Source: Calliopum simillimum (lineage: Eukaryota; Arthropoda; Insecta; Diptera; Lauxaniidae). Taken from it: a stretch of DNA of 64,000 nucleotides. Shown here one piece after another: positions 1 through 64,000 of the stretch (its first letter is position 1; every line of letters starts with the position of its first letter). The stretch spans positions 46,784,101-46,848,100 of the forward strand of contig OX638371.1 in the NCBI GenBank assembly GCA_951812925.1. Reading direction: 5' to 3'. The position numbers and the translations under genes were made by a program. The notes under the pieces were generated by a model, which was given only the letters and a program-made list of their open reading frames with translations, ran no database searches and was not told where the DNA came from.

Positions 1-146
1 ACAAAACTATCAGGTTATAGGGAATTGTATGCTCTATAAATGATAAGCAATGTATACAATTTACCGTTTACGAGTTATTCAATGAAAACCATTAAAATTA
101 AAGAAAACGTTAAAAAATCACTCCTAAATGGTAAATTATATGTGTA

Positions 147-350
147 CACAAAAAGTTTTCAAACTTACAATTTTTCAATTATAATTAATTTAGTGAAATA
201 AAATATAATTATAATTACAACAAAAATAGTCTGATGAGTCTTTGTGGCGAAAGACGAAACATATGTCACTATAGCCGTGTTTTTAACCCGATCCTTGATT
301 TGTCATAATTATGTGTTAGAAAATGCATTGATAGATTTATATGTAAATCG
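147..350 (+). mobile_element. tRNA-HHR element, copy 1 (5'-truncated, ribozyme only)
   Basis: This matches the downstream half of the full units at 1515-2335 but lacks the tRNA-like head; similarity starts at ACACAAAAAGTTTTC. It keeps the AT-rich spacer, a complete hammerhead core and the downstream tail ending near AAATCGACCT. It is one of seven copies of this family in the window. Truncation of the 5' half suggests incomplete reverse transcription, but could also reflect later deletion. Confidence 0.75.
226..272 (+). ncRNA. hammerhead ribozyme, copy 1
   Basis: The conserved core is complete. CTGATGA is at 231-237. Stem II is GTCTTT 238-243 paired with AAAGAC 250-255 around loop GTGGCG. GAAA is at 256-259, followed by a minimal stem III (C260, loop ATAT, G265) and the cleavage triplet GTC at 265-267. 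Stem I is ATAGT 226-230 paired with ACTAT 268-272, and can extend with A-rich and T-rich flanks across an internal loop. Cleavage is predicted after C267. This is the short-stem-III form known from Penelope-like and retrozyme elements. Confidence 0.9.
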
Positions 351-396
351 ACCTCATTTATAGAGCATACAATTCCCTATAACCTGATAGTTTTGT

Positions 397-1360
397 TCAT
401 CATTCATTAGTTATGGCAATTTAAAAATCAACATGTGGCTATGCACACTTATATACCGCATGTATGCATTACCAAGCTTTGACACTTTTTTAATTAGAAT
501 ATCTCCTAAGCTATTAGTCGTATGAAAACAACTCTGAAATCTTTTCTATAGAAAATTTTCAGGACTACAAAATTGTCTAGAACTATTTTTCTGAAAAAGT
601 AACCGTTAGTGTGATATTTGCAAAAATCAGATTTTTTCGACCTTTGACCTTGAATAACTTTTTATGCGTATGATTTTTTCACACTTTATCTTTCATGCAT
701 AAATAAAGAGTATTCTGGTGACAAAATTTCACTTTGAACTATTTTTCAGAAAAATCCGAATTTTGTCGAGCTAACTCCAATTTTAACGATATTTTTTTAA
801 CTAAATAATTTTTGTAATCATTTTTTTCAGTGTTTTTTTGTTAAGGAACGTAAACTTTTTATTCTATAGAAAACATACATGATATATATATAATATATGT
901 GTATATTTATAATTTTCATTATTTGTTACAATAATAAGCACAATTAATTTTCATATGTCGACTAAAAATATTGATTTTCATTGAAATTTTAACGGTTTTT
1001 TGCGATTTTTTTCTACTTAGTCTTATATTCTTTAGAATTTAATATGCTTTCATAATATATACACACTATGTATGTATAATCATTATTTACTAAAATATTG
1101 ATAAAAATTTAATTTTTGTGTCAAATCAAAACTTTTTTTTCATTTAAATTTTAACGGTTTTTTGGCTTTTTTTTTTTTTCAAAAACCGCTCTAACGATTT
1201 TTTTAAAAATTCACCAAATTATGCAGAATTTGATAGGCTTTCATAAAATGAAATAACCCCAGAGGGGTGTTTTTATCGTTATTTAAATTCTCAGGACAGC
1301 GCCGTGGCATATATCATTGTGCATTACATATTTGAAGGTATTAAATAATAGCAAAATGTT
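397..1360. other. AT-rich DNA without a gene
   Basis: No credible coding frame or family signature is visible. There are T-rich runs and loosely repeated phrases such as AATTTTAACGGTTTTTTG near 995 and 1145, which suggest old diverged repeats. Position 1317-1360 leads into the inverted HHR unit. Confidence 0.5.
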
Positions 1361-1514
1361 TTCTAACACATAATTATGACAAATCAAGGAACGGATTAAA
1401 AACACGGCTATAGTGACATATGTTTCGTCTTTCGCCACAAAGACTCATCAGACTATTTTTGTTGTAATTATAATTATATTTTATTTCACTAAATTAATTA
1501 TAATTGAAAAATTG
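1361..1514 (-). mobile_element. tRNA-HHR element, copy 2 (ribozyme half, inverted)
   Basis: This is the reverse complement of the ribozyme half of the full units, without the tRNA-like head. It abuts the tandem plus-strand copies at 1515, so the array is inverted at this point. The junction contains a short palindrome, TTGTTCC-AAA-GGAACAA, at about 1518-1534. Confidence 0.75.
1410..1456 (-). ncRNA. hammerhead ribozyme, copy 2
   Basis: On the minus strand this has the same core as copy 1: CTGATGA (complement of 1445-1451), the six-pair stem II, GAAAC, loop ATAT and GTC, closed by stem I ATAGT/ACTAT (1452-1456 with 1410-1414). Cleavage is predicted between 1415 and 1414. No core base differs from the active consensus. 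Confidence 0.88.
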
Positions 1515-1640
1515 AATTTGTTCCAAAGGAACAACTATACCAAATATCAATAAATAACACAAAACAACAATTATGATATATCAATACGTATTAACACACA
1601 AACAAAACTGGCAAAAGTCGGCTTCGCAGCCGGACAAGGC

Positions 1641-1694
1641 TGGTGCAGTGGTAACGACTTCTGCTACCAACCTAGAGTTTCTTGGTTCAACTCC
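1641..1694 (+). promoter_or_regulatory. tRNA-like pol III promoter (A and B boxes), unit 3
   Basis: TGGTGCAGTGG at 1641-1651 fits the A-box consensus TRGYNNARNGG, and GGTTCAACTCC at 1684-1694 fits the B box GGTTCRANTCC. Spacing is within the tRNA range. The block GCCGGAC...GCCCAGGC around it is only partly foldable as a cloverleaf, so I read it as a tRNA-derived SINE-type head, not a working tRNA gene. Confidence 0.75.
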
Positions 1695-1788
1695 CGCCCA
1701 GGCCAAAAACACAAAAAGTTTTCAAACTTACAATTTTTCAATTATAATTAATTTAGTGAAATAAAATATAATTATAATTACAACAAAA

Positions 1789-1835
1789 ATAGTCTGATGA
1801 GTCTTTGTGGCGAAAGACGAAACATATGTCACTAT
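1789..1835 (+). ncRNA. hammerhead ribozyme, copy 3 (upstream member of tandem)
   Basis: Identical in core and stems to copy 1: ATAGT 1789-1793, CTGATGA 1794-1800, stem II, GAAAC, GTC ending at 1830, ACTAT 1831-1835. Together with copy 4 it brackets exactly one 383-nt unit. Confidence 0.9.
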
Positions 1836-2023
1836 AGCCGTGTTTTTAACCCGATCCTTGATTTGTCATAATTATGTGTTAGAAAATGCATTGATAGATT
1901 TATACGTAAAGGAACAACTATACCAAATATCAATAAATAACACAAAACAACAATTATGATATATCAATACGTATTAACACACAAACAAAACTGGCAAAAG
2001 TCGGCTTCGCAGCCGGGCAAGGC

Positions 2024-2077
2024 TGGTGCAGTGGTAACGACTTCTGCTACCAACCTGGAGGTTCTTGGTTCAACTCC
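2024..2077 (+). promoter_or_regulatory. tRNA-like pol III promoter (A and B boxes), unit 4
   Basis: Same A box (2024-2034) and B box (2067-2077) as the unit 383 bp upstream. The stretch between the boxes here reads CAACCTGGAGGTT, an AACC/GGTT hairpin like a class II tRNA variable arm; in unit 3 this pairing is eroded. Confidence 0.75.
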
Positions 2078-2171
2078 CGCCCAGGCCAAAAACACAAAAA
2101 GTTTTCAAACTTACAATTTTTCTATTATAATTAATTTAGTGAAATAAAATATAATTATAATTACAACAAAA

Positions 2172-2218
2172 ATAGTCTGATGAGTCTTTGTGGCGAAAGA
2201 CGAAACATATGTCGCTAT
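2172..2218 (+). ncRNA. hammerhead ribozyme, copy 4 (downstream member of tandem)
   Basis: Same core as copy 3 (CTGATGA 2177-2183; GTC ends at 2213). The first base after the cleavage site is G, not A, giving a G-U wobble with T2176 in stem I, so pairing is kept (ATAGT with GCTAT). Confidence 0.88.
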
Positions 2219-2439
2219 AGCCGTGTTTTTAATCCGTTCCTTGATTTGTCATAACTATGTGTTAGAAAATGCATTGATAGATTTATATGTAAATCGACCT
2301 TTGCAAATATATGACTAAAAGTTCAATTAAAAAATCAATTTTCAAAATGTTTTTTTTTTTTTTTGCGAGACATACTTTATTAAATATGTGTATTGAATAT
2401 TTACACAAGTCTGGTTTATAAAATAGAAACAAGAAAGAA

Positions 2440-2640
2440 AGTGTAAAAAATTGTTTCGAAAAATCTTAACGAAATCGTTACGAATTCGTAACGAAAACTC
2501 TGAACAGTTTCGAATTTATTCCGAGAAATCGAAGGAAAAAAATTAAAAAATTTTTCAGAAAAATCTTTACGAAATCGTTATGAATTCGTAACGAAAACAA
2601 TTTTTTCTGAAAAAGTCTGAATTCAGAAGAATTCGAAAAT
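2440..2640. repeat. short tandem repeat with AACGAAATCGTTACGAATTC motif
   Basis: The phrase (C)GAAATCGTTACGAATTCGTAACGAAAA occurs at about 2467 and 2571 with similar flanks (AAAAATCTT before it), i.e. two diverged units of about 105 bp. The motif is internally palindromic (TTACGAATTCGTAA). There is no coding signal. Confidence 0.55.
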
Positions 2641-2689
2641 TAAAGAAAACAAAACTAGTAAGAGTGTTACCTTTGGCGTGGCCAAACAT

Positions 2690-3285
2690 TAAATAACCTA
2701 CACTGCAGTATTTTGAAAATTTGGCTTGTACGGGAGGTGCCACGAACTCTTGTCCAAATTCACATAGCTATTGCTCAGATCTTGGACTGACTGTCCTTAG
2801 TGTCTGAGTGAAATTTAGTTGAATTATCTCAAAAAACTTTTTCAGTACAACATTTTGACGATTTTGTTGCCACGCCCTCTTGTTCAAGTTCGCCTAGTTG
2901 TTGTTCAGAGCTTGCCTTTACTATTTTTACTGCATGAGTGAAATTTAGTTGGATTATCTGAAAACATTTTTTCAGTATAGCACTTTGAAGCTTATGCTTA
3001 TATGGGATTTGTCACGCCCTCTTTTCCGAGGTCACCTAGTTTTTGCTCAGAGCTTGCATTTACTGTTCTGAATGGTTGAGTGCAATTTAGTTGGAATATC
3101 CCAAAAAACGTTTAAAGTATAGCTTTTTGAAACTTTTGCTTATATGGAGGAGCCACGCCCTGGCTATATCAGCTCAGGAGGTGACGCTGATCAAGAATAT
3201 ATGTACTTTTTCATACCTGCCACGCCTCCTTCTCTGCGGAAGGACAAAGTGAATATACCCTGGGTGTAGGTTATAAAAACAATCG
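2690..3285. repeat. diverged tandem repeat (about 130 bp) with fly repeat tail
   Basis: Four imperfect units share phrases such as GCCACGCCCTCTT, TTGCTCAGAGCTTGC, GAGTGAAATTTAGTTG and CTTTTTCAGTA. The last part (about 3155-3283) ends GGACAAAGTGAATATACCCTGGGTGTAG followed by GTTATAAAAA, and closely matches 31430-31565. This type of tail is widespread in fly genomes; I cannot assign it to a named family. Confidence 0.6.
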
Positions 3286-3389
3286 CATTAAAAAACTTGA
3301 CAATTAGGGTTTATCAGGGACTGAAAGCCCCATTTCAAATTCTATCAGCATAATGATAAGCGACTATGGTGGGAATGTAGCTTCAGTTT

Positions 3390-3590
3390 AACTGTGGCAA
3401 GGTGATGGACACATTAGCCCCAAGTCCCGACAATAATCCTATCGAAAATTTGTGGGTCTATTTAAAGAAAAAGGTCGCTAAAAGACATCGAAATACCGAA
3501 CTACATTTGAAAATAAAATATTGGAAAAGACCGAGTAATAACAACCTGAAAAAGTTGGTTCCTTCTATGTTAAAACGTCTATAATGTGGT
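3390..3590 (+). pseudogene. Tc1/mariner-type transposase, C-terminal remnant
   Basis: The frame at 3402-3584 contains SPDNNPIENLWVYLKKKV, which corresponds to the SPDLNPIENLW block near the end of the DDE/DDD transposase of Tc1-like elements. Only about 60 residues remain, no start region or catalytic aspartates are present, and no inverted repeats were found nearby. It is a dead fragment of a cut-and-paste transposase. Confidence 0.75.
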
Positions 3591-4540
3591 AGATGCTTAC
3601 GGTGTTCATTCAAAGATGGCTGTAAACAAGGAAGATACTAAAAATTTAATATAAAAACATTTATTTTTATTAGTGAGAAGACATTCTTGACACTTCAAAA
3701 ATCGAGTATTATTTGAATGGGTTTTTTTGAAAGTGGAATAAGTCCACTTTTTCATAAACTGAGATATTAAAGGATTTGCGTTCGACTTAATTTAAAAGTT
3801 TACTAAAGTGTTACTAAAACTATGCAATAATGATAGTTTTTCGAAAAATAGTGCTTTTAAAAAAAAAATGGTCAAAATTTCTGAAAATTTGCAATATTTC
3901 TAAAACCACGACTCAGATTACAATTTTTTGTAAAAATGCTTTTCATGAAAAGTTCTTTTGAGTAATTTATGATGAAATCGTGGTCTAACGAGTCTGTAAT
4001 TTTTAATATAAAAAGAGGACATATATATATCCGAAAATAATCTCCTCTTATATTTTTTGTTGTTTTGAACAGATAATGATTTACATTAACTAGCTACCAA
4101 CAAATCACGTGTCAAGTGGTTTTTGTGGTGCGAGCTTACTGTTCTGTGTTTTTGAGTAAAAACAACAACATTACAAAAACAAGGCAAAATGCATAGGTAA
4201 AAAAACCAAAAAATTTGTTGGTAGGGGTTGGTTTTCGATACGTTTCACCCATAACCATATGGGATCTTCAGTCAAATTTACCTACAAACCAAGAACTCGA
4301 CCAAGCATGCTTTATTAATTTTTTGCATAGATTAGACGAGAATCACAGCAATAAATTCAACGCAGCATATGAAAAGTTCTAATTTTTTTGTTTTTTCCCC
4401 TGTTATGCATCGCCCCGCTATTTGTAAGTCGTTGATATTATACTTTTCTTGCAAAGCGCCTTCCTCTTATATGACCCAGGTTTTGAGAACATTTTTTTTT
4501 TTTCATGTTCAATAACCAAATGTGATGGAATATATTCCTA
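3591..4540. other. AT-rich DNA without a gene
   Basis: No convincing coding frame. Bases 3715-3750 (TTTGAATGGG...GGAATAAGTCCAC) are inverted relative to 6583-6630, so this stretch may be the outer flank of the foldback structure that follows. Confidence 0.45.
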
Positions 4541-6590
4541 GACGTATAAAATGAAATTCCCAATTGGTAAACAAAAAAATTTCGACCCGAGAGGGTGTCA
4601 GGAGGTCGTTTTATCAAAAAATTTTGGGAAAATCGAGATTTCCGATAATATACGGGAGAGCTCATATTCCAGAAGTAGAAGATATGTTACGGGGCACCTT
4701 TCCAAATATTCTGGAGTAAAATTCAGAAAAATCGTATGTGGGTCGTTGCGACAAAATGGGTTAAAAAGCCGAAATCACACATAACAGGTCCTAAAATTCT
4801 GAAAAAATTCAAATAAGTTCCTTGATAAAAAAAAAATCGATTTTGTTTATGATGTTTTTTAATTTAAGCGCCCCCTGCCGGGTAAAAAACAAAAAACTCT
4901 AAGTTTTGGGTGAAAAGTTCGATTATTGGCGATATGCAATCGAGCACACCATAGCGACACATAAGGCAAGAAGCGGGATATCTAACAAATATTCTGATGT
5001 AAAATTCAGAAATATCGTATGTGGGTCGTGGCGACAGTATGGGTTAAAAAGCAAGAATTGCTCTTTACGCCCACATAACAGGTCCTAAAATTCTGAAAAA
5101 AGTCAAGCAAATTCCTTGAAGAAAAATAAATTGACTTTGTTTATGATGTTTTTTGATTAAAGTCCCCCCTGCCGAGTAAAAAACGAAAAACTCTAATTTT
5201 GGGTAAAAAATGTGATTTTTGGCGGAATGCAAAATTTAGCGTTTTTCGTTTTTTGCTCGACATGGGGGCTTAAATTCAAAAAACGTCATAAACAAATTCA
5301 ATTCATTTTCCATCAAGGAATTTGCATGATTTTTTTCAGCATTATAGACCCTGTTACATGTGCGTGAAGTTGGCCCTGCTTTTGTGGAATTTCCCGAAAA
5401 AAAAAGTTGTGCCGGGGTGTGCTCCACTTGTGCCGCGTTGTGCCGTATTGGAAATCAAAATCGGTCCAAGGGTTCACTTTTTATAGGGAGGTCCTTTTTT
5501 TTGTGCGAAGTTAGCCCTGCTTTTGTGGAATTTCCCGAAAAAAAAAGTTGTGCCGGGGTGTGCTCGACTTGTGCTGCGTTGTGCCGTATTGGAAATCAAA
5601 ATCGGTCCATTAGTATAGATTTTATGGGGAGGTCCTTTTTTTGGCGGATACGTAAATTTGTGGAATTTCCCGAAAAAAAAAGTTGTGCCGGGGTGTGCTC
5701 CACTTGTGCTGCGTTGTGCCGTATTGGAAAAAAAAATCGGTCCAAGGGTTCACTTTTTATGGGGAGGTCCATTTTTTTTGTGCGAAGTTAGCCCTGCTTT
5801 TGTGAAATTTCTCGAAAAAGAAAGTTTTTTCCAATACGGAACAACGCAGCACAAGTGGAGCACACCCCGGCACAACTTTTTTTTTCGGGAAATTCCACAA
5901 ATTTACGTATCCGCCAAAAAAAGGACCTCCCCATAAAATTTATACTAATGGACCGATTTTGATTTCCAATACGGCACAACGCAGCACAAGTCGAGCACAC
6001 CCCGGCACAACTTTTTTTTTCGGGAAATTCCACAAAAGCAGGGCTAACTTCGCACAAAAAAAAGGACCTCTCTATAAAAAGTGAAGCCTTGGACCGATTT
6101 TGATTTCCAATACGGCACAACGCGGCACAAGTGGAGCACACCCCGGCACAACTTTTTTTTTCGGGAAATTCCACAAAAGCAGGGCCAACTTCACGCACAT
6201 CCCTGTACGTGGCCGTAATGACCGAATTAAACTTTTTAACCCCTTCTGACGCCACGACCCACATACTATTTTTCTGAATTTTACTCCAGAATATTTGTTA
6301 GATATCCCGCTGTCTTACTTTATGTGTCACTACGGTGTGCTCGATCGCATATCGCCAATAATCGCATTTTTTGCCCAAAATTTAGCGTTTTTCGATTTTT
6401 ACTCGGCAGGGGGCGCTTAGATTAAAAATATCATGAGCAAAGTCGATTTATTTTTTATCAAGGAATTTGCTTGAATTTTTTCAGAATTTTAGGACCTGTT
6501 GTTTGGCCGTAATGAGTGACCCATTAACCCATTCTGTCGCCACGACCCACATACGATTTTTCTGAATTTTACTCAATTTTTCCGGAATTG
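4540..6590. mobile_element. foldback-type element with nested inverted repeats
   Basis: Outer repeat units (AAATCGTATGTGGGTCG, ACAGGTCCTAAAATTCTGA, GCGCCCCCTGCCG) occur twice in plus orientation (4690-4890, 4970-5180) and in minus orientation at 6265-6560. The centre is a near-perfect palindrome of tandem blocks: 5358-5731 is the reverse complement of 5826-6200, with a spacer of about 94 bp. Within each arm a unit of about 140 bp is repeated three times. The frames read across these blocks repeat the same peptide on both strands, a by-product of the palindrome. I could not locate target-site duplications. Confidence 0.7.
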
Positions 6591-6659
6591 GACTTATTCC
6601 ATTTTCAAATAAACCCATTCATTTGTTTTTGCTTAATAAGTTCAAAATATGAATTTATT

Positions 6660-7010
6660 TTCAATGTCAAAAGACATTCCTGACATACTGTGTATCCGGA
6701 TTTTCCGATGGCTATGTCTCCGAAACCAGATCTTGCCGACACTTGTTGATTACATATTCTTTCTCAGAATTAAGAACTTAATAACAAAAAATTAGTTTCA
6801 GAATTTTAGCGAATTTATCCGTAAAAGAAACATGAGCCCCTGCCACACCTCTGCATTTCAAATGAAAGGACAAATGGTAGGGTATAAAAATTAGACCCCA
6901 GAAATTTTCTTGGAATTTAGAAACTATATCAACAATTATATAAATAATAACAGCAGCAACAAAATAGACAACAGCTAAAACAAATTGTTGTATCAAAAGG
7001 TTAATAAAAT
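6660..7010. repeat. dispersed repeat A, copy 1
   Basis: TATCCGGATTTTCCGATGGCTATGTCTCCGAAACCAGATC and the following 150 bp recur at 8365-8520 in the same orientation and at about 58320-58500 in the opposite orientation. No coding function is evident. Confidence 0.6.
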
Positions 7011-7062
7011 AAACTAGGTTTAAAAAAAAAATATAATATAGTAGGTGTCGTTACAGAATTTC

Positions 7063-7470
7063 TGTCTATTCGGGGGACTCACGTACGCGAAAGCTCAAAT
7101 TAGCGTACGCGAAAAAGCTTTTGGAAAACTTTCGTACGCGAAATCCAGTGAAGTTCTTTCCCTCGGGGAGCTTCGTTATGCATGATTAATTTAGCATGCG
7201 CGAAATTCGCGAAAGTAGGGCCTGCGGCCGCAGCTCAGGATTTAAAACTACCAACACCGGCTTCGCGGCGGCCTTCGGATCAGCCTATAATATATCCAAC
7301 ACATAGTTTGCTAGCTAAATTGCGCGCAGCAACACTTAATTAATCATGCGTAATCAAGTCCCCGGGGGAAAGAACTTCACTGTATTTTGCGTACGCAAGT
7401 TATCCGAAAGCTTTTTTCGCGTACGCTACTTGAGCTTTCGCGTACGCGAGTCTCCCGAATAGCCAGTCCC
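7063..7470. mobile_element. MITE with GCGTACGC-rich terminal inverted repeats, copy 1
   Basis: The left end CTATTCGGGGGACTCACGTACGCG mirrors the right end CGCGTACGCGAGTCTCCCGAATAG, and the inverted repeats extend about 120 bp with several GCGTACGC palindromes. It shares its core (ACACCGGCTTCGCGGCGG, TATAATATATCCAACACATAGTTTGCTAG) with 53955-54464, where the core is inverted. It is GC- and CpG-rich against an AT-rich background. Outer boundaries are approximate in this copy. Confidence 0.75.
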
Positions 7471-7990
7471 TTAAACTTTAGACCAAAATTTGTTCAATTG
7501 ATGTTGCTTCGTGATTCTCCCTACAAATGGTATGTTAAATTATTAAATCTGCACTTCCGGATGGAGCAATTAAAGAATTACCTATTGCCAATACAATCAG
7601 AAACCAGATTTCCTTAAATTGATCTTTTTCATTTTAACACTGAGGCACTCGTAGACTTGACATTTTTACAGATCATGCACTTCAAATTCGTTGTACGGCC
7701 TATTTTTTAAAATTGTGAAATGGGGTTGGTTATTTTTTATTCATTAAAATTACCTTTCGATAGGAATATGTGCTTTGAGAAAAAGTAAAATAAATAGCGA
7801 AATCCTTCACACAAGGAAATAAAAAACAATTTACTTTCTAACTTGTGTTATGAACAAACTGTCATCGATTAGTATACCAGAGACAACTACATAAGGTGCA
7901 TTCCTGTACTTTTTTTGTAGTACAGCAAAGCAGGTTGCACAAGATACAAAATAGTCGGGCAATAGTTCGATTCTTTATTGCTATGACAGC
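7471..7990. other. no gene recognised
   Basis: AT-rich sequence without a supported coding frame, repeat family or RNA gene. Confidence 0.4.
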
Positions 7991-7994
7991 ACAC

Positions 7995-8185
7995 AATTGC
8001 GGACTCGCAAATTCTTTACCGACATTTTTCGGTCGCTAACTTGCGAATAACAACTATTGTTGTTAATTGGTATTCCCAAACATATTTTTAACAGCTTTTA
8101 TTGCAAACTTTGACAGTTAATTTCGGTCAGTTGCTGTCAAGTTTGCTCCAAGTTTTAGTGTTGGAAAATTGTTAATAGTATTGTT
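7995..8185. repeat. dispersed repeat B, copy 1
   Basis: AAATTCTTTACCGACATTTTTCGGTCG and following text (GGTATTCCCAAACATA, TTAATTTCGGTCAGTTGCTGTCAAGTTTGCT, AGTTTTAGTGTTGGAAA) match 57340-57540 closely in the same orientation. The 57-kb copy has a second partial unit, so the repeat may be tandem by nature. Confidence 0.65.
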
Positions 8186-8364
8186 GTCTTAATAATGTTG
8201 TTGTTGTTGTTGATATATTTGCAAAATTTTTGAAAAATTGTCATATCTCAAAAACTATGCATCTGATTGAGAAATTATTTGAAAGTTTTTATAGGCTATT
8301 AAAATATCATTTATATGACAACAATATTTTTCAAATCCATCCAGGGGTTCCCAACTTATAGCAA

Positions 8365-8525
8365 TTTTCATGATAGATGTATCCGCATCTTCCGATGGCT
8401 ATATCTCCGAAACCAGATCTCGGCGATACGTGTTTTTGTTGTTGTTGTAATTCATTTTTATAGCCCTTTTAGGGGGTCAAAAATTTATTTTTTTGGAATT
8501 TGTCCATAAAGGAAACATGCTAAAA
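8365..8525. repeat. dispersed repeat A, copy 2
   Basis: Matches 6685-6840 (GATGGCTATATCTCCGAAACCAGATCT). A (TTG)n run is embedded at about 8430. Confidence 0.6.
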
Positions 8526-8550
8526 AATTTAATGCTCCAAACTTATTGCC

Positions 8551-10531
8551 TAGACTGACGACGCACAGTGCGTTGAGCCCATACAAAAAATGGTCAAAAA
8601 CACTACATTGCAAATAATTAATATGTGTGTGTAACATTTCGCAGACCATATTTTCTAAACTAATTTGAGGTCGATGAGTCCGAAAATCACATTTATTTTT
8701 TTTTCCTAGGGGCTGTTCCCGAGATAATCGACCTTTTCGATTTTTGAGGTTATAGCTCCATTTTTTCGAACATATTTTTAGAAACCCAATTTCGATCGAA
8801 TATGTTTTTACACTATTATAGAGAAAAATACTTAGACTTCCAATAAATGTACCAATATCTAAGATCCAATTAAAATTGGCTGAGTTATAGCAACGAAAAG
8901 TTCATTTTTATTGAAGTTTTTTCCATTTTTTCGTGTTTAAGCCAAATTAAACACGGTTTTTTTGCCAGTAGCTTATACAAATATATATTTTTATATTTTA
9001 GTTCAATAGTGTATTTAATTGCAAATATTTGGAGTTCAATTTTAGCGAAATCGGATGATTTTTTAAAAAGTTATTAAGGTTTTAGTGAAATAAGACCATT
9101 TCGTTTTTCATAGAAAAAATCAATTTTTTCAACAAAAATTTTAAAAATAATTTGTGTTTTCTATGAAAATCGAAATGGTCTTATTTCACTAAAACCTTAA
9201 TAACTTTTTAAAAAATCATCCGATTTCGCTAAAATTGAACTCCAAATATTTGCAATTAAATACACTATTGAACTAAAATACAAAAATATATATTTGTATA
9301 AGCTACTGGCAAAAAAACCGTGTTTAATTTGGCTTAAACACGAGAAAGTGTAAAAAAATACTATAAAAATGAACTTTACGTTGCTATAACTCAGCCAATT
9401 TGAATCGGATCTTAGATGTTGGTACAATTGTTGGAATTTTAAGAATTTTTCTCTACAATAGTGTAAAAACATATTCGATCCTAATTGGGTTTCTCAAAAT
9501 AGGTTCGAAAAAATGGAGCTATAACCTCAAAAATCGAAAAGGTCGATTATCTCGAGAACGGCCCGTAGGAAAAAAAAATAAATGTGATTTTCGGACTCAG
9601 CGACCTCAAATTAGTTTAGAAAATATGGTCTGCAAAATGTTACATTTTGGCTGTTGTCTAGTGAAATAGAAGGAGTGGTTGGATATCGATGAAATTTGGC
9701 ACTTTAAATAATTTGGGGCTGCTGAGCTCAAAAATGATTTCAGATTTAATGTAAACTTTATAGTTTTGCTAAAAACCATGTGTTTAGGACGATTTTCTTA
9801 AGTCCTATGTATAACGATTTTTTTATTTATCGTCAAAAAATGTGTTTTTGTCATATACGTAGTAGAAATAATGTTTTATGTAGTTTCGAAACCATTTGTG
9901 TTAATAAAAACAAAAAAAAATTTTCAACAGAAATTTTATATTCCATGTAAATTTTTCATTTCAAGCATTTTTAACAAAAAAAAAAATATTTGTAGGACGA
10001 AGTTGGAAAAGTTATTTGCAGTTCCCGATTATATAGAATCCGTACTAGAAGACTAAAAAAACGGCACTTATTTTTATAAGATTTGTTTTTTTTTTTTTTT
10101 CATCGAAATTTGTCAATTTCTGAAGTTTTTCATTTGATAATATCATATATTAAAACCACTACAATATACATATATTAAATTATATATTTTGAAAAATTTT
10201 TTAATTTTATTTATTTACCTAAATATTATTTATAATAAAAAACTTTACTTCGTTTAGTTTAATCAAAACACAAATTTTTGATAATTATTTGTTTAAGAGA
10301 ACCCAAAGCGAGTTGAAGAACACATGATTTTTTTTGAAAAATATCTCAACTTTGAAGTGTCACAGCATAGCCAAAATTGAGTTTTTCCCCTAAATATTTT
10401 GGTTTTATTTTATTGATACAATTACCTGTCGATTGATATCAATATTGTTAGGTTTTGAGTCACAAAAAATTTTGATTTTTGTCTATGGGCCAACGCAGTG
10501 TTCGACGGCTTAAATGCGCATTGTCAGTCTA
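8551..10531. mobile_element. TIR element X, copy 1 (interrupted by CACTA-ended element)
   Basis: Left end TAGACTGACGACGCACAGTGCGTTGAGCCCATA and right end TATGGGCCAACGCAGTG...GTCAGTCTA are inverted versions of each other. With the 1063-bp insertion removed the element is about 900 bp. The terminal TA on both sides may be a TA target duplication. The interior has no coding frame, so it is non-autonomous. A second, inverted copy spans 11732-21671 and gives an independent view of the pre-insertion sequence. Confidence 0.7.
8601..9663. mobile_element. palindromic CACTA-ended element, 1063 bp
   Basis: It begins CACTACATTG and ends GTCTAGTG, and is a near-perfect palindrome with arms of about 515 bp (8601-9114 and about 9162-9663) around a short AT-rich loop. 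It is flanked by AAA on both sides (8598-8600, 9664-9666). The other copy of element X has the uninterrupted sequence GGTCAAAAATAGAAGG at about 21620, exactly the flanks joined with a single AAA. A 3-bp duplication with CACTA/TAGTG ends is the hallmark of CACTA (EnSpm) transposons. No transposase is encoded. Confidence 0.85.
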
Positions 10532-11174
10532 ATTTCAAAAATTGCTGGGTATAGTACCCAACACAAACCGCATTCACTTCAACATAAATGCATGAAATTA
10601 ATGGAGATCACGGGGCGGATTCTGTAACTCATCTTCACACCAAGTTTACATTTTTCATTTCATGCGATTCTGTAAACTCTAATGTACACTGTTGTGCTGA
10701 ATGAAATTCTAATTTGCTGAATGAAAATTTCAAGGCGCTGAATGACATTTTAGAGCTATCAATGATGAAATAGTGATGCATTATTTTGAACTCGTTTGTA
10801 CTTGATTCTTTAAACATAATTCTCAATGATTTTTCTTGATACTAAGGGGAAAATTGACAATAGTCAACCAGTATTTTTTAAATTCTGTGTGGTTGTCGTA
10901 TTTTTTAAATTTTTGATTGAATAAAAAGCAAAATTTGTCAAAGGAATTGTCAATATCTAAAAAGCAGCCGACAATTTTTATCAAAATTTATTATTTTTGT
11001 GCTTCAAATTTTGTTTTGAAACACAAGAATAACAACGAACACATATAAATATTAAAAATACTGGTTGACTATTGTCAATTTGCCATAATAGGGCTGTAAG
11101 TGCTGTATTTATCGATTGATATTTGTGAAAACATGTATTGAAAAAGAAAACAAAGCGAACTTGTTTATTTTGAA
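10532..11174. repeat. spacer between X copies, with a small inverted repeat
   Basis: ATTGACAATAGTCAACCAGTATTTTT at about 10853 is repeated inverted as AAAAATACTGGTTGACTATTGTCAAT at about 11058, enclosing roughly 180 bp; this is probably a small TIR element of about 230 bp. A GCTGAATGAAA phrase recurs three times at 10690-10750. No gene is supported. Confidence 0.5.
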
Positions 11175-11176
11175 TA

Positions 11177-11417
11177 GTTGAGGGGTATAGAAGCAAAGGC
11201 GACAATCTCCATTTTTTTATGAACGTGTTTGATAGTGTTTGATCACAAGCTACCATCAAATGCAACTAGATGTCATTATCAAACATGTCCATGATCAAAG
11301 AAGAGACTGTCGTCTTTGATTCTGTACCTCTTTGATCGTACCATCTTCTTCTAACAGATACGCTCAGAAAAAAAATGGAGATTGTCGCCTTTGCCCTTTG
11401 CTTCTATACCCCTCAGT
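11177..11417. mobile_element. MITE of about 240 bp
   Basis: GAGGGGTATAGAAGCAAAGGCGACAATCTCCATTTTTT at the left is mirrored by AAAATGGAGATTGTCGCC...GCTTCTATACCCCTC at the right. AGTT lies just outside each end (about 11173 and 11418) and may be a short target duplication. No coding capacity. Confidence 0.7.
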
Positions 11418-12577
11418 TATTTCTTTACAAGCGTTTAGTATAAAATAATTTGACACGACTAGACTTTCGGGGCGCCAAGATTTTTAAATGAAGTTTTGAT
11501 TTACTCATTGAGAAAATAACATTTACCGAAGGAATAATCGAGATAAACAAAGTAAAAAAAGCTTTACACATTATACACCAAATAAAAGGTTGTCGTGTCA
11601 GCCTTCCATATATAATATCTTTGTTTCCTCATAACAAGAGAATTTTTAGAGTAAATTACGGATTTAAGAAAAAAAAAAGTATGCAGAAAGGCCGTAGGGG
11701 AGGGGGGGCCTAGTGTGGATAAATTCAAATTCTCGCGCCGCACACTGCGTTGGCTAATGGGCAAAAATCCAAATTTTTTGTGACTCGAAACCTAATAATA
11801 TTGGTATCAATCGACAGGTAATTGCACCAATAAAATAAAAACCAAATATTTAGGGGAAAGACTCAGGTTTGGCTACGCTGTGACACTTCAAAGTTTACAT
11901 ATTTTTCAAAAAAAATCATGTTTTTTTCAATTCGTTTTGGGTTCTCTTAAACAAATAGCTATCAAAAATTTGTCTTTTGATTAAACTAAGCGAATCAAAG
12001 TTTTTTATTATAAATAATATTTGAGTAAATAAACAGAATTATAAAATTTTAGAAAATATATAATTTGATACATATTGTAGTGATTTTAATGTATGATATT
12101 ATCAAATGAAAAACTTCAGAAATTGACAAATATTTTTCTTTATTCTTAACACAGATTCAATTGAATATCGCTTAATTTTTATGTAATTTATGTAACAATC
12201 AGTGAAATATATTATACAAGAATTGTTCTAATCAATAATGATGTTATAAAAGTTGCTTTGTTATAAGCCATTCATTGTCAACAATAACAAACTTTACTGT
12301 ATATTTCAATAGTTTAAATGCTTCTTTTCATTTTTAACAGTCAGTTTATCGCAAATACATTGATAACTGTGCTAATAAGACAAAGTTGCTAATTAAAAAT
12401 CAATTAAAACATCTTGTTTGCGTTTTAGATTTTGAAAAATTTGTTTAAATTTACATATACTAAGGACGATAATTAGTCTTTTTTTAATAATTTCAAAAGT
12501 TGAGCCTATGATTTAGTTATTCGTTGCGCTTAATCTCTAGCCACATGCCAATTCCCCTATCTTATTGTCACAGTTAT

Positions 12578-12791
12578 TGTTGAAATTTGTTTAAAAACAC
12601 TTTGTTAGAAACAATTAACGCAAATTTAGTTTCTAAATTTGAGTTAACTTTGAAATATAATTAGAAAATTTTATATGTTGAAAATTGTAAAAAATAGTTT
12701 AGTTTTAGTTTTTGAATAAAACAGAATTACACTTCACACTTTTGTATTAAATAAAATAGCTTCTAGTGGAATTGGAACTTGGATTCCAATA
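12578..12791 (+). repeat. copia LTR 1 (5')
   Basis: 214 bp, begins TGTTG and ends CAATA; followed directly by the primer-binding site at 12792. It carries AACAATTAACG early and TTACACTTC late, which are diagnostic against the other LTRs. Confidence 0.95.
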
Positions 12792-12795
12792 GGTT

Positions 12796-15700
12796 ATGGG
12801 CATGTCGGCTAGAAGTGAAATTCATTCAACGGTGTCCAAGCTCAATGGAGCTAATTATGCAGTCTGGAAGATGAAGATGGAGCTGATACTGATCAAGGAA
12901 GATCTCTGGGATGTGGTCAACGAGGAACCTCCAAAGGAAGTGAATGCGGCATGGAATAAGCGTGATGGACAGGCACGCGCATGCATTGGTCTGTTGATCG
13001 AGGATGACCAGTTTATTTATTTGAAGGATGAAAAAACTGCTAGGGATTATTGGATTAGCCTTAAGACACATCATGAAAAGCCATCTTTAAGCACACGAGT
13101 CTTCGTGATGAAAACGATCTGCAAGATGCAACTTAATGACGATAAAAGGATGGAAGCACACATAAATGAAATGATGGGATACATGGAACAGCTAGCTATC
13201 ATGGGTGATCCTTTGAGTGAATCTTGGTCTGTCGCTATGTTATTAAGAAGTTTACCAGATACATATGACCCGCTTATTGTTGCATTGGAAGCACGAGATG
13301 ACAAACAGCTAAGTTTTGCTTTTGTTAGAGGAAAGCTCGTTGAGGAAGCAAAGCGAAGGTGTCACAGAATGGAATCATCGGATTCCGCGGTAATGAAAGT
13401 GCAAGGTACAAAATACAAGGCAGAAGGACGATCAGAAAGAGTTGGACTCAAGTGTTTCTTTTGTGAGAAGACTGGTCATATAAAAAAGGATTGCAAGCAG
13501 TTCAAAGGTTTTTTGCAGAAGAAAAGAAGCAACAAAGTTAATTTAACTGGGCATAGTGGTGATGATGCGGAAATCGTAGAGCAATGCTTTTGGTTTGGTA
13601 AATTGGCAAATTCTGATTGGTATATAGATTCAGGGGCCACTTGCCATATATCGAATCAAAGAAATTTCTTTACCACTTTAAACGAGAGTCATGCTGATCC
13701 TGTAAATGTTGCGAATGGATACAGAATTAATGCGAGCGGAAAGGGTTCCGGTTATCTTAAAGTATTCAATCAACGTGGTCAAATTGAAAAGATTCCTGTG
13801 ATGGATGTCCTCTACGTTCCATCGATAGAAAGTAATTTGCTGTCGGTTAAGAAATTGACTGAAAAAGGATACAGTGTTCTGTTCGAAGGAAATGTATGCA
13901 AAATTCAAAAGAAAGGTTGTACTCCAATTTTGGCATACATGGCGAATGGTCTTTATAAATTGAAACTCGAAGCTGAGCAGATCAACGCTGTGAACGACGA
14001 GAGAAATTGCCATGGCTGTCTTCATGAATGGCATCGTCGTATGGGTCATCGCGACATCAATGCTGTAAGCAAGGCACTGAAACAATTTGGAGTAAGCGCC
14101 AAGAGTTGCTGCAAGGATATGCAATGTGAAATCTGTTTGTCAGGCAAGATGAGTAGAAAACCATTTCCAAAGACCTCAGGTGAGCAGTCATCAAGTATTT
14201 TAGATTTGGTTCATACCGACGTCGCACAAATGAACGTAGCTACACCGAGCGGATATCGTTATTTTGTTACGTTGATTGATGATTTTAGTAGATACTGTGT
14301 CCTATACCTACTAAAGAATAAATCTGAAGTATTTGATCGCCTTAAGGATTACATGAACTATGTTAAAGTAAAGTTCAATAAATTTCCTAAAATATTGAGG
14401 TCAGATCGTGGAGGGGAATATCTAGCAACAAGGGTGAAGACCTATCTTGCAAGTATTGGTACGCAGCAGCAGTATACAGCACCGTACACGCCACAACAGA
14501 ACGGTGTGGCAGAAAGGCGTAACAGATACTTGGTTGAAATGCTGAGATGTATGCTAGCAGATTCAGGAATGTCAAACCAGTTTTGGGGAGAGGCTGTACT
14601 CACAGCAAATTTCATTCAAAATCGATTGCCAACTAGGTCAAATGAGAGGATTCCTTATGAAATCTGGGAGAATAGAAAAGTTGACGTTACAGAATTTCAA
14701 GTTTTTGGAGCAGATGCACATGTTTTTATACCTGGTCAACATAGAAAGAAGTTGGATAAAAAAACGCAAGTTCTGACATTCGTTGGTTACTCCGAGCAAT
14801 CAAAAGCTTTGCGTTTTTTGAATAAGAAGAATCTGTCGATTGTTATAAGTCGTGATTACAAGATTCTTGACAACGCAAAACAGATTTGCGAGCAGAAAAC
14901 TCTATCAAGTGAAGTTGTTGTTGATTTGGGGTGCAGACGCAGCGATTATGAAAAATCTGAAGCTCAAGTTGAAATTTTTAGAAGTGATGGAGATTTCTAT
15001 TCTGCAGATGAAGATGCTGTAGATGATGTTGTTGTGAATGGAAATGCTATATGTGAAGATGCTGTGGACAAGGTTGTTGAGGATGAAGAAGCTGTAGAAC
15101 ATGATTTGGAAATAAATGCTGCTGGTTTTAGCGAAATGCCAACTTCAAACTCACTGTCACAGGACATTACTTCTGAAAAACAACAAATTCATGCACAACA
15201 GTTGCGTAGGTCATCGCGCGCTACTAAGGGTATTCCACCAGATCGTTATATAAATGTTGTTGTTGAATCTGAGGAGCCTTCAACATTAAAGCAAGCTATG
15301 GAGAGTACCGATTATCATAAATGGAAGGCAGCAATGGATGATGAAATGCAATCTCTTTTACGAAATAATACATGGAAGATTGTACCGCTTCCAGCAGGAC
15401 GAAAAGCGATTGGCTGTAAGTGGATTTACAAAATAAAACGTGGTGCTGATGGAAAAGTCACAAAACACAAGGCAAGACTCGTGGCACAAGGTTATAATCA
15501 AAAGTTTGGCGTGGATTATGATCAAGTTTTCGCACCTGTGGTTAGACAAGCGACTCTTCGTTTGTTTTTGGCATTGGCGGGTATCAAGAAATACACTGTA
15601 AAGCATTATGATATCAAGACACCGTTCCTAAATGGAGATTTGCATGAGGATATCTACATGCGTCAACCTCCTGGGTATGAAGTCTCAAGTAATGATGAAG

Positions 15701-16488
15701 ATGTGTTTGTCTGCAAGTTGCAAAAGAGCTTGTATGGTCTAAAACAAGCCGCCAGATGCTGGAACGTAAAGTTGTTTGAGGTTTTGAAACAGGCTGGTTT
15801 TAAACAAGGTCAAGCAGATCCGTGTCTATTGAAGTTAGCAGTTCAAGACAAGTACATATATATACTAGTCTATGTAGATGATATTTTGGTTGCTGCAACT
15901 TTTGAACAACACTTTGAACTTGTTGAGAAAATCCTTGAAAACAATTTTGAGCTATCAAAACTTGGAGATGTCAGTTATTATTTGGGAATCAAAATTGAGA
16001 GGGGAGATGATGGATATTTCTCCATTAATCAAGAAAATTATATTGATAAAATTATCAATCAAGCTAGTTTGGATGACAGCAAAATTTCCAAAATTCCAAT
16101 TGATGTTGGATACATCAGTTTAAACCGTAAAGAATGTACTCCACTCGAAAACAATGTGAAGTATCATGAATTAGTTGGATCTTTGTTGTACTTGGCTGTT
16201 AACACCCGTCCAGACATATCTGCGGCAATTTCAATCTTAAGTCAGCATGTGAGTCAACCAATGCAAGAAGACTGGACTGAAATGAAGCGCTTGGTGAAGT
16301 ATTTGAAAGGAACTAAAAATATGAGGCTGAAACTCGGTGAAGCACTTGGTGGCGGTCTTATTGGTTTTGCAGATGCCGATTGGGCGCAAAATAGACAAGA
16401 CAGAAAATCAAATAGTGGTTTCATTTTTAAATGGAATGGTGCTTGTATGTTGCATTGGCAGAAGCAGCTCAAGAAGCAATGTGGCTAA
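12796..16488 (+). CDS. copia Gag-Pol polyprotein, first copy (1230 codons, 3' end disrupted)
   Basis: This is the single copia polyprotein of capsid/nucleocapsid, protease, integrase, reverse transcriptase and RNase H. Visible in order: Gag with CCHC knuckle C220-C233 (CFFCEKTGHIKKDC); protease DSGA at D278; integrase with an H-H-C-C finger near 410-450 and D475, D537, E573 as the DDE triad (D-61-D-35-E); RT with YVDD at about 1026-1029; RNase H start ADADW. The first ATG overlaps the primer-binding site and ATGTCG two codons later is an equally likely start. The frame ends early because about 60 bp were lost within RNase H, including the segment that usually holds the SSTEAEY block with a catalytic glutamate. 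The remainder continues in another frame at 16431-16760. Codon use is even and no other stop is present, implying a recent insertion. Confidence 0.95.
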   Translation: MGMSARSEIHSTVSKLNGANYAVWKMKMELILIKEDLWDVVNEEPPKEVNAAWNKRDGQARACIGLLIEDDQFIYLKDEKTARDYWISLKTHHEKPSLSTRVFVMKTICKMQLNDDKRMEAHINEMMGYMEQLAIMGDPLSESWSVAMLLRSLPDTYDPLIVALEARDDKQLSFAFVRGKLVEEAKRRCHRMESSDSAVMKVQGTKYKAEGRSERVGLKCFFCEKTGHIKKDCKQFKGFLQKKRSNKVNLTGHSGDDAEIVEQCFWFGKLANSDWYIDSGATCHISNQRNFFTTLNESHADPVNVANGYRINASGKGSGYLKVFNQRGQIEKIPVMDVLYVPSIESNLLSVKKLTEKGYSVLFEGNVCKIQKKGCTPILAYMANGLYKLKLEAEQINAVNDERNCHGCLHEWHRRMGHRDINAVSKALKQFGVSAKSCCKDMQCEICLSGKMSRKPFPKTSGEQSSSILDLVHTDVAQMNVATPSGYRYFVTLIDDFSRYCVLYLLKNKSEVFDRLKDYMNYVKVKFNKFPKILRSDRGGEYLATRVKTYLASIGTQQQYTAPYTPQQNGVAERRNRYLVEMLRCMLADSGMSNQFWGEAVLTANFIQNRLPTRSNERIPYEIWENRKVDVTEFQVFGADAHVFIPGQHRKKLDKKTQVLTFVGYSEQSKALRFLNKKNLSIVISRDYKILDNAKQICEQKTLSSEVVVDLGCRRSDYEKSEAQVEIFRSDGDFYSADEDAVDDVVVNGNAICEDAVDKVVEDEEAVEHDLEINAAGFSEMPTSNSLSQDITSEKQQIHAQQLRRSSRATKGIPPDRYINVVVESEEPSTLKQAMESTDYHKWKAAMDDEMQSLLRNNTWKIVPLPAGRKAIGCKWIYKIKRGADGKVTKHKARLVAQGYNQKFGVDYDQVFAPVVRQATLRLFLALAGIKKYTVKHYDIKTPFLNGDLHEDIYMRQPPGYEVSSNDEDVFVCKLQKSLYGLKQAARCWNVKLFEVLKQAGFKQGQADPCLLKLAVQDKYIYILVYVDDILVAATFEQHFELVEKILENNFELSKLGDVSYYLGIKIERGDDGYFSINQENYIDKIINQASLDDSKISKIPIDVGYISLNRKECTPLENNVKYHELVGSLLYLAVNTRPDISAAISILSQHVSQPMQEDWTEMKRLVKYLKGTKNMRLKLGEALGGGLIGFADADWAQNRQDRKSNSGFIFKWNGACMLHWQKQLKKQCG

Positions 16489-16760
16489 GGTTACTGATGT
16501 CAGATTTTGGACTTTCTACTGAAGAAGCGACGGTAATTTACGAAGATAATCAAAGCTGCGTCAAAATGGTAGAAAACGAAAAATTTAGCAAACGAACCAA
16601 ACACATTGATACGAAGTATCATTTTTTGAAAGATTTGAAAAATAAACAAATGCTCAAGATACTTTACTGTCCTACTGAAAATATGGAAGCAGATATTTTC
16701 ACCAAACCTTTAGCATTCACAAAAATTAAGAAATTTAGAAACTTGTTAAAATTGTTCTAA
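16431..16760 (+). pseudogene. copia RNase H C-terminal part, out of frame (first copy)
   Basis: From VALAEAAQEAMWLR to the end (EDNQSC, KHIDTKYHF, DIFTKPL) this is the standard carboxy end of copia Pol, separated from the main frame by the deletion near 16448. It stops just upstream of the polypurine tract. The broken join means no full RNase H can be made from this copy. Confidence 0.9.
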
Positions 16761-16771
16761 TTAAGGGAGTA

Positions 16772-16985
16772 TGTTGAAATTTGTTTAAAAACACTTTGTT
16801 AGAAACACTTAACGCAAATTTAGTTTCTAAATTTGAGTTAACTTTGAAATATAATTAGAAAATTTTATATGTTGAAAATTGTAAAAAATAGTTTAGTTTT
16901 AGTTTTTGAATAAAACAGAATTACACTTCACACTTTTGTATTAAATAAAATAGCTTCTAGTGGAATTGGAACTTGGATTCCAATA
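16772..16985 (+). repeat. copia LTR 2 (shared middle LTR)
   Basis: It serves as 3' LTR of the first internal region and 5' LTR of the second. It has AACACTTAACG early, like LTR3, and TTACACTTC late, like LTR1. This mosaic is what unequal exchange between a 3' and a 5' LTR produces. Confidence 0.95.
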
Positions 16986-16989
16986 GGTT

Positions 16990-19900
16990 ATGGGCATGTC
17001 GGCTAGAAGTGAAATTCATTCAACGGTGTCCAAGCTCAATGGAGCTAATTATGCAGTCTGGAAGATGAAGATGGAGCTGATACTGATCAAGGAAGATCTC
17101 TGGGATGTGGTCAACGAGGAACCTCCAAAGGAAGTGAATGCGGCATGGAATAAGCGTGATGGACAGGCACGCGCATGCATTGGTCTGTTGATCGAGGATG
17201 ACCAGTTTATTTATTTGAAGGATGAAAAAACTGCTAGGGATTATTGGATTAGCCTTAAGACACATCATGAAAAGCCATCTTTAAGCACACGAGTCTTCGT
17301 GATGAAAACGATCTGCAAGATGCAACTTAATGACGATAAAAGGATGGAAGCACACATAAATGAAATGATGGGATACATGGAACAGCTAGCTATCATGGGT
17401 GATCCTTTGAGTGAATCTTGGTCTGTCGCTATGTTATTAAGAAGTTTACCAGATACATATGACCCGCTTATTGTTGCATTGGAAGCACGAGATGACAAAC
17501 AGCTAAGTTTTGCTTTTGTTAGAGGAAAGCTCGTTGAGGAAGCAAAGCGAAGGTGTCACAGAATGGAATCATCGGATTCCGCGGTAATGAAAGTGCAAGG
17601 TACAAAATACAAGGCAGAAGGACGATCAGAAAGAGTTGGACTCAAGTGTTTCTTTTGTGAGAAGACTGGTCATATAAAAAAGGATTGCAAGCAGTTCAAA
17701 GGTTTTTTGCAGAAGAAAAGAAGCAACAAAGTTAATTTAACTGGGCATAGTGGTGATGATGCGGAAATCGTAGAGCAATGCTTTTGGTTTGGTAAATTGG
17801 CAAATTCTGATTGGTATATAGATTCAGGGGCCACTTGCCATATATCGAATCAAAGAAATTTCTTTACCACTTTAAACGAGAGTCATGCTGATCCTGTAAA
17901 TGTTGCGAATGGATACAGAATTAATGCGAGCGGAAAGGGTTCCGGTTATCTTAAAGTATTCAATCAACGTGGTCAAATTGAAAAGATTCCTGTGATGGAT
18001 GTCCTCTACGTTCCATCGATAGAAAGTAATTTGCTGTCGGTTAAGAAATTGACTGAAAAAGGATACAGTGTTCTGTTCGAAGGAAATGTATGCAAAATTC
18101 AAAAGAAAGGTTGTACTCCAATTTTGGCATACATGGCGAATGGTCTTTATAAATTGAAACTCGAAGCTGAGCAGATCAACGCTGTGAACGACGAGAGAAA
18201 TTGCCATGGCTGTCTTCATGAATGGCATCGTCGTATGGGTCATCGCGACATCAATGCTGTAAGCAAGGCACTGAAACAATTTGGAGTAAGCGCCAAGAGT
18301 TGCTGCAAGGATATGCAATGTGAAATCTGTTTGTCAGGCAAGATGAGTAGAAAACCATTTCCAAAGACCTCAGGTGAGCAGTCATCAAGTATTTTAGATT
18401 TGGTTCATACCGACGTCGCACAAATGAACGTAGCTACACCGAGCGGATATCGTTATTTTGTTACGTTGATTGATGATTTTAGTAGATACTGTGTCCTATA
18501 CCTACTAAAGAATAAATCTGAAGTATTTGATCGCCTTAAGGATTACATGAACTATGTTAAAGTAAAGTTCAATAAATTTCCTAAAATATTGAGGTCAGAT
18601 CGTGGAGGGGAATATCTAGCAACAAGGGTGAAGACCTATCTTGCAAGTATTGGTACGCAGCAGCAGTATACAGCACCGTACACGCCACAACAGAACGGTG
18701 TGGCAGAAAGGCGTAACAGATACTTGGTTGAAATGCTGAGATGTATGCTAGCAGATTCAGGAATGTCAAACCAGTTTTGGGGAGAGGCTGTACTCACAGC
18801 AAATTTCATTCAAAATCGATTGCCAACTAGGTCAAATGAGAGGATTCCTTATGAAATCTGGGAGAATAGAAAAGTTGACGTTACAGAATTTCAAGTTTTT
18901 GGAGCAGATGCACATGTTTTTATACCTGGTCAACATAGAAAGAAGTTGGATAAAAAAACGCAAGTTCTGACATTCGTTGGTTACTCCGAGCAATCAAAAG
19001 CTTTGCGTTTTTTGAATAAGAAGAATCTGTCGATTGTTATAAGTCGTGATTACAAGATTCTTGACAACGCAAAACAGATTTGCGAGCAGAAAACTCTATC
19101 AAGTGAAGTTGTTGTTGATTTGGGGTGCAGACGCAGCGATTATGAAAAATCTGAAGCTCAAGTTGAAATTTTTAGAAGTGATGGAGATTTCTATTCTGCA
19201 GATGAAGATGCTGTAGATGATGTTGTTGTGAATGGAAATGCTATATGTGAAGATGCTGTGGACAAGGTTGTTGAGGATGAAGAAGCTGTAGAACATGATT
19301 TGGAAATAAATGCTGCTGGTTTTAGCGAAATGCCAACTTCAAACTCACTGTCACAGGACATTACTTCTGAAAAACAACAAATTCATGCACAACAGTTGCG
19401 TAGGTCATCGCGCGCTACTAAGGGTATTCCACCAGATCGTTATATAAATGTTGTTGTTGAATCTGAGGAGCCTTCAACATTAAAGCAAGCTATGGAGAGT
19501 ACCGATTATCATAAATGGAAGGCAGCAATGGATGATGAAATGCAATCTCTTTTACGAAATAATACATGGAAGATTGTACCGCTTCCAGCAGGACGAAAAG
19601 CGATTGGCTGTAAGTGGATTTACAAAATAAAACGTGGTGCTGATGGAAAAGTCACAAAACACAAGGCAAGACTCGTGGCACAAGGTTATAATCAAAAGTT
19701 TGGCGTGGATTATGATCAAGTTTTCGCACCTGTGGTTAGACAAGCGACTCTTCGTTTGTTTTTGGCATTGGCGGGTATCAAGAAATACACTGTAAAGCAT
19801 TATGATATCAAGACACCGTTCCTAAATGGAGATTTGCATGAGGATATCTACATGCGTCAACCTCCTGGGTATGAAGTCTCAAGTAATGATGAAGATGTGT

Positions 19901-20682
19901 TTGTCTGCAAGTTGCAAAAGAGCTTGTATGGTCTAAAACAAGCCGCCAGATGCTGGAACGTAAAGTTGTTTGAGGTTTTGAAACAGGCTGGTTTTAAACA
20001 AGGTCAAGCAGATCCGTGTCTATTGAAGTTAGCAGTTCAAGACAAGTACATATATATACTAGTCTATGTAGATGATATTTTGGTTGCTGCAACTTTTGAA
20101 CAACACTTTGAACTTGTTGAGAAAATCCTTGAAAACAATTTTGAGCTATCAAAACTTGGAGATGTCAGTTATTATTTGGGAATCAAAATTGAGAGGGGAG
20201 ATGATGGATATTTCTCCATTAATCAAGAAAATTATATTGATAAAATTATCAATCAAGCTAGTTTGGATGACAGCAAAATTTCCAAAATTCCAATTGATGT
20301 TGGATACATCAGTTTAAACCGTAAAGAATGTACTCCACTCGAAAACAATGTGAAGTATCATGAATTAGTTGGATCTTTGTTGTACTTGGCTGTTAACACC
20401 CGTCCAGACATATCTGCGGCAATTTCAATCTTAAGTCAGCATGTGAGTCAACCAATGCAAGAAGACTGGACTGAAATGAAGCGCTTGGTGAAGTATTTGA
20501 AAGGAACTAAAAATATGAGGCTGAAACTCGGTGAAGCACTTGGTGGCGGTCTTATTGGTTTTGCAGATGCCGATTGGGCGCAAAATAGACAAGACAGAAA
20601 ATCAAATAGTGGTTTCATTTTTAAATGGAATGGTGCTTGTATGTTGCATTGGCAGAAGCAGCTCAAGAAGCAATGTGGCTAA
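16990..20682 (+). CDS. copia Gag-Pol polyprotein, second copy (1230 codons, 3' end disrupted)
   Basis: The protein is identical over its full length to the first copy, including the same early end in RNase H. Domain positions are as for the first copy: CCHC at residue 220, DSGA 278, integrase DDE 475/537/573, YVDD about 1026. It begins at the same codon relative to the PBS at 16986. Identity of two complete internal regions means the duplication is very recent or is an assembly product. Confidence 0.93.
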   Translation: MGMSARSEIHSTVSKLNGANYAVWKMKMELILIKEDLWDVVNEEPPKEVNAAWNKRDGQARACIGLLIEDDQFIYLKDEKTARDYWISLKTHHEKPSLSTRVFVMKTICKMQLNDDKRMEAHINEMMGYMEQLAIMGDPLSESWSVAMLLRSLPDTYDPLIVALEARDDKQLSFAFVRGKLVEEAKRRCHRMESSDSAVMKVQGTKYKAEGRSERVGLKCFFCEKTGHIKKDCKQFKGFLQKKRSNKVNLTGHSGDDAEIVEQCFWFGKLANSDWYIDSGATCHISNQRNFFTTLNESHADPVNVANGYRINASGKGSGYLKVFNQRGQIEKIPVMDVLYVPSIESNLLSVKKLTEKGYSVLFEGNVCKIQKKGCTPILAYMANGLYKLKLEAEQINAVNDERNCHGCLHEWHRRMGHRDINAVSKALKQFGVSAKSCCKDMQCEICLSGKMSRKPFPKTSGEQSSSILDLVHTDVAQMNVATPSGYRYFVTLIDDFSRYCVLYLLKNKSEVFDRLKDYMNYVKVKFNKFPKILRSDRGGEYLATRVKTYLASIGTQQQYTAPYTPQQNGVAERRNRYLVEMLRCMLADSGMSNQFWGEAVLTANFIQNRLPTRSNERIPYEIWENRKVDVTEFQVFGADAHVFIPGQHRKKLDKKTQVLTFVGYSEQSKALRFLNKKNLSIVISRDYKILDNAKQICEQKTLSSEVVVDLGCRRSDYEKSEAQVEIFRSDGDFYSADEDAVDDVVVNGNAICEDAVDKVVEDEEAVEHDLEINAAGFSEMPTSNSLSQDITSEKQQIHAQQLRRSSRATKGIPPDRYINVVVESEEPSTLKQAMESTDYHKWKAAMDDEMQSLLRNNTWKIVPLPAGRKAIGCKWIYKIKRGADGKVTKHKARLVAQGYNQKFGVDYDQVFAPVVRQATLRLFLALAGIKKYTVKHYDIKTPFLNGDLHEDIYMRQPPGYEVSSNDEDVFVCKLQKSLYGLKQAARCWNVKLFEVLKQAGFKQGQADPCLLKLAVQDKYIYILVYVDDILVAATFEQHFELVEKILENNFELSKLGDVSYYLGIKIERGDDGYFSINQENYIDKIINQASLDDSKISKIPIDVGYISLNRKECTPLENNVKYHELVGSLLYLAVNTRPDISAAISILSQHVSQPMQEDWTEMKRLVKYLKGTKNMRLKLGEALGGGLIGFADADWAQNRQDRKSNSGFIFKWNGACMLHWQKQLKKQCG

Positions 20683-20954
20683 GGTTACTGATGTCAGATT
20701 TTGGACTTTCTACTGAAGAAGCGACGGTAATTTACGAAGATAATCAAAGCTGCGTCAAAATGGTAGAAAACGAAAAATTTAGCAAACGAACCAAACACAT
20801 TGATACGAAGTATCATTTTTTGAAAGATTTGAAAAATAAACAAATGCTCAAGATACTTTACTGTCCTACTGAAAATATGGAAGCAGATATTTTCACCAAA
20901 CCTTTAGCATTCACAAAAATTAAGAAATTTAGAAACTTGTTAAAATTGTTCTAA
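20625..20954 (+). pseudogene. copia RNase H C-terminal part, out of frame (second copy)
   Basis: Same as 16431-16760, shifted by 4194 bp. It carries the same RNase H deletion, so that lesion predates the duplication. Confidence 0.9.
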
Positions 20955-20965
20955 TTAAGGGAGTA

Positions 20966-21179
20966 TGTTGAAATTTGTTTAAAAACACTTTGTTAGAAAC
21001 ACTTAACGCAAATTTAGTTTCTAAATTTGAGTTAACTTTGAAATATAATTAGAAAATTTTATATGTTGAAAATTGTAAAAAATAGTTTAGTTTTAGTTTT
21101 TGAATAAAACAGAATTACGCTTCACACTTTTGTATTAAATAAAATAGCTTCTAGTGGAATTGGAACTTGGATTCCAATA
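20966..21179 (+). repeat. copia LTR 3 (3')
   Basis: 214 bp, following the polypurine tract TTAAGGGAGTA. It carries AACACTTAACG early and TTACGCTTC late. It is followed by the target duplication GTTAT at 21180. Confidence 0.95.
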
Positions 21180-21671
21180 GTTATGGTACATAATTCAATG
21201 AAAAAAAAAAAAACAAATCTGCCGTTTTTTTTTTTAATCTACTAGTACAGATTCTATATAATCAAGAACTGCGAATAACTTTTCCTACTACGTCCTACAA
21301 ATATTTTTTTTCTTTTTTTAAAAAATGCTTCAAATGAAGAATTTGCATGAAATATAAAATTTATGTTGAAAATTTTTTTGGTTTTTATTAACACAAATGG
21401 TCTCAAAAGTACAAAAAACATTATTTCTTCCACGTATATTTCATTTGTTAACATTAAACATTACCTTTTCATCATCGTTATATATGGAGCTTAAGAAAAT
21501 CGTCCTAAATACCTGGTTTTTAGCAAAACTATAAAGTTAACAACAAATCTGAGATCATTTTTGGGCTCAACGACACCAAATTACTTTTAATACCAAATTT
21601 CATTGATATCTAACCACTCCTTCTATTTTTGACCATTGCTTGTATGGGCTCAACGCACTGTGCGCCGTTTT

Positions 21672-22305
21672 GAATTTTTTGTTTCTGTTTTATATTTTTC
21701 AAGTTGGTATTTGCACTCTGCATCACCAAAAAAAAATTCATTTGTTGACAGTTCAGCTTTCCGTGATAACGTGACCGAACGTGTTTTACGCAGCAAAAAG
21801 TAATTTTTTTGTTGTTTTGTAATTTCAGTGATACTTTTAAACTAATTATTCTTCTGCTGTAGCATAGAAAATCAAAAGAAGTGAAACAACCAACACTATT
21901 ACAAAATAATTATTTGGTTGTATTAGTAGTTTTGAAATTCAACTTGCTATGGTGACTAACAGAAATGTTGGTTTACCACTTAGGGTGTTTTGTCCCAAAT
22001 TAGGGAGTTACTTGACTTTTTATTAATAATGCAACAAATTTTCAATATATTAAGGGCAATATCTTAAAAGCAAGTGAATTGGATTTAAAAATTAATTAAA
22101 TAAAAATTCGTTTGATGTTTTTGTAAGTCAGAAAATCATTTTCGTCTTTATTATCTCGAAATGATAAAATTGGGCAACATTGTAAGAAATTAAATTTGAC
22201 ATTTCATTTCACCTCACTTTTGTTTACATTTTTTACATATTTGCTTTTCTTAAGCTCAATCAATACCTGAGTATTTTTGGACTTATCTTTTGATAAGATT
22301 TCCTA
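21672..22305. other. no gene recognised; short dispersed repeat
   Basis: AT-rich flank upstream of the Pex16 copy. ATAGAAAATCAAAAGAAGTG at about 21865 is the inverse of 27983-28003, so a short dispersed repeat is present. Nothing else is supported. Confidence 0.4.
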
Positions 22306-22309
22306 TAAA

Positions 22310-23276
22310 ATGGATACTTTAAAAAGTTTAATCAAATCCTATGAGATATGGGTTGCTACAAATCCTAACACTGTGGCACTGGGACACAAAATGGATTTCC
22401 CAATTTACAGCAGGTGAGCATAATACATGTTTAATTTAATATCCATTTGTGAACAATAAAGGTTTTTTAGAACGAATTTCTGATCCTACTGTTATATTTT
22501 CTCTATCCAACATTTTGGTGCTTCATAATGATCGGATTATCGACAGACATAGATGCACCATGGGAGTGGCGACGACAAGTAGCAACAGCAATGATAATTC
22601 GGACAAGAGTTAGCTACCGGTTAAAGGTCATGTTAACTACGATGTTTGGTGCTCGTGGAAAATGGTTCTTTGTTGTATTACTACAGGTAGTAGAAGCAGC
22701 CGGGCGATTTTTCATTCCCAAACATTTAACGGATAACAATATTACAACACCCGCAATACCGAGCCTCAATCGTAAACCATTTATAAAACAAGACAAGGCT
22801 AGTTTTACATTCCAATTAAAACATTATAGTCCCTGCGTACACAAAGTAGAAGGCGCACCTTCATTGCATTATCGCGATTTTAATATAAAGCAACTATTAA
22901 TAAGCCGACAGCAGGGCAAAGTGCGCTGCTGCTGGCAGAATATTTGTATATTGCAAAACCCTTGTTTCATCTAGCTTCAATGGGTATATTTGGAGAAAAA
23001 CGTTGGAAGCAATATTTTGTAGTGCTGACCTTTGACTTGGATAGTCTTCGTTACGAAAATCGCCATCTGATGAGCAAACAACAAAAGCTAGAAGTGTCGC
23101 GTCGCTGCATAAATTTACTTCTGTATATATATTGAAAGGTAACCTATGAACGTTACACTCAAAGGCACCTGTGATTTTTAAATGCAGCTGTACGCAACAT
23201 TACTCTTGTATTGTTTGGGGCTTATCCATTGTTGGAATACATTCCTCATTGGCAGGATACCTATTTTTATATTTGA
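22310..23276 (+). pseudogene. Pex16: Pex16 (peroxin-16) copy, frameshifted
   Basis: Pex16 is a peroxisomal membrane protein needed for membrane-protein import. Recognisable blocks in order: SYEIWVATNPNT after the ATG at 22310; SLSNILVLHNDRII at about 22497-22545; GARGKWFFVVLLQVVEAAGR at about 22650; LYIAKPLFHLASMGIFGEKR at about 22940-23000; RRCINLLLY at 23100; PLLEYIPHWQDTYFY at the end (23229-23276), all in the order of the family. A GT-AG intron appears at 22414-22470. At least three frame changes and a stop after LLLYIY separate the blocks, and part of the middle is lost. It is a DNA-level duplicate, not a processed copy. Neighbouring DHX8 remnants lie on the opposite strand. Confidence 0.85.
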
Positions 23277-23307
23277 TCTGCTTGAACAGTTAATTTTCTT
23301 ATTATTC

Positions 23308-23539
23308 AGGCCTATCACTGAATCCATCGTAGATACGAATTTCGTGCTATCATTGAATTCGAATTGCTCCGAGTGAATTCAAAATTCGTCGATTGGGATC
23401 ACTTACTCCATCCGAAACTAAATTTTTTTTTTAATTTCCGACGAATTACGAAGTTACGTTCGTAATTTCTTGTAATCAATAATAGCATTTTTGTAGATCT
23501 CACGAAATTCATATCTACGATGGATTCAATGATAGGCCT
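23308..23539. mobile_element. MITE of about 232 bp
   Basis: AGGCCTATCACTGAATCCATCGTAGATACGAATTTCGTG at the left is matched in inverse by CACGAAATTCATATCTACGATGGATTCAATGATAGGCCT at the right (about 39-bp TIRs, few mismatches). ATTATT lies next to both ends but offset by one base, so the target duplication is uncertain. Confidence 0.75.
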
Positions 23540-23725
23540 AATTATTACTATATTTTCTTAACAGTTAATCAATAAAACTATATTTTATACTCGACATGTT
23601 CTAATTTTACCTGATACATAGGAAATTAGTGGACTTTAGAAGTTTTTCCGATGGACCCTTTATATTTATGAAGGACTGACCTTTGATAGTAAGAAACTAT
23701 CAATAAGAGTAAGAAACTATCAAAA

Positions 23726-26050
<2,325 letters not shown>

Positions 26051-26840
26051 TCAGTGCATTAAGAATTTGATGTTGTTGAACTCTAGGAAGAATAATTAAC
26101 TCAGGCTTAACGTATTTATTTACTTTTTGTATTCATACTTACTTGATATCCAAAGTGGTTTAATAAAATTAAGTGCTACATTTTACTTTTTTCTATTTCT
26201 ATTTTCGTTTTGATTATTTTGAGAAATGTCAGAATCAGCTGACTACTTATTCACCAAATTCACCTTGCTCACGGTTGCATTTTTCCCTTCAGTTCCACCC
26301 GATCACACAGAAGATACCATCGTCCCACTCGTTCACCCCTTTTTGCCCTGCTCCCTCACCACGGTCCCATTCGTTTCTCTGCTGCCGTTTTTTTTCATTT
26401 CACCTCGGCGTTGAAAGTTGCCAATACGGTCAAAATACAAAAATATATCCCGGAAAATAAAAATACATACTTTTACTTAAAAATGCATTATTCCCAGTGT
26501 CGGCAATTGATTAGAGGAATAATCATAGTTTTTGTGTATCTTAAAGAAAATATTCTACATTTTGTCAAAATTAGAAATATTCATTACAAATAAAGAAATT
26601 GTGACATTTTACGAAAAAAAGCTAGAAGTTTGGGCTGGATTCTATCCGCTCGCCATTAGCTGTGTTTTAGACGACAGTTTACATTTAATTAAGCACTTTC
26701 TGAGAAACGTATGGGATAGCATCAACTAAAGTGCTTAATTTAACACAGATAAATTTGCGTGCTTAATTATTAAGCGCAAAGTAAATTGTTGATGTGGTAA
26801 CTACGTGTCAACACGCTGCCACAGCTATTAGTACATGAAG
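26051..26840. other. no gene recognised
   Basis: It contains a Pro/Ser-rich reading frame without similarity that I can name, and a small inverted repeat (TTAATTAAGCACTTT at about 26686, AAAGTGCTTAATTTA at about 26729). It could include the 5' side of the DHX8 copy. Confidence 0.35.
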
Positions 26841-26849
26841 TTAAGGGGG

Positions 26850-27270
26850 GGATACTTCAATTTCGGTAGCTCCTCGATACGGCGATGATTTTGAATAAAC
26901 CGTCCGAAAATAAGTAGAATATATTAAATAAAATTTTTCTTTATCTCGCTTCGTTTTCAAGGTATAATACTTAAACAATACGAGAATATTGAACAAATTT
27001 CTGGAATTGTTAGATTTGACGATGTTTCCACATAAAACGTCCCAAAATAAGTAAATAAAAATATTCAATATTCCGCTCCGTTTTCGAGATGGGAAACTTA
27101 AGGCATGAGAGATACTGAAAAATTTGCTTGAAAAATTAATTTCAAGAAAATTAAACTCTGTTTTTACATAAAACAACCTAGGATAAATCGAAAAAGTTAA
27201 ATAAAATTTTACGATATCTTGCTTCGTTTTGGAGATAACTATAAAAAAATTCCGATGGCAAATCAGCACA
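26850..27270. repeat. diverged tandem repeat (about 130 bp)
   Basis: Three or four units share TAAAATTTT, a CTCGCTTCGTTTTCAAG-like phrase, ACATAAAACGTCC/ACATAAAACAACCT and GAAAAATTTG. They are degenerate and non-coding. Confidence 0.5.
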
Positions 27271-27412
27271 TAATTTAATATTTACTCTAACTATTGGCAA
27301 AAAAATTAGTAGGAAGAATGCGACTTAAAATGAAATAATTTTATTCCATTAATACGAACTTGTACAGTCAAATTTGCAATGAACAACAACCGACGCTACA
27401 AATATTAACTTG

Positions 27413-27509
27413 AAAATTGGTGACATACATATGTTTCGGCTATTACCATATACACATATATATATTTGCATATATATATATATGTACATAGCCTCATCAG
27501 ACCTATTTT
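27413..27509 (-). ncRNA. hammerhead ribozyme, family B, with long AT stem II
   Basis: Minus strand: stem I AAAAT-A-GGT (complement of 27501-27509) pairs with ACC-A-ATTTT (27413-27421) with one A-A mismatch. CTGATGA is at 27500-27494. Stem II starts GGCTAT/ATAGCC (27493-27488, 27443-27438) and continues into an (AT)n-rich extension. GAAA is at 27437-27434. Stem III ACAT/ATGT has a short loop, and the cleavage triplet GTC is at 27424-27422. All core bases are present. The stem II loop differs completely from family A, so this is not a diverged copy of it. Confidence 0.82.
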
Positions 27510-27530
27510 AGTTAATCTTTGCTTCTTTCT

Positions 27531-27600
27531 AGAATCGAACCGCAGCCTTCTGCATTCTAATGAAAGAGTGCAGCAGACCTCTACCACTAAGGCCATGCTA
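27531..27600 (-). promoter_or_regulatory. tRNA-like pol III promoter, family B
   Basis: The block runs GCATGGCCTTAGTGGTAGAG...CTGCGGTTCGATTCTAG. The B box is close to consensus and the A box has one extra base. Between them TCTGCTGCACTCTTTCATTAGAATGCAGA can fold as a stem with TCTGC at both ends. This is a tRNA-derived SINE head, not a scored tRNA gene. Confidence 0.7.
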
Positions 27601-28120
27601 CGGAACGATCTACCGCGTCAAAGATCCTCACATAAATAACACTGTTGTTGTTATTTATGTAAGTCCACTTGCTATAGCAGTCTTAAAAAGCAAAATTAAA
27701 ATCATTTTAATTTGTGAAAAATCATTGAAATAATTTTATTTATTCATTTTATTTGTCCAAGTGATTTAGAGTGCTTGCGTCTATATTTTCATTAAATTTT
27801 ATTGGAATTAAATTCCCAAGTAAGTCCCAGAAAAATCCAGCAATCGCCTTATAGTACCCAAAATTAAGAATGGATTCCCACAAAAGTAAATTCCCAACAT
27901 AAGGCAGCATGGTTTAGCAAATTACACGCATTCTCTGACAGCCAATACGTGTAAGCAGAGGACGACGGCAGAACTAAGCTTCACTTCTTTTGATTTTCTA
28001 TGTGCTGTAGTGTTAATAGATAATACAACTTAAAATAGTGTTTATTTAAACCATTGAAATTATTTTTGAAGAACTTTACCGTAAGATTAAAAAAAAATAT
28101 TTTTGTTTAAAAAGACATGA
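27601..28120. other. no gene recognised
   Basis: AT-rich. It contains a small inverted repeat ACATAAATAAC/GTTATTTATGT at about 27630-27660 and the short dispersed repeat shared with 21850-21885. Confidence 0.4.
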
Positions 28121-29636
28121 AGGGGCTAGTGTGGACAACTGAAATGGGGCTAGTGTGGACATGTCCGTAGCAGCTGAAATGACTGCAGAAATCGTCAGAC
28201 CATTTCTAAAAGCCGTTCCAAGAAAGTACGTTACTTAAAAGAAAGAACGACAGATTCACGTATCCCGATTTACCGGATACCAGCGAAATTTACCGAAATT
28301 TAATAGTGGCAAAGCTACCACAACCACAACAACTGTCGGAAACATCGAGATCAGCAAGTTATATGAAGTTTGAAACAACATGGACAAAAAGTATTTTATA
28401 TTGGCCAAATTCTCACGATCCACGGTTCTCAAGATTTCGACATTACGTTTCAAAAAAGAAATAACGATCGATTCACGTATCCCGATATACCGGATACCAG
28501 CCAAATTCACCGAAATGAAATAGTGGCAAAGCTGCCACAAGCTCAACAACTGCCGGGAACATCTCGATCAGCAAGTTTTATGAAGTTTGATATAAATTTC
28601 TCCAAACACAACATGGTATAGCAGTTAATTTTTTATATGTATCATTATTTGTATTACATCATTATTTACTTGAATAAAAATGTATCTGAACTCTTTCTTA
28701 ACGTTTTTGTATGAACTATCAAGTTTCTTATGGTGTCCACTAGGGTGTCTCTTATTTGGGAAAAATCAAAATTTTATGTCGCGCTCCCCCAGAATCGAAA
28801 GACTTTGAGAAAAAAAATGGGATCTAAACGACAGGTTTTTTTAAACGAATTAACCTGTGCAACGAAGACATTCAAATTTAAATGAAAATTAACATTGATT
28901 TTATATACTTCTTGTTTTAACTTGCTGGGAATCGCGTTGCCTGAAATATTTTTCGCCATCAAATGTGTATCTTATTGTTTTTCGGGTCGCTGAACACGAT
29001 ACAAGTGTCAAAATTAAATTTTGACAGCTGTCAACGGCTACAGAGCTGTCAAAACTCTGTCAAATGGTGAAAATTTGCGTAGCTCTGTAGCCGTTGACAG
29101 CTGTCAAAATTTAATTTTGACACTTGTATCGTGTTTAGCGACCCGAAAAACAATAAGATACACATTTGATGGCGAAAAATATTTCAGGCAACGCGATTCC
29201 CAGCAAGTTAAAACAAAAAGTATATAAAATCTATGTTAATTTTCATTTAAATTTGAACGTCTTCGTGGCACAGGTTAATTCGTTTAAAAAACCTGTCGTT
29301 TAGATCCCATTTTTTTCTCAAAGTCTTTCGATTCTGGGGGAGCGCGACATAAAATTTTGACTTTTCCCAAATAAGAGACACCCTAGTGTCCACATTAGCC
29401 CCCAGTTAAATCAATGGTTGTCTACACTAGCCCCTTATACGGGGCTAGTGTGGACAAATGTAAGCTCTTTCTAAAATAATTTAATAAAGCATTTATGAAA
29501 ATAAAAAATTATATTGTAACTATTGATGCAATTATGAAGGCAAGAGGTATAAGTAATCGCTAAAAAATTACTTTATTACAAAAATGATACATATATAATT
29601 TTGTAATCATATAAAAATTGTCCACACTAGCCCCCC
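28121..29636 (+). mobile_element. pogo-like element remnant with GGGGCTAGTGTGGACA ends
   Basis: GGGGCTAGTGTGGACA stands at 28122 and 28145 in plus orientation, and its inverse at about 29390, 29413 and 29619. Between them frames at 28165-28260 and 28370-28621 carry EIVRPFLKAVPRK and two diverged copies of a block like RFTYPDIPDTSQIHRNEI. These resemble the IRPFPKA...RKKGKS..LTDTPEK tail of pogo/Tigger-type DDE transposases. The catalytic domain is absent. A palindromic MITE (28741-29385) is nested inside. Assignment to pogo is tentative. Confidence 0.5.
28741..29385. mobile_element. palindromic hAT-type MITE, 645 bp, TSD GTGTCCAC
   Basis: It begins TAGGGTGTCTCTTATTTGGG and ends with the inverse; arms of nearly 300 bp pair almost perfectly around a short loop (about 29045-29085) that itself contains ACAGCTGTCAACGGCTACAG inverted. 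It is flanked by the 8-bp direct repeat GTGTCCAC (28733-28740, 29386-29393). An 8-bp duplication and a YAGGG terminus fit hAT elements. A transcript would be a long hairpin. Confidence 0.85.
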
Positions 29637-29885
29637 CCTCTCCTATGTAGCGTGACCGGGTTGAAAAAAATGTATTTTGTTTTATTTTTATATTTAATCT
29701 CTAAGATATTTAAATTTTCTTTAGAATGGTACTCGAATCATCCAGATTAGTGAAATATTGACAAAAATATAGTCAACTTTTTATATAGGTTTTGTACAGT
29801 GGAATATTTTTTGAAAAATTGATAACTGGATAATTTAAGTTTATATCGATAATTCCTTAGGAGAATTTTATTTTCTTAATGAATA

Positions 29886-30714
29886 GGGGAGATGTGTGTA
29901 CCTTGGTCCGAGTGTACCTCGGTCCGAGTGCCGGTTGCCACTCAACAGTTGCACGTGTACGATAATGTTCTTCTATGGAATTTTCCACTCATACCGGTGA
30001 CTCATATAAGTAGACTTCAGACCGTAAAGCTGTATGTGTGTATAAAAAGCAACGGAAAAAGTGTTTTTTGTGTGTAAAAATTTGTTTTTGGAGCACGCTA
30101 CGAAACGTTTTGTGAGAAACTTACTTGAAATATTTCAGTTTTACAACATCAGGAAGGAAGTTTAGTTATTGTTTTAAGCTTTTAGTGTGTTTTAGATGTA
30201 TTTTCATTAACATGTGTTGACAGTTTTTAAAACATGCTGTCTGTGTGTACCTTGGACCTAGCTTATTGACCAGCGAGCCTTTTTCGACGGGCAACCAGGA
30301 AGCCACAATCGCCTCTCAATATAATAGTATTATTATTATTTACGCAATTGATGTATTTATTTGCAACCATTTTTGTTAAATTAATTGTTTTTTACTAAAT
30401 GCACTTTTTTGTGTTATAATTTTTTTTTTTAATTGAAAAAAATGTTACTTTTGATTACATAATAAATGGTTCTTTCATAATTTATTTTTAAAAGTCCAAG
30501 GTACACTTGCATGGTGTACCTTGGATCGTTGGAGATTGCAACGGAAAAAGTAATATTTCTACTCAATGGTAAGACATGGAAATATCATTGTCACGTCATT
30601 TGATGCTGCAAGTATTGTAGAAATATAACTTAATCAAAAAACTAAAGAAACTTTTTTGGAAAACCCAGCACATTGAAAAAACTGAAAAGCGGACCAAGGT
30701 ACACACATCTCCCC
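29886..30714. mobile_element. TA-flanked TIR element, 829 bp
   Basis: GGGGAGATGTGTGTACCTTGGTCCG at the left is the inverse of CGGACCAAGGTACACACATCTCCCC at the right, flanked by TA on both sides (29884-29885, 30715-30716), as in Tc1/mariner-superfamily elements. The phrase GTACCTTGG recurs inside (29900, 30248, 30516), perhaps as subterminal binding sites. No transposase frame is present. Confidence 0.8.
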
Positions 30715-30716
30715 TA

Positions 30717-31235
30717 CTTCAAAATTGCATTTTCAGATCTTGGCACCCCGAATATCGTAGTATCCCCAATACTTTTTTTGACACTGGTTACTTTTAAAGT
30801 AACGAATAAAAAATAATCGATTCTCTAATGAATATACATCACTATTGAAACAATAATAAAAAACAATAATAAAGAAAACAAAATTAATTTGCTGATACGA
30901 TTTAACATTTTGCGTCGATTAAGAAATATAAGAGGTTCAGCTCCTTCCACTACCCATACCGAGAATAAGCGCCATCAACCAACACCTTCAAAACTAAAAA
31001 TTAAACAAAACAATTAAAATAGCAATCAAAACACATTAAAACAACTTACTTGTCTTGGGAAAACGCTGTTACTTTCCATATAATTTAAAATATATTTTTT
31101 TTACACTTCGCTTGCTTTTTTTTTTGATTTATTACTTATTTTCCTCACTTCAATTTAAATTGTCACTGGAAAAATTTGAGTGAATAAAATGTTTGCACTG
31201 TGTACACTTTTTTGACGTAAAATTGTCGTGAAAAA
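30717..31235. other. no gene recognised
   Basis: AT-rich DNA; no supported coding frame, repeat boundary or RNA gene. Confidence 0.4.
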
Positions 31236-31239
31236 TACT

Positions 31240-31565
31240 CCTAAAATTGCATTTTGAATATATTTTTTGTATGGGCGGTAGGCGTGTCCGTTGACTGATT
31301 TCGCTCATTTTCAATCCCCCGAGCTATCTTTGACGAAGGAGGCAGTGTACCAAATTTCATTGAATTATCTTGCTCAGTTTTCCCAAAAAGTGTATTTCAA
31401 CACACAGCCAGCCACCCAGCCAGCCAGACAGACGGACATGGCTATATCGACTCAGGAGGTGACGCTGATCAAGAATATATATACTTTTCTATGCCTGCCA
31501 CGCCTTCTTCTCTGCGTTACAAACGGAAGGACAAAGTGAATATACCCTGGGTGTAGGGTATAAAA
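31240..31565 (+). repeat. fly dispersed repeat with GACGGACATGGCTA tail
   Basis: The string ACAGACGGACATGGCTATAT, then CAGGAGGTGACGCTGATCAAGAATATATA, then ATATACCCTGGGTGTAGGGTATAAAAA form a repeat tail common in fly genomes; 31430-31565 closely matches 3155-3283. GCCAGCCA occurs in a short tandem array at about 31410. I do not assign it to a named family. Confidence 0.65.
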
Positions 31566-31699
31566 ATTGTATATCATTTTGATATTCATTTCTGATACAA
31601 AATTGACATAACCAATTTTGAGTCTGATAACGAAAACAACGCAGATAATGGCGAAATTTTGCAATATAGTGGTTGATCGTCGGCATTAAGTTTTTAGAA

Positions 31700-31965
31700 A
31701 TCGTCCGCATGCAGCGAATGAAGTGTCGGTTTTTTTGAACTCAATTATATTTTTGTGCTTTTTCACAAATTTCATGAGAAAATTCACTTCTTCATCACTA
31801 AAATTGGCTGCGCGTTCGCTTTCCATAGTTTTTGTTTTCCCAACCACAGGCTGCATGCAGCAAATGAATATAGTGTCGGTTTTTTTGCATTCAACTATAT
31901 TTGTTTGCTTTTCACTAATTCTTCACTAAAATTGGCTGCGTGTTCGTCTTCCAGAGTTATCTTCC
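31700..31965. repeat. tandem duplication of about 145 bp
   Basis: GCATGCAGCGAATGAAGTGTCGGTTTTTTTG...CACTAAAATTGGCTGCGCGTTCG recurs as GCATGCAGCAAATGAATATAGTGTCGGTTTTTTTG...CACTAAAATTGGCTGCGTGTTCG. Non-coding. Confidence 0.65.
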
Positions 31966-32019
31966 ATAAAATCCACAAACAAAAACATCAAATTTGAATC
32001 AGCAGCTGATACAATTTTG

Positions 32020-32165
32020 TTATCATTTTGATATACATTTCTGACACAAAATTGACATGTTTTTCAATGATATCAAAAATACATTTTTGATATCATTTTG
32101 ATATCCATTTCTGAAACAAAATTGACATGTTTTTCAATGATATCAAAAATATATCACTTTTATTA
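32020..32165. repeat. AT-rich GATATCAAAAATATATC repeat (left of PLE)
   Basis: Units built from TTTTTGATATCATTTTGATAT, GACATGTTTTTCAATGATATC and AAAATATATC match the 111-bp tandem units at 40790-41350. The same repeat resumes at 34935-35040 right of the Penelope-like block, so the latter was inserted into it. Confidence 0.7.
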
Positions 32166-32266
32166 ATATCGGCCTTATGTAGAATTATTAATTTTTGTAT
32201 TGGGCTTTGACCGTGAAAAATAAAAACACAAATCTTTGTTTTTTTTATTTTATTTTTAAATTTTAA

Positions 32267-32309
32267 AATCCGATATTTCGGCTAAAATTGCTAGCCATCA
32301 TCAGGGACT
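32267..32309 (-). ncRNA. hammerhead ribozyme of Penelope-like element, left copy
   Basis: Minus strand: AGTCC, CTGATGA, T, GGCTA-loop-TAGCC, GAAA, TATC, GGATT. Stem I AGTCC/GGATT has one G-U pair; stem III is minimal. Cleavage is predicted after the C of TATC. This matches the form described for Penelope-like elements (CTGATGATGGC...GCCGAAAnnTC). Confidence 0.85.
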
Positions 32310-32565
32310 GAAAACATAATAATATAGAAAAACGACAGTTTAAAAGTTTTATATCACAATTTTTAACAGAATTATAAACACAAGAACTAAATTTTTACTA
32401 TATAAAATTTAAGAAATTACCGTAAAATTTAAAATATTTTTTTTCTAAAACTAAAATTTAAACAAAACAACGTAGTTCACGTCTAGCAGTGTCATTGTCA
32501 ACTAAATTTATGTCTAAGAAGATGTTTGTAAATATGCGTGCAACCATCGGTGTCGGATTTGAAGT

Positions 32566-33611
32566 TTAACCTCTTATGTGTAGGTGTATTGATGATATGT
32601 AGCATCTCTTTCGTGTATCTTCGGTAGTAATTATTTTCTTGTTGAAGTATTTTGGTTTCGTCGAAGTTCGGTAAATTTTAAATGTGCAGTGAGCCGCAAG
32701 TGCAGTTTTGTTCTTGTTATTTGTTTTTATGTCCGATTTATGTCCCGAAGATCTTGTTTTTAATTTACATTTCGTTGTGCCAACATATGTTTTTCCACAT
32801 ATATCTGTTCCATTACCTTTGCATGTTATTTGGTAAATCAGATTTGACTTTTCCATTTTATCTATGTTGCTTTTTGTGTTGCCATAAACACTTCTAAGGG
32901 TATTGTAGGGTTTTGGAGCTAACTGAAAATTGCTTTGGTTATAAATGTTGGACTTTTTTAATTTTTCCGTGTAACCGTGTACATACGTCACATTTTTGTA
33001 AATTTTTGGTTCAGAGTTACTGATATTATTGTTGCTGTTGGTCGTTTGCTGCTCAACCTGTCGTATTAGGTGTCTAATAGTGGCCTCAGGAAAATCATTA
33101 ATCTGAAGAATGTTTTTAATTTTAATTTTATTTGCTTCATGAAAAACCGCATCACTTATATTGAGTACTTTTTGAATAAAATTATCAACGTTTTCTTAGG
33201 ATGTTTGGAAAAGAAATTTATTAGTCTGCCTGATGCAGTTGGTTTTTGATACCAATCTGTTTTTAAAACGTTGTTAGCTCTCATCACAATTGTGTCTAAG
33301 TATGGTAATCGTCTCTCGTACTCTTCTTCCTTGGTGAATTTTATATTTCTGTTATATGCGTTTAATATTTTCAAACTACTTTCGATCGAATCTGTTCTAA
33401 CTATTGCGAAGATGTCATCTACGTATTTCGTTAGCAGTCTTGGTTTTGGTTCAACATTTTCTAAAAATTTGTCGAACACTTCTTCCATCACGATATCTGC
33501 AATGATTGGGGAAATTGGAGATCCCATAGGCATTCCTTTGAGCTGGCTATAAATAGTATCTTCATATTTAAAAAAGTTATTCTCCTTAATACAAAATTTG
33601 TGAATTTCCAT
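32566..33611 (-). pseudogene. Penelope-like RT/GIY-YIG polyprotein, C-terminal half (left)
   Basis: Starting at 33611 the frame shows LKGMPMGSPISPIIADIVME, the RT catalytic box YVDDIFAI, NRNIKFTKEEE, RLPYLDTIVMR and the KPTASGRLINFFSKHPKKT block typical of Penelope RT. The endonuclease part has YVGTTKCKLKTR followed by GHKSDIK, the GIY-YIG-like end of the family. The two parts are in different frames across 32991-33156 and the first half of RT is missing, so this copy is inactive. Confidence 0.85.
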
Positions 33612-33620
33612 AAAAAGGGT

Positions 33621-34665
33621 TTTGGAATGCCTATGGGATCTCCAATTTCCCTAATCATTGCAGATATCGTGATGGAAGAAGTGCTCGACAAATTTTTAGA
33701 AAATGTTGAACCAAAACCAAGACTGCTAACGAAATACGTAGATGACATCTTCGCAATAGTTAGATTCGATCGAAAGTAGAAGAGTACGAGAGACGATTAC
33801 CATACTTAAACACAATCGTGATGAGAGCTAACAACGTTTTAAAAACAGATTGGTATCAAAAACCAAGTGCATCAGGCAGATTAATAAATTTCTTTTCCAA
33901 ACATCCTAAGAAAACGATTATTAACACCGCCAAAAATTGTTTTCAAAAAGTACTCAATATAAGTGATGCGGTTTTTCGTGAAGCAAATAAAATTAAAATT
34001 AAAAACATTCTTCACATGAATGATTTTCCTGAGGCCACTATTAGACACCTAATACGACAGGTTGAGCAGCAAACGACCAACAGCAACAATAATATCAGTA
34101 ACTCTGAACCAAAAATTTACAAAAGTGTGACGTATGTACACGGTTACACGGAAAAATTAAAAAAGTCCAACATTTATAACCAAAGCAATTTTCAGTTAGC
34201 TCCAAAACCCTACAATACCCTTATAAGTGTTTATAGCAACACAAAAAGCAAAATATATCAAATGGAAAAGTCAAATCTGATTTACCAAATAACATGCAAA
34301 GGTAATGGAACAGATGTATGTGGAAAAACATATGTTGGCACAACGAAATTTAAATTAAAAACAAGAATCTAGGGACATAAATCGGACATAAAAACAAATA
34401 ACAAGAACAAAACTGCACTTGCGGCTCACTGCACGTTTAACAAACATTTACCGAACTTCGACGAAACCAAAATACTTCAACAAGAAAATAATTACTACCG
34501 AAGATACACGAAAGAGATGCTACATATCATCAATACACCTACACATAAAAGGTTAAACTTCAAATCCGACATGGTGATGGTTGCGCGCATATTTACAAAC
34601 ATCTTTTTAGACATAAATTTAGTTGACAATGACACTGCTAGACGTGAACAACGTTGTTTTGTTTA
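33621..34665 (+). pseudogene. Penelope-like RT/GIY-YIG polyprotein, C-terminal half (right)
   Basis: RT box YVDDIFAIVR at 33736-33765, then from 33800 RLPYLNT and MMRANNVLKTDWYQKPSASG through the connection region to YVGTTKFKLKTR at about 34330, an in-frame stop at 34370, then GHKSDIKTNNKNKTALAAHC and the natural end (RREQRCFV) at about 34665. The stop, the deletion and the missing RT fingers make it non-functional. The linker is preserved here, unlike in the left copy. Confidence 0.85.
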
Positions 34666-34814
34666 AATTTTAATTTTAGAAAAAAAATATTTAAAATTTT
34701 ACGGTAATTTCTTAAATTTAATATAGTAAAAATTTAGTGTTTGTGTTTATAATTCTGTTAAAAATTGTGATATAAAATTTTTAAACTGTCGTTTTTCTAT
34801 ATTATTATGTTTTC

Positions 34815-34857
34815 AGTCCCTGATGATGGCTAGCAATTTTAGCCGAAATATCGGATT
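34815..34857 (+). ncRNA. hammerhead ribozyme of Penelope-like element, right copy
   Basis: AGTCC 34815-34819, CTGATGA 34820-34826, GGCTA/TAGCC stem II, GAAA 34845-34848, TATC to 34852, GGATT 34853-34857; further T/A pairing (TTTT with AAAA) can extend stem I. Same sequence as the left copy. Confidence 0.85.
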
Positions 34858-34937
34858 TTAAAATTTAAAAATAAAATACAAAAAACAAAGATTTGTGTTT
34901 TTATTTTTCACGGTCAAAGCCCAATACAAAAATTATC

Positions 34938-35045
34938 AAAAATATATCAAAATGATATACAAAAATTGCATATCAGCAGCTGATACATTTTTGATATCAT
35001 TTTAAATACAAAGACAAGAAATTGACAAATTTCCTTGATCGGGTA
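34938..35045. repeat. AT-rich GATATCAAAAATATATC repeat (right of PLE)
   Basis: Continues the repeat at 32020-32165 and ends with CCTTGATCGGG, the same terminal motif as the 40773-41361 element. Confidence 0.65.
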
Positions 35046-35184
35046 AAAACCAATGAAAGTTTTTCATTTTAAGACCGGACTAAAATAAAAAACGCTCAAA
35101 CTGGTTCGAAAACTATCAGCAGGTGAGCAAATGCAGTCAAAAATCAAGTAAATCAAGTAAATAAACAAATCAGCTGTTTACTAA

Positions 35185-35580
35185 ATGCAGAAGCTGTCCT
35201 CTGTCAGCGGAAAATTTTCATTTGCATTTTTACGTCTACCACATTACTTTAATAATATTATTAGGTACAAAATGCACAAAAAGGTAGCACCACGGCTGGG
35301 TTGGCTTCAAAATGTGACGACCTATTTATTCCCTCGCTCAAATGATTGTTTTTATTTTCGGTTGGAAACCACAAGAACTCTAAGTCGCCGCCATCATGTA
35401 CCCTACGTATGACTTCGCACAATCCAAAAAATATACGTAGAGCAAAATGAAATTTCTTTAGAATCTAAAATCCAGTCATTCATGGATAATTATCGCCCTT
35501 CGCCTAAAGCGCAAGCTGAATCCGAATACCAAAAGCTCTTAGCAGAAGTTAGTTCCCAAATATGGTCCATAATTCTTTAA
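35185..35580 (+). pseudogene. unidentified coding remnant with one stop
   Basis: A 75-codon frame (35185-35412; KVAPRLGWLQNVTTYLFPRS) ends at a stop and continues in the same frame as IYVEQNEISLESKIQSF, MDNYRPSPKAQAESEYQKLL and AEVSSQIWSIIL to 35580. The composition after the stop looks like real protein and the first part has a basic/hydrophobic start. I do not recognise the family. It may be a single-exon host gene broken by one stop, or a diverged duplicate. Confidence 0.4.
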
Positions 35581-35589
35581 AGTTGCTCT

Positions 35590-36430
35590 CCTTTAATGTA
35601 AGTTCTTTCATTGATGTAAACCGTAGAATACTAATATTTAATATGTTTAACATTAAAAATATACCAACTAACAAAATATTTTATTTTTAATTATTTTTAA
35701 GTTTAGTTCACGATAGAGAGAGTTTAGTTGTTAATTTTGTTAAGTAATTTTTTCATTGAGAGCTTGCTTCTCATAGCCTGAACACGATGCTGGCGGAATG
35801 TTTCTTTCGGTTGGAGAAATGTTGTTGATTGCTTGTATTTTATTCTCCTTCTGCTTTTGGCTAGCAGAATAATTTTTGTTTCTAAGCAACTATTTTTTTA
35901 TTAATTTTTAGTAGGTCAGCTTTTTTTTATTATTTGCAACTTAAAACCAAATAAAAAACGAGTACTCACAGCTTTTTTATTTGATATTTTGATTTATTTC
36001 AATTTAGGAAAATTTTAAAAACAAAATTTATAAACAATAAAATTTATTTGTTTTTATTTTTTAACATTTAGAGGTATATTACGATTAATTTTTGAAAACG
36101 TAACCATTTTAATCAAAAACTTTTAGTAACCGATTGCCACAAAATACAAAACTACCAACACTACATAGTTTTTTTGTCAGCCGAATTTTGTGAAAAATCG
36201 TTTGGCTATTGACAAACTGAATTTAAGCAGCGTTTTTTTACTCTGAAATTTTTTTTTTTTTTCAAAATTTCAACGGAAATAGAAAAAACGCTGCCGAAAT
36301 AACAAAATTTTTTGTACTGCTTTCACAAGGCAATTTCTTATTGTTTCTCGCTCTGTCGGCAACCGAAAAAAACGTTCCGCTCACATTGTGTTCAGGCCAT
36401 TAGTTGTTTTATTTCTCAATTAGAGCTATA
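35590..36430. other. AT-rich DNA with a weak inverted repeat
   Basis: ATAGCCTGAACACGATG...GGAATGTTTCTTTCGGTTG (35776-35820) is imperfectly inverted at 36345-36403, so a small TIR element of about 630 bp is possible. GTATATTACGATTAATTTTTGAAAACGTAACC at 36073 recurs at 38385, just outside the element at 36434-38387. No gene. Confidence 0.45.
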
Positions 36431-37135
36431 TTATACCCTTTTCACACTGGCATCGAAAACGGATCGTTTTTCATATCATTCGTTTTTGAGGCAAAAACTT
36501 GTCAAAACGGCTGGTTTTCCATACAAATAAAACGTCAAACAAAAACATATGAGAAGTGGTTTTCTACAAAAACGAGCCAAACTGTCAAGTTCAAGTTTAA
36601 ATGATTTATTGAGACAAAAGGTACTTAAACATTTAACTCATATATACAAATATGGAACAATAACAATAAATGATATATTCAGGGCTGTAAAAGGAATGGC
36701 CATTGAAAACAAGTGTGATTGTGAATAAATGTAGTAAATTGTAAATGTGGTGAATTTTTCAATGCCATATTTGACACTATTAATTTAAAATCAAAACAAA
36801 AAAAAAAACTTAATTTTGAGATTTGTTGAAACATCAACCAAATGACCGACATTAAAATCATGTGCAACGCCAGAAACCGTTCTCCAGGAGCTTTTAAATG
36901 TGCAGCCATCCAAAAGAACAAACAAAAAATTGACACTTTCGTTCAACACCATGACTAAATTGCTGAACAAAAGAAGTTCAATTGGTTGGCATCGCTGTTG
37001 ATCCACTGGAGTTAAAGCTCTTCCCAGCTGTCTTGTGCCACATAATGAGTTTTTGCCGTAAGGCCTGCATTATTGTTGTAATATGCAGTTAATGACCAAC
37101 CTAACTGCTTCAACATACAACGAAAGCCAAAACGT

Positions 37136-38074
37136 CCCAGCAAATCCTGTAACCGTTACCAACCTTATTATATAATAGTTACAAATCTCGTATTATACCA
37201 GTTACATTTCTTCTAGCATTGGGAAAAAAATAACCACATTTTCCCTATCAGTGTGATCGTGCATCCTTGTCTTATCAATACGACTATCTCATCAATAAAA
37301 ATAATAGAAAACTATAGCTATCTCTTTCATTTTTTCCAACTCCTTTTGTAGACATTCTTTCGATTTATGTAAACAAATAAAAATCAAATTGAAATTTTAA
37401 AAAAATTATTTTAATGTCATGAATGAGTTACAATTTTTTAAATGGATGATGGGCTTAGGTTATGAGGCTTCGGCATAATTTTGAGCTGTTTGCCAACAAA
37501 TTTAGTTACATTTGTATCGTATCAGGATGGCGATCTGGTGCAACCGACGCACTGCCCCCTGCTGGTATTATCGGCACAGATTTCAGCAACATGCGTGGTG
37601 CATTACTGCGATCAAGTGCCACTTTTGCACGAAAATCTTCAGCTATTAATTGAATGGCGTCTTCTACGGGCATGTTGCGATGTTCTGCAGGTTGACCAGG
37701 AACATCTTCGTTGGGAAAAATAACATCAACACGTAGCTTCAGACGATCCACAATCGATTCAGCATATTTCCTTTAAATTTTACAAAAATGAGTTTATACA
37801 AAGTAACAATACAAACGGAACTTACGAGTTTTTCCGATTAACAACAATATTTTCACAGTCATTGTTTGTTAATGTTGTTCGATTGACAATAAATAACAAT
37901 TCAATTTTGTTCTATGTCAACTTGATATTTTTTGAGTAAGGGAGCAAGGCATCTTTTCGTTTATATCTTTCCCTTTTTTAATTTCTTTGTGGAAGTAAAT
38001 TTTGAAAAATGTATCGTAGTATGTGTTAAATGGGTCAGTCCATAATTCAATATGGTTACGTAGGATTTGCTGGG
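37136..38074. mobile_element. CCCAGCAAATCC TIR element, copy 1, with host-gene cargo
   Basis: CCCAGCAAATCCTGTAACCG at the left and GGATTTGCTGGG at the right. The outer 260-340 bp on the left and 195 bp on the right match the copy at 61074-61814 in inverse orientation; the centres differ. Here the centre holds a neosin/NCOA5-like exon pair. Terminal similarity with unrelated cargo is the pattern of gene-fragment capture (Pack-type) elements. Confidence 0.65.
37506..37863 (-). pseudogene. neosin/NCOA5-like gene fragment with intact intron
   Basis: Minus strand: exon GACTGTGAAAATATTG...AAAAACTC (DCENIVVNRKNS, to 37826), GT-AG intron 37825-37771 (55 bp), then exon from 37770 in frame: KYAESIVDRLKLRVDVIFPNEDV and PAEHRNMPVEDAIQLIAEDF. 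This resembles NCOA5 and fly neosin, where an anticodon-binding-like domain is followed by EHRNMP.DDA. About 45 residues usually found between FPNEDV and EHRNMP are missing, joined without a frame break. The frame stays open across both exons for about 90 codons. Gene assignment is from memory of the family and moderate. Confidence 0.6.
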
Positions 38075-38390
38075 GTATTCTTGGAGAAGTATTGAAATTG
38101 GAACGGGCGAAGGCATGTATGTGGATTGGATTTGAAGCAGGGCTAAAAGAGGAAATTCGCGTTATAAGTATTTTATACTTCAATCAAGCACAGAAATTTC
38201 CATAAATAAAAAGCTTGTAAAAAATGTTTCTTTTTTTTTTTTTGTTTTTCAAAAATTTTCCGATTGTTATGACATCAGCTGTCATGAAAAACCAGAAGTT
38301 CAAGTGTGAATACAATTTTAAACATCTCGTTTTGAAAACGAATGATGTGAAAAACGAGCCGTTTTCGAAGCCAGTGTGAAAAGGGTATTA

Positions 38391-39105
38391 CGATTAATTT
38401 TTGAAAACGTAACCATTTTAATCAAAAACAGCCAAAAAAAACTTTCCGTGTGTCGGGAGCAAGCACACATTCATCTTATATTAACGAATATTTTTTTAGG
38501 TATTCAGTCCTTCTATTCAATTGTATTAAGCATTGAACAGAATGATGAAGCTGTAGTATGCCGCTGTAGTACAAAATGTAGTATAGCAGACGATGAAGCT
38601 CTTCGAGAATTTCTATGAACAGAATGGAGAAGTTTGCTGCTTATGGAATAGAGTTGCCAATCTTATTTCGTTATAAAAATTGCATAAATTTTAAAATTAC
38701 CTAAACTTTTAAAACTTAAAATTATTTTCATAATTTTATTTGCTGCTCTTTTTTATGAAATTATCATGAATTTAGCGCTAAATGAACCTTTAAATCATTA
38801 AATAATTTTTACAAATTTATTTTCATCAATTCGGTAACATTGTTCTTCTGTCAAAAAGCATGCAGCAAGCGACAAAGTTGAAAAGTTTGAACTTTGTACT
38901 CCACCGCAAGCTTCAGCTACAGCGTTAACTTCACATTGTGTTGACGAGTATTAAAATATGTGTAGTCTACTTTTGACAGTTTGTCGCTTACTTCGTACTT
39001 CAAGCTTCAGCTACACATTCTTTTCAGCAGTTAATTAGCATGTAGCGTTTTCCTGTACCTTTTTTAAAATTTTTAAGTGTGTTACTTAATGACATTTATA
39101 TATAG
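38391..39105. other. no firm gene; one exon-like frame
   Basis: The frame 38440-38618 (IQSFYSIVLSIEQNDEAVV..., ending ALREFL) follows a TTTTTTTAG acceptor-like site at 38500, but I do not recognise it. TCAGCTACA phrases at 38928 and 39008, with CGACAAA/TTTGTCG, form a loose inverted repeat. The rest is AT-rich. Confidence 0.35.
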
Positions 39106-39230
39106 AAAATTGATTTTTTAATTGAACTTTTAGTCATATATTTGCAAAGATCGACTTACATATAAATCTATCAATGCATTTTTCTAACACATAATTATGA
39201 CAAATCAAGGAACGGATTAAAAACACGGCT

Positions 39231-39277
39231 ATAGTGACATATGTTTCGTCTTTCGCCACAAAGACTCATCAGACTAT
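39231..39277 (-). ncRNA. hammerhead ribozyme, copy 5
   Basis: Minus strand core identical to copy 1: stem I ATAGT/ACTAT, CTGATGA (39272-39266), six-pair stem II, GAAAC, ATAT, GTC (39238-39236). Confidence 0.9.
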
Positions 39278-39370
39278 TTTTGTTGTAATTATAATTATAT
39301 TTATTTTACTAAATTAATTATAATTGAAAAATTGCAAGTTTGAAAACTTTTTGTGTTTTTGGTCTGGGCG

Positions 39371-39424
39371 TGAGTTGAACCAAGGAACTCGCGGTTGGTA
39401 GCAGAAGTCGTTACCACTGCACCA
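39371..39424 (-). promoter_or_regulatory. tRNA-like pol III promoter, copy 5
   Basis: Minus strand A box TGGTGCAGTGG (39424-39414) and B box GGTTCAACTCA (39381-39371); the last B-box base is A instead of C. Confidence 0.7.
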
Positions 39425-39772
39425 GCCTTGCCCGGCTGCGAAGCCGACTTTTGCCAGTTTTGTTTGTGTTTTAATACGTATTGATATATCATAATTGTTG
39501 TTTTGTGTTATTTATTGATATTTGGTATAGTTGTTCCTTTGGAACAAATTCAATACCGATTGCATGTGTTTCCACCTTATCAGGGCGTGTTCTCCCAAAT
39601 AACTTTAAGAATTTTTAAGTGTGTTACTTAATGATATTTATATATAGAAAATTGATTTTTTAATTGAACTTTTAGTCATATATTTGCAAAGATCGACTTA
39701 CATATAAATCTATTAATGCATTTTTCTGACACATAATTATGACAAATCAAGGAACGGATTAAAAACACGGCT

Positions 39773-39819
39773 ATAGTGACATATGTTTCGTCTTTCGCCA
39801 CAAAGACTCATCAGACTAT
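39773..39819 (-). ncRNA. hammerhead ribozyme, copy 6
   Basis: Minus strand core identical to copy 1, 542 bp from copy 5; cleavage between 39778 and 39777. Confidence 0.9.
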
Positions 39820-39912
39820 TTTTGTTGTAATTATAATTATATTTATTTTACTAAATTAATTATAATTGAAAAATTGCAAGTTTGAAAACTTTTTGTGTTT
39901 TTGGTCTGGGCG

Positions 39913-39966
39913 TGAGTTGAACCAAGGAACTCGCGGTTGGTAGCAGAAGTCGTTACCATTGCACCA
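39913..39966 (-). promoter_or_regulatory. tRNA-like pol III promoter, copy 6
   Basis: A box TGGTGCAATGG (39966-39956) with one change from copy 5, and B box GGTTCAACTCA (39923-39913). Confidence 0.68.
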
Positions 39967-40125
39967 GCCTTGCCCGGCTGCGAAGCCGACTTTTGCCAGT
40001 TTTGGTTATGTGTTAATACGTATTGATATATCATAATTGTTGTTTTGTGTTATTTATTGATAGATTTATATGTAAGTCGATTTTTGCAAATATATGACTA
40101 AAAGTTCAATTAAAAAATCAATTTC

Positions 40126-40743
40126 CAATAATATTTATAGTTTTAAGTTTATTCATTGTAACATTATAAAGTTTCAAAAAAACATTACTTACTTTGTTTT
40201 TTTTTTTTGCATATTTTTCAAACGTTTTTCCAAATATTTTTTAAAGAAAAAATTCATAATTTTCATGACAGAACAATCAGATGCAATATAAATGCATATT
40301 AAGATTGAAATTCAAGCTTTAGATTGAAGGCATGGCTTGTGCGCCGTCTACATGTTCCAACTTACCTGCGCAAGCTTAGTTTACGCAAAAAAATCTTTGG
40401 AAATTTAAAGAACGAACTGATTTTAAATCAGTTTTATTAATTTTAAGAATTTTTAAGAGTGTTGCTTAATGAAATGATGAAAATTTATTTTTAAATGAAC
40501 TTTTAGATAATGTTAACGGAAGGTTTGAATTAAATTGCTTTCTCAATGTGAAGTTATTTATTAACTGACGGAAAATAAACTTTAACGTTCAGTTAAATTT
40601 AACTGGCACAATTTTTTCAATTAAAATTTAACTGGCAGATTAAAATAAATTCAAATATTTTTTGAAATTCATATGGAAAAATTTGAAATGTTTACATTTT
40701 TTGAAAACATTGTAAAGGGAAAATTTTTTTATTTATTCACAAT
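40126..40743. other. no gene recognised
   Basis: AT-rich spacer between the HHR units and the gypsy element; nothing supported. Confidence 0.4.
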
Positions 40744-40747
40744 ATAT

Positions 40748-41758
40748 TGTTACGAAATTTCCTGTCTCTTATCCCGATCAAAAAAAGTATATCAAAAATA
40801 TATCAAAATGATATCCAAAATTTGTCAGTGACATACAAGATTTTGATAAAAAAAGGATATCACAGTGATATACAGAATGTAACGCTTTTTGTATATCACC
40901 ATGATATCAAAAAAAGATATCAAAATGATATACAAAAAAAGGATATCAGCCGCTGACAAATTTTTGATATCATTTTGATATACATTTCTGATACAAAATT
41001 GACATGTCATTCAATGATATCAAAAATATATCAAAATGATATACAAAAAAAGGATATCAGCCGCTGACAAATTTTTGATATCATTTTGATATACATTTCT
41101 GATACAAAATTGACATGTCATTCAATGATATCAAAAATATATCAAAATGATATACAAAAAATGGATATCAGCCGCTGACAAATTTTTGATATCATTTTGA
41201 TATACATTTCTGATACAAAATTGACATGTCATTCAATGATATCAAAAATATATCAAAATGATATACAAAAAATGGATATCAGCGGCTGATACATTTTTGA
41301 TATCATTTTGATATACATTTCTGATACATTGACAAGAACTTGACAAGTTTTTTTGATCGGGATGATGATAATTTCAATCTCTTACTGTTTTCTGAGTTTG
41401 ACCACTGGATTGTGTAGCAATCAAAAACATACACTTTATTTAGTTATAAAATGGTTTATTTAAATCATAAATGTTTATTTTCACACGGTACAATTGTTTA
41501 TTTCACTATTTATTTCATTCAAAATCTAATATTATTATTATTATTGCTTAAAATCAACTATGTGGCGCCTCTCATGAACAGCTCCTTTTATACCCGGATG
41601 AACGTTCTTGAATTGCATTGGCGAAACATCTGGCAACAACGTTGATTCCCTCGGCTAATAGTTTCTTGACAAAACTTGGCACCACTGTTTTTATGGACAT
41701 CTCAAACTGTCAAGTACTTTCGTGAAGTTTCTATTTGTTTGTGCTTGTTTTCGTCACA
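40748..41758 (-). repeat. gypsy 3' LTR (with 589-bp insertion)
   Basis: About 420 bp of LTR sequence split at 40772/41362 by a tandem-repeat element. It matches the other LTR apart from the insertions and one indel (about 47 bp around 47956-48003). Confidence 0.9.
40773..41361. mobile_element. tandem-repeat element with CCCGATCAAAAAAA inverted ends
   Basis: CCCGATCAAAAAAA at the left is the inverse of TTTTTTTGATCGGG at the right; the interior is about five 111-bp units (tcaatgatatc at 41011, 41122, 41233). The uninterrupted site in the other LTR (CTCTTATGACGATAA) shows insertion at AT. The unit is rich in TGATATCA and ATATC palindromes. Related sequence lies at 32020-32165 and 34938-35045. 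The superfamily is unclear; short ends plus central tandem repeats recall Helitron-related (DINE-like) elements, but canonical ends are lacking. Confidence 0.65.
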
Positions 41759-41769
41759 CTGCCCTCCTC

Positions 41770-42320
41770 TTAAACTTGTTCGTCCCAAGAGATTCACTGT
41801 CGCCTCCATATGGCGTTAGTCTTTCAATGTGTACCACTTTTAATTTACCTTTGTTAACGGGGTATTTTTGGATTCGATACACAATATCGTTAATCCTTGT
41901 GACGATCCGGTAAGGTCCCTCCCAATGAGTCTGTAATTTAGGGGACAAGCCCCGTTTTCGTTGTGGGTTGCGTAGTAGCACTAACAGCACGCAGGTCATA
42001 CCGAGCTTTTTTCTTGTCGCAAGCCAATTTAGTACGTCTCCTGATAAGCTCGTGTATATCAGCCAGATCTTCTCTTTTTCGCGGAATGCAACTCAAGTGG
42101 AGCCCCATATCGACCAATCCAATTTTTGATGAAAATGTCTGCCACTGTTTTTGATTCTTGATTGGGAATGGGATATACATACTTCTGGCCACTTACTGAA
42201 GTAATCAATTACCACAAGGATGTATTTATTTCCTGCATTGCTGATTGTAAAAGGTCCAGCTGTATCCATGGCTATCCTCTCAAATGGAGCTCCAACGTTA
42301 TACTGATGCATTTCTCCGCG
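41770..42320 (-). pseudogene. gypsy integrase, C-terminal half
   Basis: Minus strand pieces: APFERIAMDTAGPFTISNAG and KYILVVIDYFSKWPEV (start of the catalytic core, 42300-42190), then MARSMYIPFPIKNQK shadowing a frame change, REDLADIHELIRRRTKLACD and KKKARYDLRA (42120-41990), and HWEGPYRIVTRINDIVYRIQ (about 41920-41860), the GPY/F module that binds DNA at the end of Ty3/gypsy integrases. At least two frame changes. Confidence 0.85.
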
Positions 42321-43034
42321 AGTTCGTCGCCTTGGTCCTTTAGCAATTGCGCATTGGTCACAACGGCGGATCCAGTCAGCAACTGTTTCTTGGCATCCTA
42401 CCCAGTAAAACCGTTTTTTTATTTTCTCTGCGGTTTTTGTTATACCCAGATGTCCACCACTAGATCGATTGTGATAATCCTCGATTATTTCCTTAAATTT
42501 TGCCTTTGGAATAATCAGCAGTTTTCAGCGAATTTTCCATTCTCGCTTTCCCAGATTCGATATAGGCAACCATCATGCAACTCCAAACTTTGCCATTGCG
42601 CCCAGTAAGCTTTACAGATTTGGCTTTCACTTGAGATTTCTTGCCACGCCGGTTTCCTACCCAGCTCCTTATACTTAATTATAGTTGCCAAATCTGTATC
42701 ACTGCGCTGGTCCCGTTTATCTCCTCATTTGTCCACTTTTCTTCAGGCAAAACGTTCAAAAAGCGCACATCAATCGTTCCAGCTTTATTTTCCGTTCTTG
42801 AACAATGGCCGCATTCAATTTTACATGGACGACGGGAAAGTGCATCTGCATTTCCATGCTGGCTTTCTTTGCGATGTTCTATGGTGATATCATAGCTCTG
42901 GAAGCGTTCTATTCACCGTGCGATTTGGCCTTCAGGATCCTTGAATTGAAGTAGCCACCTAAATGCCGCATGGTCAGTTTTCAGGAGAAAGTGCTGTCCA
43001 TACAAGTACTTATGGAAGTGTTTTACGCATTCCA

Positions 43035-44111
43035 TTACTGACAGTAACTCTCTCCAATTACGCAATAATTCCTCACAGGTTTCGACAGAATTTTGCTGAA
43101 ATATGCGACGACTTTTTCTTGACCATTGATGATTTGGGACAAAACTCCTCCAATACCATAGCCACTCGCATCGATGTCCAATACAAATTTTTCGACGGGC
43201 ATTGGATACGCGAGTACTGGCGCTGTAGACAATAATTCTTTCAGCTTTTGGAATGCAGTTTCCTGTGTGCTACTCCATTCGAATTTCCGAATTTTTCTAT
43301 GTCAGCTCATGTAGACTGCCTGCGACGTTTGCAAAACCAGGAACAAAACGTCTGTAGTAAGTGCATAGGCCCAGAAAACTTCGCAACTCATGAAGATTAT
43401 ATGGTCGTGGCCAATTTTTGACAACTTTTATTTTATCCTCATCTGATTGTATTCCTTCTGACGTTACCTTGTGTCCCAGATATTTGACTTCACGCTGGAA
43501 AAGTGAGCACTTTTTCGCACTTAATTTTAGTCCAGCTGCCTCCAAGCGCTCAAACACTTCCTCCAAGTTTTTCAAGTGGTCATCGAAGTCTTTTTCCATG
43601 ATAATTATGTCATCGAGATACACTAAACAGGTCCTCCAATGTAGTCCTTTGAGAAATCGTACCATTAACCGTTCCAACGTAGCTGGAGCGTTACAAAGAC
43701 CAAACGGCATGACGTTGAACTGCCATAGACCATTTCCAATACTAAAGACAGTTTTCTCCTTGTCTTTGTCATCTATTTCCACCTGCCAATATCCACTTTG
43801 TAAGTCCAGGGTGGAAACCATGTTGCTCCAGATAACGTATCCAGTGTATCATCGATCCTGGGTAGCGGGTAGCTGTCTTTTTTGGTGACGTCATTCAATT
43901 TCCTGTAATCCACACATAATCGCATACTTCCGTTCTTTTTCTTGACAAGTACGACTGGTGAACTCCACGGGCTTTCCGATAGTGCAATGACATTTTCTTG
44001 CGACATTTCCTCTATAAGGCCCGTCACTTCTTCTCTCTTAGCGAGTGCTAGCCTCCTTGGAGGTTGACGAATTGGCTGAAAATTACCTGAATCAATGCGA
44101 TGTTTAACCAC
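43035..44111 (-). pseudogene. gypsy reverse transcriptase and RNase H
   Basis: RT fingers from 44111: [20 protein letters not shown] and [20 protein letters not shown]. After a frame change, [41 protein letters not shown] and the catalytic YLDDIII (about 43620), then the connection (LRSFLGLCTYYRRFVPGFA). RNase H starts VLDIDASGYGIGGVLSQ (about 43180) with KVVAYFSK. The order is complete for Ty3/gypsy; stops and frame changes at about 43800 and 43240 inactivate it. Confidence 0.88.
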
Positions 44112-44210
44112 TGATTTTCGGCCATTATTTTCTCCTCTGGACGCAAATATCCACCAATGCTTTTGCAGAAACTTTTTTGTTTTATTTTTGTTCTGGGCAG
44201 ACTTTTTCGT

Positions 44211-44988
44211 TCATTCTTTCGTCAATACTTCCAAGGCCGATGATTTTGTTAAAGTTGCACCTTTTGTGTCCTGCTGGTCATTTTCACAATTTATAACAGC
44301 CGTAACTTTCTCACAATGCGCTACTAGTTCAACTTTTTGCATCCATTTCGGCTGATTTGTTGGACTCAAAAATCGTACGGGTATTTTGTTGTCCACTCTT
44401 GGTTTTACTAGGGTCTTTCCAATAATCAGGTCTTTCTTTACGTTTTTTTTATCTGCTTCCACTAACCACAGATGGCTTGTCCCACAGTCTTCACTTGTTG
44501 TTAGGTTCAATTCGACAGCGCTCACTTATGTAGACTCTTGCGATTTTTAAATTTTGTCCACAGCCAATGTCCAAAGGCAACTCCACATAGGCATACCTTA
44601 ACGTCTTTTTCTTAAGGTCCAAAGTGAACCCGTGTCAAATCATGAAGTCCACGCCAATAATAACCTCATCGGTGATGTTTGCAACAATAATATCATGTTC
44701 CACAGTTTTGTTGCCGATAAGAATACTCGCTGTAACTTTTCCTACTATATGCGCAATCTCTCCAGTCGCTGTTCTCAATTGGATCCCATTTAATGGGGTT
44801 ACTCGTCTTCTATCGAATAAATCGAATAAATCACTCCTCACAATTGAATGCGATGCGCCCGTATCCAAAGTTAGCTCACATATTCTTTCGTTGATTTTTC
44901 CACCGATGGTAAGGCTGTTGGAATTCCGGCAGAGCTTCGAAACTAAGACTATGGGGCAATCATAAGTGGGAGTCAGCTCACGCCCCAT
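44211..44988 (-). pseudogene. gypsy protease region
   Basis: LTLDTGASHSIVRSDL (about 44880-44830) is the aspartic protease active site, followed by IIGVDFM (about 44640), the second conserved strand. Downstream frame 44525-44211 is the spacer between protease and RT, without a recognisable motif. Confidence 0.85.
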
Positions 44989-45002
44989 TGTACTGACTCT
45001 CT

Positions 45003-45305
45003 TTAGTTTAACGACTGCTCTTCGTTACCATTTTCACCATCGTTCACCTTATTTTCAATTTTTCTTCTTGGTGAACGTGATGCAGCTCGTTTGCGACGTG
45101 ATCGGCAGTCACGTGCCATGTGTCCCTGCTTACCACAATTATAGCACTTTCCGCTGAAGCTACTGCTGGCAAACGATGAATTTTTATTTTCAGCCTCCAC
45201 CTCCATCCGATGAGTTTTCAATGTTGGGCGGCATGTCAATGCAATCGTCTCTTGAGTGAGGGCAACCGTTACTGTTTCATTAAATGTTGCCTTCGAGCTC
45301 CTCAT
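45003..45305 (-). pseudogene. gypsy nucleocapsid part of Gag (CCHC)
   Basis: CYNCGKQGHMARDC at about 45150-45110 is a CCHC zinc knuckle, followed by an Arg-rich tail (RSRRKRAASRSPRRK). It is out of frame with the upstream gag piece. Confidence 0.85.
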
Positions 45306-45619
45306 TGTCTCGCGTTTTGTCTCAGAGTCACGTATGCCGTCAATAAACGCCTCTATTTTAAATTTTTCTGCAAGGCAAGGTGTGCCAATCGTTCAATATC
45401 CGCAGCATACTCCTGCAAGGACTCACTGGAACCGTTTGCAATACTTCTGCAGCTGCGCCTTTTAAAGCGATGATATGCGCTGCTGCTGCACTATCGTTAT
45501 CCCAAAGTTATGAGTGGAAGTTGTTTCGAATTGGAGCTTGAAAACACTGAATGGCGTTGTTCCATCGTATGTGGGTGCCTTAAGCTTCACTGCGCTGATT
45601 TCTCTTATCACTTGAGTTG

Positions 45620-46237
45620 CTAGTTCGCTTCAACTTTTTCCTTGAAGGATTCAACGTCATCTCGTAACTCAGTCACTTTTACATCGAGGCCATTTACTAT
45701 TTTTTCAACATCCGTACGAACAGCCTCAATGTTTTGATTCAATGTGTCCATCTGCGACGCGTTCTGACTTAAGCTCTGATCAATTTCTTCTCGAACCGCA
45801 TGGATATTTTTATTCGTCTGTAGCGCGTTCTGACTTAAGCTCTGATCAATTTCTTCCCGAACCGCCTGGATATTTTTATTCGTCTGTAGCGCGTTCTGAC
45901 TTAAGCTCTGATCAATTTCTTCCGGAACCGCCTGAATATTTTCGTTCATCTGCAGCGCGTTCTGGTTTATTGTCTGCGTTATCACCATTAACATTTGCTC
46001 GAACCTTGACATATCCACAACTTCACCACTTGCCACCGATCCAGAAGCTTCCTCCACTTTCGATGTCTCTTCTGTTGAACCAGGTGTAAAGTCAAACTCA
46101 TCAACATTCACACCATCTTCTTCAAAAGCACTCGGCAATCGCTGCTGCAGTTCCAACTTTCTGCCAGCTGTTTGTAAATTCCGCTTTTCCAACTCTTTTT
46201 TGAGTTGCTCAATGATTAGATCTTCAAACTTAACCAT
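45620..46237 (-). CDS. gypsy Gag N-terminal part: SAP-like start and 22-residue repeats
   Basis: The 205-codon frame opens 60 bp inside the 5' LTR end. Residues 7-35 (LIIEQLKKELEKRNLQTAGR...LELQQRL) fit a SAP DNA-binding motif, seen in some gypsy Gag proteins. After an acidic linker, residues about 90-170 hold a heptad-rich repeat (QSLSQNALQTNKNIQAVREE), present about three and a half times, predicted coiled coil. The capsid proper (after 45620) is disrupted. Repeat number could vary between copies. Confidence 0.7.
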   Translation of the reverse strand: MVKFEDLIIEQLKKELEKRNLQTAGRKLELQQRLPSAFEEDGVNVDEFDFTPGSTEETSKVEEASGSVASGEVVDMSRFEQMLMVITQTINQNALQMNENIQAVPEEIDQSLSQNALQTNKNIQAVREEIDQSLSQNALQTNKNIHAVREEIDQSLSQNASQMDTLNQNIEAVRTDVEKIVNGLDVKVTELRDDVESFKEKVEAN

Positions 46238-46365
46238 TTTATTATTTTTTTATTGATTGCAAATTATTTTTACACAATCCCACTTTTGACACCAATTGTT
46301 ACGAAATTTCCTGTCTCTTATGACGATAATTTCAATCTCTTACTGTTTTCTGAGTTCGATCACTG

Positions 46366-47824
46366 GAGTGGAATCGGCTAAGGTGATAGTTGATTGTTGA
46401 CTATCAAATATCACACTTTTGCTCTGTGTAAGGTGATTATCAACTTTGATTGTTGACTGTCAACTATCGCATTTTGCTCTACGTAAGGTGATTGTCAGCT
46501 TGATAGTTACAGATTTTGTGTCATTTTCAAGCGATAGCTATTTCGGTATCTTTTTTATAAGAAAAGAAATGAAAATTATAGAAAAAAAGTGTTGCTGAGT
46601 TAATGAAATATGACTAAAACGATGTTAACTTCAAAGATCTTTTTCGGCAATCGTTTTATTTTCCCAATATGGTTGGGCCAGCATGTTAAATCGATGGAAA
46701 GATAATTTTTTTTTTCAGTTTCTCCTAAAGTTTAACGAAATAATATTTTGACCTTCTTAGAACAACTACAAATAATTCGATGTTGGTGTTTTCTTTCGGT
46801 GCTGCTTATAAAAATGATCCCGGGAACTAAATTCAATTGAGATTAATCCTAGATGAAGAAGCTTAAGGCACGATGAGGGAGAAACATTAGAAACATAAAT
46901 TGCGTTAATTGCTTCAATGTGTAAATAAAAAACAAATTTATATAATGTATTTGGCAAAAGAAGTGGTTGGTTATTTGGAAGCTAAACATCTTCAAAATAC
47001 ATAAATATATACTACATAACGAAAATGGAAAGAAGTAGATTTCTTTTGCTAATTTTGCGTAAAAAAAACATCACCGAAACCAAAAAAAGGCTGTGTAATT
47101 AAAGTGGGGACTCTGCACCATCAATTTGAAGTGTTAAGGAGTGGTTCCGTTGGAATTGTGCCAGCACAAATGACGTCGAACATTTAGTTCGCCCAAAAGA
47201 ATTCGTCAGGCCAGAAATCGTCGATAAAATCCATGGAATGATATTGGACGATCAAAGAATGAAAGTACGTGAGGTGGCTGAGGTTATAGGCTTCTCAACT
47301 GAGCGGGAACGTCACATTTTACATGAATATTTGGTCATACAAAAACTATTTCCACGATGTTTGCCGCAATTGCTCACACACGATGATGAACGTAACAGTG
47401 TGACTTCAAAGGAGAGTTTGGCACAATCCGATCGTGAACGAAACATGAATCCATCACAAGACAACAGAGACCAACAAACATCCAGTTCTTCGGAAAAAAT
47501 TGCCGCAAAAAAGCCCCTGCAAAGAGTAAAACAATCACCGCCAAATATTATCCTTAACTTTTGGACCGATTCATAATTGATTTTAAGCAGAAACGACTAC
47601 ATTTGGCGAAGAAAATTTATGGCTAAACACGTTTGTTTTTTTTTTTAACTAAATAAAAACAATAACTGATAACTCTGACAACCAAATTAAATTTCAAAAT
47701 TGTAAGCGCTGCCACTTATTAAAAAATATTCTGTGATCGCTTTACGCAGAGCAACGAAAAGTTGATTATCAAAAACGATAGTCAAAATTGCGACAATCAA
47801 CTATCACCTTAGCCGATTCCACTC
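46366..47824. mobile_element. TIR element inside the gypsy LTR, TSD CTG
   Basis: GAGTGGAATCGGCTAAGGTGATAGTTGATTG at the left is the inverse of CAATCAACTATCACCTTAGCCGATTCCACTC at the right, with CTG on both sides (46363-46365, 47825-47827) and a single CTG in the uninterrupted LTR. Subterminal TTGCTCTGTGTAAGG-type repeats recur. A plus-strand transposase-like remnant lies at 47040-47640. Confidence 0.8.
47040..47640 (+). pseudogene. mariner-type transposase, N-terminal remnant
   Basis: Frame pieces read EWFRWN (about 47130), VRPKEFVRPEIVDKIHGMIL, KVREVAEVIGFSTERERHIL and HEYLVIQKLFPRCLPQLLT, matching the helix-turn-helix region of mariner/SETMAR-like transposases (WF.RF..G, R.TIREIAEE.GIS...IL...L...K...P..LT). 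The catalytic domain is not recognisable; a frame ending ILNFWTDS closes the piece. The 3-bp target duplication of the host element does not fit mariner (TA), so this may be cargo or a convergent match. Confidence 0.5.
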
Positions 47825-48344
47825 CTGGATTGTGTAGCAATCAAAAACACACACTTTATTTAGTTATAAAATGGTTTATTTAAATCACAAATGTTTATTT
47901 TCACACGGTACAATTGTTTATTTCACTATTTATTACATTCAAAATCTAATATTACAATTAGCTCTTCATTTATTTTCACTGTGTGTACAACCTTTTCGCT
48001 TTATTGCTTAAAATCAACTGTGCTGCAACTCTCATGAACAGCTCCTTTTATACCCGGATGAACGTTCTAGAATTGCACTAGCGAAACATCTGGCAACATC
48101 TCGTTGATTCGCTCGGCTAATAGTTTCTTGACAAAACTTGGCATCACTGTTTTTATTGACATCCCGAACTGTCAAGTACTTTCGTGAAATTTCTATTTGT
48201 TTGTGCATATTTTCGTCACAATATATTTAACCATAAGGTCACAAATGAGTTTTATTGAAATCCAAATTATTTAACGGAAAGCATCCGTAAGTAAACTTTA
48301 GTTTAAAAATATATCTTAACTAGACATTGCGAAACCGGCCCTTA

Positions 48345-48840
48345 GTAATATATTTGCAAAGATCGATTTTCATTTCTATCAATGCATTTTCTAACACATA
48401 ATTATGACAGATTAAGGAACGGATTGAAAACATGGCTAAGGTGACATATGTTTTGCCTTTCGTCATAAAAATGCATCAGACTATGTTTGTTGTAGTTATA
48501 ATTATTTTTATTTTGTTAAATTAATTATAATTGATAAATTGCAAATTGAAAAACTTTGCGTTTGAGCAGGAGTTGATCCCAGCATGTCATGGTACAACTC
48601 TCAAACGTAGCGACCGCTTGGACCGATATACCATCGCTGCCCTGTTACGAAGTCAACTTATTACCAGTTTGTTTGTGTGTCATATACACGTATCCTCTAC
48701 GTCATAATTGTCGTTTGTGGTATTTATTGATTTTTGGTATAGCTATTCGTTTAGAATTAGATTCAATGCCGTGTTCATATGTGTTAGATTTATATGAAAT
48801 TCGAACTTTGCAAATATTTAATTAAAAATTGACAAAAAAA
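48345..48840 (-). mobile_element. tRNA-HHR element, copy 7 (old, decayed)
   Basis: The layout of the 39-40 kb units is kept from CTAACACATAATTATGACA to TGGTATAGCTATTC, with heavy substitution. The tRNA-like part still shows GGTCCAAGCGGTC-like text but neither box fits the consensus. Confidence 0.75.
48438..48485 (-). ncRNA. inactivated hammerhead, copy 7
   Basis: Minus strand core reads CTGATGC instead of CTGATGA and CAAAAC instead of CGAAAC; stem II and stem I are mispaired. GTC is retained. Two invariant core bases are lost, so cleavage is not expected. Confidence 0.8.
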
Positions 48841-49224
48841 TTCCAATGTTCAAAACTCAACTACGCTGATAATTGCTGCATGCGTGAGGCCTCACGCAAA
48901 TAGCAATTATATTCAATATATAAGTATTTTGCCAGTTTTTTGTAAGTAACAGTAGAAAAACCACGAAAATATTTTGCTCAGAACACTGCACAAAAACACT
49001 TGCAAAGAACAAAAATTTAGATTTGCACCAGCGGAGTCTCAACTTCTTAATAGTTTCGCAAGGTTATGTTTTTCAAAACTTTGCCGCTAAGAAAACATAC
49101 CCAAGTAAATGTGGTGTGTCGTGCAATTCTGTTTTCAGTAGTAGAGAAAAACGGGGCATCTTACGAAACAGGTGCATATTGCATACGTGTGAAATTTTTT
49201 CAGAATTTTCTGAGAAATTTTGTT
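48841..49224. other. no gene recognised
   Basis: AT-rich; nothing supported. Confidence 0.35.
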
Positions 49225-49320
49225 AAACCAATTTCACACTGGCATCGAAAACGGCTCGTTTTTCATATCATTCGTTTTTGAGGCAAAAATAAGTCAAAAT
49301 TGGCTGGTTTTCCATGCATT
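49225..49320 (+). repeat. solitary end of the Harbinger-type element
   Basis: TTTCACACTGGCATCGAAAACGGCTCGTTTTTCATATCATTCG and following text match 36438-36525 at a few mismatches. No second end was found downstream. Confidence 0.7.
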
Positions 49321-49589
49321 TTTTTTCAAATATTGTCCAAAAAAATAATAATAAAGTGTACTGTGCACTTTTTTATTTTTGATGAAGAAGGTGTCGTCAT
49401 GATTGTCTATTTTTAACGAATAAACTGCTTTAGTCGCCACTTTATCACCAAAATGGTTTTATTTAATTTTAATAATCGATTTGAATGAGGCGGTCCCTAA
49501 AAACCGAGAAAAGTGGAAAGAAATAAAAAATGGACCTATAAATTGCAATAAAATATAGGACTATAAAAATTATAGGAATCAGTCGTACG

Positions 49590-50810
49590 ACTTAGGGCCA
49601 CTTTGGCAGTCAGCCTCCTGCACTGTCTAGGGGACCAACGCGCAACACACATGATTAACATATGTACAATGTGGGCGTGCCGTAATTGTCAGTGATTGAC
49701 GGTAGTGCAGCTATGACCTCTAAGGGGTGGCTGCTGGAAACGGCTCTCCAGACGGTTTATTCTGGCTAGTATAGCTGGGCGGGACTTGGGAATCCCTTAA
49801 AACTTCCCTCCCAATCCATGGTGGAACAGCGTATGCCTAGGGCTGCATGGCTAGAGGGTATCTAGTCTCGAATATGCGGACTCGGGGAACCAACAACAAC
49901 CTTACGGAGTCAGACGAAGATTCTCTACTCCGGTCACAAACGAAAGTTGGAATAGATCTTAAAAAGATTCATCAGGGCATTGATCCCACCACGGCCAAAC
50001 AGATGAAGAGAGTGCGTTACGCTAAGTACAAAGCGTCACTGGCTGCTGAGGCATGACCTCTTCCTAGTGCCAAAAGGGCAGGTCGTCTACCACCACCCCT
50101 GAAGATAAAGCGGATCATAGCGCGAAAAAACCTATACCACAAGGTACTCAGGCTAATAGCTCCGGGACTCTACCACCAGCTAAGCATGCTACACCCTATA
50201 GGGACATGGCAACTTCGTGCAGCTAACCGGAGGTTAAGCTCAACGTTCAGCAAATCACAACAATCAAGTCCGGCCTACTTTCGGAGATCGACAAGATGAT
50301 GGTGCTGGACATCGACTTCGCCTTCGTTACTTGTGTCAACCTGGACGACTGGGTCTTTCCTTTTCCTGATGCGGAGCTGAAGATTTTTGAGGGTGCTGAA
50401 ATGCCCAAAATGTATGTCTGCATTGCATACATTACATCCGGCGACGTTATTCCCCCTGATACTCTTCTAAAGTGACTCTGGGCAAAACCCAGCAATATGC
50501 ACTTCCGGTTGGCGTATTTTTAGGGTCGAGAAAGACAAAATCTCACAGTTTCGATACCCGTGAATTCCAAAAAAAGCTTCTTAGCTCACGCGGCAAAGCT
50601 ATACCTCAACTTCACGGAAATCCAATTCAGGGTTAAGGGTGAACCACTTGGAAAGCCGAAAGCAGCAGCAAACACTAAAGGTAGATCAAGTTTGAGTCAG
50701 GATACGAAGAAAGGTAGTTCAGCATCTAGCAGCAACGTTAGGAGGTCAGATAAAACTCCAGCAACTACCTCTTCCAGTGCTCAAGGACATGGTGTTTTTA
50801 AATAAATGGT
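49590..50810 (+). pseudogene. LINE 5' region and ORF1 remnant
   Basis: GC-richer than its surroundings. The 5' part (GGGCCACTTTGGCAGTCAGCC..., TCCAGACGGTTTATTCTGG) looks like a LINE leader. Frames include LLSEIDKMMVLDIDFAFVTC, LKIFEGAEMPKMYVCIAYIT and FRVEKDKISQFRYP, which suggest the C-terminal domain of an R1/LOA-type ORF1, then a Ser-rich tail to 50805. Several stops. The short frame 49847-50056 may be the ORF1 start. Clade assignment is tentative. Confidence 0.55.
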
Positions 50811-52010
50811 TAACTATGTAAAGTCAGTGAATACCATTTATAATTTATCAGCACAAATATTTTCATTGACCACAAGAGTTATTGATAAAGCACCATTTAT
50901 TTCACCAACACGTGCGGGTAATAAGGACCACCAAAGAAAAAGCCTCAAAAAACAAATGTACATCATCTACTTTAGATGGAGAATCTTACTTTAGATGGAG
51001 AATCTTTCTTTAGATGGAGAACCTAGTGGCAGTTTTCATGACGAGTCTGATTTTAATTATTTGTAAACTGCAAATGAATAGAAGATGAAAAATGCATAAA
51101 ATTTAAAACTTTTTACTCAGAAGATCACCCTGGCGAATTTTGCTTTGAATGTGTAATCTTCTGTACCAAATAAACATGTGGGCATATAACACCACACTTT
51201 TTTTTATCTTCATTTTGAATATTTTCAGCTTTTTAACTTGTTTTCTTTATCCTGATGAGATATTTATCTAAAAGTGAATCAAAAGAAAGGTGAATTGTTT
51301 CCTTTAACAAATGACATAAATTCAATTGTTTTATGTTATGTTTTTTGAGTTTTATTTAAAAAAGAAAGATTGGTGGTCCATATTTCCCTCCCTTACCCTA
51401 ATAATCATTTATTGAGAAGCCTTTTTATAAAAGAATTGATTCATAATTAAAATGTTTTTATTAAAAATTACTAAACTTGTCTGTACACGTACGAAACTTT
51501 TTAAAGGTTTGTTCTTAAACATGAATACTAAACAAATATTTTCCACCACCCTTTTTTGCCCTAAGGTCAATAGTATTTAATAAAATTGAAATAAGATGTT
51601 TTTGTCAAATATTTAAAAAAAAAAATCTGCTACTTTCCATAGAAAAAGTAAGTTATTTTGAAGAAGTTCTTTTGTTAAATTTTTTTTTTTGCCATTCAAC
51701 CTGTATCTTATCGCGACTTAAGATGTTTTGTAAAGAAAAACACCTTTGTCACCTTCAATTTTAAAAAACAAACCTCTAACTAATATCAGACTATAGAAAA
51801 TACGAATAGCCTTATTCCATTATTCCATGGCTTAACTTATATTATAAATACGGCTGAAAAAGTTTAATAAAAATTGGTAGCAATGGAAAACTGATCAAGG
51901 AGTGCGTTGTGTACCTTTTGACAGTTGGTCCAATTGTCAAAAAGTACACAACATGCCAATCGATATTTTTTTTACAAAAACTAAAAAAAAGCGTGTTAAA
52001 TCTCTCAAAA
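50811..52010. other. no gene; short tandem repeats
   Basis: CTTTAGATGGAGAATCTTA is repeated three times at 50970-51025. A hairpin GTGTACCTTTTGACAGTTGG/CCAATTGTCAAAAAGTACACAA lies at 51909-51952. The rest is AT-rich. Confidence 0.45.
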
Positions 52011-52215
52011 TCTCAATCGCAAGTCAGCTTTAACATTACTGGTGAGATTAATGGATTACGTGCAGCCGCAAATTGGTCTAATATCCATTTTTTCTGTAAA
52101 TGGAAAATAATTATAATTTTAAAAAATACTTGAGTGCGAATCTTTTCACCAATATAAATTCTATACAAATGGAACGTCAAGTATGCTAGCGAATTCCTAT
52201 TATGGGCGTGTGCCA
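52011..52215 (+). repeat. duplicated segment C, copy 1 (uninterrupted)
   Basis: GTGCAGCCGCAAATTGGTC...ATCCATTTTTTCTGTAAAT...TTTTAAAAAATAC...GAGTGCGAATCTTTTCA...TGGAACGTC...CGAATTCCTATTAT matches 53898-54530, where a MITE interrupts it. A frame across the start (SFNITGEINGLRAAANWSN) looks exon-like and might be from a B9-domain gene, but I cannot confirm this. Confidence 0.6.
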
Positions 52216-53895
52216 AATCGAAACTTTTACCTTAAGCAAATAGGGGTGAAAAAAAATTTCACTCTGGTGACTAAAATTTCTGTTTTTTACTGTGCCAAAT
52301 GAAATATAATTTTAAGCAGATTCAATTTTTGACATTTCAACAAATCGAATATGTAATTTTTTTTATTTTGTTATTTTTTCCTTAAATTTGCAAAAATTGA
52401 TTCTATAAATCGTGAAAATTTAGTGATAAGTGAAAAACGAGTTCATGTGATATAGTTTTCATCTTAAATATTGGCTCTTTATCTTTTTAAAAATTGTTGT
52501 TTTTATTTCTATTGGTTGCTTTTAGAAGGCACAATCTTTTGAAAATGTTACATATCAATTTTGTGTTCATACTTTTTGAATATGAGTCAGGTTTTTTTTA
52601 TTTATTTTGTAATGTAACTAGTAATAAACTAACAAGCACTTCTTTTGCAATTCTAAACCTAAACTTTAAGGTTTTTCTTTTCTTGAACCACTAAAACAAT
52701 TATTGGTTTCCTACGTTTTAGTGGTACGATCTGATTTACGAAATCGCTCCGTTGCAAAATTTTTAATCTAATGTTCCCACTACTAGGTCTCGACGAAGGT
52801 CAGTTTTTACCGAAGCCTGTTTTTACCGAAAATTTACGAAGTGATTTGGCTGTAACCCTCATTAAACGTCAATTAAATTGAAAACAGACGCAAACCACTG
52901 AATAAATCTTCAGGGGACACAGGCTATTACGCATTATTTTGAACTTTATTTTTGGAAGTCAAAACTCTTAAGCGAATGACATCAAAATCTTTAGAATTGA
53001 CAAAGTTATAGCATTTCGAGCCCCAAAGTTCAAAAAGATAATTGTTTTTTAAGTTCGGAAATATTCGGGCCAAAGTTCTTTAGGGTTCGCCAAAAATAAT
53101 TTTTATGCTAGACTAAAATTGATCTTAAGTTATGCATACAGCGTTTGGTTCAAAAAACCCAAATCATGAAATTTTGACTTAACCCATAAGCCGCACTGCT
53201 CACTTGTTTAACGACAACTAAATAAAACAACCGACATTTCTCTTCTGTTAGGATGTAAACAGCAGTTTAAAATATAATTTAAGTCGACCGACAAGCTATA
53301 ATAAGAATAAAACATCAAAATACCGATCAAAGTTCCGAAACCTTCCAGAAGGACGTCAGGGCTTCCTGTGTTAAATATATATTTTACCCTGTTCTGAAAA
53401 TCATTCTTTTTCAAGCTAAGTATGATTTGGTCTGACCACTTCACATATTTTTAGATGATCCTCAAAATAATAGGCCTCCATTTACTCTAAAAGGCGTAAT
53501 TTTTCTATGCAAAGTGGCTGTTAAAAATGGAGACAATTTATAAAATATCATAATTCATAAATTTATGTTTCAAAAAATACATTCGCACGACTGTTATTAA
53601 AGTGCAATGAAATTTCTCTCATTACATCAGTCATATCCAAGCATAATCGATTTGGAGGAAAATCTATTCTGTAAACGTGACCACTGACATTTTTAAATTT
53701 GTTTTTAAATTTATTTTTTATTTCGATTGTCAGAATTTTCAGTAGCCCCTTGGGCTAGTACAAATTTTGACGCAACAATTTCACCTCATATATTTCAAAA
53801 ATTGTATTTGGGACGTCAGAATTTGTATAGGTGAGTGAAATGTTTTCGATTGGCACAGGCCCTAGATCATCAATACACAAAACGAAAAAGCAAAA
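52216..53895. other. no gene recognised
   Basis: AT-rich DNA between the two copies of segment C. Phrases CAGTTTTTACCGAAGCCTGTTTTTACCGAAAATTTACG (52800) are locally repeated. The minus frame at 53208-53444 has no recognisable motif. Confidence 0.4.
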
Positions 53896-53954
53896 TATGT
53901 GCAGCCGCAAATTGGTCAGAGATCCATTTTTTCTATAAATATAAATTTAAAAAA

Positions 53955-54464
53955 GAAAATGGCTATTCGGGGGGACTCGCGTACGCGAAAGCTTAATTAG
54001 CGTACGCGAAAGCTCAATTAGCGAACGCGAAAAAAGCTTTCGGACAGCTTACGTACGCGAAATCCAGAGGAGTTCTTTCCCCCGGGGAACTTGATTACTC
54101 ATGATTAATTTAGTGTTGCAGCGTACGCTAAAAAATGTTGCGTATGCTGCGCGCAATTTGGCTAGCAAACTATGTGTTGGATATATTATATACTGCCGCC
54201 GCGAAGCCGGTGTTGGATGTCTGACAGTTTTAAATCCTGAGCTGCGCAAATACCCCTACTTTTATGTAAAATTACTGTTGTAGTAGTTGTACTGCACTAG
54301 GAAGTACGCAACATTTCGCGCACGCTAAATTAATCATGCGTAACGAAGCTGCGCCCCGGGGGAAAACTTCACTGGATTTCGCGTACGCAAGTTTTCCGTA
54401 AGCTTTTTTTGCGTACGCTAATTTGAGCTTTCGCGTACGCGAGTCCCCCCAAATAGACAGACTC
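53955..54464. mobile_element. MITE with GCGTACGC-rich ends, copy 2, TSD TTTAAAAAA
   Basis: Ends GGCTATTCGGGGGGACTCGCGTACGCG and CGCGTACGCGAGTCCCCCCAAATAG; core inverted relative to 7063-7470. It is flanked by TTTAAAAAA (53946-53954, 54465-54473), and copy 1 of segment C at about 52118 shows the site with a single TTTTAAAAAA. A duplication of about 9 bp points to hAT- or P-like mechanisms, but the A-run makes the length uncertain. The frames across it are incidental. Confidence 0.8.
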
Positions 54465-54539
54465 TTTAAAAAATACATAAGTGCGAATCTTTTCAATGGA
54501 ACGTCCACAATACGAATTCCTATTATATCAACAACACAC

Positions 54540-55500
54540 AAAAACAAAAAGCGATAAGCCACTGCGAATACCAGCCCAATGGAACCATTGGAACCCGAAA
54601 TTCGACTTATGCCTATCGGCGGTAAAGCTGTAGGAAATCGACTATGCGCTACCTCGTCAATCAAAATTTGGCAAAGCATCCTGAAATACTGCTCATTGAT
54701 TTGATATTGGAACTCTTTGTAAAGCAACAAAGGTATTAACAATTTCGATTATTTAATGGAACTTCATGTTGTTGCTACATTGCCAAGGAATATTTATAGT
54801 GGCGTTGAGTTTCAAATTGCCGCAGAGACATGCTTTGCTTCGGTATCGTCAACTTCACTTTCCGTTAAGTGTCCGAACTATTCGTACACCAAAAAATGCT
54901 TGAAGGGAATTGGTTGGAGAATTGCATTGATAACAAGATATACGAATTTGTATTAAATAGACTTTTACTGCAATACAAGAAAAGGAATACCAAATGAGGT
55001 GTATCTTCATGTTAACGAAAATGCAAAATTTGATGATTTAAGGTCTACGCAAATTTCAATTTCAATGGCTGGAACTTGGTGGTGTGGATCAAAAAATATC
55101 TCAGTGTTTTTTTTTTTTTGCTTTCTTTGAGCCAGAGCAGCGATTTGACTACATTTGGGAACATGAACTTTAAGCTGCCAGAGGATACCGGAATTATACC
55201 AAGCCACTTGTCTTCAGTTGCACAGCAAATAAAACACTACCAAGTATTGAAGAACCACCCTGTATAACAGCTGATGAATATGAAGATGAAGAAACTGAGG
55301 TTTGGCGTAAGCCACAAATAATACCATTAGATGAACAAATCCATGCTTTACACAATGCTGATGCGGAACGTCATACTCTGGCATTTCAATATGTCAATCG
55401 CAAGTTCCCATGGTATATAAAACGACCGATTTGGGATGCTTCACTTGAGATTACTGAAGCAGTACGTAGTGAATTTGATAATCATTTCGAAATGGAAGTG
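54540..55500 (+). pseudogene. unidentified host-gene exons, frameshifted
   Basis: Coding-like pieces in changing frames: MPIGGKAVGNRLC and RYLVNQNLAKHPEILLIDLI (54610-54720); FEPEQRFDYIWEHE and LPEDTGIIPSHLSSVAQQIK (55130-55240); then a continuous 80-codon stretch DEYEDEETEVWRKPQIIPLD, HALHNADAERHTLAFQYVNR, KFPWYIKRPIWDASLEITEA to about 55500. I do not recognise the gene(s). The last piece runs directly into the Vps52 fragment after a one-base frame change. Confidence 0.45.
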
Positions 55501-55796
55501 CTAAGCAACACTTTCACATTTCAATGCACTCGTAGACAATGCATGTCAGGAATATTTATTTGTTACTGAATTCTTTATGGTACGCAGCACTCAAGCGCAG
55601 GATCTTTTCAATCAAATCATGGACAAAACGCTGACTATAATGATTGTAAGTTAATTTCATTATAGGTATTTGCTTTAACTAATGAAAATAATTTTACAGA
55701 AAAATCTGGGAAGCAGCATACAAGATTGCTTTGATACCATAGATATGTTTTTATGCATACAACAGCTGCATCGTAAAGTCAGCGCTTTGAATAGAT
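55501..55796 (+). pseudogene. Vps52: Vps52 fragment (GARP/EARP tethering subunit), two exons
   Basis: Vps52 is a subunit of the Golgi-associated GARP tethering complex. FNALVDNACQEYLFVTEFFM and QAQDLFNQIMDKTLT (55522-55645) match the ALVDNACREYLF.CEFF...AQDLF block of the family. A 54-bp GT-AG intron (55646-55699) is followed in frame by KNLGSSIQDCFDTIDMFLCI (55700-55760), matching KNLESYVQDCYDTIALFLCI. A stop follows at ALNR in place of the usual ALDRYW. Only about 85 of some 700 residues are present. Confidence 0.82.
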
Positions 55797-55837
55797 AGAG
55801 CTTTTTCAGTAACAAAATCATTTGGTATTTTCGTCAG

Positions 55838-56615
55838 CTGGATAGCTTCACGTCAACACAAACCCATACATATGTGGGATGCATTTAATGGTAAGCTGCG
55901 CTGCACCTATCGTGGTTATGATGATGTCGATGAAATTGAGGCGGCCATATCTGCCATATGTGATTCCAATTGTATACCCGTCAAACAGGCGATATGCTGC
56001 GCTTTAAATGGCGACAATGATAACACAATCACAACAGGCTCTTGGAATGGTTACATCAATCATTATGACTTACGCTTACCTAAGCTAGGACCACACTTAG
56101 TTGAGTTATGCGCCTTATGGACATGATAATTGGATGCTTTTTAGCGGTGCACGTAAAGATAAAATCCTACAATGGGATATGCGTAATTATACCGAACCAG
56201 TACGTACATTTACACGTAACGTCGATACAAATCAACGCATATATTTTGATTTAAGTCCACAATATCAATGGCTGGTTAGTGGTGATACAAAAGGGCTGCT
56301 ACGATATTAAGATTTGTTTGGTGAGAATGAAAGTTATGAGGTAAAAATCAGCATCATTGTTAATAGCAGAATGCATTTAATATATATTGATTATCTCTGA
56401 TTTTCAGGTGCAACAACATGATGATTGTTGTAATGGTGTTGATTTTCATCCCACACAGCCGATTTTGGCGACTACCTCAGGACAATATCATTTTGTCAAT
56501 GTTATAGATGATGAAGATGCCAAGAGAATAATAATTATGAATAACTAATTATGAAAATGCATTGTTGTTTTTATGGTTTGGCAAAGTCAAGCATCTACTG
56601 AAGATGATTAAGCGG
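55838..56615 (+). pseudogene. WDR79: WDR79/WRAP53 (TCAB1) fragment, two exons
   Basis: This WD40 protein directs box C/D-H/ACA scaRNPs and telomerase to Cajal bodies. Following an acceptor-like TCGTCAG, frames read HKPIHMWDAFNGKLRCTYRG, YDDVDEIEAAI, GSWNGYINHYDLR, then after a frame change DNWMLFSGARKDKILQWDMR and NQRIYFDLSPQYQWLVSGDT, all in WRAP53 order. A stop replaces the Trp after LLRY. A GT-AG intron lies at 56341-56407, followed by CCNGVDFHPTQPILATTSGQ. The product ends at 56548; NALLFLWFGK continues in another frame. About the C-terminal half of the protein is represented. Confidence 0.85.
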
Positions 56616-57335
56616 AGAAAGAATTTGTATATATTCTACAGACTGCATTGATTTAAGTAAATGTTGATAATGCTTCAACATTTTTATTAAGAAATAATGA
56701 AATTTTAATTCAAATAAAGTGAATTATTACATGCAAAGATATCGAGTCAATTTGAACTATTGAATTAGAAGAATCCATTGCTGAGGGACAAATAAGCTAA
56801 AATAAAGCATCGAAAGCGGGAGGTTCAGATGGATTCCTCATAGTAAGGTATGAGCGTAAAATGTTTTCATACCCGTTAACTGAGAAAATTGACTCAAAGC
56901 CCTGCGTCTAAGAAAATGGGCTCTTTGATGAGGAGGGGGAAGTTTTTTAGTGTACAACACAAATTCATTAGACAACGGTCTTTTGAAATGCTTGGGTAGA
57001 TGCCTTTTGTTACCTCCACACCCAGAACAAAACATGCGTCTACGTTTAAAACGCTGTATTAATCGTGCCAAAATTGTACATAGCAATAATTTGTTGAAAG
57101 GTTAATGTTCAGTTTATGGCTTGGTCTCCAGAAATGATTATTTAATTTAATGGTTAATCCCTTGTCAGCTATATCGGAGTCAATTGTTAACTATCCTATC
57201 TTTTTTTGCATTTTTTAGGAGTTTAAAACAGTTTATAATTACTGGAGTTTGGAAAAATGTTTTTCTTCTATTTAATAGATGGTCTTCTTCAATTGAAAAC
57301 AAAAATTTCTACAAACTTCAATAGAAAAGGAGTTC
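56616..57335. other. no gene recognised
   Basis: The minus-strand frame at 56838-57086 (CSGCGGNKRHLPKHFKRPLS) has no clear relatives that I can name. The rest is AT-rich. Confidence 0.35.
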
Positions 57336-57339
57336 TGTA

Positions 57340-57665
57340 GTGGAATTCCCAAATTCTTTACCGACATTTTTCGGTCGTTAACTTGCGAATAACAACAATT
57401 GTTGTTAATTGGTATTCCCAAACATAATTTTAACAACATTTGTAGCAAACATTGGCAGTTAATGATATAAGTTATGGCAGTTAATTTCGGTCAGTTGCTG
57501 TCAAGTTTGCTATAAGTTTTAGTGTTGGAAAGTTGTCGTTAACTTACGATTGTTGTATTCCCAAACATAATTTTAACAAAATTTTCTTAGCAAACTTTGA
57601 CAGTTAATTTCGGTCAGTTGTTGCTAAGTTTGCTACAAGTTTTTTAACGTCGTTATCGTACCGAA
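57340..57665. repeat. dispersed repeat B, copy 2 (one and a half units)
   Basis: Matches 7995-8185; GTATTCCCAAACATAATTTTAACA...TTGACAGTTAATTTCGGTCAGTTG occurs twice here, about 130 bp apart. Confidence 0.65.
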
Positions 57666-58315
57666 AGCAACGTTAATGTAGTTTTTAATTGAAGAATGCA
57701 ATCAAAATAATTGTTATTTAAAAAAAATAGAAGTTATGGCTATATGCAGCCTAAAACTTTGAAAAATTTACATTAATAAGAAAACCAAATCCTTAGCTCA
57801 TTCTTATATATATTTTTTCATGGAAAAGCCGCATTTTTGTGGTTCAAAAGGGCCTAGGTCAACGAAAGAAAAATTGGGGGTGCATGATATATATAAAGTT
57901 GTCAACGAAACTGGATTTCATTTAAGAAGACCGTCACCAAAATATATGCATTATTATAATACCCCTTCTTTTGATCAAAACTATACTGTCTGACTGCTTT
58001 TAAAATGACCCATAAAAAGAAATCGACAGAAAACAGAAAGAAACTACACATACACCACGAGGCAAAGAAGTTTGCGAGATTTTTTAATGACTTAACATTT
58101 ATTTCTAGATCAAAAAGCGATTAAGAGCTTAAGCCTTATTTTCTATTAAAAAAAGTTTTTAAAGCATCATGTTATGCACTTCAAGCTCCTCATTCAAAGT
58201 ACATACGTTCTTCGCTTCAGTTCACTGCGATCATCTGAGATGATATCTTTAGCGCTGGACGATTTCAAACTATCGGATTTGGTCAACTCCTGCCAGGAAA
58301 ATTCGCTTAAATCAG
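57666..58315. other. no gene recognised
   Basis: AT-rich; a plus-strand frame from 58174 (LRFSSLRSSEMISLALDDFK) looks protein-like but is unidentified. Confidence 0.35.
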
Positions 58316-58319
58316 TTTT

Positions 58320-58500
58320 ATTGGTTGTTCAATGGGAATCACTAGCTCATGACTTGTTTACGGATAAATTAGTTAAAATTCTGAAACTACTTTTTTATTA
58401 TTTAACTCGTAATTCTAACATGAATATGTAATTAAAAATTGTCAGCAAGATCTGGTTTCAGAGATATAGTCATAAGAAGATCCGGATATATCTTCTATGA
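58320..58500. repeat. dispersed repeat A, copy 3 (inverted)
   Basis: GACTTGTTTACGGATAAATTAGTTAAAATTCTGAAACTA...AGCAAGATCTGGTTTCAGAGATATAG is the inverse of 6690-6840. Confidence 0.6.
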
Positions 58501-58529
58501 AAACCGCTTTAAGTTGGGTACCCCTGGAT

Positions 58530-59215
58530 GGATTTGGAATCACTATTAAGCGTATCTTCATCATCACTTTCTACTTCATCTTCATCATCTTCTTCGTCAG
58601 AATCTGCTTCAATAAACTCTTCATCAAGTAATTCATGACGCACGACGCACGACGCACGTTGCTATCCAATTCCATCCCCTTTTCGACCTCTTGTTCTTCC
58701 TCAAAATCTTCTTCTTCATCTTCATTCTCTTCTGCCTCTAGTCCCTTATTATAAATATCTTGATTTGTACCACTTTGGAGACTATCCATCAGTTTCAATG
58801 TGATTAGCAATTTTAGTGGATTCTGCTCACGATATGTTTCTCGGCGTTCAATTTTACGTGACAGCAGCACTATCAATTTCTAACGTAGCAGTTTTAATTG
58901 TGTGCAACTTTTACTATGGCTTTTTTCAAAATTGCGTGACAATTTCACACGCTCCTACAATTTTCTAGTCATATGTGAGCGTTCTGCGGTCTTCATGAAG
59001 AGATAGATGATGCCTTTTCCTTGCGCATAGTACCAATTGACTGTTTGCCAGTGGTCAGGTCTGACGCCTGCAAAGACCAGTGAAGTTGTACTCATGTCGG
59101 GAAAAGGTACGTGTATCGATTTATCACGAACAAAACGATTTGTTGATAATACTCCAGCGTTATCGCAAGCTACAAACATTGGAATTTCACTACTGAGCTC
59201 TTTTTTAGCTCTCTA
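58530..59215 (-). pseudogene. unidentified gene fragment with acidic tail
   Basis: The minus-strand frame from 59215 reads ELSSEIPMFVACDNAGVLST, NRFVRDKSIHVPFPDMSTTS and LVFAGVRPDHWQTVNWYYAQ up to a stop after HMTRKL. A second piece (58876-58571) reads KIERRETYREQNPLKLLITL and a Glu-rich stretch (GLEAEENEDEEEDFEEEQEV); an adjacent frame gives ELLDEEFIEADSDEEDDEDE. The Glu-rich tail may belong to the same gene or to a third one. I do not recognise it. Confidence 0.45.
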
Positions 59216-59466
59216 AAAATTTATGAAAAACATATGGAATAGTTTACAATTGATTCAACGATATGAATAAAAAAACAACATTTATCGAGTTTTTACAAAA
59301 CAGAATACTTTATCATTTATTTATTAAAATTAAAACGCAATACATAAAATACGAAACATAAAGTAATACAAAAGAAAATTTTTACCAGCGAAAAATTAAA
59401 TTCTTCACTATTAATTTCAAAAATTTAAACCGCCACATGCATGTCATCAACTCTAAGTTCACACAT

Positions 59467-59942
59467 TTAAAAACGCTTCAAAAACTATTCAGCACATGTG
59501 CGCGCACGCGCATTCACCGCCAGCTTCATTTCGCTTATTTCCTTATCGATTTCTTCCATAAAAATAATCACAAAATCAACCAACCTGTGTTCGTACATTT
59601 GCTCTGCGTGAAAGTTAGTAATAAGGAAACTAATATCATGAATGATTCAGCGCGTCGCATCATAAAACGTGTAAATTTGTGGCAAAGCATCTTTTCGATT
59701 TTATTGGCCTGCTTCACAGCAATACTAACGCGTACCGAGTTGATACTCGTCTCGATGAGCACGCGTTCGCGTTCATTTCGCGATATTACAACGGGTGTTA
59801 GTACCAATTCTTTGCTGGAACAGATTTCAACCTCTGGTTTATTGTGGCGTTCCACTACTTGCGATGGGAAATCAGTCAGACACATTTCTACGGTCAAAGA
59901 GTGACGAACTGCTGTTAAATAGGGTTTTACTCTTGCGGCCAT
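59467..59942 (-). pseudogene. Arpc4: Arpc4 (Arp2/3 complex 20-kDa subunit) copy
   Basis: Arpc4 is a core subunit of the Arp2/3 actin-nucleating complex. From ATG at 59942: [66 protein letters not shown]. About ten residues (usually LRRKPVEGY) are then lost with a frame change, after which [20 protein letters not shown] and [20 protein letters not shown] follow to the normal end FLKRF, with a stop five codons early. It is otherwise close to the 168-residue family length and has no intron in this part. It lies directly downstream of the highwire fragment in the same orientation. Confidence 0.9.
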
Positions 59943-60024
59943 ATTTGGAATTTGCAATTCAATTTGTTGTACGTTTAGTTTATGGGTTAAATTTTGATTT
60001 AAATGTAGAATTGATTTCACTTTA

Positions 60025-62060
60025 GACCAAATGATCCACAGTTGGCTGCTTTGATTCAAGTGTTATCAATCGATATAGAATCGAAGGTATTTGACCATAA
60101 TTAACATCGGTACCATTGTTTGCCTTCTTGGATGATTTAAATAAAAATACAATCTGATCTTCAGCTGAACCGCAATCGGATGACGGTGCATCAATACGTG
60201 CCCAAATAAGGAACCAACGTCCAGCTATAGCATTCACTGTTTTGGGTAACATGATGTGATGTTTGCTACGTGCAGCACATTCAAATGGGATCTCTTTTGT
60301 TTCACAGATTAATGTACCATCTTTCTCGTAGCCCCCACCATCTGGGCCCATTTCATAAAGTTTTAGTTTACAGGTATATTCACCACGTCCACCAAACGTT
60401 CCAAAGCCACCTAATATTTATAAGAAAAAGTTCAATATAAAAGTAAAACATTTTTATTAGTTACCAAACAAGCATGTAGCAGATGACATTGTTGGTGTTT
60501 TTTACTAAAACACATGGAGCAGCCAGCTCAAAACCACAATGTCATGAGATACATACTTGTTCGGTAGCTACTTAACAATGTAAATCATTATTTGTTCAAC
60601 AGACCACTCAAAATTGTAGTACATGTTTCACATAAAACTTACATATTATGACATCTGTATCTACAGAGAACCGAATAGCTTCAACGCTATGACCAGGATA
60701 ACCCCAAACCACCGCCAAAATTGTCAAATCTATTGACAATTTGATACTCGCTGTTTTATGATTCTTTTATTTGATTTTGTTGTTGTTGGGTCTTGAAAAA
60801 ATAACAGTAAATTAATAAAACACTTCAAATGTAATTCCAACAAAGCTTACATTGAATCTTGTGCTGACGTTAACACATCTAAACAAGCCAACAAATTCAA
60901 AGAAGCCTGAGATCTAGAAATATGTGAATCTGCCTTAAGCAGTAAAGATAACTCTGGCGAAAGAATTGCTCGATGGTTTGATGAATTCTGAAATGTAGAA
61001 AAAAATATATTTCTGTTATATTAAAAACCAAACCACTTGTATTCTTACAGGTCCATTTTAATGAATATCACTACCCAGCAAATCCTACATAACCATATTG
61101 AATTATGGACTGACCCGTTTAACACATACTATGATACATTTTTCTAAATTTACTACCACAAAGAAATTTAAAAAGGGTAAGATATAAACAAAAAGATGCC
61201 TTGCTTCCTTACTCAAAAAATATCAAGTTGACAGAGAATAAAATTGAATCGTAATTTATCGTCAATCAAAGTTCATTCAAATGCCAATTCAAAAACCCAA
61301 CATCAGCAACGATAAGGTAAATAAAAATTAATAAAGCTGAAAACCCAAAACAAAAAAAAAAAATCAACAAATCTTTACTTCTTTTATATCATTTCATATT
61401 TTACAAACAACTGCTGAGTTATCCAGAAAGACGTCAACCATAGGTAAACCTGCAGCTCGATAGTATAAAGAAGATTCATAATTGAATGCAGCTAAACCCA
61501 TCATCAATTCTACAAAATTGTAATTTATTTTGACAATAAAATAATTTTTCGAAAACTTCAGTTCGATTATTATTTATTAACAAAAATTGAGAGAATGTCT
61601 ACAAAAGGAATTGAAAAAAATGAAAGAGACAGCTATAATTTTTTATTATTTTTGTTTATGAGAAAGTCGCATTAATAAGACAAGGATGCACGATCACATG
61701 GATAGGGCAAAAGTGGTTATTTTTTTCCCGATGCTAGAAGAAATGTAACTGGTATAATACGAGATTTGTAACTCTTATGTAACAAGGTTGGTAACGGTTA
61801 CAGGATTTGCTGGGTAGCAACTACATTATAGCAAATTAATTTCTTCGCGCTTCCATCATACACCCAGAGAATATTAAATTGTGGATCAAGTGTGGTTGAT
61901 CTACTAAACCGCCATTGCAATTCGCTGAACTTTTAGATTGTTCGGGCCATCCACGACGCTTACGATGAACATCACCTTGTATTTGATTTTCTTGAATTTC
62001 AAAAATTTGATTCCGAACCTCATGCATTGTTGTAGGTGCAGGACTAAAAAATGACTTTTG
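60025..62060 (-). pseudogene. hiw: highwire/MYCBP2 (PHR) fragment, several exons, split by a TIR element
   Basis: Highwire is a giant synaptic E3 ubiquitin ligase with PHR domains. Minus-strand order: HEVRNQIFEIQENQIQ and, in another frame, TLDPQFNILWVYDGSAKKLI (62040-61840); the TIR element at 61814-61074; SPELSLLLKADSH, SRSQASLNLLACLDVLTSAQ (60960-60860); FDNFGGGWGYPGHSVEAIRF (60730-60660); intron to 60414; GGFGTFGGRGEYTCKLKLYE, GPDGGGYEKDG, FLIWARIDAPSSDCGSAEDQ and FKSSKKANNGTDVNYGQIPS (60413-60060), a clear PHR domain. Donor and acceptor sites are recognisable between the PHR exons. Only a small part of the roughly 5000-residue protein is present. Confidence 0.82.
61074..61814. mobile_element. 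CCCAGCAAATCC TIR element, copy 2, TA-flanked
   Basis: CCCAGCAAATCC at 61074 and GGATTTGCTGGG at 61814 with TA on each side (61072-61073, 61815-61816). The terminal 220-300 bp match 37136-38074 in inverse orientation. The centre (61450-61545, minus) has an exon-like frame (MMGLAAFNYESSLYYRAAGL, PMVDVFLDN) preceded by a TTTGTAG acceptor; a decayed version of its start (WMMGLGYEAS) is also at about 37445. I do not recognise the gene. The element interrupts the highwire fragment. Confidence 0.7.
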
Positions 62061-62560
62061 ATTACAAATTCTGTCTTAGAAACAAAAGTTTCATAAAATA
62101 AACTAGGTTTTGAAATGAAATATGATTAGTCGCTTAAATAAACTTAACTCAATTTTAGCAATAAGAATAGCATTGTTACTTTTCACTTCAATTTGATTCT
62201 TTTTGATTGACGTTACTCCGTCAGCTTTTTACAAAGTGTGTTAGTTTGGAGATTTATTTGGCCGAACTCGTAGACCATCATCAATTTTTTAGTTTTAATT
62301 TGTTTAGATGGGTTTTACCTGCGTGAAATGGAGTTCTCGCTCTTGAAATATTTTCGATTGCAGATGCTCCCTCTTTAGGAAGCAAATTTTTAGACAAATT
62401 CAAGATGAGACCTTATGTTTAATCTATATTCTAAGCTTTGAAGACACAAAACTCGTTTTTCACAAAATTATTTTTTTTTGCACTACGATCTCTTAAGATC
62501 TTTTCCGGTGGTTATCCAGGTAAATTGTATTAAAGACATTGCTGAGTTGTTCAAGTAATT
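62061..62560. other. no gene recognised
   Basis: AT-rich flank between the highwire fragment and the LINE; nothing supported. Confidence 0.35.
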
Positions 62561-62599
62561 CATAGGCAAACTATCAATGATTTCCGATTCCCACTCCGC

Positions 62600-64000
62600 T
62601 GTATAAGCTAAATTAAGTATCGTGAACCACTTCCTTTGTCATGATAAGGTGTATGAGTTGGCACTTGATCTCACTGTAGCTGCCTTTAATTCACGGCAGG
62701 CTCAGCAAAGGGACACAGTACCGCAAGCAGGATCTTCAACAGCGCCAACGCAACATACATCGTCAGCAAGATATGGTAGTCGTCCTATCCAATCTTCAGC
62801 CCCAACTTCCAGTGCTCGGACCTCTCTACATGGGACAAAATTCCAAAATCATCGGTAGTGATGCAAACGCACTCCACACGACTTGGGGCAGTAGCACAGA
62901 CGTAAACTCTAGTGGTGTGTGCCTTTTAGATTTTATTACTATTAACAATCCATTCATCATAATTAGACGCAATAAGCCTAACAGGATTAGGGATGAAGTG
63001 CTAGGCATCACCTTTTTCACACTTTTTATCAGAAATTTTATAAAGAACTGAAAAGTCTCCTCAGAAACATCTATGTCGGACTACCGACAAATAACTTTTG
63101 AAATTGACCTAGGAACAGTAACTAACCAATCACACAGATCACCTAAAATACAGGTTGGGACCAATACTCCCGTCTTCTCATAGCTAACTCTAAAAATTGT
63201 ATTACCGGACGATACCTACACGGTTGACTGTAAAGAGACTCTAAAGCTTCTTACAGCCACTCACTTTCCGGGTTCTTCGATCTATCAACTAGTCAGTCTC
63301 AGAATATGGAAGCAAGAAGACCCAATTCCAATGACTGGCAAGTAGCTCGCAAAGTGGTAACAGAGGAGCAAATACAATGGACTCTTAACTCATTTAAACC
63401 CTTTAGATCTTCAGGATGATGCAATTTTTCCAGCTACAAAAAGGGGTAACCACATAAATGCCATTACTTTTTAAGATTTTCAGAATTTCACTCGAAAGGG
63501 GCATTGTTCCTCACAAGTGCAAGGAAGTAATAGTTAATTTCATTCCAAATGCGAGGGGCAGCTCTAGTGATCTGCCGAAATCATACCGCCCAATTAGTTT
63601 AACTTCACTTCTCCTCCAAACAGAAGAGAAAATGGTAGAAATGTATATAAGAGAAGGATATTTAAAAAATAATCCTCTTCACAAAGATCAATCCATTCAA
63701 GCTGGTAAATCTATCATACACTCAATTTTCAATATCACAGAGAAGATCTAAAATTCTTATGAAGTTCAAGAGTTTGCAGTCGTCTAAGTCTTAGATATAA
63801 AAGGGGCATTTGATAACACAGATACCAACCATGTCGATAGATGTATCCGTGGCAAATGTGAGGATTACGCAACTTGCTCATGGATTTTAAACACACTTAG
63901 ATCAAGAATCATTAATACAGCTCTGGGTGATATTGAACTGAAGGTGGCTGTTCTCAGGGCAGAGTGGTTGATGAGCTTCTGCACCTGCTCAGTTTAAACG
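62600..64000 (+). pseudogene. Jockey-superfamily LINE, endonuclease and RT remnant (runs off window)
   Basis: APE-type endonuclease signature at about 62860-63020: DANALHTTWGSSTDVNSSGV, then NKPNRIRDEVLGIT, followed by VSEETSMSDYRQITFEID (63060), the SDH-like end of the domain. The RT begins at about 63475: SLERGIVPHKCKEVIVNFIP, SYRPISLTSLLL, and LDIKGAFDNT (about 63790), the first catalytic box. An upstream Ser/Gln-rich stretch (62640-62850) precedes the endonuclease. Stops and frame changes are frequent. The RT box with YADD lies beyond the window. R1/LOA-like affinity is a guess; it may be the same family as 49590-50810. Confidence 0.75.

Follow-up and report, generated by a model that had tools for sequence, protein, structure and literature searches.

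Two families of short repeats in the genome of the fly Calliopum simillimum, unrelated in sequence and built of units of 547 and 606 nt, are probably non-autonomous elements of the metazoan non-LTR retrozyme type, which would spread through circular RNAs released by hammerhead ribozymes and copied by the reverse transcriptase of a Penelope-like element (PLE). Both are present in the window, that is, the whole stretch of 64,000 nucleotides analysed here. An earlier note on this DNA had taken a tandem pair of 383-bp units for a retrozyme-like element. That reading agrees with the intact type I hammerheads, their short stem III, the tandem and longer-than-unit copies, the many dispersed copies and the flanking repeats of at least 10 bp at some of them.

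The locus at positions 1352-2353

The two direct units lie at 1525-1907 and 1908-2290 on the plus strand (period 383, two copies, 97% matches) and differ at 9 of 383 positions; the leader TTGAATTTGTTCC stands immediately upstream of the first. Each has A- and B-box-like sequences and an intact hammerhead core, with cuts predicted after 1830 and 2213, as the earlier note had described. The coordinates in that note leave out an inverted partial copy at 1359-1514 (minus strand) and a 3' tail running to about 2343 (2291-2343, plus strand), which in canonical copies lies within the unit of about 547 nt. The inverted piece, 156 nt long and 99% complementary to 1731-1886, directly adjoins the left side of unit 1 and has an intact hammerhead of its own, the third at the locus, with its core at 1451 on the minus strand. 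The locus is bracketed by an 11-bp direct repeat, CAAAATGTTTT, at 1352-1362 and 2343-2353, a candidate target-site duplication: 11 bases are shared by 0.37% of random stretch pairs, and the element ends may account for up to 5 of the 11. This repeat was missed by the automatic end-finder, which put the ends of the locus elsewhere. On balance, the inverted piece, the two units and the tail were inserted together as one composite. No open reading frame of at least 150 amino acids was found at 1352-2353, and the GC content is 0.30 over positions 1-4000 of the window.

The two units were not copied from one circle, since they carry different lineage markers: unit 1 and a family-1 copy at 146-354 have two bases in common that are absent from other copies. 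The 383-bp period arises because about 160 nt, tail plus spacer, are missing where the units join (block ends at 386 and 1). A length of 383 nt for the unit of family 1 is ruled out, 547 nt being the norm among genome copies, and the 383-nt circle that had been proposed is not the form of the family but corresponds to a deletion variant. A reading of the inverted arms as those of a DNA transposon (TIR/MITE) was also rejected, the arms being inverted 3' ends of variable length.

The hammerhead of family 1

The type I hammerheads of units 1 and 2 lie at 1789-1835 (core at 1794) and 2172-2218 (core at 2177) on the plus strand. A strict hammerhead descriptor finds six sites in the window, all of family 1, against two in 100 simulated windows, and a relaxed one finds seven, the seventh belonging to family 2, against none in 200. 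The combination of an A box, a B box and a downstream hammerhead core occurs at three places in the window (both units and family 2), while 200 simulated windows yielded 10 pairs of A and B boxes, one of them with a hammerhead core. The strict-descriptor and box-plus-core counts, set against the simulated windows, therefore place the observation beyond chance. The Rfam covariance scoring that had been proposed as a check does detect the family-1 hammerheads, at scores under the cut-offs: at a lax threshold, positions 1200-2700 score 21.5 bits against Hammerhead_1, whose cut-off is 34, and 22.7 against Hammerhead_3, whose cut-off is 48.5, and no match over the whole window comes up to the gathering score.

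The earlier note would have abandoned its reading if other genomic copies lacked covariance-supported hammerheads. The core is intact in 58 of 63 family-1 pieces (48 identical). When the two families are compared, 4 of 14 pairs, all four of them in stems I and II, are changed on both sides and still paired, with one mismatch; copies of a single family are too alike for such a comparison. Among the 44 of 53 family-1 units used for variability tallies (those left out being eight of the nine units of a tandem array and an old copy in the window), the 47 columns of the hammerhead hold 12 changes against 50.1 expected (block bootstrap 0.006), and among 389 windows of equal length 18 have as few changes. 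Within the window copies taken by themselves, the hammerhead is not significantly less variable than the rest (1 of 47 columns against 20 of 336, p 0.24).

As a monomer, the family-1 hammerhead is a poor fold, with a probability of about 0.001. Its stem III, ACAUAUGU, has a 2-nt loop within one molecule and forms 8 pairs between two, and two copies folded together give a double hammerhead at -25.2 kcal/mol. This predicted structure accords with the need of vertebrate retrozymes for dimers, as stated in a passage of PMC7229834.

The exact family-1 hammerhead was not found in viral contigs. Looser pattern scans of these contigs gave 50 loci, apparently phage, and in eight of these a hammerhead found by the descriptor is preceded, within 200 bases, by a B-box-like sequence; their sequence is unrelated. 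One apparently phage contig (L034, 6483-6700) has two complete hammerheads 150 bp apart with a tRNA-like B box between them.

Copies of family 1

The 690-Mb genome from which the window comes holds at least 83 matches to family 1, a lower bound because 40 of 1835 candidate places were scored; the sample, like that of family 2, is biased towards copies resembling the query. Copies lie on five large scaffolds, and the set comprises 43 loci, 39 fetched from the genome and four from the window. In the reference copy the 547-nt repeat is made up of unit and tail, together about 436 nt, and a spacer of about 107 nt. An array of nine full copies at a spacing of 544-548 nt, with a period of about 546 nt, occupies one locus (L069, 561-5595). 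This array is homogeneous (99-100%), with alternating variants, and resembles a young satellite. At 23 of the 43 loci, pieces on one strand exceed 555 nt, which is more than one unit.

Besides the composite locus, the window has a partial copy at 146-354 (plus strand) with an intact hammerhead (core at 231); a copy at 39067-40062 (minus strand) that is unbroken over a length of about 1.8 canonical units, has two hammerheads 542 nt apart (cores at 39814 and 39272) and is adjoined by an inverted tail arm at 40059-40148 (plus strand); and an old copy at 48342-48851 (minus strand), about 75% identical, with a mutated hammerhead core and an inverted tail arm on its 5' side. A perfect 43-bp inverted repeat, 1-43 and 354-396, brackets the copy at 146-354 and may extend past the start of the window.

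Ends of the copies and the template

The ends were analysed by gap-tolerant alignment at 41 of the 43 family-1 loci, 146-354 and 48342-48851 being left out; since such an alignment can bridge inverted arms, piece lengths were taken from a separate listing of blocks. The 3'-type outer ends are clustered, 54 of 56 falling at unit positions 405-501, with 26 at 405-464 and 28 at 475-501, whereas the 26 ends of 5' type are scattered over positions 21-539. Many insertions are head-to-head pairs in which both outer ends are 3' ends. Retrozymes have target-site duplications longer than 4 bp when these are present, and here end repeats of at least 10 bp occur at 6 of 41 loci against 0.8% in the control (at least 8 bp: 7 of 41 against 4.0%). 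The clear cases are L060 (15 bp), L070 (10 bp) and L095 (12 bp); the other three of the six longest, at L061, L083 and L091, are AT-rich or runs of T.

Since copies start at their 3' side near one region and run on for more than one unit, the template must have been circular, or tandem and multimeric. Copies longer than one unit are explained equally well by a multimeric linear transcript and by a circle. On the window copies alone the tail had seemed to lie outside the circle, a reading that would have excluded a circular template; it was discarded, the tail lying inside the 547-nt unit in genome copies.

Family 2

The window copy of family 2 (27331-27740, minus strand; A box at 27595, B box at 27541) consists of an inverted tail arm and a core between the two copies of a 15-bp direct repeat, 27740-27726 and 27345-27331. 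This repeat is at most suggestive of an insertion repeat; an equally good one turns up in 4.7% of random stretches. The hammerhead core is at 27500, and the cut is predicted after 27422 on the minus strand. Although its sequence is unrelated to that of family 1, the architecture is alike, with A and B boxes upstream of a type I hammerhead. At least 90 matches were found in the 690-Mb genome, again a lower bound, with 40 of 1104 candidate places scored, and the set comprises 21 loci, 20 fetched plus the window copy. The unit is 606 nt long, three loci having given 606, 609 and about 610 nt, and one-strand pieces longer than 615 nt occur at 8 of 21 loci. The window copy itself lies inside a repeat of at least 1.2 kb (L098, 976-2172) that is found at three genomic places and is about 98.5% identical among them.

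Among 24 family-2 cores, CTGATGA is kept in 22 and GAAA in all; in one further copy the base that precedes the cut is altered. The stem III ACAUAUGU is common to 16 of the 24. The parts of the hammerhead, at variabilities of 0.0125 and 0.0339 where the mean is 0.0199, are not less variable than the rest, partly because the length of stem III changes. The window copy has a 4-nt insertion in stem III, and it folds alone as a hammerhead (z -4.58). No Rfam hammerhead family was listed for 27200-27800 at E<=5.

The Penelope-like element and other features of the window

A Penelope-like element at 32159-34965 forms a head-to-head inverted pair. Close to each outer end (32304, minus strand; 34820, plus strand) is what we take, from its sequence and the familiar structure of PLEs, to be a minimal hammerhead-like motif. 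Rfam listed no hammerhead in 32100-35100 at E<=2. The two copies of a 32-nt repeat in direct orientation (94%) flank the pair, at 31998-32029 and 34972-35003. The window has a 151-aa fragment of Penelope-type reverse transcriptase. Of its 22 matches, the named ones are the calyptrate flies Haematobia irritans, Musca autumnalis and Lucilia cuprina, in keeping with the assignment of the DNA to a fly that had been made from the letters. The PLE of the window is a possible source of reverse transcriptase for the retrozyme-like elements.

Elsewhere in the window, a Copia LTR element (12796-20682) has two 1230-aa open reading frames 4194 bp apart that look identical, as if tandemly duplicated. A 141-bp tandem repeat at 5366-5826 (scanned to 6000) adjoins a 158-aa reading frame with a repeated peptide (5788-6264), and reading frames for an RVT_1 reverse transcriptase (43297-43821) and a SAP-domain protein (45620-46237) both lie on the minus strand.

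tRNA-like boxes and RNA polymerase III

In unit 1, the A-box-like sequence TGGTGCAGTGG (1641-1651, plus strand) fits the A-box consensus, and the B-box-like GGTTCAACTCC (1684-1694, plus strand) has one mismatch; the copies in unit 2 are at 2024-2034 and 2067-2077. The spacing of the two boxes is tRNA-like, as in tRNA-derived SINEs transcribed by RNA polymerase III (pol III). A recognisable tRNA fold, another mark of such SINEs, was not detected: ARAGORN found no tRNA in the window or in the 19 genome loci submitted, and the Rfam tRNA families gave no match for 1200-2700 (E<=10) or 27200-27800 (E<=5).

Conservation of the boxes differs between the families. In family 1, 51 of 52 units have an A box in agreement with the consensus; its variability is 0.0062 where the mean is 0.0242, though 107 of 425 windows vary as little. 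The family-1 B box matches exactly in 15 of the 52 units (44 of 52 if position 6 is left free), with a variability of 0.0351, above the same average. Family 2 has an A box, TGGCCTAAGTGG, with a variability of 0.0104 and a B box, GGTTCGATTCT, with 0.0076, against a mean of 0.0199.

Elements of the pol III SINE type are free of internal pol III terminators. Between the B box and the hammerhead, unit 1 has a run of four T at 1719 and one of five at 1734 (1719-1738, plus strand), which are possible pol III stop signals. Over 49 family-1 units (4 of 53 were skipped), the longest T run in this stretch is T5 in 47 and T4 in 2; in family 2, all 24 cores are free of T4 in the stretch scored, from the B box to the cut. 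Yeast pol III needs five T at the minimum and six for efficient termination, according to a passage of PMC9278858; a corresponding rule for flies was not found. Judged from these sequence features, pol III transcription seems plausible for family 2 and doubtful for family 1. The earlier suggestion of pol III transcription has the presence of both boxes in its favour and, in family 1, the T runs before the ribozyme and the unconserved B box against it.

Comparison with known elements

In metazoan non-LTR retrozymes the repeats measure 150-450 bp and the RNAs about 170-400 nt, as given in a passage of Cervera and de la Pena (2020, PMC7229834). The fly elements resemble them, as there described, in their type I hammerhead, their tandem and dispersed, apparently non-coding repeats, their low GC content and the presence of a PLE in the genome. 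The nine-copy array and the copies of more than one unit match the tandem habit of retrozymes, and the units, at 547 and 606 nt, are larger than the range reported. Retrozymes are described as apparently promoterless in a part of a 2020 review (PMC7761336), unlike the fly families with their tRNA-like boxes.

Box A, box B and a type I hammerhead occur together in schistosome elements, as described in a passage of PMC2576457. We equate them with Smalpha, a name absent from that passage; SINEs resembling tRNA-Gln are likened to Smalpha in part of PMC2770079. Smalpha and Sjalpha belong to another phylum and are compared here by description only, and insertions of more than one unit and head-to-head inverted insertions are documented in the fly. 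Like PLEs with minimal hammerheads, the fly elements have a hammerhead at the element end and the head-to-head topology seen at 32159-34965; unlike them, the locus at 1352-2353 lacks a reading frame long enough for a reverse transcriptase, and its hammerhead has a stem III. The Helenus TRIMs (PMC10886601) are likewise short repeats with tRNA-like promoter sequence, located there in LTRs. In the passages of that source, two LTRs surround a PBS and PPT and target-site duplications are of 4-5 bp, whereas the fly units are adjacent with no internal domain, their clearest end repeats are of 10-15 bp and a hammerhead is present.

Among Diptera, hammerheads are reported from interspersed repeats of Aedes in a passage of PMC3088659. 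Those of the housefly and fruit flies are type III in the part of PMC7936874 concerned. Neither passage mentions A or B boxes, in contrast to the type I hammerheads with boxes described here. No report of a retrozyme with a tRNA-type promoter in flies was found among the open-licence PMC papers searched. The pairing of A and B boxes with a hammerhead is not unprecedented, being already known from the schistosome passage, and the claim that it was the most novel signal in this DNA is overstated in view of the Schistosoma mansoni elements and the hammerhead-bearing Aedes repeats.

Proposed mechanism and alternatives

In the mechanism that we favour, tandem copies would be transcribed, and neighbouring hammerheads are predicted by folding to pair through their palindromic stem III into a double hammerhead that would cut the RNA to unit lengths. 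The unit RNAs would then be circularised by host RtcB, an enzyme that circularises RNA in Drosophila cells according to a passage of PMC6614914. A Penelope-like reverse transcriptase would begin close to a fixed part of the tail, on one or both target strands, and could run on round the template, at times past a full unit, leaving 1.x-unit copies and head-to-head inverted pairs; the choice of enzyme is reasonable because the PLE of the window is also head-to-head, with its hammerhead-like motif near each outer end. The locus at 1352-2353 would be one composite insertion of this kind, with tail and spacer missing at the unit junction. The least certain step is the first, where the A and B boxes may permit pol III transcription.

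This last point separates the proposed mechanism from one in which the elements are retrozymes transcribed by read-through, from pol II or otherwise, a mode put forward in the 2020 review, and the tRNA-like boxes are relics of the capture of an old SINE. The above-average variability of the family-1 B box, exact in fewer than a third of units, the T5 runs of family 1 and the apparent lack of promoters in retrozymes all favour read-through, to which we give a little less than an even chance; set against it is the presence, in two unrelated families, of A- and B-like boxes at tRNA-like spacing before a hammerhead, a configuration met once in 200 simulated windows. In another alternative, linear pol III transcripts of hammerhead-bearing SINEs would be the template of reverse transcription, with no circle involved and the hammerhead merely trimming them. 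The schistosome precedent points this way, as do the low variability of both family-2 boxes and the T4-free stretch that follows them, together with the little-varying A box of family 1, a level shared by 107 of 425 windows. We nevertheless consider such SINEs unlikely, since the units reach far upstream of the A box and beyond the hammerhead, more than one unit is present at 23 of 43 and 8 of 21 loci, and T5 precedes the hammerhead of family 1.

Ordinary tandem satellites or dead repeats, whose units would come from local duplication of DNA with the ribozyme as a passenger, would account for the homogeneity of the nine-copy array, for the window locus being a deletion variant and for the broken core of the old copy at 48342-48851. 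They would leave unexplained the copies on five large scaffolds, the clustered 3' and scattered 5' ends, the end repeats above control and the depletion of changes in the family-1 hammerhead, and we regard them as very improbable. The retrozyme reading has its own points against it, among them Rfam scores that are below threshold or absent, the poor monomer fold of family 1, a family-2 hammerhead that is not depleted of changes and has an altered cut-site base in one copy, the differing lineage markers of the two window units, and the AT-rich or T-run character of three of the six longest end repeats. Our confidence in it is tempered by the undepleted family-2 hammerhead and the missing Rfam listing of family 2, and we still hold it to be probable.

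Implications

The ends of the 41 loci form a readable record of copying: the 3' start is clustered and the 5' end varies, the copy often exceeds one unit, and both target strands are often involved. A bolder proposal, which we put forward tentatively and with considerable doubt, is that retrozyme families of separate origin, at least two of them, exist in flies. They would have acquired a pol III promoter of the tRNA type, giving the element a start signal of its own, would be cut to unit-length RNA by double hammerheads and would be copied, on both target strands simultaneously, by the reverse transcriptase of a PLE, and so would constitute a self-promoted circular-RNA retroelement. The occurrence of two unrelated families with A and B boxes in one fly makes the idea of pol III transcription of animal retrozymes directly testable in an insect.
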